Assembly: GCA_007694145.1 (NCBI GenBank)
Contig: RECF01000068.1
Span: 1 to 42,717 of the forward strand
Source: Acholeplasmatales bacterium
GTDB taxonomy: Bacteria > Bacillota_I > Bacilli_A > Izemoplasmatales > Izemoplasmataceae
Direction: 5' to 3'
Length of the DNA stretch: 42,717 nt
The notes below the pieces were generated by a model. It saw nothing but the letters and a program-made list of their open reading frames with translations. It was not told where the DNA came from and ran no database searches. The position numbers were made by a program, and so were the translations under genes. Position 1 is the stretch's first letter. Each line of letters starts with the position of its first letter. Below are positions 1 through 42,717 of the stretch, one piece after another.

Positions 1-2
1 CT

Positions 3-197
3 AGCGAAATATTAAAAGAAATTATTAAAACAAACGTATACGAAAATGACTACAATGAGGGAACGTCTAAATTTATCTATAAAGTGGTTGAGTATACTGT
101 TGCAATCAAGAGTTTAGTTGAGATAATTGATTCAAATATTATCCCAAGTCATATAGAAGCTTATAAAGTTGAATTTTCTCAAGATCAGGATTGGTAA
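3..197 (+). CDS. C-terminal fragment of an unrecognised protein
   Basis: An open frame enters from the left edge and ends at TAA (195-197), giving the last 64 residues of a protein whose start lies outside the window. The fragment ends in FSQDQDW and is rich in Ile, Lys, Asn and Glu. Codon use is strongly AT-biased, unlike the more GC-balanced genes from 432 onwards, which could mean a recent arrival or a different genomic segment. A good plus-strand terminator lies about 150 nt downstream. No family is recognised and no function is proposed. Because it is truncated and short, it could also be a chance open frame, but the clean frame from the edge to a stop favours a real gene end. Confidence 0.5.
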   Translation, partial: SEILKEIIKTNVYENDYNEGTSKFIYKVVEYTVAIKSLVEIIDSNIIPSHIEAYKVEFSQDQDW

Positions 198-344
198 AAT
201 CATATAATTTAAGTATACATTCCAATTGAAATTTTGAAATTAAACGCTGTTAAGTGTTAAGCCATTTTATGGGGCGCTAATTTATATCAATTGTTGAGCC
301 ATCACACGTATTATTTTACTCGCTGCCAATTAATCAACAATCCG

Positions 345-366
345 CACGGGAAACCGTGTTTTTTTT
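345..366 (+). terminator. Rho-independent terminator, plus strand
   Basis: A perfect 5-bp stem CACGG/CCGTG with a GAAA tetraloop is followed directly by eight T residues. It faces the partial gene ending at 197. An outer pair CCGCAC (342-347) and GTGCGG (369-374) could form a competing, longer-range hairpin. Confidence 0.7.
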
Positions 367-390
367 ATGTGCGGGACGTCTTCAAGTCAA

Positions 391-425
391 AAAAAACGTT
401 CGATACGTGTGGGTATCGAACGTTT
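391..425 (-). terminator. Rho-independent terminator of the endonuclease gene
   Basis: A 13-bp perfect inverted repeat (394-406 with 413-425, 6-nt loop) is preceded on the plus strand by a run of A. Read on the minus strand this is a stem followed by a T-run, 7 nt past the stop codon of the minus-strand endonuclease gene. Confidence 0.85.
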
Positions 426-431
426 GGTTGG

Positions 432-2456
432 TTACTCCGGTGTCGGCAGTGCAGGGTGATCATAGAAGAGCAAATCGATAAGATGCGGATAGTCAATGAA
501 CGGATTACGGTTGTTTTGATACGCGTAAATGACCGCGTTCCGCTGATGTTCAAAGGCATCGACAGGGTCGTCATAGTGGAAAAACAAGAGTGTCGACAAC
601 ACGCCTTGAATCGCCCCTTCAACGGTGTAGGTCGTGGCTTCAGGCGCGAATGTATCACGAAGCACCAAGTCATCCCACGCGGTAATCATGTAAAAATAGA
701 TTCGCGCGACATCACCGCGGTCTTCACCCGGGTAATAGGTCAACGTCGTTTCCTCATAGTCAAAAAATTTGTTGGAGCGACTGCTATTGACTGAAGGATT
801 GATGGCGCGCAAGTTGTGCAAATCGGTGGCGATGCTTCGCGTCGTATTGGTTGCGCGCGGTACACCCAGACGGGAGTTGGGCCAAACATGTTCACGGTGC
901 CAGGTGTTCCCATCCCAAAGCGCTGTGACCGAAGCGCGGTTATAGATGAGTAAGACATGATCGGGGTTGTCAGGGTCGGCATCGGCTTCGGCGAGAATCT
1001 CTCGGGCATCACCGTAAGATTGCAGCGTCATGCCGCTGCGAACGATGGTTCTTAAGGCCAACAATAACGCTTCACCATAAAGCCCATCGATGCCACTGTA
1101 GTAATCGTCGTAAACCCAGTCCAGTAAAGAGGCATCTCTAAAGACGATTTTCTCAACTGTATGCGACGCATAGAAACCGTCTTCATCTTGAGCATAATAC
1201 GTCACATGGTGGTAACCAAGCTGCCCGGTATCCACTGAACCATAGACAGAACATTCGATTACCGCAGAGGTTGTTTGATCGATTGCTTGGCATGGGGCTG
1301 CTGACCAGTCGTCTTGGTAGGAGAAGTAGTGCTGAATGCCTTCGAGTTCGAGCGTTAAACGCGTACTTGTGTTGGGGAAACGACCCCCCTCCTCAACCGT
1401 GTCTTCAGGGAGGGGTGGTATCGTTAGGGGGCGGTTCTCAATGATTAAATCATCGATGTTGACGCGGGTACCGCCCGATTTCCGAATGCGGATATAGACA
1501 CCATTTTCATGACTGTGTGTTGCATCAACTTCGATGGTGACCGATGTTAGGGTAGAGGTGGTTTGTCGTGTGGCAAGTGTTTCCCAAGTGCTTCCATCAG
1601 CGGAAACTTCCAATATAACTGAAGCAACGGGATCGGTGCCATAAGACGCGTACGCGAAGGACACGCTATAAAGATGTGGCACTTTGAATGCTGAAGTGAT
1701 ACTGCCCTCATGTTGCATTCGAACAGAGCGGCTACCATTCCTTTTATCATTGGCTAAGTTGCCAGTCAAGGCATCGTCAAAAAGCCAACTGCGCCCGTCC
1801 ACATCGATGGTTTGGGGGGCATATTGCGTTTTCGTGGTATTGTCGAAGCCGGTTTCATAGAACAAGGTGGGTGCTGCAAAAAGCCCATACACGGCAATCA
1901 GTTGCCAACTTTCTGTGATGTCTAGTGACCACTGTTCCGCGGTGCTGACAATCTCACGACTGAAATAGTCAAGCCAATACAAGAAGACGTAGTCTCCAGA
2001 GGCATCACTTTCGATGTGAACCGAACTTTGGGCCGGATAGACACCAGAGCCTGATTGGCGCAATCTTGCATGATCGAGATTGCTATAAAGGGTCACACCA
2101 AAAGTATCGTCATCAAAATAGATGGCTTTCAGATGTCTTTGTCTGTCCAATGTAAACGTATGTTGTGGTTGATTTGAGACAGGTCGACCTGTTTGGACAT
2201 CTTGCCAGTGGTCGAAGCGATAACCGGCCACGGGACTAGCCAAAATCGATACGTCGGTTGACAAGGTTTTGACGGGGTCCGGGCTTGAGGTCACCGTGGC
2301 ACTTTCAAGGTTACTAGAGAGTACGAGCAGTGAATTGGGATCTGTCGAACCATTACCTGGCAGGTCATGGTCATCATCAGGTGGTGAAAAACCTTGACAG
2401 GCCATGAGTGTGCCCAAGAGAATAATCAGGGAAAGGGTGAGCATCAGCTTTTTCAT
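432..2456 (-). CDS. Secreted endonuclease I lipoprotein with repeat and jelly-roll-like domains
   Basis: This 674-residue protein is predicted to degrade extracellular DNA or RNA at the outer face of the membrane. The start at 2456 is chosen because it follows an AGGAGG site and opens a lipoprotein signal peptide with lipobox LMAC (Cys20). Residues ~35-130 form an InlB/bacterial-repeat-like region (the GYRFDHWQDV type). Residues ~190-340 look like a secreted beta-sandwich adhesion or carbohydrate-binding module. The C-terminal ~200 residues carry the endonuclease I signature: HREHVWPNSRLG around residue 520 and TDLHNLRAINPSVNSSRSN around 550, as in Bacillus Bsn/YurI and EndA-like nucleases. 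His of the EHVWP motif and the following Asn residues are the expected catalytic and metal-binding positions. It has its own terminator and is followed upstream by an aminopeptidase gene on the same strand, 76 nt away. The upstream ATG at 2549 would overlap that gene and destroy the signal peptide. Confidence 0.9.
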   Translation of the reverse strand: MKKLMLTLSLIILLGTLMACQGFSPPDDDHDLPGNGSTDPNSLLVLSSNLESATVTSSPDPVKTLSTDVSILASPVAGYRFDHWQDVQTGRPVSNQPQHTFTLDRQRHLKAIYFDDDTFGVTLYSNLDHARLRQSGSGVYPAQSSVHIESDASGDYVFLYWLDYFSREIVSTAEQWSLDITESWQLIAVYGLFAAPTLFYETGFDNTTKTQYAPQTIDVDGRSWLFDDALTGNLANDKRNGSRSVRMQHEGSITSAFKVPHLYSVSFAYASYGTDPVASVILEVSADGSTWETLATRQTTSTLTSVTIEVDATHSHENGVYIRIRKSGGTRVNIDDLIIENRPLTIPPLPEDTVEEGGRFPNTSTRLTLELEGIQHYFSYQDDWSAAPCQAIDQTTSAVIECSVYGSVDTGQLGYHHVTYYAQDEDGFYASHTVEKIVFRDASLLDWVYDDYYSGIDGLYGEALLLALRTIVRSGMTLQSYGDAREILAEADADPDNPDHVLLIYNRASVTALWDGNTWHREHVWPNSRLGVPRATNTTRSIATDLHNLRAINPSVNSSRSNKFFDYEETTLTYYPGEDRGDVARIYFYMITAWDDLVLRDTFAPEATTYTVEGAIQGVLSTLLFFHYDDPVDAFEHQRNAVIYAYQNNRNPFIDYPHLIDLLFYDHPALPTPE

Positions 2457-2532
2457 AGGGCCTCCTAATTGCGGTGCAAATCGGTTGTTTGAGATGGGAA
2501 GGTTGTCGTCACAATGGGCGATAAGGAAAGGA

Positions 2533-3768
2533 TCAAAAGACGAATTCACCTTTGTCGAAAATGATGCGTTCAGAACCGTCTTTATGGATGCCGACTATTT
2601 TCATATCAGCACTGCCAAACATGAAGTCCACATGGGTTTTTGACAGGTTGGCACCAGCAGCTTCCAAACTTTTTTCGTCCATGTTGACACCGTCTTTGAC
2701 ATTCATCGGGTAAGCGCGCCCAAGGGCCATATGACATGAAGCATTTTCATCAAATAAAGTATTGAGAAACAATATACCGGATTGGGAAATCGGTGAGTAA
2801 TGAGAAACCAGAGCGATTTCTCCTAGGTAGCGACTGCCTTCATCGAACTCAAGGAGACTGCGTAAACTGTCTTCGGCTTTTTCAGCACCGAAGTCGACCG
2901 CTTCACCCTCTTTGAACTCAAGCCAAAAACCTTCGATTAGGTTACCTTGGTAGTTTAAGGGTTTAGTGGCATAAACACGCCCGTTTGCTCCGTGTTTATG
3001 AGGAATGGTAAAGCTTTCTTCAGTAGGGATGTTCGGGTTGAAACGCACGCCTGTACCGGTTGTCTCACTCCCACCGGCCCAAACGTGATTGTCGACTAGA
3101 CGCAACGTGAAGTCGGTACCAAGGCTGTTGCTGAAATGCAAAGCGTCAAATTGGTGGTCATTAAGTTTGGCGTTGTGCGCGGCGAGTGTTTTGTTATGTT
3201 GTGCCCAAGCGTCGACAGGATCATTGTCCTCAGTCACGTGACACGCCTTCAAAATAGCATCCCAAAGCGCCTCGACAGCATCATCGGCCGCTTTGTCAGG
3301 AAATACTTTCTGCGCCCACACCGCGTTGGGTGCGGCAATGACGGTCCATTGTGCCTTGTTGGCCATCATGTGTGCTTGGAAAAACCCGAGTTTTTTCATG
3401 GCAGCGAGACCGGATTGTTGCATTTTGACCGGATCGATGCCGGCATTCAAACCGGGAATCGGTGAGGTGATCGAGATAAAACATGCCCCTTCTTCGAGGG
3501 CATATTTTGATTGTTCAACAACCCATTCAGGAATGTTTTGCAGTGTTTCTAAAGACATGTGCTCAAGTCCAAGGCGGCTGACATAGTCATCCCCCCAGTT
3601 GACATGAACGCGTTTGGCACCAGCCTTGTAGGCGGCTTCAGTCAAAGCGCGCGCTAAGGCAGTCGTTTCCGTGCTGCTGCGAATGACGACCATTTGGTCT
3701 TTTTGAACATTGGCGCCGATTTCTACGGCAAGTTTCGCATATTTCTCAATCAAATTTTGATGGGGCAT
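2533..3768 (-). CDS. M29 family metallo-aminopeptidase
   Basis: A 411-residue cytoplasmic aminopeptidase of the AmpS/PepS/AmpT (thermophilic metallopeptidase) family, removing N-terminal amino acids with a co-catalytic dinuclear metal site. Family ligands are visible: Glu in IPTEESFTIP, Glu in LGEIALVSHY, His in CHMALGRAYP with the following Tyr, and His/Asp in THVDFMFGS near residues 378-384. Length matches the family (~410). Of two close ATGs, the one at 3768 is chosen: GGAG then lies 7 nt upstream, whereas for the ATG at 3774 it would be only 1 nt away. A divergent region separates it from the cyclophilin gene and an extended -10 (TGCTATACT) lies on the minus strand at 3798-3806. Likely role: peptide turnover and amino-acid supply. 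Confidence 0.93.
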   Translation of the reverse strand: MPHQNLIEKYAKLAVEIGANVQKDQMVVIRSSTETTALARALTEAAYKAGAKRVHVNWGDDYVSRLGLEHMSLETLQNIPEWVVEQSKYALEEGACFISITSPIPGLNAGIDPVKMQQSGLAAMKKLGFFQAHMMANKAQWTVIAAPNAVWAQKVFPDKAADDAVEALWDAILKACHVTEDNDPVDAWAQHNKTLAAHNAKLNDHQFDALHFSNSLGTDFTLRLVDNHVWAGGSETTGTGVRFNPNIPTEESFTIPHKHGANGRVYATKPLNYQGNLIEGFWLEFKEGEAVDFGAEKAEDSLRSLLEFDEGSRYLGEIALVSHYSPISQSGILFLNTLFDENASCHMALGRAYPMNVKDGVNMDEKSLEAAGANLSKTHVDFMFGSADMKIVGIHKDGSERIIFDKGEFVF

Positions 3769-3797
3769 GGTCATTCTCCTTCATAGTTGATATGGAC

Positions 3798-3806
3798 AGT
3801 ATAGCA
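3798..3806 (-). promoter_or_regulatory. Extended -10 promoter for the aminopeptidase
   Basis: Read on the minus strand the sequence is TGC-TATACT, a TGn extended -10 about 30 nt upstream of the aminopeptidase start. No good -35 is visible at 17 nt. This fits extended -10 promoters seen repeatedly elsewhere in the window. Confidence 0.5.
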
Positions 3807-3918
3807 CGATTGCGAAATCATAGGAAGTCCTTCACACATAGTTTAGGCCAGTTTTGGTGATGATGAGGTTTGAAGCATGACAAAGTCATCCTTTGACGTA
3901 TCAAGCCCGCTATCGTTG

Positions 3919-3927
3919 TGGTATAAT
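3919..3927 (+). promoter_or_regulatory. Extended -10 promoter for the cyclophilin operon
   Basis: TGG-TATAAT is a consensus extended -10. The nearest -35-like hexamer, TTGACG at 3893-3898, is 23 nt away and too distant to pair normally. The expected transcript start is near 3934, just ahead of the cyclophilin gene. Confidence 0.6.
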
Positions 3928-3961
3928 AGATGCGAATATCAACATGAATAGGATGATGTGT

Positions 3962-4603
3962 GTGAGAAAATATTGGATTATTATTGTTCCACTTGTAGTA
4001 TTGACAGTCATTGCGACATATTTTATCTTCAATAACAGAGTAAGAGGCACAGTAGACGAGGAGGCAGTCATGGTATACGATAGTTATCGCAATAGTCAAA
4101 ACCCCATAGTGACCTTAGATATTGCCGGTTATGGAACGATGAAGATTGAACTATTCCCTGATGTTGCGCCCAACACGGTCCGTAATTTTGTCCACTTGGT
4201 TCAAAGTGGTTATTACGATGGTGTGGGCTTTCATCGCATCATTGAAAACTTCATGGTTCAAGGTGGTGCGGGTGCACCGCTCAGCTGCCGCATTGCCGGT
4301 GAGTTTTCAAGCAACGGTGCAGACAATCCGCTACAGCACACCCGCGGTGTGATATCCATGGCGAGAACCATGGACCCGAACTCTGCGACTGGCCAGTTTT
4401 TTATTGTCCATCAGAACAGTCCCCATTTAGACGGGCAATACGCGGCTTTTGGTGGCTTGCTTGAAGGTTTTAACTTTCTTGACATGATAGCAACAACAGA
4501 AACCGGCAGTCAGGACCGGCCACTAGAAGATATTATCATCACCCGAGCGAGAGTGGATACAAAAGGTGTGAACTACCCTGAACCGGACTGTTATCAGTCA
4601 TGA
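3962..4603 (+). CDS. Membrane-anchored cyclophilin-type peptidyl-prolyl isomerase
   Basis: A 213-residue protein with one N-terminal membrane segment (about residues 4-22) and an extracytoplasmic cyclophilin domain that catalyses cis-trans isomerisation of prolyl bonds in secreted proteins. The core motif FHRIIENFMVQGG and the SATGQFFIV and LDGQYAAFGGLLEG segments are present. The usual cyclosporin-binding Trp is replaced by His (SPHLDG), common in bacterial members. The start is uncertain: ATGs occur at 3944, 3953 and 3956, but only the GTG at 3962 has a properly spaced site (AGGATG, ~7 nt) and gives a compact VRKYW anchor. The stop overlaps the ATG of the next lipoprotein gene by 4 nt (ATGA), so the two are translationally coupled and probably share the promoter at 3919. 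Confidence 0.85.
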   Translation: MRKYWIIIVPLVVLTVIATYFIFNNRVRGTVDEEAVMVYDSYRNSQNPIVTLDIAGYGTMKIELFPDVAPNTVRNFVHLVQSGYYDGVGFHRIIENFMVQGGAGAPLSCRIAGEFSSNGADNPLQHTRGVISMARTMDPNSATGQFFIVHQNSPHLDGQYAAFGGLLEGFNFLDMIATTETGSQDRPLEDIIITRARVDTKGVNYPEPDCYQS

Positions 4604-5295
4604 TTCGACGCAGCACCATACTCCTTGTGTGGTGGCTCGCAGGATGTCTTTTTTTCGCGTGTTCAAGTCCACCTGATTATTTGAGCGAAGCGGAGATCAG
4701 GGCGTACTTTGAGGGTGTGAGTTGCGCGAGTGAGAACCTCTTGATCAGTCACCAACCCTCAGCTGAACTCGAGCATCTTGAAGGGATTTTTCGCCCTACA
4801 CAAGACACCATCCACATCCATAAAAGTTTCACAGCACCGCCAGGCATTAGTCCGTATGATTATCAGCTGATGGTTACTAAACAAGGTATTTACGACACGC
4901 GCGATATGGCGTTTCTTCCGCATCAAACACCCATAGAGGATGAGACAGCCCTTTTTGAAGAGGCAGAAAAACACTTGGCGTTTTTCGAAGCAGCATTTTT
5001 AAACTGCGAGCTACTCTTGAAGCGGATGCTTCACATGGAAGACGTTCAGGTACAAAGACAAGCAGGGCAAGTCCAGCTTGAAGGACGCGACCCAGACATC
5101 CATCTTGAAGAAGTTGAAACGATTCTGCGCGTCGTTATTGCGGGTGGTTATGTGCAGGAAATCCACTCGATTATACGCTATCAAAAACCGGCAACTAAAA
5201 AGGAAAACTATGTCATCGCCAGCACCCGTGTATACAACCGTATCATCGAACCGCCTGTATTCCCGCCATTTGAAGATTTTTTTGTTGCTGAATGA
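4600..5295 (+). CDS. Hypothetical lipoprotein
   Basis: A 231-residue protein with an N-terminal lipoprotein signal peptide ending in the lipobox LFFAC (Cys21) followed by SSPP, so it is probably lipid-anchored outside the membrane. The mature part is acidic and largely soluble, with alternating charged segments and a possible beta-rich C-terminal half (VQVQRQAGQVQLEGRD, VIAGGYVQEIHSIIRYQ). No family is recognised. It starts inside the last codons of the membrane cyclophilin gene, so the two are made together; it may be a client or partner of that foldase. A CPBP membrane protease gene follows 34 nt later. Function unknown. Confidence 0.8.
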   Translation: MIRRSTILLVWWLAGCLFFACSSPPDYLSEAEIRAYFEGVSCASENLLISHQPSAELEHLEGIFRPTQDTIHIHKSFTAPPGISPYDYQLMVTKQGIYDTRDMAFLPHQTPIEDETALFEEAEKHLAFFEAAFLNCELLLKRMLHMEDVQVQRQAGQVQLEGRDPDIHLEEVETILRVVIAGGYVQEIHSIIRYQKPATKKENYVIASTRVYNRIIEPPVFPPFEDFFVAE

Positions 5296-5329
5296 ATGGT
5301 GCTAATGTGTCTTGAAAGGATTTGAGCCG

Positions 5330-6277
5330 ATGTTGTCTAACCCGAAGTTCAAAAAAGTGTTAAGTGTTTCTCTCGCAATCATTGCCATTTTAGGCATTCA
5401 TTACCTCATCATGAATCTCTATATTTTTATTGCAGTCAGTGTGTATGGTGCTATTGTAGGTCGAAGTGGCGATGCGGAGTCTTGGCAGTCGTTCATATCT
5501 TCTCAAGCTGTGATCGCGGTCATTGTGGCGGGTGTGGTTGCCTTGTTGCTCTATGTGATGCACTTCAATGCCAGGAAGCAATCGCTCTGGCAAATAAGTC
5601 GTTTCCGAAGATTTAAACCCATCCATGGACTGCTCGGATTGACTGCCGGAATGAGTGCCGTTTTTTTGAGTGGTTTGATCGTGCAGGCTGTCGCGCAAAT
5701 TTTCCCTGGTGCGTATGAACGGTTCTTGCAAATGGTTGAGATGTTGGATAGAAGTGGCACGATACCGTTGGTTATCGCCGTGGTCATTGTGGCACCGTTC
5801 ATAGAAGAAGTCATGTTCAGAGGTTTAATCTTTAGGGTGCTTGAGCAAAAATATGCTTTGCTGACCACCGTGTTGGTGCAGGGATTGCTTTTTGGTGCTT
5901 ACCACATGAATGTCATTCAAGGCGCGTATGCAGCCGCGCTCGGTGTACTTCTTGGATTGAGTCTAATCTGGACGGGCTCAATTTGGATTCCAATCATCGT
6001 CCATTTCGGCAACAACCTGATGTCAACAGTACTCGGACTTGAACCGGTTGCAGCTTTTATCGAAGCAAACGAGATCATTGCAGGCAGTTTGGTCATGGTC
6101 ATGCTGCTTGTTGTGTTCCCGTTATCGATTTATGGTCTTTACCGGAACCGTGTCGTGTTTGCTCAAGACCAGGTTTTAATCCATGTTTTCGAAAGTGAAG
6201 AGAAAGTCGAGACGACAGAGGAAGATGCTTGGACCCGTCTCGATGAGATAGATAAACTATTAGATCGGGAGGATTGA
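5330..6277 (+). CDS. CPBP family intramembrane metalloprotease (CAAX/Abi)
   Basis: A 315-residue polytopic membrane protein with the three CPBP motifs: EEVMFRGLIFR (EExxxR), GAYHMN (conserved His) and HFGNN (HxxxN). These form the intramembrane zinc/glutamyl site of Rce1-like proteases. About eight hydrophobic segments are visible, then a charged cytoplasmic tail of about 45 residues (EKVETTEEDAWTRLDEIDKL). Family members process prenylated or other membrane proteins or confer self-immunity to bacteriocins; the substrate here is unknown. The start at 5330 is taken because AAAGGA lies 9 nt upstream; an in-frame TTG at 5312 has no site. The next gene, a small charged protein, starts 4 nt after the stop. 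Confidence 0.88.
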   Translation: MLSNPKFKKVLSVSLAIIAILGIHYLIMNLYIFIAVSVYGAIVGRSGDAESWQSFISSQAVIAVIVAGVVALLLYVMHFNARKQSLWQISRFRRFKPIHGLLGLTAGMSAVFLSGLIVQAVAQIFPGAYERFLQMVEMLDRSGTIPLVIAVVIVAPFIEEVMFRGLIFRVLEQKYALLTTVLVQGLLFGAYHMNVIQGAYAAALGVLLGLSLIWTGSIWIPIIVHFGNNLMSTVLGLEPVAAFIEANEIIAGSLVMVMLLVVFPLSIYGLYRNRVVFAQDQVLIHVFESEEKVETTEEDAWTRLDEIDKLLDRED

Positions 6278-6280
6278 ACG

Positions 6281-6574
6281 ATGGCTAAAAAAGACAAGAA
6301 ACAAGATGTTGAGCTGATTACTCGTGATGAAGCAGAAGACGATCTTGAAACCAAACTAGGCGAAACGGGCCAAAAAGTTGGTCGGAGTGTCGGTAAAGCT
6401 TTAAAGACGAGCAAAGCCAGTGTCGACACCGTCCACAAACGTCTCAAGCAATCAGAAACTTTGCGTAAAACACGTGCAAAATCCAAGGAAGTTCTCGAAA
6501 AGACCAAAACATCACTTGAAAAGACGCGTGACAATCTCGCTAAAAGAAAAGCCACAGAAGAAGACGAAGAATAA
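6281..6574 (+). CDS. Small highly charged Lys/Glu-rich helical protein
   Basis: A 97-residue protein preceded by a clear GGGAGG site and tightly linked to the CPBP protease gene. It has no signal peptide, no Cys, Trp or Tyr and almost no aromatic residues. Residues ~30-90 consist of Lys, Glu, Thr, Ser and Ala with loosely repeated units (KTSKASVDTVHKRLKQ, KTRAKSKEVLEKTK, KTSLEKTRDNLAKRK) that would form a long amphipathic or coiled-coil helix, reminiscent of LEA-like or apolipoprotein-like helices. The C-terminus is acidic (EEDEE). No family is recognised. It may associate with membranes or nucleic acid, or protect against desiccation; none of this is shown by sequence alone. Confidence 0.75.
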   Translation: MAKKDKKQDVELITRDEAEDDLETKLGETGQKVGRSVGKALKTSKASVDTVHKRLKQSETLRKTRAKSKEVLEKTKTSLEKTRDNLAKRKATEEDEE

Positions 6575-6643
6575 GCTGACCTGATGTGTCTGTGTAGCAT
6601 CATATCATCAGGCGTCCCATCTTGATTAGGGGGAACCTTTCGG

Positions 6644-8077
6644 ATGCATGAACATGCCAACGTGCTCCAAATTGGGAAGCGGGCCTTCCTGAATGTTTTT
6701 GTCATATTATGCAGTTTGATGGCTGTGGTGGGTTTGCTGACCTATCTTGTGCCTGCCGGTGCGTATCAACGGGATGTCAACGGGTCGATATTGTTTGAAA
6801 CATACACGAACCTCGGCCGGCAAGGTTACCCGATATGGCGCTGGTTTAGTGCACCGATTGAAGTTCTCTTTGGACCAGACAGTGTCTACGTTATCGCGAT
6901 ATCCTTGTTCTTGCTCATTCTTGGTGGCAGTTTCAACATCATGGACAAAACTGGCGGGATTTTGGTTATGATTCGTCGGCTGATCCATCGTTATCGACAT
7001 AATAAATACACCTTGTTACGCCGAGTTGTCCTTTTCTTCATGGTATTTGGTGCCTTTTTTGGTATTTTTGAGGAGTCGATCGCCTTGATGCCGATTATCA
7101 TTTTGCTCTCACTTTCATTAGGGTGGGACACGATGACAGGGATGGGGATGTGTCTGCTCGCCGCAGGGTTTGGTTTTGCGGCGGCGGTGACAAATCCGTT
7201 TTCGATTGGTATTGCCTCCACGCTTGCGGGGGTTCGGGTGAGTGACGGTCTCGCATATCGTATGGGTATTTTTATCATCATCTATGTGATCTTGACGACA
7301 TTTTTGGTTCGTTATGCACGTAAGATTGAAGCGGAACCGACAAAGTCGCCAACGTATGCGCTCGATTTAAAAAAGACCCGGCAGTTCGACTTGGCAAAAC
7401 CGCTACCTTATGGCAATGAAAGCCGCGTGTTCAAGGCCTATAAATGGTTGTTCGGTATGTTGATTGCAACGGTACTAATCAGTGCCGTTCTTGAGCAAAT
7501 CATCGGGTTGAGTGTTCCGACCATTCCGTTGATGGCATTGGTGTTTTTACTCGGTGGCTGGCTTTGTGGAAGGGCGATCTGTGGTTCGTGGCGCAAGACG
7601 GCAAGCTATTTTTTGAAAGGATCACTTGCCGTGGCACCGGCATTGATTTTGATTTTACTTGCCGTCAGTGTCAAACACCTGATGACTGAAGCAAACTTGC
7701 TCGATGCCCTGTTGCATGCACTTTTCCAACAAGTAAAGGATCGGTCCGTCTGGGAAGGCGTGTTGCTACTTTATGGTTTGGTTCTGGCCGTACAAATGTT
7801 CATCGGTTCCTCATCCGCCAAAGCCTTTCTCGTCATGCCGCTTATCGTCCCATTGGCCGACCTGATTGGTCTAACGCGTGAAACAGCTGTCTTGGCCTTT
7901 GTGTTTGGCGATGGTTTCACCAATTTGATCTTTCCCACAAATGGGGCATTGCTCATCGGCTTGAGCATCGCATCGGTCAGTTATGTGAAGTGGTTCCGGT
8001 GGACGATTATGCTTCAACTATTGATTTTCCTTCTCACCGTCTTTTTGCTGTTTCTTGCGGTGTTGATTGGCTACTAA
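6644..8077 (+). CDS. YfcC/DcuC-family membrane carrier
   Basis: A 477-residue membrane protein with about 12 hydrophobic segments, matching the YfcC family of the DcuC/AbgT-related ion-transporter superfamily (PF03606 type). Typical features are VGLLTYLVPAGAYQR near the N-terminus, the loop FGIFEESIALMPIIILL, TNPFSIGIAS, and the C-terminal repeat FGDGFTNLIFPTNGALLIG. Relatives carry C4-dicarboxylates, basic amino acids or peptides, so the substrate cannot be named. A GGGGG-type site lies about 11 nt before the ATG. It stands between the CPBP/charged-protein pair and the amylase gene with 60-80 nt gaps and may be transcribed separately. Confidence 0.85.
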   Translation: MHEHANVLQIGKRAFLNVFVILCSLMAVVGLLTYLVPAGAYQRDVNGSILFETYTNLGRQGYPIWRWFSAPIEVLFGPDSVYVIAISLFLLILGGSFNIMDKTGGILVMIRRLIHRYRHNKYTLLRRVVLFFMVFGAFFGIFEESIALMPIIILLSLSLGWDTMTGMGMCLLAAGFGFAAAVTNPFSIGIASTLAGVRVSDGLAYRMGIFIIIYVILTTFLVRYARKIEAEPTKSPTYALDLKKTRQFDLAKPLPYGNESRVFKAYKWLFGMLIATVLISAVLEQIIGLSVPTIPLMALVFLLGGWLCGRAICGSWRKTASYFLKGSLAVAPALILILLAVSVKHLMTEANLLDALLHALFQQVKDRSVWEGVLLLYGLVLAVQMFIGSSSAKAFLVMPLIVPLADLIGLTRETAVLAFVFGDGFTNLIFPTNGALLIGLSIASVSYVKWFRWTIMLQLLIFLLTVFLLFLAVLIGY

Positions 8078-8160
8078 TATGATAGACATGTCCTAGTTGC
8101 ACCTGTTATAGAGGCAACGTGTGCACCATCGATTTTTGCGACATGAAAGGAGCAATTATT

Positions 8161-10002
8161 ATGCGCCACCTCTTTCAACACGAACCAAAATCCCATATGG
8201 CTTATCAATATGACCAAGACACGGTGCACTTGCGACTTTTTGTCTCAAAGGGCGCAGCTGAGCAGGTAGCGCTGATTTACGGCGATCCTTTCTTGTACCG
8301 GAAGAACCAGGAAGGTGCGCGCAGTGCCTGGCGACCATTTGGTGACGGTATTCTTTGTGAAAAAGTCGGCGAGACAGATGCCCATGACGTGTTTTTCATT
8401 GCAGTCAAACCCAGGTACCGACGCATGAAATATGCGTTCTTGATTGACCATCAGTGGCTATTTGGGGCGAAAGAGCTCATTGATCTCGATGTCCACCCCG
8501 AGTTGCGCTATCATTTGTTCTCATATTTTAATTTTCCTTTTTTGAACAATGAGGATCTATATCAAGCACCAGCATGGTCCAGTCAGCAAGTATGGTACAG
8601 CATTTTCCCCGATCGTTTCCACAACGGTCGACCCGATCTTGACAAGCCGGATTTAACACCATGGGGCCAAATCGAAAACACCCGAAATGATCGTCTCTTT
8701 GGCGGCGATCTAGCCGGCATCACACAAAAGTTGCCCTATTTGCATGAGCTAGGGTTCAACGGGCTCTACTTGACCCCTATTTTTAAAGCAGACACCGCCC
8801 ACAAATATGATACGATTGATTATATGACTATCGATCCGACTTTTGGGTTGCACGAAGATTTCAAGGAACTGGTCTCAAGCGCCCATGAACTTGGAATCAA
8901 AGTCATGCTTGATGCGGTCTTCAACCACTGCAGCATCCGACATCCCTTTTTTCTTGATGTGATTGAAAAGGGCACTGCTTCACCCTATTACGATGCATTT
9001 TACATCATCGACCCCGAAAAACCGGTCTTACCAGCCTCAGCAGAAGCTATCAGGGACAACCCACGCGCAACCATCGAGGCGCTTGATCTCACGCCCGATA
9101 CACTAAACTATCGAACGTTTGCCTTCACACCGTACATGCCGAAGTTGAACACCATGCACCCGTTGATTAAAGAGCATCTTTTCGATGTCGTGCGGTACTG
9201 GATGGAAACGACGAACATCGATGGCTGGCGTCTAGATGTCAGCAATGAAATCCCGCATAGCTTCTGGCGGGAGTTTCGGCAGCTTGTGAAGTCACTTAAT
9301 CCGGAAGCATACATTGTTGGTGAGAACTGGGATAACGCCAATGCTTGGCTTGGTGGCGAACAGTTTGATGCTGTGATGAACTACGAGATTTTGTTTCCAA
9401 TTTGGCAATTTTTCGGACGCAGTTTGGACTTTCCCGCGATTGATGCGACCACGTTTACGCAAAGAATTGTCAAGGTGCTCAACCACTATCCACTTCATGT
9501 CCTCGAAAACATGTATAATCTCGTGGACTCACACGACACGACTCGCATTGCGACACTGTGTCAAAACAAAACCGATTTGATCAAACTTGTGTATGTGTTC
9601 TTGTTCACTTTTCCCGGAGCACCCAGTGTGTTTTATGGTGGTGAAATAGGTCTAGAAGGTGCCCATGATCCCGACAATCGCCGGTGCATGCCATGGGATG
9701 AAAACGCCCATATGCATCCGCTTAAATCGTTCATGAAACGGCTGATTAGTCTGAGAAAAGAAGTCCAAGCTTGGCGGTCGGCCCGTTACACGTTTTATGA
9801 TACCGCAGAGAGTACCTGTCTCATGTTTGCCAAAGAGGATTGCATTTTTGTGATCAACAACTCCGGAAAAAGACAGGCGTTGAGTGTTCCGGATTCTTGG
9901 GAACAAGAAACGCTCGAACCCCTTTTCCTGGAAAAGTGCGTACATGTCCGCAAAGCCTTTGCCCTTCTACCTTATGGGTTCGGCGTTTATCGCCGTCTTT
10001 GA
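8161..10002 (+). CDS. GH13 neopullulanase/cyclomaltodextrinase-type alpha-glucosidase
   Basis: A 613-residue glycoside hydrolase family 13 enzyme without signal peptide, predicted to cleave alpha-1,4 (and possibly alpha-1,6) links of malto-oligosaccharides, cyclodextrins or pullulan inside the cell. Residues ~1-125 form the N-terminal beta domain (CBM34-like) of neopullulanases and maltogenic amylases. The barrel begins at WYSIFPDRFHNG. The four conserved regions are present: DAVFNH (Asp251), GWRLDVSNE (nucleophile Asp359), GENWDN (acid/base Glu388) and VDSHDTTR (Asp459). The C-terminal beta domain is short. The start at 8161 follows AAAGGAG by 8 nt; an in-frame ATG at 8119 has no site. No sugar transporter is adjacent. 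Confidence 0.93.
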   Translation: MRHLFQHEPKSHMAYQYDQDTVHLRLFVSKGAAEQVALIYGDPFLYRKNQEGARSAWRPFGDGILCEKVGETDAHDVFFIAVKPRYRRMKYAFLIDHQWLFGAKELIDLDVHPELRYHLFSYFNFPFLNNEDLYQAPAWSSQQVWYSIFPDRFHNGRPDLDKPDLTPWGQIENTRNDRLFGGDLAGITQKLPYLHELGFNGLYLTPIFKADTAHKYDTIDYMTIDPTFGLHEDFKELVSSAHELGIKVMLDAVFNHCSIRHPFFLDVIEKGTASPYYDAFYIIDPEKPVLPASAEAIRDNPRATIEALDLTPDTLNYRTFAFTPYMPKLNTMHPLIKEHLFDVVRYWMETTNIDGWRLDVSNEIPHSFWREFRQLVKSLNPEAYIVGENWDNANAWLGGEQFDAVMNYEILFPIWQFFGRSLDFPAIDATTFTQRIVKVLNHYPLHVLENMYNLVDSHDTTRIATLCQNKTDLIKLVYVFLFTFPGAPSVFYGGEIGLEGAHDPDNRRCMPWDENAHMHPLKSFMKRLISLRKEVQAWRSARYTFYDTAESTCLMFAKEDCIFVINNSGKRQALSVPDSWEQETLEPLFLEKCVHVRKAFALLPYGFGVYRRL

Positions 10003-10038
10003 GGCCTTGACAACGATTCCAAGGCGAATGCGAACCAT

Positions 10039-10067
10039 TTGCTTTTAAACATTTTTTTAGTTATAAT
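10039..10067 (+). promoter_or_regulatory. Promoter of the metal ABC transporter operon, overlapped by an inverted repeat
   Basis: TTGCTT (10039-10044), a 17-nt spacer and TATAAT (10062-10067) make a near-consensus promoter. An inverted repeat TTTAGTT (10056-10062) / AACTAAA (10086-10092), with nested AGTTG (10070-10074) / CAACT (10085-10089), covers the -10 and the start site. This is a plausible repressor operator, perhaps for the Fur-family protein encoded at 11817; that link is inference. Confidence 0.65.
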
Positions 10068-10100
10068 AAAGTTGAGAAGTAAGACAACTAAACGTCTATG

Positions 10101-10120
10101 AAGCGGCTTCTGAGCCGCTT
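10101..10120 (+). terminator. Hairpin in the leader of the metal transporter operon
   Basis: A perfect 7-bp stem AAGCGGC/GCCGCTT with a 6-nt loop is followed by TTAG, a weak T-tract. It lies between the promoter at 10039-10067 and the ATPase gene, so it may act as an attenuator or 5' stabiliser. It could also be an imperfect terminator for the amylase gene ending at 10002. Confidence 0.45.
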
Positions 10121-10158
10121 TTAGACTGTTTGAGAAATGTTTGAACGGAGATGGATCC

Positions 10159-10893
10159 ATGATAGAAGACGTCTTGATGCACATTGATCGACTGACTGTC
10201 AAGTATCATCATTACACAGCGGTTGATCGGGTAAGTTTTTCAGTGAAAGCGGGTGATTTCATTGCGATTGCGGGTGAAAACGGTTCAGGTAAGACCAGTC
10301 TTATCAAAGCGATTCTCGGTTTGACGCATGCGGCTGAGGGCGTTGTCAACAAACATGTGTCTGGACCGATTGGTTATTTGCCGCAAAACACCGTGGTGCA
10401 GGACCGTGCTTTTCCCGCTTCGGTTGAAGAAGTGGTTAGCATGGGGTTGTTGGCGACGAAGTCATTTCCACGTCGTTTTGGTCGTGCTGATCGCGAACGG
10501 GTTCGTGAGAGTCTGATACGGCTGAATGTCGCCAACCTTGCGAAGAAACGATTCGGCCTTTTGTCGGGTGGGCAACAACAGCGCGTACTCCTCGCACGCG
10601 CACTTGTTGCCAATCCATACATTCTAATACTCGATGAGCCGACCAGTGCGCTTGATCAGGCGATGCGCAAGCGCTTCATGGATATTTTGCAGTCACTGAA
10701 CCAAGCGGGTGTCACCATCTTGCTTATCACCCACGACATTGGTGGTATCGGTGAGTATGTCAACCGTGTGATCTATATGGAGCGACGGATCTTGTTCGAT
10801 GGTTCTTTCACGGCATTTTGTGAACAAGCGGAACTATCACCGTATATCCATACCCATGCGATGCGTCACAAAGGCGAGGATGAAGCATCATGA
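10159..10893 (+). CDS. Zinc/manganese ABC transporter ATP-binding protein
   Basis: A 244-residue ABC ATPase of the ZnuC/MntB/ZurA type that powers uptake of zinc or manganese. Visible motifs: Walker A GENGSGKTSL, Q-loop GYLPQNTV, signature LSGGQQQRV, Walker B YILILDEPTSALD and the switch His in LLITHD. The ATG at 10159 has GGAG 8 nt upstream; an in-frame TTG at 10141 precedes that site. The stop overlaps the permease start by 4 nt. A Fur-family regulator gene follows the permease, which favours zinc and Zur-type control. No solute-binding lipoprotein gene is in the operon or window. Confidence 0.9.
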   Translation: MIEDVLMHIDRLTVKYHHYTAVDRVSFSVKAGDFIAIAGENGSGKTSLIKAILGLTHAAEGVVNKHVSGPIGYLPQNTVVQDRAFPASVEEVVSMGLLATKSFPRRFGRADRERVRESLIRLNVANLAKKRFGLLSGGQQQRVLLARALVANPYILILDEPTSALDQAMRKRFMDILQSLNQAGVTILLITHDIGGIGEYVNRVIYMERRILFDGSFTAFCEQAELSPYIHTHAMRHKGEDEAS

Positions 10894-11714
10894 CTTGGCT
10901 GGAACTGTTGCGGGCGGCTTTTACTTATGGGTTCATGTGGCGGGCGCTCATCGTTGGGGTTTCTATTGCTTTGAGCAGTGCTTTCATCGGGTCATTTCTA
11001 GTGCTGAAGCGCTTCTCAATGATTGGCCATGGTTTATCGCATGTGGCATTTGCAGCGGTCGCTATCGGCTTGTTTTTCGATCAGGCCCCCTTGCTGATTA
11101 CCTTGCCGATGGTCGTGTTAACGGCGGTTCTTGTCTTGAAGCTCAATGAGTCCGCCGACGTGCATGGTGATGCGGCGATTGGCCTTGCTGCCGCATTTTC
11201 AATGGCGCTTGGCACCACGCTCGCAAGCATTGGTGGCGGCTTCAACCTTGATTTATACAGCTACTTGTTCGGCAGTATTTTGACGATTAAAATGTTGGAT
11301 CTTTGGTTGGCCATCGGGCTTTCTTTGATTGTCTTAGTTACCGTGTTTCTTTTTTTCGAAGATTTGTTTACCATGACCTTTGACGAATCTTTCGCACAGG
11401 TCAGTGGGATTCGTACCAAACGACTCAACACGCTTTTAGCCGTTCTCACGGGTCTTGTGATTGTCATCGGCATTCGTGCGATCGGCACGTTGCTCATATC
11501 AAGTTTGATAATTTTCCCCACCGTCATCGCCATGCAGTTTTCGAAGGGGTTCAAGGCGACGATTCTCATTGCTGTAATATCTTCCGTCATCATTGTTTTC
11601 GTCGGTCTTATCGGATCGTTTTTATTCGATTTACCTTCAGGCTCGGCGATTGTTCTACTTAATGGTATTGTGTTTTTCTTTGTTTATGTCTATCATAGAC
11701 TTATTAAACGGTAA
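10890..11714 (+). CDS. Zinc/manganese ABC transporter permease
   Basis: A 274-residue membrane protein of the ABC-3 (ZnuB/MntC/AdcB) family with about eight hydrophobic segments. Family features include FIGSFLVLKRFSMIGHGLSHVAFAAVA near the N-terminus, the DESFAQVSGIRTKRLN cytoplasmic loop that contacts the ATPase, and GTLLISSLIIFPTVIAM. Its ATG overlaps the ATPase stop codon, so the two are translationally coupled. It would form the metal channel with two ATPase copies and needs an external binding protein that is not encoded here. Metal specificity (zinc versus manganese) cannot be read from the sequence; the neighbouring Fur-family gene points to zinc or iron-type control. Confidence 0.9.
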   Translation: MTWLELLRAAFTYGFMWRALIVGVSIALSSAFIGSFLVLKRFSMIGHGLSHVAFAAVAIGLFFDQAPLLITLPMVVLTAVLVLKLNESADVHGDAAIGLAAAFSMALGTTLASIGGGFNLDLYSYLFGSILTIKMLDLWLAIGLSLIVLVTVFLFFEDLFTMTFDESFAQVSGIRTKRLNTLLAVLTGLVIVIGIRAIGTLLISSLIIFPTVIAMQFSKGFKATILIAVISSVIIVFVGLIGSFLFDLPSGSAIVLLNGIVFFFVYVYHRLIKR

Positions 11715-11816
11715 TGCCAGTTTGATATACGTCTAGCATGGGTGCCACCAACCATGCTGAGTACGCCTTTGACAGAGTATCACTTGTCAACATGGCGAAA
11801 GGAGATGTGTCACACA

Positions 11817-12236
11817 ATGAACAAATATCAAGTGCTCTTGCAACAAACCGGCCTCAAGCAAACGCGTCAAAGAACGATTATGCTTGATGTTTTGTACAAC
11901 TCCAAGGGTCCACTTTCGGCGGAAGATTTGTTTGGATTGATTAAAAAGCGCGGGGTATCGATGTCGTTGTCCACAGTCTACCGTATTTTGGAGAGTTTCA
12001 CAGACAAAGGGCTTGTGACGGCCTTGACACTAGAAACATCGAAACAAGTGCTTTATGAAGTTGCCCATGCGCATCACGGGCACCATTTGATATGTATTTC
12101 CTGCAGCAAAGTCATCCATGTCGAAGGTTGCCCGCTTGAAAACTACGAAGCGAAACTGGCGCAGAAGTACCGTTTTAAAATTGATGATCATACCTTGAAC
12201 TTCTATGGTTATTGCGAGCAGTGCTCAACAGGGTAA
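11817..12236 (+). CDS. Fur-family metal-responsive repressor (Zur/PerR/Fur)
   Basis: A 139-residue DNA-binding regulator. Residues ~14-80 form the winged helix (KQTRQRTIMLDVLY, SAEDLFGLIKKRG, STVYRILESF). The C-terminal dimerisation domain has the metal-site run HAHHGHHLICISCSKVIH and two CxxC pairs (CISC and CEQC) for the structural zinc. Position next to a zinc/manganese transporter suggests Zur, but Fur and PerR share this layout. GGAG ends 12 nt before the chosen ATG; the alternative ATG at 11805 abuts the site and is unlikely. It may regulate the operon through the inverted repeat at 10056-10092. Confidence 0.9.
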   Translation: MNKYQVLLQQTGLKQTRQRTIMLDVLYNSKGPLSAEDLFGLIKKRGVSMSLSTVYRILESFTDKGLVTALTLETSKQVLYEVAHAHHGHHLICISCSKVIHVEGCPLENYEAKLAQKYRFKIDDHTLNFYGYCEQCSTG

Positions 12237-12333
12237 ATAGCTTGACTCTCTTGCTTTTTCAGGGGATTGGCGGAGGGTTGCCGTGTTCGAACAGTATTTT
12301 TTACGTCGGGAACGATAGTTTTGGTCAACAACA

Positions 12334-12362
12334 TTGTTTTTTTGCTTGAATCCTAGTATAAT
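12334..12362 (+). promoter_or_regulatory. Promoter for the SAP/Rho-N-like membrane protein gene
   Basis: TTGTTT (12334-12339), a 17-nt spacer and TATAAT (12357-12362), about 40 nt upstream of the ATG at 12404. This is a near-consensus vegetative promoter. Confidence 0.75.
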
Positions 12363-12403
12363 GTAGATAATCAAGTCTTGAACGACGGAAGGTGGTTTGT
12401 CCA

Positions 12404-13561
12404 ATGAGCATTCTCAAGAACAAAATGGTGACCGTACTTGACCAGGAACGTCCCCTAGAAGCCTATGTGGATGACATGATTTATGTCAAGAGCGTGACGC
12501 TCGTCCGCGTGTTTCGCGAGATTGGTATGACGGTACCGAAAAAAGTTCGTATGAAGGCGCTGAAGACCATCCTCAATCCTATTCTTGAGGAAGAGTACAA
12601 TCAAGCGCAAAAAACAGCCAATGAAGGCGAAAGTGAAGACCGTTTCGGTGCAATGCGCCGCCTTAATCGGCTGTATTGGTACAAAGCATTTACTGAAACT
12701 GAGCTTGAACAAGAGTTGGTTGCACACGGCAGCGAGTCGCTGAATCTTTCTTATATGAAAGAGTTGTGGCGTGGTGTGCTCACCTATATTGCCGAAAAGG
12801 AAACTGACAAGGCATTGGCTGAACTGCTTAAACTCGGTGTCAGCAATCAGGAACGTACGTTACCTGATATGGAAAAATACAATTTTGATATGCGCATTGT
12901 CTTCATCGATGATCGCAATCAAATAGACGGATTGACACCCGATGAGTTCAGGACGGTGTGTCAGCGCAGCTCGACGGTGAACGAACTCATTCACATTGGG
13001 TACAAGTATGGGATTGATGTGCCGAAAACGTTGAAAAAAGCCGATATTCGTGCCATCATTTTCGATGTGCTAGAACGTCGAGGCGCATTAACCGATGCGC
13101 TACGTGAGGAACTGCTCAGCAAAACGGTCAAGGATCTTGAAGCATTTGCACAAGCGAATGACATTATAGCAAGCGCCTACATGAGCAAAGAGATGATTGT
13201 AGAATACATCCTCAAAAATGTGATGACCACCAAACGCGACTATGTCGAACCGAGTGTGGCACCGGTGCAGCCTTCAGTAGAGGAAGTTGCAACGCAGACA
13301 ACCACAGCCAAAGTTGTTGAAAAAGTTGTCAAGCCTACTGAAAAAGAACCGGTGAAAGAAGTTGAAGCACCGGCGTCCGCACCTGAAGAAGGACCAGTTG
13401 AAACTGACCAGGAAGTGGCTGAAGTCGCATTCTCTGAAGACACCCTTCCGATTCTCGCGGCAAAAATAGGCATTCTTGTTGCAGCAAGCAGTGCGTCCTT
13501 GTTTGTTTTGGTTTGGTCGGTGTTCCATCTGTCGGTCTTTATCGCCAGTTTGATTGTTTAA
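12404..13561 (+). CDS. Uncharacterised protein with SAP/Rho-N-like helical units and a C-terminal membrane anchor
   Basis: A 385-residue protein of no recognised family. Three stretches share a helix-turn-helix-extension pattern seen in SAP and Rho N-terminal domains: SVTLVRVFREIGMTVPKK in the N-terminal 50 residues, STVNELIHIGYKYGIDVPK near residue 200 with an LKKADIRAIIFDVL continuation, and KTVKDLEAFAQANDII near residue 245 with a KEMIVEYILKN continuation. A Pro/Glu/Val-rich linker (~280-345) follows. The last ~40 residues are hydrophobic (AAKIGILVAASSASLFVLVW) and end at the stop, so it is probably tail-anchored with the bulk in the cytoplasm. It is a single-gene unit with its own promoter and terminator. 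The ATG at 12404 follows GGTGG; the GTG at 12392 is less likely. Nucleic-acid binding is inference. Confidence 0.8.
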   Translation: MSILKNKMVTVLDQERPLEAYVDDMIYVKSVTLVRVFREIGMTVPKKVRMKALKTILNPILEEEYNQAQKTANEGESEDRFGAMRRLNRLYWYKAFTETELEQELVAHGSESLNLSYMKELWRGVLTYIAEKETDKALAELLKLGVSNQERTLPDMEKYNFDMRIVFIDDRNQIDGLTPDEFRTVCQRSSTVNELIHIGYKYGIDVPKTLKKADIRAIIFDVLERRGALTDALREELLSKTVKDLEAFAQANDIIASAYMSKEMIVEYILKNVMTTKRDYVEPSVAPVQPSVEEVATQTTTAKVVEKVVKPTEKEPVKEVEAPASAPEEGPVETDQEVAEVAFSEDTLPILAAKIGILVAASSASLFVLVWSVFHLSVFIASLIV

Positions 13562-13575
13562 CGACCTGCAAAACT

Positions 13576-13617
13576 AAAAGCCGTCCTTCATCGCTTGCGA
13601 TGAGGAACGGCTTTTTT
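13576..13617. terminator. Bidirectional terminator between convergent genes
   Basis: A long hairpin (AAAAGCCGT...CATCGC with GCGATG...ACGGCTTTT, loop ttgc region) with one internal mismatch is followed by six T on the plus strand and, read in reverse, by TTTTAGTTTT on the minus strand. It lies between the convergent genes ending at 13561 and 13634 and can serve both. Confidence 0.88.
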
Positions 13618-13633
13618 GAAACCTAGTAGACCT

Positions 13634-14005
13634 TTATTCGACCAGTTCACCAATGCGTGGAATCCGGTCGAGCATCTCTGCGCCGTGGCGCGTATTGTTG
13701 TTCAATGCAATCGTCAGATCATTGCCGGCGGTGACACCGGGTCGATGGGTACCATTTGGCCAAAGAGAGGAATTGCTTACGTCGTATAAGTATCCTTCAT
13801 AGGCGATGATTCCCCGACGGCCATCACGGCCATCAAATGCTGCGAGTTCTTCAAGGGTCAGCACCAACCACTCTGTTTCGCCGTTTTCACCATTTTCAGA
13901 TACGATGTCATCGTTGTTGGAACCATTCTGCGGGGTCGTGTCGCTTTCGCAGGCAACCATCAGTGTGAACAGCATCATAAGACCTAATAGTAATATCTTC
14001 TTCAT
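13634..14005 (-). CDS. Cytochrome b5-like heme-binding domain lipoprotein
   Basis: A 123-residue lipoprotein: signal peptide with lipobox LMVAC (Cys19), a short Asn/Gly/Glu-rich linker, then about 75 residues matching the prokaryotic cytochrome b5-like heme/steroid-binding family. Diagnostic segments are TLEELAAFDGRDGRRG, AYEGYLYDVSNSSLWPNG, THRPGVTAGNDLTIAL and RHGAEMLDRIPRIGEL. Two His residues (THRPG and RHGAE) are in positions where relatives hold candidate ligands. It probably sits on the outer face of the membrane; its electron partner is unknown and heme binding is not proved by sequence. AAGGAG precedes the ATG by about 9 nt. It is a single gene sharing the terminator at 13576-13617. 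Confidence 0.85.
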   Translation of the reverse strand: MKKILLLGLMMLFTLMVACESDTTPQNGSNNDDIVSENGENGETEWLVLTLEELAAFDGRDGRRGIIAYEGYLYDVSNSSLWPNGTHRPGVTAGNDLTIALNNNTRHGAEMLDRIPRIGELVE

Positions 14006-14043
14006 AGGATTGCACTCCTTTATAGATTATTTTGCACAATTTA

Positions 14044-14049
14044 ATTATA
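14044..14049 (-). promoter_or_regulatory. Probable -10 of the cytochrome b5-like gene
   Basis: TATAAT on the minus strand, about 39 nt upstream of the start codon. No good -35 is seen. A 13-nt palindrome TTCAC-ATG-GTGAA (14065-14077) lies just upstream, between the divergent genes, and could be an operator. Confidence 0.45.
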
Positions 14050-14139
14050 TCAAATATAAATTGATTCACATGGTGAAACGCAATACAAGTTATTGATTAC
14101 GCTCACCTTAATCGTGAAGGGCGTTGAGGAGGGACTCGC

Positions 14140-14685
14140 ATGCGTGTTTTCATCGGTGTTGACTTCAATGTGGACGTCAAACACTATTTGCAAACTGTTC
14201 AAACCTATATAAAGAGTACCGCGATTGGTGGTAACTTTACGAAGTTTGACAACTTTCACATGACCTTGCGCTATGTGGGACATGTCGAGCTCGCCGCGAT
14301 TGATATACTTAGTGATATGCTTGATGATGTCACCACGCAGCAAAAAGCGTTTTCGATTACAATCGGTGACCTTGGTGCCTTCGGTAAAGGTGAGAAGAAG
14401 TTGATTTACGTGCCTGTGAAAACAGGGAAGGAACCGCTACTTAAGATCGATGCCGATCTTCGTCGCTCTCTCGATGCATTAGGGTTTGAGTATGACAGCA
14501 AAAAGCTGTTGCCACACGTCACTGTAGCACGTGAAGTGCGCTTCAACAACCAAATCAATCCTTCGATGCCGATGCCATTGTACACTGAGAAAATCCTCGT
14601 ATCAGCCATCACACTTTTTGCCAGTGTTCGCCGTGAAGGCTTGTTGCAGTATGAACCTTTGCATCAAGCGAGGCTTGAGCCATGA
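14140..14685 (+). CDS. thpR: RNA 2',3'-cyclic phosphodiesterase
   Basis: A 181-residue member of the 2H phosphoesterase (LigT/ThpR) family, which opens 2',3'-cyclic phosphates on RNA ends to 2'-phosphates and in vitro joins 2'-5' RNA. Both catalytic HxT motifs are visible: FHMTLRYVG near residue 47 and LLPHVTVARE near residue 126. The N-terminal MRVFIGVDF is typical. GAGGAGG lies ahead of the ATG at 14140. The stop overlaps the ATG of the pseudouridine kinase by 4 nt, so the gene is coupled to pseudouridine breakdown, consistent with a role in processing RNA-derived fragments. Confidence 0.93.
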   Translation: MRVFIGVDFNVDVKHYLQTVQTYIKSTAIGGNFTKFDNFHMTLRYVGHVELAAIDILSDMLDDVTTQQKAFSITIGDLGAFGKGEKKLIYVPVKTGKEPLLKIDADLRRSLDALGFEYDSKKLLPHVTVAREVRFNNQINPSMPMPLYTEKILVSAITLFASVRREGLLQYEPLHQARLEP

Positions 14686-15593
14686 AAGACCATCCAGCCA
14701 CGGTTGTAGTCATAGGCGCGGCCAACATTGATATTTTTGCGCGTCCAAACACATCGCATACCATGTATGATTCCAATCCGGGTCACGTACATATTGCCCA
14801 TGGTGGTGTGGGGCGGAACATTGTTGAGAATCTCGCTAGACTGGACATGAAACCACTTTTCCTTACAGCGCTCGCCGGCGATATGGATGGTGTGGCCATC
14901 AGGCAGTGTCTGGAAGATTTGGGGGCGACAGTGTGCGCCATTACCCACGCCCACAGCAACCGTTATGTGGCCATGCTCGATCAGAGGGGAGAGTTGTTGC
15001 TTGCGGTCGCTGACATGGCGGGTCTAGAAGTTATGGATGCCGATTTCTTGCATCAACATCGATCAGCACTCACCCAAGCCTCGTCTCTCGTGCTGGATGC
15101 CAATCTGCCTGATGTGACGTGGTCATGGTTAATAGAGCATGTCGCGACACCTATTTATGCGGATGCGATTTCGGTAGCTAAGGCAGATAGATTGAAACCC
15201 TATCGACAGAACATCCATACCTTGAAAGTTAATCGCTTTGAAGCATCGGTTTTGAGTGGGGAACATCCGGATGCCCCACCTGAAATGCACATCGCCGCCT
15301 TACTTGGATTTGGAATAACGGAAGTGTTTTTAACGCTTGGTGAACATGGGGCGATGCATGGCTCCTCACAAGGTATTCGCCATATGCCTAGCTTTATCAA
15401 ACAAACGAATATCGTGAACGCAACAGGTGCGGGCGATGCATTCATGTCTGGGGTCATCTATGCTAACCAACATAAAAAAGATTCGCTTACCTATGGACTG
15501 GCCATGTCAAGCATCTCATTGAGAAGTCGTGATGCTGTCTCACCAGCACTGAATGTAAAAAGATTGGAAGATACAGTGAAGGAGGATTTATGA
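14682..15593 (+). CDS. psuK: Pseudouridine kinase (PfkB family)
   Basis: A 303-residue PfkB-type sugar kinase that phosphorylates pseudouridine to pseudouridine 5'-phosphate in the cytoplasm. The signature GGVGRNIVENLARL (near residue 45) and the ATP-binding anion hole NATGAGDAFMSGV with catalytic Asp (near residue 250) are visible. SNPGHVHIAHGG and HTLKVNRFEASVLSG closely follow the PsuK/YeiC pattern rather than ribokinase. The stop overlaps the start of psuG by 4 nt (ATGA), and psuG supplies the next step. The start overlaps the end of thpR. No nucleoside transporter is adjacent. Confidence 0.92.
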   Translation: MKDHPATVVVIGAANIDIFARPNTSHTMYDSNPGHVHIAHGGVGRNIVENLARLDMKPLFLTALAGDMDGVAIRQCLEDLGATVCAITHAHSNRYVAMLDQRGELLLAVADMAGLEVMDADFLHQHRSALTQASSLVLDANLPDVTWSWLIEHVATPIYADAISVAKADRLKPYRQNIHTLKVNRFEASVLSGEHPDAPPEMHIAALLGFGITEVFLTLGEHGAMHGSSQGIRHMPSFIKQTNIVNATGAGDAFMSGVIYANQHKKDSLTYGLAMSSISLRSRDAVSPALNVKRLEDTVKEDL

Positions 15594-16498
15594 TGCGACT
15601 TTTCATCCACCCCGAAGTCCAAGATGCCTTGATGAGAAAAAAAGCGATTGTCGCTTTGGAGTCGACCATCTTGTCCCATGGCATGCCTTATCCTGACAAC
15701 ATCGCCATGTCGAAACAAGTTTCAAGTACGATTCGCCAAGCCGGGGCTATTCCGGCGACGATTGCCGTCCTTGATGGCCGTTTGAAAGTCGGTCTTACAC
15801 CCGAAGAAATAGAACGGCTTGCAAAGGGGGAAAAGGTGATGAAGCTGAGCAAACGCGATTTGGCGTTTGCGGTTTCTGAAGGTCAAACCGGCGCGACGAC
15901 AGTATCCGCAACGATGCTGCTGGCGCATCAAGCTGGGATTCCAATCTTTGCGACCGGAGGAATCGGAGGTGTTCACCGCGGGGCATCGCAGTCATTTGAT
16001 ATTTCTCGGGATCTTGAAGAGTTGGCAAACTGTCCTGTCACGGTGGTGTGTGCCGGGGCAAAAGTGATTTTGGATCTTGGCCTGACCCTTGAGTATTTGG
16101 AAACTAAGGGCGTTGAGGTGATTGGTTATCAGACAGATTTCTTGCCAGCCTTTTACAGTCGAGAAAGCGCCTATCGACTTGAATACCGCTTAGAAACACC
16201 CAAGGCAGTGGCTCGGTTTATGCGGACAAAGCAACGACTCGGATTTTCAACAGGTACCGTGATTGCCAATCCGATTCCGCACGATGCGGCACTGCCGTAT
16301 GTGGCGATGGAAACACACATTGAAAATGCCTTGATGGCAGCTTCAGAGGCAGGTATCTCTGGCAAGCAGGTGACGCCATTTTTACTAACTGCACTCAAGG
16401 AGAAGACGCAGGGTGCGAGTTTAGAAGCAAACATTGCACTCATGTTGAACAATGCTAAGTTGGCTGCTGAAATTGCTGTTCAGTATTGGAAAATGTAA
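15590..16498 (+). CDS. psuG: Pseudouridine-5'-phosphate glycosidase
   Basis: A 302-residue C-glycosidase that splits pseudouridine 5'-phosphate into uracil and ribose 5-phosphate using a manganese ion and a Lys Schiff base. The family pattern is complete: VALESTILSHGMPYP (catalytic Glu region), GATTVSATMLLA, FATGGIGGVHRGA, CAGAKVILDLG with the presumed Schiff-base Lys158, and GFSTGTVIANPIP. Length matches the ~300 of PsuG. Two ATGs are adjacent (15590, 15593); AGGAGG is 4 or 7 nt away, so the second is also possible. It completes a ThpR-PsuK-PsuG operon for salvage of modified-RNA nucleosides. Confidence 0.96.
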   Translation: MMRLFIHPEVQDALMRKKAIVALESTILSHGMPYPDNIAMSKQVSSTIRQAGAIPATIAVLDGRLKVGLTPEEIERLAKGEKVMKLSKRDLAFAVSEGQTGATTVSATMLLAHQAGIPIFATGGIGGVHRGASQSFDISRDLEELANCPVTVVCAGAKVILDLGLTLEYLETKGVEVIGYQTDFLPAFYSRESAYRLEYRLETPKAVARFMRTKQRLGFSTGTVIANPIPHDAALPYVAMETHIENALMAASEAGISGKQVTPFLLTALKEKTQGASLEANIALMLNNAKLAAEIAVQYWKM

Positions 16499-16537
16499 AA
16501 AGATTACTAAAGTTAACAGTACATTTCAACCGTGTTA

Positions 16538-16546
16538 TGCTACAAT
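16538..16546 (+). promoter_or_regulatory. Extended -10 promoter upstream of the small membrane protein gene
   Basis: TGC-TACAAT, about 40 nt before the start codon at 16587. A -35 is not evident at 17 nt. Confidence 0.5.
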
Positions 16547-16586
16547 AGATACGGTTTACAACTAGGTTTGACAGGAGTGTGACACG

Positions 16587-16868
16587 ATGCACAAGATAAT
16601 GCTTATCCTGAGAACACAGCCAGCCTTGTTTGGCATGGCCTCCATTTTGACAGGGATAATCAGCCTTTGGGTATTCTACATCAGCCCACTGCCCTTGGGA
16701 TTAGCAGTTTATGGACTCGTTAAAACAAAACACCGTCGTGATGACGGTCACCCAAGCCATGAAGCACTCGTCATGAACTTCATCGGTCTCGCACTGGGTG
16801 CATTTTCACTGATTGTATTGGTCTTTATCTTGGTGATAAGACTTGCGGCAGGTCTTTTGCCCGCATAA
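16587..16868 (+). CDS. Small membrane protein, two to three TM segments
   Basis: A 93-residue protein with hydrophobic segments at about residues 12-43 (possibly a helical hairpin) and 66-92, separated by a basic loop KTKHRRDDGHPSHE. The layout resembles DUF4190-type small membrane proteins, in which a Gly-rich first half (LPLGLAVYGL) is followed by a second segment with Leu-Gly spacing, but the match is not firm. GACAGGAG precedes the ATG. It has its own promoter and lies 100 nt before the YwaF-like gene. Function unknown. Confidence 0.75.
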   Translation: MHKIMLILRTQPALFGMASILTGIISLWVFYISPLPLGLAVYGLVKTKHRRDDGHPSHEALVMNFIGLALGAFSLIVLVFILVIRLAAGLLPA

Positions 16869-16969
16869 TGACAAGTATCAGCGTGCTCTATAGTACAGTT
16901 GCATGCGGTGATTTTGGATTTCATCGGGTTACAGGTTGAAAACGATTTTGGGAAAAGGAGCATATTTGT

Positions 16970-17728
16970 ATGATTTTATCCTTGCGCCCTGAAGTGTTTG
17001 GGCAAAAGCATCTTGCCGGGGTATTGTTTGTTTTCATGCTGATAGGTTTCGCGCTTTATCTGCTTATTCGCTATAGAACGCGACCGATGACGGTTTTGAA
17101 AGTTTCAAGTATCTTAATCATTGCTTTAGAAGTTGCCAAGTATCTCTATGTTGGTCGTGAACGGGGGCATCTTCCGGTTCATCAGTTCCCGTTTCAATTA
17201 TGCAGCTACTCGCTTTATGCGATGCCACTTGTCGCATTTGGCCGGAAGAGATGGCGTGAAGCGGTTCTCCCCTTTGCCTTCGGTGTGGGTATGGTAGCGG
17301 CACTCCTTGTCTTTGCTTATCCGATTACGGTACTAGGCAATGCACCGTTTTGGTTTCCTATTGAGGGTGACTGGTTACCGTTTCACAGTTTCATCTATCA
17401 CGGAGTCATGTTGTTCTTTTCCTTGTATCTTGTCTTGAGTAAGTGGTACAAACCTGTTTATTTTGACATTGTCAAAGCGTTCACCCTCCTCTTTATCGCT
17501 GTGGCTGTTTCGGGTGTGATGAATGTCGTTTTGGATACGAACTACATGTTTTTGCAAAATCCAACAGGCAATCCCCTAGCCGTTATATGGAATCAACACG
17601 GACGATTATGGTATTTTTTGAGTATGGTTGTCGTGGCGTTTTTATTGCTCGGTATTGTGTTTTTACCGTTTGCTAAAGTTCAAGTCATCCAAACGGATGG
17701 CCAACAAACTTTGGACTACACAGATTAG
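16970..17728 (+). CDS. YwaF-family (TIGR02206-type) integral membrane protein
   Basis: A 252-residue protein with about seven hydrophobic segments. It matches the YwaF/TIGR02206 family: HQFPFQLCSYSLYAMPLV near residue 76, a HSFIYHGVMLFFSLYLVL segment, and DTNYMFLQNPTGNPLAV before the last helices. Conserved polar residues inside membrane regions (HLPVHQFPFQLCS) hint at a catalytic or binding site, but the family has no established function. GAAAAGGAG lies before the ATG. The next gene, guanylate-kinase-like, starts 27 nt after the stop and probably shares the transcript. Confidence 0.85.
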   Translation: MILSLRPEVFGQKHLAGVLFVFMLIGFALYLLIRYRTRPMTVLKVSSILIIALEVAKYLYVGRERGHLPVHQFPFQLCSYSLYAMPLVAFGRKRWREAVLPFAFGVGMVAALLVFAYPITVLGNAPFWFPIEGDWLPFHSFIYHGVMLFFSLYLVLSKWYKPVYFDIVKAFTLLFIAVAVSGVMNVVLDTNYMFLQNPTGNPLAVIWNQHGRLWYFLSMVVVAFLLLGIVFLPFAKVQVIQTDGQQTLDYTD

Positions 17729-17755
17729 AAGATGCTTTGAAAAGGAGGGCGCTCT

Positions 17756-18292
17756 GTGTTAGTGTTAATCGGCCCCAGTGCCAGTGGTAAGACAGAAATT
17801 GCCCGTTTGCTCATCGAGCGTCACGGCTTCAAAAAAATGGTAACCTACACCACCAGACCCCCGCGGTTGCATGAAGTGAATGGCCGTGATTATCATTTTT
17901 TGAGCAAGAAAGAGTTTCTCGTCAAAGAGAAGTTGGACTTTTTTTTAGAGACGTCCTTTTATAGCGGTCATTATTACGGTACCGCGTTCAAGGATGCGGC
18001 GCATGACAAAGTTTTGATTGTCGACATCCGCGGTGCGCGTGCACTTTATGAAACTTTGAAAGATGCCATCATGATTTTTTTTATCAAGACGCCCGAATCA
18101 ATCCGTCACGCGCGCATGGTAGCACGGGGTGATGCGAAGAACGATATTGCGACACGGCTAGCTTTTGATCGTGACTATTTCAACATCGAGGCTTTACCGC
18201 ATGTCGACCGCATCATCGATAATAGTGATGCGGACCTCTTAGAACTAACTGAAGCAATATGTCGGGAATATCAAAGCGTCATGCGCGGTTGA
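17756..18292 (+). CDS. Guanylate-kinase-like P-loop kinase
   Basis: A 178-residue protein with the guanylate kinase fold: P-loop GPSASGKTEIA, the GMP-binding segment VTYTTRPPRLHEVNGRDYHF, FLETSFYSGHYYGT, and a lid-like RHARMVARGDAKNDIATRLAFDR. It is a little shorter and more diverged than housekeeping Gmk (~200 residues), so it may be a second copy or act on another nucleotide; no second gmk can be seen in this window to decide. The start is GTG at 17756, with AAAGGAGGG upstream. The terminator stem overlaps its last codons. It may share a transcript with the upstream YwaF-like gene. Confidence 0.8.
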   Translation: MLVLIGPSASGKTEIARLLIERHGFKKMVTYTTRPPRLHEVNGRDYHFLSKKEFLVKEKLDFFLETSFYSGHYYGTAFKDAAHDKVLIVDIRGARALYETLKDAIMIFFIKTPESIRHARMVARGDAKNDIATRLAFDRDYFNIEALPHVDRIIDNSDADLLELTEAICREYQSVMRG

Positions 18293-18309
18293 GAGCATGA
18301 CGCTTTCTT
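18273..18309 (+). terminator. Terminator overlapping the stop of the guanylate-kinase-like gene
   Basis: A 12-bp perfect stem (18273-18284 with 18295-18306) with a 10-nt loop is followed by CTT. The stop codon lies inside the loop, so the 3' end of the gene encodes its own terminator stem. Confidence 0.75.
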
Positions 18310-18333
18310 ACTACATAGGCAAATCAAAACAAG

Positions 18334-18362
18334 TTTTGTAGTGAAAATGGTATAATTATAAT
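18334..18362 (+). promoter_or_regulatory. Promoter of the HtrA lipoprotein gene
   Basis: Two overlapping -10 candidates TATAAT (18351-18356 and 18357-18362) with a TTTTGT -35-like hexamer at 18334-18339, 17 nt from the second. The start codon is 23 nt further on. Confidence 0.6.
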
Positions 18363-18385
18363 AGACCATAAAGAGGTGATTGAGT

Positions 18386-20257
18386 ATGAAAAAAATCGGA
18401 ATTATCATGTTCATTTTCTTGAGTGCTTTCATCGTGACCGCGTGTACTATGGCGCCCTCGCGCACGCGCATTTTTTTCGTCGGTGTCGAGGATTTCGAAA
18501 GTGTGAATATCCGAGAAGACGGTTTCTATGAAATACCGGAGGTGAGCAAGGTCGGGTATGATTTTGCAGGATGGTATTTTGACAACGATTTCACAAGACC
18601 CTATGCCAATGACGGCAGCATCAGCGCCGCAACAACTTTATATGCACGTTTTGAAGCTCGAGCGTACACGGTGACCTTCATCTCAGAAGACTCGGTGCTT
18701 TTAGAGAGCAGTCAACGGTTTGCCGATCCCATTGAAGCACCGCAGCCAGACATCATGGCACATCGTGTGTTTGTCGGGTGGCGTGATGTCGCTGACGGCA
18801 GCTTGTTTACCGAAGGGGTGGTTCCGGCTCGTGACCTCACCCTTGAAGCCTTATATGAGTGGGTGTCTTATGCTGTAAATGTGACAGGGAAAGACGAGTC
18901 TTTCACCTTGACACATCAGGAGACTTTCAGCGATCTACCTGAACCAACCCGTGAGGGTTATATGTTTCAAGGGTGGTATTTTGACGCGATGTTCACTGAA
19001 CCACTCGAACTGACAGCATCACCTGAAGATGACATCACGTTGTTCGCTCGGTTTGAGCCAGCAAGTTTTCAACTGGTTTTCAAGACGGAGAATGGCAACG
19101 TCATTGATCCTATGAGCATCCCTTATCAAAACACCATTACCTTGCCAGCTGAACCAGTACGTCCAGGTTATACTTTTGGCGGTTGGTACACCGATCCAAA
19201 TTACGAGAACTATGTGTTTCCCGGTACGGTGATGCCAGCCAATAATCTGGTTATGTATGCCCGTTGGATTGAACAAAGTACCATAGAGGTGACCCAATCC
19301 TTGCAAACCGTTATCACCGACATGGTTGAGCGCGCGGCGTTGGCTTTTGTCGGCGTGCGAAATGATCGAGGCGACAATGGCGGTGGCACAGGGTCAGGTA
19401 TCGTCTACAAGCATGATGGTGATCGTTATTATGTGGTGACGAACCATCATGTCATCGAGGATTTTGTCACCTTGACGCTCACCTATCAACGCTTCGGTAT
19501 TTTGTTTGAGATTGAGTTTGCGGATATCGAGTTTATCGGCAGCGACCCGACCACAGACATTGCGGTACTATCCTTTACCAGTCCCGTTGCTTTTGAGGCC
19601 GTTGATTTTGCCGATAGCTATGCCCTTAAACTGGGACAGTTTGTATTTGCAATGGGCAACCCGCTCGGCTTTGACAACTTCGGAACCGTTACGATGGGGG
19701 TCGTTTCTGGCTTGACGCGATTTAAGCAACTCGATACGCTGAACACAGCCTTCATCCAACATGACGCCGCCATCAACCGGGGGAACAGTGGTGGACCGCT
19801 CTTTACGCTTGATGGTCATATTGCCGGCATCAATACCCTAAAGACGATGCGCGATTCACAAGGTGACGCGACCGAAGGGTTGGGCTTTGCCGTGCCAGCA
19901 AATACTGTGTTGCGCGTGGTCCGTGATTTGGAAAGTTTTGGTGAAGTGCGTCGCCCGTTCCTCGGGATTCTTGCCAATCCTGTTTATGGCACGTGCGGCC
20001 AGACCTTTGGTGTCTGCGTCACCGGGACGACACCGGGAAGCGCCGCAGAGGCGGCCGGTCTGAGGGAAAATGACATTATCACGGGTTACAAGACACAAAA
20101 CCAAGACACGTTTGTTCCGGTTTTTAACTTTGATCAGTTGCGTGAAGTCATTCTCAACTCCCGGGTCGGTGATGTGGTTCAAATTCAGTTCATCCGCGAT
20201 GGTGAGACGATCGAATCACCGGAGGTTGTGCTGGGTGTGCATCCCGATGATGCTTAA
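18386..20257 (+). CDS. HtrA/DegP-like serine protease lipoprotein with InlB-type repeats
   Basis: A 623-residue surface protease. Residues 1-18 are a lipoprotein signal peptide (lipobox VTAC). Residues ~25-295 hold about four InlB B-type/Listeria-Bacteroides repeats, each ending in a GYxFxGWYxD pattern and LYARF or MYARW. Residues ~305-515 are a trypsin-like HtrA domain with His355 (NHHVIED), Asp391 (TTDIAVLSF) and Ser468 (NRGNSGGPLF). A C-terminal PDZ domain follows (PFLGILANPVYG, GSAAEAAGLRENDIITGYK). HtrA proteins degrade or refold damaged exported proteins. The repeats, unusual on HtrA, probably act as a wall-facing stalk or adhesin. ATG 18386 has AGAGGTG upstream. It forms a single-gene unit with its own promoter and terminator. 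Confidence 0.92.
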   Translation: MKKIGIIMFIFLSAFIVTACTMAPSRTRIFFVGVEDFESVNIREDGFYEIPEVSKVGYDFAGWYFDNDFTRPYANDGSISAATTLYARFEARAYTVTFISEDSVLLESSQRFADPIEAPQPDIMAHRVFVGWRDVADGSLFTEGVVPARDLTLEALYEWVSYAVNVTGKDESFTLTHQETFSDLPEPTREGYMFQGWYFDAMFTEPLELTASPEDDITLFARFEPASFQLVFKTENGNVIDPMSIPYQNTITLPAEPVRPGYTFGGWYTDPNYENYVFPGTVMPANNLVMYARWIEQSTIEVTQSLQTVITDMVERAALAFVGVRNDRGDNGGGTGSGIVYKHDGDRYYVVTNHHVIEDFVTLTLTYQRFGILFEIEFADIEFIGSDPTTDIAVLSFTSPVAFEAVDFADSYALKLGQFVFAMGNPLGFDNFGTVTMGVVSGLTRFKQLDTLNTAFIQHDAAINRGNSGGPLFTLDGHIAGINTLKTMRDSQGDATEGLGFAVPANTVLRVVRDLESFGEVRRPFLGILANPVYGTCGQTFGVCVTGTTPGSAAEAAGLRENDIITGYKTQNQDTFVPVFNFDQLREVILNSRVGDVVQIQFIRDGETIESPEVVLGVHPDDA

Positions 20258-20297
20258 ACACGCTGATTCATAACCGATTCGATTACTATAGGATGTT

Positions 20298-20332
20298 AAA
20301 CCGCTTTCTTCTTTTTAAGGGAGCGGTTTTTT
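20298..20332 (+). terminator. Rho-independent terminator after the HtrA gene
   Basis: AAACCGCT pairs with AGCGGTTT across an A/T-rich loop and is followed by a T-run, about 40 nt past the stop codon. Confidence 0.8.
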
Positions 20333-20404
20333 ATTTGGCATTACACTGCACCAGTGAACAGCGGCATCTCAAGCAGTTTCGACTGTTTAGCTTTTTTGAA
20401 GACC

Positions 20405-20433
20405 TTGAGCAACGAGGCATCGACTGCTATAAT
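20405..20433 (+). promoter_or_regulatory. Promoter of the NAD(P)HX repair gene
   Basis: TTGAGC (20405-20410), a 17-nt spacer and TATAAT (20428-20433), with TGC directly before the -10 (extended -10). The start codon is 27 nt downstream of the -10. Confidence 0.75.
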
Positions 20434-20459
20434 AAAGATGAAATGAAAGGGGTGGTGTG

Positions 20460-21971
20460 ATGCACAATCAAATCGTGTCGGCGAAGACGATGCGTGCGAT
20501 GGATGCGCAAACATGTAAGCTTCATGCGATGACAGGGCTTGCTTTGATGGAGCGGGCAGGACGGGCTATTTTTTCGAAGTTATCAACGACTAAGCCCTGG
20601 TGTGAAACGCGCCCGCTGATTGTTTGTGGGCCTGGCAATAATGGTGGAGATGGACTTGTGGTGGCCGAAGCGTTGTTATTAGCAGGCATGGATGTGTCAG
20701 TTTGCCTCGTATCGGAAGATCAACACCTTAGTACGGAAAATCGGCAGGTCTATGAACGACTTAAAGACCGTGTGCATCGCATTCAAAGAAGCGAGGATAT
20801 AGAGTGGCTCAAGCAGCAAATCAGCTGTCACGACTGGATACTCGAAGCGCTGTTTGGTATCGGTTTGACGCGCCCGATTGAAGGTGTATTCAAGGCGGTT
20901 GTGGCCTTATTGAATGCAAGTGGTAAATCTATCGTCAGTATCGATTTGCCCGCTGGACTACACACCGATAGCGGGCAAGTGCTCGGGATGGCCGTCAATG
21001 CGACGGAAACATGGGCTATTCAAGCCTTTAAGTTTGGCCATTTTCTAGCGGATGGCAAAGATTATTGCGGTCGTCTTGATTGTGTGGATGTGGGGATTGT
21101 TCCGGTTGAGACACCGTGGTTGCATCAGTGTCTGACTGAAGAAGATTTTCTCGGTAGATTCCCGATGCGAAAACAAAACGTGCATAAATATCACTTCGGT
21201 CATGTCCTAGTTTTTGGTGGTGATACATCGATGATGGGGGCCCCTGTTTTATCGGCGTTGGCGAGCATGCGTGGCGGCGCGGGTCTAGCGAGTATTGTTA
21301 TGCCGGAACAGCTTCGATCCGCTTACACCTTTTCACAGCCGGAAATTATGATAAAGACCTATTGTTTTGAGGCGCTGCCTGAAACAATAGGAGAGCTTGA
21401 CGAAAAAGAACTGAGTATTTTTGGACCGGGTCTAGGGAAAAAGACGCCAGCCTATGAACAGGTCATCGAACATATCATGCAACAACCACGCCCACTCATT
21501 ATCGATGCCGATGGTCTGCACTATGCAAAGAGATGGCGGTCTGAACTTCTAGGCAAACCGTATGTTGTTATAACACCCCATGGCGGCGAGTTTAACCGGT
21601 TTTTCGATTTATCTTCAAGACAAGACAACGACGTGATTGCGACTGTGGAAACACTTATGCAAGACACTGAGGCCATCCTTGTTTTGAAAGGCCCGGTGAC
21701 GCTGGTTGTACGTTCAGGTCGAGCGTGCTGGATACCGTTTGGTTCGTCGGTACTGGCCAAAGCGGGAACGGGGGATGTTCTTTCTGGACTGATTGCTGCA
21801 CGTGCCGCTGTCAACACATCCTTGTTCGATGCCACGTGTGAAGCGGTTGCGCTTCATGCACAAGCTGGAAAATGCATCGAACGACGCCACGGCCGGGAAG
21901 GTTTGGTTGCTAGTGACCTGTTAGCAGTCATGCACACGGCCTTTCGCAGCCTACATGATGGGACGGAATAG
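20460..21971 (+). CDS. nnr: Bifunctional NAD(P)H-hydrate epimerase/dehydratase
   Basis: A 503-residue fusion that repairs damaged hydrated NAD(P)H. The N-terminal half (~1-215) is the YjeF_N epimerase (CGPGNNGGDGLVVAEALL near residue 58, SIDLPAGLHTDSG near residue 160). The C-terminal half is the ADP/ATP-dependent dehydratase of ribokinase-like fold: FGHVLVFGGDTSMMGAPVLS, IDADGLHYAK, TPHGGEFNRFF and the catalytic AKAGTGDVLSGLIAAR. Domain order matches bacterial Nnr proteins. The ATG at 20460 is preferred to the GTG one codon earlier because of its spacing to AAAGGGG. It is transcribed from its own promoter and separated by 136 nt from the purine operon. Confidence 0.95.
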   Translation: MHNQIVSAKTMRAMDAQTCKLHAMTGLALMERAGRAIFSKLSTTKPWCETRPLIVCGPGNNGGDGLVVAEALLLAGMDVSVCLVSEDQHLSTENRQVYERLKDRVHRIQRSEDIEWLKQQISCHDWILEALFGIGLTRPIEGVFKAVVALLNASGKSIVSIDLPAGLHTDSGQVLGMAVNATETWAIQAFKFGHFLADGKDYCGRLDCVDVGIVPVETPWLHQCLTEEDFLGRFPMRKQNVHKYHFGHVLVFGGDTSMMGAPVLSALASMRGGAGLASIVMPEQLRSAYTFSQPEIMIKTYCFEALPETIGELDEKELSIFGPGLGKKTPAYEQVIEHIMQQPRPLIIDADGLHYAKRWRSELLGKPYVVITPHGGEFNRFFDLSSRQDNDVIATVETLMQDTEAILVLKGPVTLVVRSGRACWIPFGSSVLAKAGTGDVLSGLIAARAAVNTSLFDATCEAVALHAQAGKCIERRHGREGLVASDLLAVMHTAFRSLHDGTE

Positions 21972-22041
21972 GCAGGTTCTTTAGAAGATTTTCAGGCAAA
22001 CCTTCTCTTATGAAAGCGCTATAGATATCGTATGGCCTTCA

Positions 22042-22050
22042 TGCTATAAT
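22042..22050 (+). promoter_or_regulatory. Extended -10 promoter of the purine-catabolism operon
   Basis: TGC-TATAAT is the only strong promoter element upstream of the 18-gene operon. No clear -35 is present 17 nt upstream, which suggests help from an activator. A small inverted repeat CTAAA/TTTAG (about 22063-22077) lies between the -10 and the first gene. No purine riboswitch fold is visible in the ~50-nt leader. Confidence 0.6.
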
Positions 22051-22107
22051 AAAAGGATAGTCCTAAAGCTATTTTAGAGTTAATAATCAGCGATATGGGG
22101 TGAAAAT

Positions 22108-22689
22108 TTGATTGAAGGAATCGTTTTGGCAGCGGGCATGTCACAACGTGCTGGCAGCAACAAGCTACTTTGGATGGTTGAGGGTCGGACACTCATCGAG
22201 CATGCCTTACATGGCATGGCACCCCATGTAGAGCATATTTATGTGGTCACGGGACCCTATCACGCTGCGCTGACATCACAGCTCATCCATTGGAGCAATA
22301 TCACGCTGATCTACAATGACCAACATCTTCAGGGTATGTTCACATCGGTCAAGAAGGGTGTGGCTTTCAGTCATCCATGCAGTGACGTACTCATCTTGCC
22401 TGGAGATTGCCCCTTTGTAAAAGATACGACCTATCTAGCCATGGCAAAGCCGCATGAGACGATGGCGGTACCCCGCTATGATTCACGCCGTGGCCACCCG
22501 ATTTTTATCCCAAGTCGCCTCAAAGCGCCGTTACTTCTTGAACCGGATTCATCGCATTTGAAACATTTCCGTAATACCCATGGTTTCGTGGAAATCCCGA
22601 CCGACGATGCACACATCATCATTGATATAGATACCATCGAAGACTTCAATCAAAGTCTCGATGCGACACGAAAGGATGAGCGCCTTTGA
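22108..22689 (+). CDS. mocA: Molybdenum cofactor nucleotidyltransferase, MocA/YgfJ family
   Basis: A 193-residue nucleotidyltransferase that attaches CMP to molybdopterin to form the cytosine dinucleotide cofactor of xanthine-dehydrogenase-family enzymes. The N-terminal signature LAAGMSQRAGSNKLLW, LPGDCPFV near residue 96 (metal-binding Asp) and RRGHPIFIPS agree with MocA/YgfJ. The start is TTG at 22108, with GGGGTG about 7 nt upstream; there is no in-frame ATG near it. Its stop overlaps the next gene by 4 nt. As first gene of an operon with two molybdenum hydroxylases it probably supplies cofactor for both. Confidence 0.88.
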   Translation: MIEGIVLAAGMSQRAGSNKLLWMVEGRTLIEHALHGMAPHVEHIYVVTGPYHAALTSQLIHWSNITLIYNDQHLQGMFTSVKKGVAFSHPCSDVLILPGDCPFVKDTTYLAMAKPHETMAVPRYDSRRGHPIFIPSRLKAPLLLEPDSSHLKHFRNTHGFVEIPTDDAHIIIDIDTIEDFNQSLDATRKDERL

Positions 22690-23486
22690 TACACATTGAA
22701 CAGTATCACAAAGTAGATTCGTTAGAAGAAGCCTATCGCTTGCTTCAAAAATATGAGACCGCTGTTTTGCTTGGTGGTGGCGCCTGGATACGAACAGGAT
22801 CGAAACCGCTTGAACATGTCATCGATCTCAAGGGTCTTGGTTTGGATACCATCATCGAAACGAAAGATTCGCTGAGTATCGGGGCGATGGTATCGCTACG
22901 AGCAATGGAGACGCACGCCGGTATCCGTCAACTCGGTGGTGGTTTTTTGAGCGAAGCCTTGTCGCAAATTCTCGGCGTGGCCTTTCGAAATACGGCCACA
23001 GTCGGTGGGAGCATCATGGGGAAGTTTTCCTTTTCTGATTTGCTTACGCCGTTGCTGATGCTGGATGTGACCTTACAGTTTTACGATGCGGGACCGATGC
23101 GTTTGACGACGTTCTTGGCTCAGCGCGGACGCCTCAAAGACATTCTTCAAGCCATTACTATCGAAAAGAAAGCGTGTCGTGCGATGTTTAAGAAAGTCGC
23201 CAACACCGCTTTGGACTTTTCGATTGTCAATGTCGCGGTTGCCATAGTGGAAGGGCGTTACCGGATTGCTGTTGGGGCACGACCTGGCACGGCCATCTTG
23301 GCCGAGTCGGTCATGGCATGGCTTGACACGGTCGAATCGCCTACAGAAGCCACTTGGAAAGAAGCGGGCGAAAAAGTGGTTGAAACCATCAAACTGGGCA
23401 CGAACCAACGCGCCCATGAAAGCTACCGACAACAACTGGTCAAGACATATGTAGCACGTGGATTGAAAGAGGTGAGTGGTTCATGA
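22686..23486 (+). CDS. FAD-binding subunit of molybdenum hydroxylase 1
   Basis: A 266-residue subunit with the FAD-binding fold of the xanthine dehydrogenase family (YgfM/XdhB/CoxM type). The N-terminal VLLGGGAWIRTGSKPLEHVIDLKGL and central AFRNTATVGGSIMG (FAD pyrophosphate region; usually VRNxATxGG) are visible. It passes electrons from the 2Fe-2S subunit to NAD or another acceptor. The start is TTG at 22686 with AGGATGAG upstream. It is the first of three overlapping subunit genes ordered FAD, Fe-S, Mo. The C-terminal half is less conserved than in hydroxylase 2. Compared with E. coli it resembles the ygfM product more than XdhB. Confidence 0.88.
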   Translation: MIHIEQYHKVDSLEEAYRLLQKYETAVLLGGGAWIRTGSKPLEHVIDLKGLGLDTIIETKDSLSIGAMVSLRAMETHAGIRQLGGGFLSEALSQILGVAFRNTATVGGSIMGKFSFSDLLTPLLMLDVTLQFYDAGPMRLTTFLAQRGRLKDILQAITIEKKACRAMFKKVANTALDFSIVNVAVAIVEGRYRIAVGARPGTAILAESVMAWLDTVESPTEATWKEAGEKVVETIKLGTNQRAHESYRQQLVKTYVARGLKEVSGS

Positions 23487-23935
23487 AAATCAAATTTATG
23501 CTCAATGATCGGTCGCAAACTTGGCATACTGAACCTGGTGAATCCCTTCTTGATTTACTGAGACGACATCATGTGGTGAGTGTCAAAAAGGGTTGCGATG
23601 GCTCAACGTGCGGTGTCTGTACGGTTTTGATGAACCAAAAGCCGGTATTGGCTTGCACGGTTTTGGCCGTGCGGTGCGCGGGAGAACACATCCATACGGT
23701 TGAAGGATTGGCCGATGAAGTGGAAAAAATTAGTGAAGCCTTTGGCATTGAAGGGGCCGATCAGTGCGGTTTTTGTAATCCGGGCATCGCCCTGGCGCTT
23801 TATGCATTGAAAGCGGAACATCCTGAGGCTGATGCAGCGGAAATCAAGCAATATCTTGAAGGACACCTGTGCCGCTGTTCGGGTTATCAATCGCAAGTCA
23901 AGGCCGCCTTGCGTTATTTAGGGGAAGCATCATGA
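23483..23935 (+). CDS. 2Fe-2S subunit of molybdenum hydroxylase 1
   Basis: A 150-residue subunit carrying two 2Fe-2S clusters. The plant-ferredoxin-type N-terminal domain has GCDGSTCGVC and a later Cys (PVLAC). The helical C-terminal domain has QCGFCNPGI and CRCSGYQSQ, the usual CGxC and CRC motifs. It transfers electrons from the molybdenum site to FAD. The ATG overlaps the FAD-subunit stop by 4 nt and its stop overlaps the Mo-subunit start by 4 nt, indicating balanced translation of a three-subunit complex. Confidence 0.95.
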   Translation: MKIKFMLNDRSQTWHTEPGESLLDLLRRHHVVSVKKGCDGSTCGVCTVLMNQKPVLACTVLAVRCAGEHIHTVEGLADEVEKISEAFGIEGADQCGFCNPGIALALYALKAEHPEADAAEIKQYLEGHLCRCSGYQSQVKAALRYLGEAS

Positions 23936-26253
23936 AAGTTGTGAATCAATATGTGCCATCTGTCGATGGCAAAGGCATTATGCTTGGACGTCCCGCCTAT
24001 ACCGATGATCTTGCCGCACCGGATGCGTTGATTGTCAAGGTATTGCGCAGTCCGCATGCATTTGCGAAAATTGTCGCGATTGACACCCAAGCGGCCGAAG
24101 CCCTTGAAGGTGTCGAACTGGTTTTGACGCACAAGAACGTCCCACGCAAAGCGTTTACCCGTGCGGGTCAAGGATACCCGGAGCCTTCACCCCATGATAA
24201 GTTTGTTTTGGATACATATGTCCGCTATGTTGGCGATGAAGTCGCGGCGGTTGCGGCCATCGATGAAAAAACGGCACAAAAGGCATTGGGTTTGATTGTC
24301 GTTCAGTATGAAGTGCTCGAGCCGGTCCTCGATTTTGAATCGGCCATTGATCACGCCAGCATCATCCACCCTGAAGAAGGCATTCGTGAAATGTTTCCGA
24401 CGGGTTTTGAACCCAAGCGCAACATTGCAGCCGCGTATGACATGCATGTTGGCAATGTTGAAGCCTCTCTCGCATCATGCGATGTGGTCGTCCGTGAAAC
24501 ATTCCATACACAGGCTCAAGCCCATGCCATGATGGAGCCTCATACAGTCAACGCCCGTATGGACTACCAAGACAGGCTGTTGATGTACTCATCGACCCAA
24601 ACACCCTTTCATGTGCGGCGGATTTTGTCTCAGGCGCTTGATGTGCCAATCAGTCGCATACGGGTTATCAAACCACGGGTTGGCGGTGGTTTTGGTGGCA
24701 AACAGGCACTGCATGGCGAAATGTTGGTCGCCTTGACAACGCTCAGGACACGCAAACCTGCGAAGATGGTCTTTACCCGTCAGGAAGTATTTGAGTCATC
24801 GTATTCTCGGCATCCCATGCGCATTGATATCGCACTTGGCGCGATGAAAGACGGAACACTCAAAGCCATTGACTGCCGGATCCTTTCCGATACCGGAGCG
24901 TATGGTGAGCATGCCTTGACAGTGTTTATGGTGGCAGGTTCAAAAGTCCTGCCGCTATATAACAAAGTCGATGCGGTTCGTTTCGGAGGCCAAGTCGTCT
25001 ACACCAACAAGACACCTGCCGGTGCTTATCGCGGTTATGGCGCGATTCAGGGAAATTTTGCCTTGGAGTCCGCTGTCGATATGTTATGTGAACGTCTTGA
25101 AATCGATCCGATTGTGTTCAGACGGAAAAATATGATTGCCGAAGGCGAGTCAAGCCCGATTTTCGAAATAATGGGTGAAGGGACAGAAGGTACAGCGATG
25201 TCCATGGAAACTTGTAAACTCGATACGTGTGTCTCGCGAGGGTTGACGCTGATTGATTGGCATAAGAAATATCCCCGGCAAACATTGCCAGACGGACGAA
25301 TCAAGTCTGTCGGGATGGCCATCGCCATGCAAGGCAGCGGTATCCCTTACATTGACATGGGAGCCGCCACCATCAAACTGAATGACGACGGTTTCTACAA
25401 CTTGATGGTGGGTGCAACAGATATCGGTCAAGGTAGCGATACCATCCTGACACAAATCGCCGCCGAGGTCCTCATGACAACCGTCGATCGTGTCATTGTC
25501 TATTCCTCGGATTCTGATTTGACACCATTTGATGCAGGCGCTTACGCATCCAGCACGACGTATGTTTCGGGAAATGCCGTGCTTGCGGCAGCGGAGAAGA
25601 TGAAGGGCATGTTACTTGATGAGGCAGCTCGGGCCTTAGGTTGTGATCGTGAATTAGTACGCTTTGACGGTGCGACCTTTACCGCTGACTCGGGCGAAAA
25701 CATCTCCTTGTCTAAACTGTCTAACCGGCTATATTACAACGAAGATCAGCAACAGCTGACCGCAACGGCCAGTTATGTTGGCACCAAGTCACCCCCGCCC
25801 TTCATGGCCGGCCTCATTGAGATTGATCTCGATCCTGAAACCGGTGAAATCGACATTGTCGACTATGTCAGCGTCGTGGATTGTGGGACGGCTATCAACC
25901 CAAAACTGGCCATTGGTCAAATTGAGGGTGGTATCGTACAAGGTTTGGGGATGGCCCATTTTGAAGCAGTTAAGTATACAGCACAAGGACGCTTGATTTC
26001 AAATGACTTTCTATCGTACAAAATACCAACGCAACGATCTGTCAAAAATCTTCAGACGGAAATCGTTCACAGTTATGAACCAAGCGGGCCCTTTGGCGCG
26101 AAGTCGGTCGGTGAAATAGGAATTGACACCCCACCCGCTGCGCTAGCGAATGCAGTGTATAACGCCACAGGCGTACGCATCACCTCATTGCCAATCACGG
26201 CAGAAAAAATCATGGCGGGCATCGCCGCCAAAAAAGGAGAGCAATCACTATGA
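23932..26253 (+). CDS. Molybdenum-binding subunit of molybdenum hydroxylase 1 (XdhD-like)
   Basis: A 773-residue catalytic subunit of the xanthine dehydrogenase superfamily, hydroxylating an aromatic N-heterocycle with water as oxygen source. Visible: N-terminal hammerhead domain (MLGRPAYTDDL), the cofactor loop RVGGGFGGKQ, GAYRGYGAIQ with Arg367, GATDIGQGSDTI, and GPFGAKSVGEIGI with the catalytic Glu728. The residue after FGGK is Gln258, where xanthine dehydrogenases have a purine-contacting Glu, so the substrate may differ from hypoxanthine or xanthine. In E. coli the corresponding XdhD is fused to its Fe-S domain; here it is separate. ATG 23932 overlaps the previous stop; the longer frame from 23869 lies inside the Fe-S gene. 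Confidence 0.92.
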   Translation: MKVVNQYVPSVDGKGIMLGRPAYTDDLAAPDALIVKVLRSPHAFAKIVAIDTQAAEALEGVELVLTHKNVPRKAFTRAGQGYPEPSPHDKFVLDTYVRYVGDEVAAVAAIDEKTAQKALGLIVVQYEVLEPVLDFESAIDHASIIHPEEGIREMFPTGFEPKRNIAAAYDMHVGNVEASLASCDVVVRETFHTQAQAHAMMEPHTVNARMDYQDRLLMYSSTQTPFHVRRILSQALDVPISRIRVIKPRVGGGFGGKQALHGEMLVALTTLRTRKPAKMVFTRQEVFESSYSRHPMRIDIALGAMKDGTLKAIDCRILSDTGAYGEHALTVFMVAGSKVLPLYNKVDAVRFGGQVVYTNKTPAGAYRGYGAIQGNFALESAVDMLCERLEIDPIVFRRKNMIAEGESSPIFEIMGEGTEGTAMSMETCKLDTCVSRGLTLIDWHKKYPRQTLPDGRIKSVGMAIAMQGSGIPYIDMGAATIKLNDDGFYNLMVGATDIGQGSDTILTQIAAEVLMTTVDRVIVYSSDSDLTPFDAGAYASSTTYVSGNAVLAAAEKMKGMLLDEAARALGCDRELVRFDGATFTADSGENISLSKLSNRLYYNEDQQQLTATASYVGTKSPPPFMAGLIEIDLDPETGEIDIVDYVSVVDCGTAINPKLAIGQIEGGIVQGLGMAHFEAVKYTAQGRLISNDFLSYKIPTQRSVKNLQTEIVHSYEPSGPFGAKSVGEIGIDTPPAALANAVYNATGVRITSLPITAEKIMAGIAAKKGEQSL

Positions 26254-26876
26254 AAAAAGCATATCGTTGGACAGATGTCGTCTTTATTGGCGGACTTTGG
26301 GGCATTCTTGAGGCCACGTTAGGTTATGGACTTCAGTTTTTACCGGCTTGGTTTTCTGGGAGTGTCATGTTTCCTATCGGTGCGGCCATATTGATGATGG
26401 CCTATCGTCGTCACGGTTCAAGCCGGATGCTTGTGTACATTGGCCTGGTTGCCGCAACCATTAAAGCCGTCAATCTGTTCATGCCGGGATTGCCTCCGGT
26501 TAGAACGTATAACCCGATGATTGCCATCATGCTACAAACAAGTCTTGTCGCTGTGGTGTTGCCACGCTTGCAAAAACAGCCCATTGTCGAAAGTGCACTG
26601 GCCATTGTCGGCGTCAGTATCGGTTGGCGGATCCTATTCATGCTGAACAACTCGTTGAATGTCGCGCTGACTGATAACACCATCTTTTACGTGATGAATG
26701 TAGACAATCTCATCGGCTTTGCCCTGTTGTTGGGTTTGGTTGGCGCTGTTTTTGCCATCCTGCTGTTTGAAGGGGCGCGTCGCATGGATGTTTCACGCCT
26801 TAAAGCCATGCGCTTTCACCCGACTGCAGCACTTGGCATGGTGGCAATCGCTGTGCTGTTGACTTGGTTCTTGTAA
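26250..26876 (+). CDS. Unrecognised 6-7 TM membrane protein in the purine operon
   Basis: A 208-residue integral membrane protein with hydrophobic segments near residues 10-30, 34-52, 60-78, 87-105, 112-130, 149-172 and 190-207. Conserved-looking polar residues lie within or next to membrane segments (GILEATLGYG, WRILFMLNNSLN, NVDNLIG). Size and helix number recall ECF-type substrate-binding (S) components, but no family signature is certain. It overlaps the stop of the Mo-subunit gene by 4 nt and has a GGAG site. It is the only membrane gene among 18 and no classical purine permease is present, so transport of a purine, molybdate or metal cofactor precursor is a reasonable hypothesis. Confidence 0.8.
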   Translation: MKKAYRWTDVVFIGGLWGILEATLGYGLQFLPAWFSGSVMFPIGAAILMMAYRRHGSSRMLVYIGLVAATIKAVNLFMPGLPPVRTYNPMIAIMLQTSLVAVVLPRLQKQPIVESALAIVGVSIGWRILFMLNNSLNVALTDNTIFYVMNVDNLIGFALLLGLVGAVFAILLFEGARRMDVSRLKAMRFHPTAALGMVAIAVLLTWFL

Positions 26877-26900
26877 GTTTGCACCCGAAAGGAAACCACT

Positions 26901-27737
26901 ATGGATAGCCTGTTTGAAAAAATATATCATACCCGTCAACAAGGCCAAGACATGGTGCTTGTGACCGCCATTGAAAAAGAAGGCGAGGGACCGGTTGAAG
27001 TCGGCAAGAAAATGCTCGTCTATGAAGATGGCACCTCATTTGGCACCGTAGGGGGTGGGGCGTTGGAATTGTTCGCACAAAAAAAAGCGCAAGAATTGTT
27101 CAAAACCCGTCGCCCCGTCACGGAAAAGTATGTTCTCGAGCAAGGGAAAGTCGTTGAGAATGCCAAGACATTACCGATGATTTGCGGGGGTTCGGTGACG
27201 TTCTTCTATGATTTTATCGGTGTAAAAAACCATGTCCACCTGTTTGGTGCGGGTCATGTTGGTCAGGCCCTCGCCAATGTTTTAAAACCGCTGAACTTTC
27301 ACATTACGGTCATCGATGATCGACCCGTCATACTTGAAACGTTTGCCCATGCCGATCACAAAGTTTTGGGCCCGTTCATCGAGCATATTGACAAGGGCGG
27401 CGTCAAACCGGGGCACTATGTTGTTGTTTGTACGCCATCACACCGTTATGATTACCATGTACTCAATCGCTTGCTTGAAAGTAAGATTGATGTGGGATAT
27501 ATGGGCATGTTGTGTTCACCTTCTAAACTCAAGGATTATCTGGCTAAGACACGTGACACCTTTGGTCAAGACATCAATCTGAGCGGTTTTTATTCGCCTA
27601 TCGGCCTTGACATCGGAGGCGGCTCACCCGAAGAAATAGCTATTTCAATTGCCGCCGAGCTGTTGGCGGTTCATCACGGCCGCACCACCATTCGACACAT
27701 GCGGGAACTATTGGATGCTGACGATCGTTACTGGTAG
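26901..27737 (+). CDS. XdhC/CoxI-family molybdenum-enzyme maturation factor
   Basis: A 278-residue protein of the XdhC family, which holds the molybdenum cofactor, promotes its sulfuration and inserts it into xanthine-dehydrogenase-type enzymes. N-terminal domain: MVLVTAIEKEGEGP, GKKMLVYEDGTSFGTVGGGALE. C-terminal Rossmann domain: HVHLFGAGHVGQALANVL, then VVVCTPSHRYDYHVL, GYMGMLCSPSKL and PIGLDIGGGSPEEIAISIAAE. No selenium-specific YqeB pattern is seen. AAAGGAAA precedes the ATG. The 24-nt gap before it is the largest in the operon. Its last 23 nt overlap the NTPase gene. Confidence 0.92.
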   Translation: MDSLFEKIYHTRQQGQDMVLVTAIEKEGEGPVEVGKKMLVYEDGTSFGTVGGGALELFAQKKAQELFKTRRPVTEKYVLEQGKVVENAKTLPMICGGSVTFFYDFIGVKNHVHLFGAGHVGQALANVLKPLNFHITVIDDRPVILETFAHADHKVLGPFIEHIDKGGVKPGHYVVVCTPSHRYDYHVLNRLLESKIDVGYMGMLCSPSKLKDYLAKTRDTFGQDINLSGFYSPIGLDIGGGSPEEIAISIAAELLAVHHGRTTIRHMRELLDADDRYW

Positions 27738-28215
27738 TCAAAATAGCGGGAAGACCACAGCCTTGCTCAAACACTTTAAGCAACATGGACACGGCGACGG
27801 ATTTGTGGCCATCAAACACTTTTTTGGTGCGCAAATCACTGGTTTTTCTGCGCAGCGGCTCAGCAACGGTGAAACACAACGCCTTGCCGTCCATGATACG
27901 GTTGGTGAAGTCGACTTTGACATAGGGTGTCGAATGGGACCGTATGCATTCAGTCGTTCAACCTTGCGTTGGATCGATGAGGTGGTGGCACTGCTGGTCG
28001 CAAAGCGAGTACAACCCATTTATCTTGATGAGATAGGCAAACTCGAGCTCAACGGAGAAGGCTTGGACAAAGCTTTGCGTATTGTCTTATCAAGCGGACT
28101 TGATGCCGTGATAAGTGTTCGAACCGATTTGCTTTCAACCGTTGTCAAGCACTACAATCTGAAAGACTACTTACACGAATCTGTGGACATAGAGAGGGGA
28201 TTGAAACATGTATGA
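27715..28215 (+). CDS. THEP1-like P-loop nucleoside-triphosphatase
   Basis: A 166-residue NTPase. The start at 27715 overlaps the XdhC gene by 23 nt and directly opens the P-loop TGSQNSGKTTALL. GFVAIKHFFGAQITGF matches the THEP1 GFVTxE-type strand, and YLDEIGKLEL near residue 105 is the Walker B motif of this family (usually VDEIGxMEL). VISVRTDLLSTVV near the C-terminus also fits. The family hydrolyses NTPs in vitro with no defined role. It shows some resemblance to the MobB-type GTPases that help cofactor synthesis, which would suit its place next to xdhC. The larger open frame from 27649 lies within xdhC and is not used. Confidence 0.85.
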   Translation: MLTIVTGSQNSGKTTALLKHFKQHGHGDGFVAIKHFFGAQITGFSAQRLSNGETQRLAVHDTVGEVDFDIGCRMGPYAFSRSTLRWIDEVVALLVAKRVQPIYLDEIGKLELNGEGLDKALRIVLSSGLDAVISVRTDLLSTVVKHYNLKDYLHESVDIERGLKHV

Positions 28216-29512
28216 TTTGGCGATTATGAACGGGAACGTTTATACACCCGAGGGCTGGAAAAAGACGAACATCTATGTCAAAGAAGGTCGGATTGCCAAG
28301 CTTGACATAGAAAAATATGAAGCGGATGACTATGTTGATGCAACCGATTTAGAAGTCTTACCGGGTATCATCGACCCCCATGTCCATTTCGAACTAGCAG
28401 TCGGCAATCATCGTTCAGTGGATGATTTTCACACGGGAAGTATTTCAGCTGCATACGGTGGGGTGACCAGTTTTATTGACTTTCTCGACCCTGTCAGTCA
28501 TCACAGTGATTTGGAGAAAGCTTATGAGAAACGACTTGCACTGGCGCAAAAAAGCGTTGTCGATTATATGTTTCATGCGACACTTGCCAATCCGCAAGGG
28601 GATTTGGAAGCTTTTGTCAAAAATATGAAGCAACTGGGTATTGATACGCTCAAAGTGTTCACCACCTACTCTGAAACCGAACGTCGTACTTCCGATGAGG
28701 CCATCTTAACGTTGTTGTCGTTGACGAAAATATACGATTTCATGTTGCTGGTCCATGTTGAAAATGATGATTTGATCCATCACGATGCCACGTTTACCCA
28801 CGCGGATTTATCTAAAAGTCGTCCAAGTATCAGTGAAACCATTGAAGCCCTCAAACTTGCGGAGTTTACCCGTCGGACCGGGGGTTCTATGTATATGGTT
28901 CATCTCAGTAGCGGACGGACACTTGAAGCACTAAAAAACTACTATCCCAAACTGATCAACACACAGTTTTTCATTGAGAGCTGTCCGCAATATTTCACCT
29001 TCAACCATGATCGATTGCAAGACGATCTAGGCCATCTATTTACCATGGCCCCACCATTGCGAAGCGAAAGTGAGCGGTTATTATTGCATCGTCTTGTCAA
29101 TGAGGTGTATACAATCGGGACCGATCATTGCAGCTTCATGGCAACACAAAAAGCGGTACCGACCCTTGCGGAGTTGCCGCTTGGGGTGGCGGGTGTAGAA
29201 CATGCCCTGCCTGTGATGCGCGCCCATTTTGGTGACGGAGTGCTTGACAAGATGACCCGGCATGTTGCTGAAGTGCACCGCTTACGTCGTAAAGGCCAGC
29301 TACATGAAGGCTACGATGCGGACATCATCATTGTCGATCCGTCATTTGAAGAACCTGTCTCTGATCATCATGGTGCGACGGATCATACTATCTATAAGGA
29401 TGTTCCGCAAAAAGGCAAAGTGATTTCTACGATGGTACGAGGGCGTTTCGTCATGCGCCGTCGTCAGTTTCTCGGCACGCACGGAAGTTTGATTAAAGGG
29501 AGGCGATCTTGA
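28208..29512 (+). CDS. hyuA: Dihydropyrimidinase/hydantoinase-family cyclic amide hydrolase
   Basis: A 434-residue amidohydrolase (YgeZ/HyuA type) that opens cyclic amides such as hydantoins or dihydropyrimidines, here probably a ring intermediate from urate or xanthine. Metal ligands are visible: GIIDPHVHF (His58, His60), the likely carboxylated Lys149 (IDTLKVFTTYS), LLVHVENDDL, MVHLSSGRTLEAL and the Asp in IGTDHCSF. Length matches the family (430-480). The ATG at 28208 follows GAGGGG and overlaps the NTPase gene. It stands next to ssnA as in the E. coli yge/ygf cluster. Confidence 0.92.
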   Translation: MYDLAIMNGNVYTPEGWKKTNIYVKEGRIAKLDIEKYEADDYVDATDLEVLPGIIDPHVHFELAVGNHRSVDDFHTGSISAAYGGVTSFIDFLDPVSHHSDLEKAYEKRLALAQKSVVDYMFHATLANPQGDLEAFVKNMKQLGIDTLKVFTTYSETERRTSDEAILTLLSLTKIYDFMLLVHVENDDLIHHDATFTHADLSKSRPSISETIEALKLAEFTRRTGGSMYMVHLSSGRTLEALKNYYPKLINTQFFIESCPQYFTFNHDRLQDDLGHLFTMAPPLRSESERLLLHRLVNEVYTIGTDHCSFMATQKAVPTLAELPLGVAGVEHALPVMRAHFGDGVLDKMTRHVAEVHRLRRKGQLHEGYDADIIIVDPSFEEPVSDHHGATDHTIYKDVPQKGKVISTMVRGRFVMRRRQFLGTHGSLIKGRRS

Positions 29513-30813
29513 TGCCGATTGCAATCACCGATGTCACCCTCTATGATTTCGAACAGTTCATTGAAGACGGGTACATCGTGTTTGATGAGACCATCCTCGA
29601 AGTGGGAAGGATGGCAGACTTCAAGGCAGGTGACAACACATGTATTGACGGTCGCGGCCACTGGGTCATGCCAGGATTGGTGTGTGGGCATACACACATC
29701 TATGCTACATTCGCTCGGGGTCTCGCTTTGCCATTTAATCCCGTTGACTTTCAGGACATTCTCGATCAACTTTGGTGGAAAGTTGATCGCCACCTAACAT
29801 TGGAGAGTATTTACCAAAGCGGTTTAGTCAGCGGAATGGACTTTTTGAAGAATGGCATTACCACCGTCATCGACCACCATGCAAGCGGCGAGGTTAAAGG
29901 GGCATTGAAACAGCTTCAAAGGGCGCTGACCGAAACACTACCCATGCGCGCGGTTTTGGCTTTTGAGACCAGTGATCGGTTTGATGTCGCCTCAGCGATT
30001 GCGGAAAACACCCAGGCCATCGAGCAACAAGTCCCAACAAAAATGGCGGCGCTTTTTGGTCTGCATGCGTCCATGAGTCTCTCTGAATCGACTTTAAAAG
30101 CCGTTAAGGCTGTCTTAGGCGACCACCCTATTCATATCCATGTTGCGGAAAGTTCGCTGGATCAGCAACAGGCCTTGCACCATTATGGTGAGCGTGTCGT
30201 CGAGCGCCTTGACCGTCATGGTCTACTCAATCCCGGCAGCATTCTTACCCACGCCATTCATGTCGATGACCATGAACTCAAACGCATTCAGGAACGCGGA
30301 TGTGTCATTGCCGTCAATGTGTCTTCAAATATGAACAACAGTGTCGGTTTGCCAGACATCCCGGCGTTTTTGAATCTGGACATACCAGTTATTCTTGGCA
30401 ACGATGGTCTTTCTTTTGGCATGGCGCATGAGTACTTGAACCTTGTCTATGCCATGCATCACAAGAAAAATTCACCCACGTCCCTTGATCTTGGCGATCT
30501 TCAACGAATGATTCGACAAACGTACACCTATGCATCTGAACGGCTTGGCATCGAACTGGGTGTTTTACGTCAAGATGCAGCGGCTGATTTGCTCATGATT
30601 CCCTACACTGCCCCGACGCCACTCGATGAAACGAACGCTTTTGGGCATCTGTTTTATGGTCTCTTTAACGCGTTCAAACCCAAGCATGTTTTCACATCTG
30701 GAAAACAGGTTGTTCGTGATTATGATTTGAGTGACGCCCATCAGAAACTGTATGCTGAAGCCAAACATGAGGCAGAAAAACTATGGAATCGGATAAGAGA
30801 GGAGGCAGAGTGA
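29512..30813 (+). CDS. ssnA: SsnA-type aminohydrolase
   Basis: A 433-residue metal-dependent amidohydrolase related to guanine/chlorohydrolase-type deaminases and to SsnA, found with selenium- or purine-linked molybdenum hydroxylases. Metal-site motifs: MPGLVCGHTHIYATFARG, PIHIHVAESSLD, THAIHVDDHE and ILGNDGLSFG. It probably opens or deaminates a reduced purine. GGGAGG lies 8 nt before the ATG at 29512, which shares one base with the hyuA stop. The TTG one codon earlier is less likely. Its stop shares one base with the DHOD-like gene, so all three are tightly coupled. Confidence 0.9.
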   Translation: MPIAITDVTLYDFEQFIEDGYIVFDETILEVGRMADFKAGDNTCIDGRGHWVMPGLVCGHTHIYATFARGLALPFNPVDFQDILDQLWWKVDRHLTLESIYQSGLVSGMDFLKNGITTVIDHHASGEVKGALKQLQRALTETLPMRAVLAFETSDRFDVASAIAENTQAIEQQVPTKMAALFGLHASMSLSESTLKAVKAVLGDHPIHIHVAESSLDQQQALHHYGERVVERLDRHGLLNPGSILTHAIHVDDHELKRIQERGCVIAVNVSSNMNNSVGLPDIPAFLNLDIPVILGNDGLSFGMAHEYLNLVYAMHHKKNSPTSLDLGDLQRMIRQTYTYASERLGIELGVLRQDAAADLLMIPYTAPTPLDETNAFGHLFYGLFNAFKPKHVFTSGKQVVRDYDLSDAHQKLYAEAKHEAEKLWNRIREEAE

Positions 30814-31892
30814 TGTCACAACTGAAGACGATGTTTGACCAACTTGTACTCGCCAATCCGCTCATGCCAGCATCCGGCCCACTAGTCGGTGATGACAAGA
30901 AGATGCAGTTTTTGCAAGATGCTGGTTGTGGTGCGATTGTCACGAAAACCATCTCCACGCAGTCACCAAAAATTCCCAAACCTTGCATCTATGGCGATAA
31001 GCAGTATGTCATGAACAGTGAACTTTGGAGCGAGCACGACTTGGATTGCTGGATCCATGATTTTTTACCCAACTATCAAAAAACCAACGATCGACCGCTG
31101 ATTATCAGTGCCGGTTATACAAAGGAAGATATGGAGATACTCATCCCGGCGCTTGATCCATTTGCCGATGCCTTTGAGATTTCCACGCACTATGTCGGGA
31201 CCGACCTCAAGGTCATTGCCGAAACGGTCACCACCATTCGCCGCCATACGACGAAGCCGGTATACATGAAAATCAGTCCGCACATCCCCGACCCGGGGGC
31301 CTTTGCCAAAACGATTAAGGCCGCGGGTGCAAACGGTATTGTTGCCATCAACTCTCTTGGTCCTACTTTGCACATCGATCTCAAGGACCGGGCCATACGC
31401 TATGGCAATGACAGCGGTTTTGTCTGGATGAGCGGACCGGCCATCAAACCCGTGGCACTTGCTACGGTACGAACGTTGCGACAAGCTGAACCGGATCTGA
31501 CCATCATCGGTGTCGGTGGCATTGCGACGGCTGAAGATGTGCTTGAGTTTATACTCGCTGGCGCTGATGCTGTGCAAATGCTATCGGCTGCTTTGATTAA
31601 GGGGAAAGACTTGTACGCGAAGATTCTTCGTGATCTGCCTGATGCACTCAAACGCTATGGCTTTGACAGCATTGAGTCTGTTAGGAAGACGACACTTAAA
31701 AACGACGTGGTCTATCAGGCTTCCGTGCCGGTACTCATTGAAGAAAAATGTATCGAATGCATGTTGTGTGAGAAAGTGTGTCCGTATTTTGCCATCACCT
31801 TCAAAGATAAGATAACTTTTGATGAATCGGTGTGCTTCCGTTGTGGTTTGTGTGTCAGTAAATGCCCAACACAGGCCATTGTCATGCATTGA
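30813..31892 (+). CDS. Dihydroorotate-dehydrogenase-like flavoprotein with ferredoxin domain
   Basis: A 359-residue fusion resembling PreA, the catalytic subunit of bacterial dihydropyrimidine dehydrogenase. Residues 1-305 form the FMN barrel (GPAIKPVALATVRTL and the phosphate loop IIGVGGIATAEDVLEFILAG). C-terminal cysteines 313/316/319/323 and 341/344/347/351 make two 4Fe-4S clusters. The usual N-x-S-C-P segment is replaced by FEISTHYVG (residues 121-129), so the substrate is probably not dihydroorotate or uracil. Its place after ssnA suggests ring reduction of a purine, a step assigned to YgfK in the E. coli-type cluster. A PreT-like NAD(P)H subunit is not encoded in the window. GGAGG precedes ATG 30813. 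Confidence 0.88.
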   Translation: MSQLKTMFDQLVLANPLMPASGPLVGDDKKMQFLQDAGCGAIVTKTISTQSPKIPKPCIYGDKQYVMNSELWSEHDLDCWIHDFLPNYQKTNDRPLIISAGYTKEDMEILIPALDPFADAFEISTHYVGTDLKVIAETVTTIRRHTTKPVYMKISPHIPDPGAFAKTIKAAGANGIVAINSLGPTLHIDLKDRAIRYGNDSGFVWMSGPAIKPVALATVRTLRQAEPDLTIIGVGGIATAEDVLEFILAGADAVQMLSAALIKGKDLYAKILRDLPDALKRYGFDSIESVRKTTLKNDVVYQASVPVLIEEKCIECMLCEKVCPYFAITFKDKITFDESVCFRCGLCVSKCPTQAIVMH

Positions 31893-31902
31893 GGAGGTTT
31901 TT

Positions 31903-34002
31903 ATGAAAGATATTAGTCGTTCCGTTCCCAAAGAAGATCACGAGGAGAAAGTATCGGGTCGCGCATTGTACGTTAGCGACATTCAGATGGCGGACATGCA
32001 TTACGCGAAGACGGTACGTGCCGATCGACCGCACGCACGCATCCGTAATATCCGGCTTCCCGAACTGCCCGAAGGCTATGTCGTTGTCGATCACCATGAC
32101 ATACCGGGTGCGAATCATGTCAACATGATTTTTGAAGATTGGCCTGTTTTTGCGGATTCGGTGGTACGACACGTGGGTGAGCCCATCATGCTTGTGTGTG
32201 GCAAGGATAAACAGATTATTCAATCAATTTGCGATGAAATAGTCATCGAGTATGAAGATCTCGAACCTGTTTTTGATTTGCAAGAAAGTGTCGTGCACAA
32301 ATCTTTTCAAAAAGGCGATGCCGCGGCCGCTTTTGCCCGGGCTGACCAAGTGGTTGAACGTGTCTATGAAACAGGCTATCAGGAACAAGCCTACATAGAG
32401 CCTCAAGGATTTGTCGGGTATCTTGAAGGGGAAAAGAAAGTCACGTTGATTGGTTCTATTCAATGTCCTTATTATGTCAAGAACGCCGTCATCAAGACTT
32501 TGGCGTGCGACCCAGAAGACGTACGTGTCATTCAGGCTGCCGTAGGCGGGGCATTTGGTGGCAAGGAAGAGTTTCCATCTTTGATCGGTTGTCAGTTGGC
32601 CGTTGCGGTTCATAAACTGAAAAAACCAATCAAAATCATCTATGAGCGTGAAGAAGACATGATTGTCACGACCAAGCGTCATCCTTCTAAAACAACCATG
32701 CAAGCCGCCCTTGACAGTGCGGGTCGCGTGCTCGCCATCAAAGCCCATGTGGCTCTTGATGCCGGTGCTTACATTGGTCTTAGTGGGGTCGTGCTCTCAC
32801 GGGCTATGCTTGCGGTGACCTCCGCCTATACCATCGACCACCTTGATGTCAAAGGAGACGTGTATCTGACCCATACCGTACCCAACGGTGCCTTCCGTGG
32901 TTTTGGTGCCCCACAGATGATCTTCGCCATCGACATGTTCATGCATCATCTGGCCAAGCATCTTGGTAAGGACCCCTATCAGTTCCGTAAAGCACACCAA
33001 GCAAAACAAGGTGATCGAACTGCCACAAGTGGCATCTTTCGCGATCCGATTCTCATGGATGCCATGGTTGAAAAGGCAACCAGTATGTCCGACTACCATC
33101 GCAAGCAAAAAGACTACGCTTCGCCTGATGTGTACCGGGGGATTGGCATGAGTTGGTTTTTGCATGGGTGTGGCTTCACAGGTAGCGGTGAGAGTGATCA
33201 TATCAAGGCCAAGGTGCGTCTACGCAAGAGTGATACGGACCACGTGTATGTGCTTGTCGCAGCCGTAGACATGGGACAGGGGGCTAAGACAACGCTGAAG
33301 AAAGTGGTGGTTGAAACGCTTGGTGTTCCTTATAATCAAGTTACTTTCGATGATCCAGACACGGATGCGGTACCCGATTCGGGTCCAACCGTGGCCAGTC
33401 GCACGGCGATGATCGTCGGAGGTTTGCTTGCACAAGCCGCCCAAACCCTCAAAGAAACATGGAAAAGAGGCGAAACACAAGTGGTTGAAAAAACGTATCG
33501 CCAACCGGAGTTTGTTATTTGGGATGAGAAAACATTACGTGGCGACGCGTACCCTGCCTACTCATGGGGGGTCAATATTGTCGAGGTGAGCGTATCACCT
33601 GTCACTTATGAAGTCAAGGTAGAAAAAATTTGGAGTGTTTATGACGTCGGTAAGGCACTTGACGAACGGATTGTTCTCGGGCAGGCCGATGGTGGTATCG
33701 CTCAAGGTGTCGCCTATGGGTATCTTGAAGTTATGCGCCATCATGGTGGACACATTCAGCACAAGAACATGACCGATTACATCATTCCAACAGCGGTTGA
33801 TATGGCTCCGACTGAAACCGTCATCTTTGACAATCCCTATGCGCTTGGCCCCTATGGTGCTAAGGGCGTAGGTGAGTTGTCACTTGTTGGAGGCGCACCG
33901 GCCGTAGCGATGGCGATTGAACAGGCTATAGGCCGTCCGATTCAAAAAATCCCCGCTACCCCGGAAATGATTATGGAGTTGATGCGTGATGAAACCCATT
34001 AA
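31903..34002 (+). CDS. xdhA: Molybdenum-binding subunit of molybdenum hydroxylase 2 (xanthine dehydrogenase type)
   Basis: A 699-residue catalytic subunit that should oxidise hypoxanthine and xanthine. It has VSGRALYVSDI, the loop VGGAFGGKEEF with Glu222 at the purine-binding position of xanthine dehydrogenases, GAFRGFGAPQ with Arg332, VDMGQGAKTTL and GPYGAKGVGELSL with catalytic Glu658. Both purine-contact residues known from bovine enzyme (Glu802, Arg880, from memory) are therefore kept, unlike in hydroxylase 1. GAGGAGG precedes ATG 31903; the longer frame from 31819 runs inside the previous gene. Subunit order here is Mo, Fe-S, FAD, the reverse of hydroxylase 1. Confidence 0.94.
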   Translation: MKDISRSVPKEDHEEKVSGRALYVSDIQMADMHYAKTVRADRPHARIRNIRLPELPEGYVVVDHHDIPGANHVNMIFEDWPVFADSVVRHVGEPIMLVCGKDKQIIQSICDEIVIEYEDLEPVFDLQESVVHKSFQKGDAAAAFARADQVVERVYETGYQEQAYIEPQGFVGYLEGEKKVTLIGSIQCPYYVKNAVIKTLACDPEDVRVIQAAVGGAFGGKEEFPSLIGCQLAVAVHKLKKPIKIIYEREEDMIVTTKRHPSKTTMQAALDSAGRVLAIKAHVALDAGAYIGLSGVVLSRAMLAVTSAYTIDHLDVKGDVYLTHTVPNGAFRGFGAPQMIFAIDMFMHHLAKHLGKDPYQFRKAHQAKQGDRTATSGIFRDPILMDAMVEKATSMSDYHRKQKDYASPDVYRGIGMSWFLHGCGFTGSGESDHIKAKVRLRKSDTDHVYVLVAAVDMGQGAKTTLKKVVVETLGVPYNQVTFDDPDTDAVPDSGPTVASRTAMIVGGLLAQAAQTLKETWKRGETQVVEKTYRQPEFVIWDEKTLRGDAYPAYSWGVNIVEVSVSPVTYEVKVEKIWSVYDVGKALDERIVLGQADGGIAQGVAYGYLEVMRHHGGHIQHKNMTDYIIPTAVDMAPTETVIFDNPYALGPYGAKGVGELSLVGGAPAVAMAIEQAIGRPIQKIPATPEMIMELMRDETH

Positions 34003-34462
34003 ATTTATCTTGAATGACCAACCGGTTGAAGCCCATACCAATCCATCAAGACGATTGCTCGATGTATTGCGCGGCGACTATGGTCTCACGGGTTCAAAAG
34101 AAGGCTGTGGCGAGGGTGAGTGCGGGGCATGCTCCGTCTTGCTGGACGGGTATGCGGTAAACAGCTGTATTTTGCCCCTTGCAAGCGTAGAAGGCCGTCA
34201 CGTCACCACCATCGAAGGGTACGCAAAAACCCAACGTTTTGCTGTGGTTAAAGCGGCGATGGGGGATGAAGGTGGGTCACAGTGTGGCATTTGTACACCG
34301 GGTTTCATGATTGCGATTGAGAGCTTGCTGAAGAAGAACCCTAAGCCGTCTGAACAAGAAATCAGAACCGGCCTAGCGGGAAATCTTTGTCGCTGTACCG
34401 GTTACAACATGATTGTCAAAGCGGTTCAAAAGGCTGCGAAGGTAGGTGAGGGGCTGTGGTAA
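33989..34462 (+). CDS. 2Fe-2S subunit of molybdenum hydroxylase 2
   Basis: A 157-residue subunit with two 2Fe-2S clusters. N-terminal motif GCGEGECGACSVLLDG with a later Cys (NSC), C-terminal QCGICTPGF and CRCTGYNMI. It is closer to the xanthine dehydrogenase consensus than the first Fe-S subunit. ATG 33989 overlaps the end of the Mo subunit by 14 nt, with GGAG 10 nt upstream; a GTG directly before it is a possible alternative. The stop overlaps the FAD-subunit start. Confidence 0.95.
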   Translation: MKPIKFILNDQPVEAHTNPSRRLLDVLRGDYGLTGSKEGCGEGECGACSVLLDGYAVNSCILPLASVEGRHVTTIEGYAKTQRFAVVKAAMGDEGGSQCGICTPGFMIAIESLLKKNPKPSEQEIRTGLAGNLCRCTGYNMIVKAVQKAAKVGEGLW

Positions 34463-35307
34463 GACATGTGATTCCAAGTTCATATCGTGAGGCGCTCGTT
34501 CATTTGCGTGACGGCAGTTTCCATATTGTGGCCGGTGGGACGGATATCATGTTGAAATATCGCAATGCTGCCGATTTGCCACCTCGTTTTGAACGGGATG
34601 TGCTCTATGTGCTCAATCTCGATGAACTGAAGTATATCCACGTTGAAGAGGGTGTCTGGCGCATCGGTGCCCTGACCGCCTATGAAACGTTGCTTGACCA
34701 TCCGGAAATACCGGATGTGTTTAAATCGGCCTGGATCGATATCGGTGGACCGGGACTGCGCCATGTCGCTACATTGGCCGGCAACATCGCCAATGCATCT
34801 CCAGCAGCGGATGGCATTATGCCGTTATACCTTTATGATGCCCAAGTCGTGCTTGAAAGTTGTGCTGGATCCCGGACGTTGCCAATTGATGCGGTCATAA
34901 CCGGACCTAAACAGACTGCAATCGGTCCGCAGGAAATGATTCGCGAAATCATTGTGCCCAAACACGACTTTGACGTGGCTACTTGGGTCAAAGTCGGCAC
35001 CCGAAAAGCCGACGCCATCTCGAAAGTGTCTTTCTGCGGTGCCATCAAGGTCGAGTCAGGTGTGATCAAAGATCTCCGCTTGACACTGGGTTCGGTCGCG
35101 CCGACCGTCATACGGGCAAGAGATCTTGAGGCCACGGTCAAAGGCATTACGCTTACTGCGCTTGAAGCGCGCCTCGATGCCTTGCTTGATGCTTATGCTG
35201 CACGCATTCGTCCCATTGACGACCAACGCTCAACCAAACACTACCGTCAACAAGTTGCCCGTAACTTGATTGAAGATTTTCTCAAACAACAAATTCGTAA
35301 AGGATGA
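34456..35307 (+). CDS. xdhB: FAD-binding subunit of molybdenum hydroxylase 2
   Basis: A 283-residue FAD subunit. FAD-binding segments: FHIVAGGTDIMLKYRN near residue 18 and LRHVATLAGNIANASPAAD near residue 98, as in XdhB. The C-terminal domain has the typical LRLTLGSVAPTVIRA. It transfers electrons to NAD or another carrier. The start is GTG at 34456 inside the last codons of the Fe-S gene; the AGGTGAGG site is close (about 4 nt), so the exact start is slightly uncertain. The gene completes a three-subunit xanthine dehydrogenase directly ahead of adenine deaminase. Confidence 0.92.
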   Translation: MVRHVIPSSYREALVHLRDGSFHIVAGGTDIMLKYRNAADLPPRFERDVLYVLNLDELKYIHVEEGVWRIGALTAYETLLDHPEIPDVFKSAWIDIGGPGLRHVATLAGNIANASPAADGIMPLYLYDAQVVLESCAGSRTLPIDAVITGPKQTAIGPQEMIREIIVPKHDFDVATWVKVGTRKADAISKVSFCGAIKVESGVIKDLRLTLGSVAPTVIRARDLEATVKGITLTALEARLDALLDAYAARIRPIDDQRSTKHYRQQVARNLIEDFLKQQIRKG

Positions 35308-35312
35308 TGCCC

Positions 35313-37040
35313 ATGGACCCAAAACATGCCATGAACATAGCCCGTGGTCTAAAAAACGCCAGCCGTGTTTTGAAAAATGCCAAGATTGTCAATGTCTACA
35401 CCGGCGAGATTGAAAAAGGTGACATTGCCATGGAAGATGGCGTGATTGTCGGTGTGGGCGCATACAAGGGTGTCGAAGAAATTGATGTAAACGGGCGCTA
35501 TGTCGCCCCCGGTTTCATCGACGGTCATGTCCACATTGAATCCTCGATGCTCACCCCGCCAGCATTCGCTAGTCTCGTTGTACCTAAAGGGACGACGACC
35601 ATCATCGCAGACCCACATGAAATCGCCAACATCAGTGGTATTGATGGCATACGATTCATGGTTGAAAGCAGTCGCGGTTTACCTCTTGAAGTGCATGTGA
35701 TGATACCTTCCTGTGTCCCGGCTACGGCCCATGAAAACAACGGAGCGACCATCGATGTCAGTGATATCGAAGCACTGAAGCATACCGAAGGCATATTAGG
35801 ACTTGGCGAAGTGATGGATTACCCTGCAGTCTTAGAGGGCCAAAAAAGCGTCCATCAAAAAATCGCCGCTATGCGCGGTTGCATCATTGACGGTCATGCC
35901 CCAGATATTGTGGGCAAAGATTTGAATGCTTATGTTTTAGCCGGGGTGATGACCGATCATGAGTGTACGGTTATCGATGCCATGCTCGACCGTATACGGC
36001 GGGGCATGTATGTTCATCTGCGCGAAGGATCGGCAACCCGGAACGTGGCCACTTTAATTCAAGGTGTGACAAAAGACAATCTGCATCGCACGCTCTTTTG
36101 CACCGATGACAAACATCCTGAAGATATTCTCAAGGAAGGTCATATCAACTACAACATTAACTTGGCCATTAAACACGGTTTAGCGCCTGTAGATGCCATA
36201 CGCATGGCTACACTCCATGCGGCGCAATGCTATCGCCTTGATCATCTTGGGGCCATCGCCCCTGGAAAACAAGCTGATTTGGTTGTTTTTGATGACTTAT
36301 ACAATATTCAGCCGATCGATGTCTATAAACGTGGTGTTTTGGTTGCAAGTCAGGGAAAGGCGCTTTTTAAAGCGGATACAGTCAAACATACGGCTGTGAC
36401 ACAAACTGTCAACATCAAGAAAGACACTGTGAACTTCGCGTTGAAACTTCAATCCGAACAGGTTCACGTGATTGGCTTGATTCCGCAAAACATTACCACC
36501 GAGAAACATGTGCGCACCGTTAAGGTTGAATCCGGCGCATTCAGCTATGACCCAGATCGCGATATCATGAAACTTGCCGTGATCGAACGCCACCGAGCCA
36601 CCGGCAACATGGCACTTGGGCTTGTTGAAGGGTTTGGCTTCAAAGGGGGTGCGCTGGCTATGACCATCGCCCATGACTCGCATAATATCATCGTTGTCGG
36701 AAGTGATGATGCATCTATGCATGCAGCTGTCGAAAGAATTGTTGAGATTCAAGGGGGTATTGTACTAGTTGAGAACGGGTTAGTGATCGATCAATTGCAG
36801 CTTGAAATCGGTGGCATCATGACCAATCAAGCGGTCGAAACAGTTCAAGGTGCTTTGAAGCGCATGCACAATACGTTGATGCGCATGGGTCTGGCCAAGT
36901 CAGTGGATGACCCGTTCATCTCATTGTCCTTTTTGGCGTTACCCGTCATACCCAAGCTCAAATTGACAGATATTGGCTTATTCGATGTGGAGCAATTTGC
37001 ACACGTCTCCATTGAGGTGGCATCAAACAATGGCGATTAA
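35313..37040 (+). CDS. ade: Adenine deaminase
   Basis: A 575-residue metal-dependent hydrolase converting adenine to hypoxanthine and ammonia. Signature segments: APGFIDGHVHIESSMLTP (metal-binding His pair), ADPHEIANISG, DGHAPDIVGKDLNAYVLAG, TDHECT, LREGSATRN and CTDDKHPEDI, then the C-terminal domain with ITTEKHVRTVKVESG and AMTIAHDSHNIIVVG. Length and order match AdeC/YerA. Three ATGs occur close together (35304, 35307, 35313); the last has AAAGGA about 8 nt upstream. The product feeds xanthine dehydrogenase encoded just upstream. The final 11 nt overlap the next gene. Confidence 0.96.
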   Translation: MDPKHAMNIARGLKNASRVLKNAKIVNVYTGEIEKGDIAMEDGVIVGVGAYKGVEEIDVNGRYVAPGFIDGHVHIESSMLTPPAFASLVVPKGTTTIIADPHEIANISGIDGIRFMVESSRGLPLEVHVMIPSCVPATAHENNGATIDVSDIEALKHTEGILGLGEVMDYPAVLEGQKSVHQKIAAMRGCIIDGHAPDIVGKDLNAYVLAGVMTDHECTVIDAMLDRIRRGMYVHLREGSATRNVATLIQGVTKDNLHRTLFCTDDKHPEDILKEGHINYNINLAIKHGLAPVDAIRMATLHAAQCYRLDHLGAIAPGKQADLVVFDDLYNIQPIDVYKRGVLVASQGKALFKADTVKHTAVTQTVNIKKDTVNFALKLQSEQVHVIGLIPQNITTEKHVRTVKVESGAFSYDPDRDIMKLAVIERHRATGNMALGLVEGFGFKGGALAMTIAHDSHNIIVVGSDDASMHAAVERIVEIQGGIVLVENGLVIDQLQLEIGGIMTNQAVETVQGALKRMHNTLMRMGLAKSVDDPFISLSFLALPVIPKLKLTDIGLFDVEQFAHVSIEVASNNGD

Positions 37041-38283
37041 GACAGGTCCATATGTGATTGGCTTCCGGTGCATGCAGTGTCAGGAAACGTACCAGCGCGA
37101 TATGACAGCGATGCGTTGTCCTAATTGCGGAGACACGGGCATTTTGGATGTCTTGTTCGATTACGATGCATTGAGAGAACAACTTCCGTGTCCTGAAGTT
37201 TTGCAGCAACGCCCATTTGATGTTTGGCGCTACCGTGAACTTTTGAGCATTCCTGTACCTGCTGAACCTAGCACATTGCACGTCGGTGGCACACCGCTTT
37301 ATCGTTCCCAGGACAGTGTGAAAAAATGGGGTCTAAAGACGTTGTACATCAAGGATGAGGGTGTCAATCCGACCGGCTCGCTCAAAGACCGGGCCAGTGT
37401 GATGGCCGTGGTGCATGCTAAAAGTCTCAGTCAGTCGATTGTGGCCTGTAGCTCAACGGGGAATGCGGCGTCAAGTTTGGCCGGTCAAGCCGCAAAAATG
37501 GGTCTTAAAACGGTTATATTCGTGCCAGAACGAGCCCCAATTGGTAAACTCAACCAACTGCTGGTTTATGGTTCTCATGTATTCAAGGTGCGCGGTGACT
37601 ATCAGGCAACGTATGCACTTTCGCATGAGGCCATCAAAACCTATGGCTGGTACGATCGCAATGCAGCCGTCAACCCACATCTCGTCGAAGGGAAGAAAAC
37701 GGTTGCGTATGAAATCATTGAGCAGCTTGGTGGTGACGTGCCGGATTGGGTGATTGTTTCAGTCGGTGATGGCTGCACCTTGGCTGGTTTATACAAAGGT
37801 TTCTATGACTTATTCAAACTCGACCGTCTTACGCACATACCTAAACTGTTGGGGGTTCAAAGTGCCGGTTGTGCGCCGCTTTATGAGGCTTGGCAATCAA
37901 AACAGCCCCTTGAGGCGACTCAAGAAAACACGTTGGCTGACAGTATTGCCGTCGGCGTACCACGAAACGCCTTGAAAGCACTACATGCCATCGAGCAAAG
38001 CACCGGGGCATTCATTACTGTCTCCGATGATGCCATTTTAAGTGCGATCAAGCAACTTGGTCGTCACGAAGGCATCTTTGCTGAACCGGCTTCATCCGCT
38101 GCCTTTGCCGGTTTACTTAAAGCACAAAGCACAGGACTGATTGCAAAGCAGGATCGCGTTGTGGTCATCCATACCGGCAACGGTTTGAAAGATCCAGACG
38201 GTGCACGCAAGGCTGTTGGCGACGTGACCTGCATCGATGCGGATTTTGCTTCATTTGAAAACACCTGGAACATGAAGGAGTGA
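37030..38283 (+). CDS. Threonine-synthase-like PLP enzyme
   Basis: A 417-residue fold-type-II PLP enzyme with an N-terminal zinc ribbon (FRCMQCQ and MRCPNCGDTG) and the threonine-synthase-like core: NPTGSLKDRAS with Schiff-base Lys119, ACSSTGNAASSLAGQA (substrate loop), SVGDGCTLAGLYKGF (phosphate loop) and VVIHTGNGLKDPD. ATG 37030 follows GAGGTGG; the longer frame from 36973 lies in the adenine deaminase gene. True threonine synthase is usually beside hom and thrB. Here the operon context suggests beta- or gamma-elimination on a purine-derived amino acid such as a diaminopropionate-type compound; this is inference. Confidence 0.88.
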   Translation: MAIKTGPYVIGFRCMQCQETYQRDMTAMRCPNCGDTGILDVLFDYDALREQLPCPEVLQQRPFDVWRYRELLSIPVPAEPSTLHVGGTPLYRSQDSVKKWGLKTLYIKDEGVNPTGSLKDRASVMAVVHAKSLSQSIVACSSTGNAASSLAGQAAKMGLKTVIFVPERAPIGKLNQLLVYGSHVFKVRGDYQATYALSHEAIKTYGWYDRNAAVNPHLVEGKKTVAYEIIEQLGGDVPDWVIVSVGDGCTLAGLYKGFYDLFKLDRLTHIPKLLGVQSAGCAPLYEAWQSKQPLEATQENTLADSIAVGVPRNALKALHAIEQSTGAFITVSDDAILSAIKQLGRHEGIFAEPASSAAFAGLLKAQSTGLIAKQDRVVVIHTGNGLKDPDGARKAVGDVTCIDADFASFENTWNMKE

Positions 38284-38288
38284 CAATT

Positions 38289-39653
38289 ATGGCAAACGTA
38301 CCATATGGACCGACGTATGACGAAATGCTCCACCCCGATACCATCGAAAAAGATCTGCGTGAGCAAGCACTTAAAGCGCGGAAAAATGAACGTGATCCAT
38401 TGAACTTGTTTAACATTACTTGGAAGAATGAAACAGGTGAGGTCAGGAAAATCGTCTTACCCAAAGCGTTGACAGGTGTCGATGCGAATATTGTCGTGTT
38501 GCTTGGCAAAGACTTTCCCTCCGGCTCTCACAAAGTCGGACCGGCATACGCCACGTTGATTGAAGGTTGCGTCGATGGGACACTGATTCCTGGCGAACGC
38601 ACGATATTAGGCCCTTCTACGGGTAACTTCGGTATCGGTGTCTCCTATATTTGCCACCTCATGGGCTATGACGCGATTGTTATCATGCCTGACAACATGA
38701 GTCGCGAACGTTACGAGCGAATCAAACGCTATGGGGCAAAACTTGATTTGACCCCAGGCACGGAATCGGACGTTATCTTGACACTCGAGCGTACCCATGA
38801 ACTGATGAAAGATCCGCGCAATTTTGCCTTGGCGCAATTTGAACTCTTTCCCAACTATCGTTTTCATCGACATGTCACGGGTGGCAGTGCGGTCGAAGCG
38901 GTACAAGGTATTGGCAATAGTCGCATCGCCTGTTTTGTCTCTGCGCCGGGAAGCGCTGGGACCATGGCTGCAGCCGATCACATTCGCACCGTGTTCCCGG
39001 AACTCAAAACCGTCGCCTTAGAGCCTTATGAGTGCTCGACATTGACAGATGGGGGTCGAGGCCAACACCGAATTGAAGGTATCGGTGACAAAATGTGCAC
39101 CTTGATTCATAATGTCTTGACCACGGATTACATTACACTAATCAAAGATGAAGATTCGGTTCGTGCATTGAAGGTCATTCAGGATGGGGCCGCCGTGATG
39201 AAAAAACACGGGGTTCATGAAGATGAAATCAAAGCGATGGCCGACTTGTTTGGCGTTTCTGGACTTTGCAACATCATCGGCGCGATCAAAATGGCCAAAT
39301 ATTTGCGTTTGGGTGAACAGGAAAACGTGGTCACCGTTGCAACCGACGGCTTCGATCGTTACGACAGTGTCCTTGATGACTTGGAGCAACGCGAGCTTGA
39401 ACTTGAAGAACACGTGTTATCACGCTGGTTCAAGGATATATTTTTAGAAGCAGACACCCGTCATGTCAAGGATGTCCGCGGGTGTTCTGAAAAAGAATCT
39501 CTCTTTGCGCAAAAAGAGCGCGACTGGTTGAAATTTGGGTATGAAAAAACCCTGCTTGATGCCATGAAAGATCAGTCTTTTTGGGAAGCAGAATACGATA
39601 AAGTCGCCCATTACAACCAGAAAATCAAAGACAAGCGAGGGACGAAACTGTGA
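38289..39653 (+). CDS. Fold-type-II PLP enzyme, cysteine-synthase/diaminopropionate-lyase-like
   Basis: A 454-residue PLP enzyme. [12 protein letters not shown] contains the Schiff-base Lys82; [14 protein letters not shown] is the substrate-carboxylate loop; [15 protein letters not shown] binds the cofactor phosphate. The N-terminal ~65 residues and C-terminal ~100 residues (Glu/Lys-rich helices) extend the core. It is not YgeX-like: the YgeX FGLNAFKMLGG pattern is absent. AAGGAG lies 8 nt before ATG 38289, and it follows the threonine-synthase-like gene by 5 nt. Likely role: eliminating ammonia or a carbamoyl/ureido group from an amino-acid intermediate of purine breakdown. The specific reaction is unknown. 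Confidence 0.85.
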
Positions 39654-40876
39654 AAATACCATTTGAAACGATTCTCGAAAAAGCCGGTCAGTACGAGAAG
39701 GCTATGACAAAGTTTTTAAGAGACATGATTCGCATTCCGAGTGAATCTTGCGATGAGGCGCGTGTGATTGAGCGTATCAAACAAGAGATGGAGGCTGTCG
39801 GTTTCGACCGCATTGACATCGACCCGATGGGTAACATTCTTGGCACGATTGGTCATGGCAAACACTTGATTGCCATGGATGCGCACATCGACACCGTCGG
39901 GATTGGCGATCGCAGTCAATGGCATCATGATCCTTACGAAGGATTCGAGGATGATGACATTATCGTTGGCAGAGGGTCAAGCGACCAAGAAGGTGGCATG
40001 GCGGCGATGGTCTATGCGGGGAAAATCATCAAAGATCTCGGACTCGAAGATGATTATACACTCCTTATAACAGGCACTGTGCAGGAAGAAGACTGTGACG
40101 GATTGTGTTGGCAGTATTTGATTGAGCAGCAGGGCATCCGCCCCGAGTTTGTGGTCATCACCGAACCGACCGCGTGTCGGATTTATCGCGGCCATCGTGG
40201 CCGCATGGAAATCAAAGTGACCACCCAAGGTGTGAGCTGTCATGGCAGCGCACCTGAGCGTGGCGACAACGCTATTTTCAAGATGGCCCCCATCCTTTTA
40301 GAAGTACAGGCACTGAACGATAAGCTGAAAGATGATCCGTTTCTAGGTAAAGGCACGATGACAGTCAGTGAAATATTCTTTAGTTCTCCCTCACGCTGTG
40401 CTGTAGCGGATGGCTGCTCGATCTCCATTGATCGTCGACTGACCCATGGTGAAACCTACGAGATGGCGCTTGAGGAAATTCGTGCTTTACCAGCCGTGCA
40501 AACAGCCGAAGCGACTGTTGAGATGTATACATATGAGCGACCCGCTTACACGGGTCTTGTGTATCCGACCCAATCCTATTTCCCAACTTGGGTGCTTGAT
40601 GCAGATCACCCCGCGTGTGAGACAGCTGTCGAAACATACCGGCACTTGTTTGCTAAAGAACCCGTGGTCGACAAATGGACATTTTCGACCAATGGTGTCT
40701 CCATTATGGGACGACATGGCATTCCGTGTATAGGGTTTGGGCCCGGTCGCGAAGAAGAAGCGCATGCACCCAATGAAAAAACGTTCAAAAAAGATCTCAT
40801 CGAAGCATGCGCCATGTATGCGGCCATGCCAATGGTGTATCTGAAACATAAGAAGAAAGAGAGTGAATCTGCATGA
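39650..40876 (+). CDS. ygeY: YgeY-type M20 family metallohydrolase
   Basis: A 408-residue M20 peptidase/deacylase with the two-zinc core: [11 protein letters not shown] (metal-bridging Asp context), [18 protein letters not shown] and the catalytic Glu pair [11 protein letters not shown]. The dimerisation domain with [12 protein letters not shown] and the C-terminal [15 protein letters not shown] complete the fold. It follows the YgeY pattern linked to purine/selenium-associated clusters, which hydrolyses an amide or carbamoyl bond of unknown substrate. The start is GTG at 39650, overlapping the previous stop; GAGGGA lies upstream. The stop overlaps the carbamoyltransferase start by 4 nt. Confidence 0.92.
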
Positions 40877-41856
40877 AGCCTCGTTACAAAGGAAAGCATT
40901 TCATTACCCTTGAGGAGTGGACTAAAGAAGAGATCGATGACCTACTTCAAGTTTCGGCTGAACTCAAGGCGAAGTTTTACAGTAACGTCCCGACGCCTTA
41001 CCTTACCAACAAGACATCTTTTCTCATGTTTTTCGAGCAATCGACCCGCACCCGCAACTCCATGGAAGCCGGTATCGCTCAACTCGGTGGACACGGCACA
41101 TTCCTCGACACCTCGACGATGCAAATATCGCATGGTGAAAGCGCCAAAGATACGGCCGTCATCCTGTCAAGCTACGGTCATGGCATTGCTTGCCGTAACT
41201 GCTTTTGGGGTGTCGGCAACCGGTACTTGCGTGAGATGGCGGAGTATGCGACAGTACCTGTGATGAACTTACAGTGTGACTTGTATCACCCGATGCAAGG
41301 CCTTGCTGACCTGATGACCATTCAAGAAGTCAAAAAGAAAACGAAGAACCTCAAGGTCTCCGTCATCTGGGCCTATGCAAAAAGCCATAAAAAACCCGTC
41401 AGCGTACCCGTCACCCAAGTGCTGTTGTTTCCACGTTATGGCATGGATGTGACACTCGCGTATCCGGAAGGGTATGATTTACCGGATTGGGTCATTGATA
41501 AAGCGCGAAAAAACGCGGCTGAAAATGGTGGTTCACTGACCATTACACACTCGATGGAAGAAGCCTATCGCAATGCAGATATCGTCATACCGAAAAACTG
41601 GGGCAGCTGGGTCCGCAACCAATCAGAAATCGTCATTGATGATTTACTCGAGTCAAATCGCGGTTGGAAGTGCACTGAAGCTTTAATGAAGTTGGCCAAG
41701 TCTGACGTCAGCTACATGCATGCCCTTCCTGCAGACCGCGAAAATGAAGTGGAAAATGCTGTCATCGACGGTCCGCATTCGATTGTCTATCAGGAAGCTG
41801 AAAATCGCTTGCATACTGCAAAAGCGGTCATGGCGATGACGATGGGTGACAAGTAA
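40873..41856 (+). CDS. ygeW: YgeW-type knotted carbamoyltransferase
   Basis: A 327-residue aspartate/ornithine-carbamoyltransferase-family enzyme. [15 protein letters not shown] is the carbamoyl phosphate loop (STRTR), [13 protein letters not shown] the second, and [17 protein letters not shown] matches the YgeW-specific WAY...KPxSVP segment. It is shorter than E. coli YgeW (about 396 residues, from memory), and the usual HCLP loop reads HALPADR. It probably runs in the catabolic direction, producing carbamoyl phosphate from a ureido compound for ATP formation; a carbamate kinase gene is not in the window. It is the last gene of the operon. Confidence 0.9.
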
Positions 41857-41862
41857 GGACAT

Positions 41863-41895
41863 AAAAAAGCCGCTGCCTAGGAAACTAGGCAGCGG
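41863..41895 (-). terminator. Terminator of the guanine deaminase gene, possibly bidirectional
   Basis: A perfect 11-bp stem (41870-41880 with 41885-41895) with a GAAA loop on the plus strand is preceded by AAAAAAG. On the minus strand it is therefore followed by CTTTTTT, 7 nt past the guanine deaminase stop. On the plus strand the T-tract is poor, but the strong stem may also stop the operon transcript. Confidence 0.85.
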
Positions 41896-41902
41896 TACAT
41901 TG

Positions 41903-42385
41903 TTAGTACAACGTCTTGTTCATCGCTTTGTATGTTTCAAACAGTTCTAAGCACGCATCACGCTCTTGTTCATCAAAGCGGACGACCTGAACATCGGGCT
42001 GCTTTGCCCGCATGAAACGGTAAATGAAATCATCACGAAAACCGATGGCTTCAGCATCTTCTTTGCGACAACCGTACACAACATGTTTAATATTGGCCCA
42101 TATGATGGCACTTAAGCACATCGGACAAGGATAAGCAGTCGTAATGATGGTGCAACCGCTCAAGTCGTGTGTTCCGAGTTTTTTGCCCGCTGCACGGATA
42201 GCATTGACTTCTGCGTGCGCGGTCGGATCGCAGCTTTTCAGTACGGAGTTGGAAGCTAGGGCAATCACTTGGCCTTTTTCATCGACCACGGCAGCGCCAA
42301 ACGGACCACCGATGTTGTCGGTCATGGTTTCTTTAGCGCGTTCGATGGCTTGTCGCATGACCATGCGTGTGATTTCGGGATTCAT
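41903..42385 (-). CDS. guaD: Guanine deaminase (cytidine-deaminase fold)
   Basis: A 160-residue zinc-dependent deaminase converting guanine to xanthine. It has the CDA zinc motifs TAHAEVNAIRAAGKKLG (His and catalytic Glu) and YPCPMCLSAIIWANI (two Cys), and the C-terminal GFRDDFIYRFM segment characteristic of Bacillus GuaD rather than tRNA-adenosine deaminase. Length matches (~156). The start at 42385 has AGGTG about 8 nt upstream; the ATG at 42406 has no such site. It is convergent to the purine operon and transcribed alone, so it can be expressed separately while feeding xanthine to the same pathway. Confidence 0.93.
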   Translation of the reverse strand: MNPEITRMVMRQAIERAKETMTDNIGGPFGAAVVDEKGQVIALASNSVLKSCDPTAHAEVNAIRAAGKKLGTHDLSGCTIITTAYPCPMCLSAIIWANIKHVVYGCRKEDAEAIGFRDDFIYRFMRAKQPDVQVVRFDEQERDACLELFETYKAMNKTLY

Positions 42386-42478
42386 AGACGGCACCTCACC
42401 AAGCAAGTTTTAGCACGATACACTCATTATAGCGCTTTCATTAGGACAATTCAACTGTAGGCTTTTTTTACTTTTCAC

Positions 42479-42506
42479 TTGCGATAGCAAAAGAATGTGT
42501 TAAAAT
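42479..42506 (+). promoter_or_regulatory. Promoter of the tRNA-Ser pair
   Basis: TTGCGA (42479-42484), a 16-nt spacer and TAAAAT (42501-42506), with TGT just ahead of the -10 (extended -10). The first tRNA begins 12 nt after the -10. Confidence 0.65.
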
Positions 42507-42517
42507 CTTTATCGGAC

Positions 42518-42608
42518 GGAGGAATACCCAAGAGGCTGAAGGGGCTGGCTTGGAAAGCTAGTAGGACGTTAACGCGTCGCGAGGGTTCGAATCCCTTTTC
42601 CTCCGCCA
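42518..42608 (+). tRNA. tRNA-Ser(GGA)
   Basis: A 91-nt type II tRNA with a long variable arm. Acceptor GGAGGAA pairs with TTCCTCC, discriminator G and encoded CCA (42606-42608). Anticodon stem CTGGC/GCTAG has loop TTGGAAA with anticodon GGA at 42552-42554, reading UCC and UCU. The T loop is TTCGAAT. Confidence 0.96.
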
Positions 42609-42624
42609 CTCTTTTTTAACAGTA

Positions 42625-42717
42625 GGAGGAATACCCAAGTTCGGCTGAAGGGGCTCGCCTCGAAAGCGAGTAGGTCGGTGAAACGGCGCAAGGGTTCGAA
42701 TCCCTTTTCCTCCGCCA
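42625..42717 (+). tRNA. tRNA-Ser(CGA)
   Basis: A 93-nt type II tRNA ending with its encoded CCA exactly at the window edge. The acceptor and T arm are identical to those of the preceding tRNA-Ser. Anticodon stem CTCGC/GCGAG has loop CTCGAAA with anticodon CGA at 42661-42663, reading UCG. The variable arm differs. It lies 16 nt after the first tRNA and probably shares its transcript. Confidence 0.96.

Follow-up and report, generated by a model that had tools for sequence, protein, structure and literature searches.

A probable ferredoxin-driven UacX at the yanthine step of an 18-gene purine operon in Izemoplasmatales

Introduction

What reaction is carried out by a flavoprotein that has the domain layout of PreA, an altered catalytic segment and no NAD(P)H-oxidizing partner encoded nearby? 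The question is raised by a gene at 30813..31892 (+ strand) in the window analysed here, the 42,717-nucleotide contig RECF01000068.1 of an Acholeplasmatales bacterium (GTDB order Izemoplasmatales; GenBank assembly GCA_007694145.1). An initial annotation, made from the sequence alone, took the product for a ferredoxin-linked reductase of a purine ring that does the work of YgfK with a new active site.

In the published reductive uric acid pathway XdhD forms yanthine (2,8-dioxopurine) by reducing urate, and YgfK dearomatizes yanthine, followed by SsnA, HyuA, YgeW or UacY, YgeY and YgeX (PMC12507026). UacX, named in C. difficile (Q181U4) by Li et al. 2025, stands in for YgfK and was proposed to dearomatize yanthine using ferredoxin (PMC12507026). 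The methods of that paper describe an assay of UacX with methyl viologen, but we found no activity result in its main text; the enzyme's biochemical proof may thus be thin. For PydAc, a related uracil enzyme, ferredoxin dependence has been shown (PMC7332683). We found no mention of the pathway genes in a study of purine use by C. difficile (PMC11448449).

We conclude, at a probability of roughly 0.83, that the window gene encodes the Izemoplasmatales UacX, an enzyme for ferredoxin-driven yanthine dearomatization that replaces the NAD(P)H-dependent YgfK in an 18-gene purine operon. By breaking the aromaticity of the purine ring it would very probably allow DNA-derived purines to be fermented.

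Results

The uacX-type gene (359 aa) was assigned from Pfam and NCBIfam matches, sequence matches in the PDB, an AlphaFold2 model searched with Foldseek, and its clade with other SsnA-linked UacX proteins. Its ATG at 30813 overlaps the stop codon of ssnA as TGATG, which couples the two genes translationally, and is preceded by a GGAGG ribosome-binding site. By Pfam, residues 4-279 match DHO_dh (E 8.8e-36) and residues 307-355 hold Fer4 domains, where two CxxCxxCxxxC motifs running from C313 to C351 (31749..31865, +) supply eight cluster cysteines (313, 316, 319, 323, 341, 344, 347 and 351). The FMN barrel and two 4Fe-4S clusters read from the sequence beforehand were thus borne out. The protein has no FAD/NAD(P)H domain, and its layout, a DHOD-like FMN barrel that ends C-terminally in a 2x[4Fe-4S] ferredoxin domain, is that expected of UacX.

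The closest solved sequences were class 1B DHODs, with porcine DPD further down the list. When the AlphaFold2 model (mean pLDDT 84.6) was searched with Foldseek, the best matches were DPD (E 4.7e-24) and DHODB (E 1.7e-23; 5ue9, TM 0.85 on target). Alignment with DHODB and DPD/PreA confirmed that the usual N-x-S-C-P segment is replaced by FEISTHYVG (residues 121-129; codons at 31173..31199, +). In the model, FEIS closes strand 120-124 and THYVGTD forms a short loop ahead of helix 132-143. Because dozens of genomes share the gene, at 59-86% identity, and the segment, the substitution is neither chance nor a sequencing error.

To place the protein among its relatives we built a maximum-likelihood tree of 60 proteins, 28 of them UacX. 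All 28 UacX fell on one side of a branch (support 98/94), with PreA (100/99) and PyrD (100/100) forming separate groups; in this tree, which the initial annotation had proposed, the window protein therefore clusters with neither family. The UacX clade joins it with homologues from clusters bearing UacY, SsnA, HyuA, YgeY and DpaL. Its own branch is long, and its identity to clostridial and fusobacterial UacX is 36-40%. Across 104 distinct UacX sequences E[ILV]S[TAC]HYVG was present in every one and NxSCP in none. As clade, gene sets and this segment agree, we file the window protein as a putative UacX, a classification that relates it to the C. difficile protein Q181U4 through gene content and clade.

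Other identities were considered and rejected. The PreA/DPD model (PRK08318), whose cut-off is 335 bits, gave 129.7, the NxSCP loop with its general-acid cysteine is gone, and the clade is a different one. For class 1B PyrD the scores lay below the curated cut-offs, the catalytic cysteine is absent and the protein falls outside the PyrD clade. Membership of YgfK (TIGR03315) does not fit a 359-aa protein devoid of the GltD-like NAD(P)H domain, YgfK having ~1000 aa. A hidden PreT partner was sought as well. Neither YgfK nor PreT was found in the window, where tblastn with E. coli PreT gave a best E of 0.38, and the sole good match in the genome was an NfnB-type protein encoded beside an NfnA-type protein on another contig (both named from sequence and gene pairing, not from a family scan). 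The earlier statement that no PreT-like gene lies nearby consequently stands, and no partner preT was found elsewhere in the genome. Two further loci (L180 and L181) encode another clostridial DHOD-ferredoxin family of ~395 aa with the segment EANMVCPN, which branches away from both PreA and UacX.

The alignment showed that PreA, DPD and UacX have in common K45 (the lysine of the KT motif), N68-x-E70, K153 and N180, PyrD having N-[AS]-x-G-L-Q-N-P in place of N-x-E. The window UacX lacks the ELNxSCPN loop of PreA, DPD and PyrD and is ~9 residues shorter than PyrD at this point. In DPD this loop carries C671, an essential residue that protonates C5 (PMC8097209). Since the loop is deleted in UacX, the enzyme must use another proton donor. 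S124, H126, Y127 and C58 (of a P-x-P-C motif) were invariant in 40/40 aligned sequences; judged by this conservation, the Ser-Thr-His-Tyr segment (S124, H126, Y127) or C58 probably replaces the general-acid cysteine. As far as we found, the missing catalytic cysteine of UacX has not previously been described.

A profile of four YgfK N-terminal domains matched the UacX profile with a probability of 92% (E 6.7e-7), as against 1.3% for PreA (E 0.042) and 0.2% for PyrD (E 0.29), neither of which is a match. The motifs KPC, N-x-E-[LW], SVGY-type and ST(x)H occurred in 28/28 UacX and 4/4 YgfK. KPC, and the N-x-E signature in its UacX/YgfK form, were found in 0/15 PreA and 0/13 PyrD, and the looser SVGY-type and ST(x)H patterns were present in at most two proteins of either group. 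With both UacX and YgfK placed at the yanthine step, a purine pocket common to the two, suggested by this small YgfK sample (four domains), would be the simplest reading. The earlier idea of an active site peculiar to the window gene is rejected, because every UacX examined (104/104) bears the segment; it is a family-wide trait, partly common to YgfK.

The gene is the tenth of 18 tightly packed genes on the + strand (22108-41856) that overlap by a few bases at most junctions. The operon begins with a MobA/MocA-like nucleotidyltransferase for molybdenum cofactor (22108..22689) and a first molybdenum hydroxylase (22686..26253), whose FAD (22686-23486), 2Fe-2S (23483-23935) and Mo (23869-26253) subunits were identified by Pfam. 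Its Mo subunit, the best XdhD counterpart, shares 36% identity with E. coli XdhD, and by this resemblance the complex is likely to be the urate-to-yanthine enzyme. Next come a 208-aa open reading frame (26250-26876) that had no Pfam or NCBIfam match and recurs in 46/80 related operons (the nearest 80 loci), an XdhC maturation factor (26901-27737) and an NTPase_1 protein (27649-28215). The hyuA-type cyclic amidohydrolase (28208..29512; 434 aa) matched the D-hydantoinase family at 221 bits, under the cut-off, and is 28% identical to E. coli HyuA. The ssnA-type aminohydrolase (29509..30813; 434 aa) scored 332 bits with TIGR03314, under the cut-off of 455.5, and is 33% identical to Cetobacterium SsnA.

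Downstream of uacX lies a second molybdenum hydroxylase (31900..35307; Mo 31900-34002, 2Fe-2S 33986-34462, FAD 34456-35307), which likely oxidizes hypoxanthine and/or xanthine. Its Mo subunit is short (~700 aa) and covers only part of MoCoBD_2; the KGVGE motif is seemingly kept. An adenine deaminase (35304..37040; TIGR01178, 622 bits, above cut-off) is followed, in the YgeX position, by two PLP-fold (PALP) enzymes, one threonine-synthase-like (36973-38283) and one cysteine-synthase-like (38280-39653), a pair that is conserved in dozens of loci. The operon ends with a ygeY hydrolase (39650..40876; TIGR03526, 712 bits, above cut-off; 73% identity to E. coli YgeY) and a YgeW/OTC-type carbamoyltransferase (40873..41856; 327 aa), which is 36% identical to E. 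coli YgeW and scored 186 bits with the YgeW model against a cut-off of 500. In contrast to the Cetobacterium and clostridial clusters, the window showed neither an NCS2-type purine permease nor a sigma-54-type regulator. Two tRNA-Ser genes were all that Rfam detected between 16000 and 42717.

Elsewhere in the window, 432-2549 (- strand) codes for a protein of 705 aa that combines Endonuclease I with InlB-type repeat domains; it is possibly a secreted nuclease, which would be consistent with degradation of extracellular DNA. A PfkB-type kinase gene followed by an Indigoidine_A-type gene (pseudouridine-5'-phosphate glycosidase family) occupies 14682-16498, and we take the two to be a probable pseudouridine catabolism pair.

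We then surveyed the nearest 80 uacX loci, using named records of Izemoplasmatales, Acholeplasmatales, other Bacilli and Clostridia. The gene directly upstream of uacX was ssnA in 80/80, a hyuA-type gene was present in 74/80, and the second Mo subunit lay directly downstream in 76/76 of the loci that reach that far; none contained preT or ygfK. The suggestion that FEISTHY-type genes sit beside ssnA and hyuA was thus upheld for ssnA in all of these loci and for hyuA in most.

More distant loci resemble the published gene set. The annotated plasmid cluster of Cetobacterium somerae holds dpaL, ygeY, a D-aminoacylase (UacY), ssnA, hydA and xdh genes together with a 366-aa homologue that is 39% identical to the window UacX; in a plasmid tblastn it was the sole UacX among the matches listed, the rest being PreA-like at <30% identity. 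A clostridial locus (L156) carries dpaL, ygeY, uacY, ssnA, uacX, hyuA and xdhD, the last with 25.3% identity to E. coli XdhD; C. difficile XdhD has 25.63% (PMC12507026). The clostridial and Cetobacterium UacX all have E[LI]S[TA]HYVG. One genome (G742) has the gene set published for C. difficile. At one of its loci (L158, 9386-10420), amid SsnA-like, HyuA-like and molybdenum hydroxylase genes, it also encodes a UacX paralogue whose segment reads IELVSYDYRD, with no Cys, no STHY and no KPC; this is perhaps a reductase for another purine.

The same 18 genes were found in the genomes of two cultured relatives, Hujiaoplasma nucleasis zrk29 and Xianfuyuplasma coldseepsis zrk13. In zrk29, DNA plus RNA induces a cluster (HF295_00920-01005) described as containing genes for XDH, Fe-S, NTPase, dihydropyrimidinase and adenine deaminase (PMC10470597); if the numbering runs in steps of five, this range amounts to 18 tags. 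In zrk13, a cluster upregulated with thiosulfate includes genes for threonine synthase, cysteine synthase, ornithine carbamoyltransferase and XDH (PMC8397711), and 'xanthine-degradation loci' have been drawn for Izemoplasmatales (PMC8289736). By gene content and approximate position, both clusters are apparently the 18-gene operon. In the accessible portions of these three papers we found no mention of a reductive urate or purine route or of UacX, and as far as we found the place of uacX in the DNA-induced operon has not previously been described.

Discussion

The function proposed at the outset, a ferredoxin-linked purine-ring reductase in the place of YgfK, agrees with these results, as does its ssnA/hyuA context; the enzyme had already been named UacX (PMC12507026). 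A purine ring also remains the expected substrate, in the form of yanthine instead of the urate or xanthine suggested earlier. Yanthine as substrate and reduced ferredoxin as electron donor are the most likely assignments on the model of the published pathway.

In the mechanism we propose, electrons would pass from reduced ferredoxin through the two [4Fe-4S] clusters to FMN, which would reduce the pyrimidine half of yanthine by hydride transfer and so dearomatize it. The co-translated SsnA would hydrolyse the dihydro product and pull the reaction forward. Reduced ferredoxin should be available, because the genome encodes a pyruvate:ferredoxin oxidoreductase (1762 bits) and the NfnAB-like pair. 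With UacX standing in for YgfK, the operon would convert adenine, hypoxanthine or xanthine via urate and yanthine to diureidopropionate, diaminopropionate and carbamoyl phosphate; a carbamate kinase is encoded on another contig. Four electrons would be set free on the way from hypoxanthine to urate and four taken up between urate and dihydro-yanthine, a balance that the two molybdenum hydroxylase sets would fit. A search of the 92.6%-complete genome turned up no YgeX orthologue, the operon's two PLP-fold genes being the best matches at 23-24%. With this pair in the YgeX position, the last step may be non-orthologous.

A broader reading would combine these points. UacX and YgfK would share a distinct purine-reductase active site of the DHOD superfamily, in which Ser-Thr-His(-Tyr) and the KPC cysteine replace the Cys loop, and Izemoplasmatales would carry out a redox-balanced fermentation of DNA purines ended by PLP enzymes unrelated in detail to YgeX. 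We offer this combination tentatively, at somewhat less than even odds.

The same family could instead reduce another oxopurine, such as xanthine, 8-oxo-hypoxanthine or urate, with SsnA- and HyuA-type enzymes processing the product. The divergence of the window subfamily from clostridial UacX, the scores of its SsnA, HyuA and YgeW under the curated cut-offs and the presence of two molybdenum hydroxylases, which could supply different oxopurines, speak for such a substrate. However, the identities of the first Mo subunit to E. coli XdhD and of YgeY to its E. coli counterpart make the same intermediates as in the E. coli pathway likely, and the pocket motifs equal those of clostridial and fusobacterial UacX; we therefore consider another oxopurine unlikely.

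Pyrimidine chemistry fits the locus less well still. As a ferredoxin-dependent dihydropyrimidine dehydrogenase of the PydAc/PreA type the protein would act on uracil or thymine, and the HyuA-type enzyme would be a dihydropyrimidinase. Such a role would accord with the PreA domain layout, the common N-x-E, lysine and asparagine pocket residues, the ferredoxin dependence of PydAc (PMC7332683) and DPD as the top Foldseek matches, but it is opposed by the separate clade and low PreA score, by the missing ECN/ELN-x-[SG]CP loop with its essential cysteine, and by a gene that always adjoins ssnA and XDH genes in the nearest 80 loci, and we judge it very improbable. A housekeeping dihydroorotate dehydrogenase of pyrimidine synthesis might be expected from the fact that the genome has no other full-length DHO_dh match. 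Yet the protein groups apart from PyrD and below its cut-offs, the catalytic cysteine and the NSxGLQNP segment are missing, four relatives (G008, G027, G029 and G032) each have both a UacX-type and a PyrD-type protein, and the genome has no pyrE above cut-off, which fits pyrimidine salvage; the odds of this identity are negligible.

Identification of the window gene as UacX connects the newly described reductive urate pathway with a DNA-induced operon, so far unexplained, of sediment bacteria that lack a wall and feed on DNA, and it yields residue-level hypotheses on how yanthine reductases manage without the DPD cysteine. The cultured hosts H. nucleasis zrk29 and X. coldseepsis zrk13 make the UacX proposal testable. 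Two points keep it of interest, an active site without the cysteine that is partly shared with YgfK and an explanation for the DNA-induced operon, which is apparently the zrk29 cluster of PMC10470597, a report whose accessible text names neither a reductive purine pathway nor UacX.

Compared with known systems, class 1B PyrD is alike in the FMN barrel fold (5ue9), whereas it has no ferredoxin domain and has its own substrate loop, a catalytic cysteine and a PyrK partner. PydAc, PreA and porcine DPD resemble UacX in fold, ferredoxin domain, pocket lysine, N-x-E and asparagine; in contrast to UacX they keep NxSCP with the essential cysteine (C671 in DPD) and belong to another clade, and PreA is found together with PreT. 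YgfK (E. coli, TIGR03315) takes the same pathway step and has KPC, NxE, SVGY and ST(x)H in its FMN domain, but its ~1000 aa include a GltD-like NAD(P)H domain, and it keeps a cysteine in LST[ML]HGCP, where UacX has none. UacX of C. difficile has the same PF01180 barrel and ferredoxin domain, likewise lacks a FAD/NAD(P)H domain and takes the position of ygfK next to ssnA and hyuA, and ExSxHYVG is shared by close homologues whose clusters have the C. difficile gene set. The window operon differs from the C. difficile cluster in its YgeW-type transferase in place of UacY, its second molybdenum hydroxylase and its lack of YgeX.
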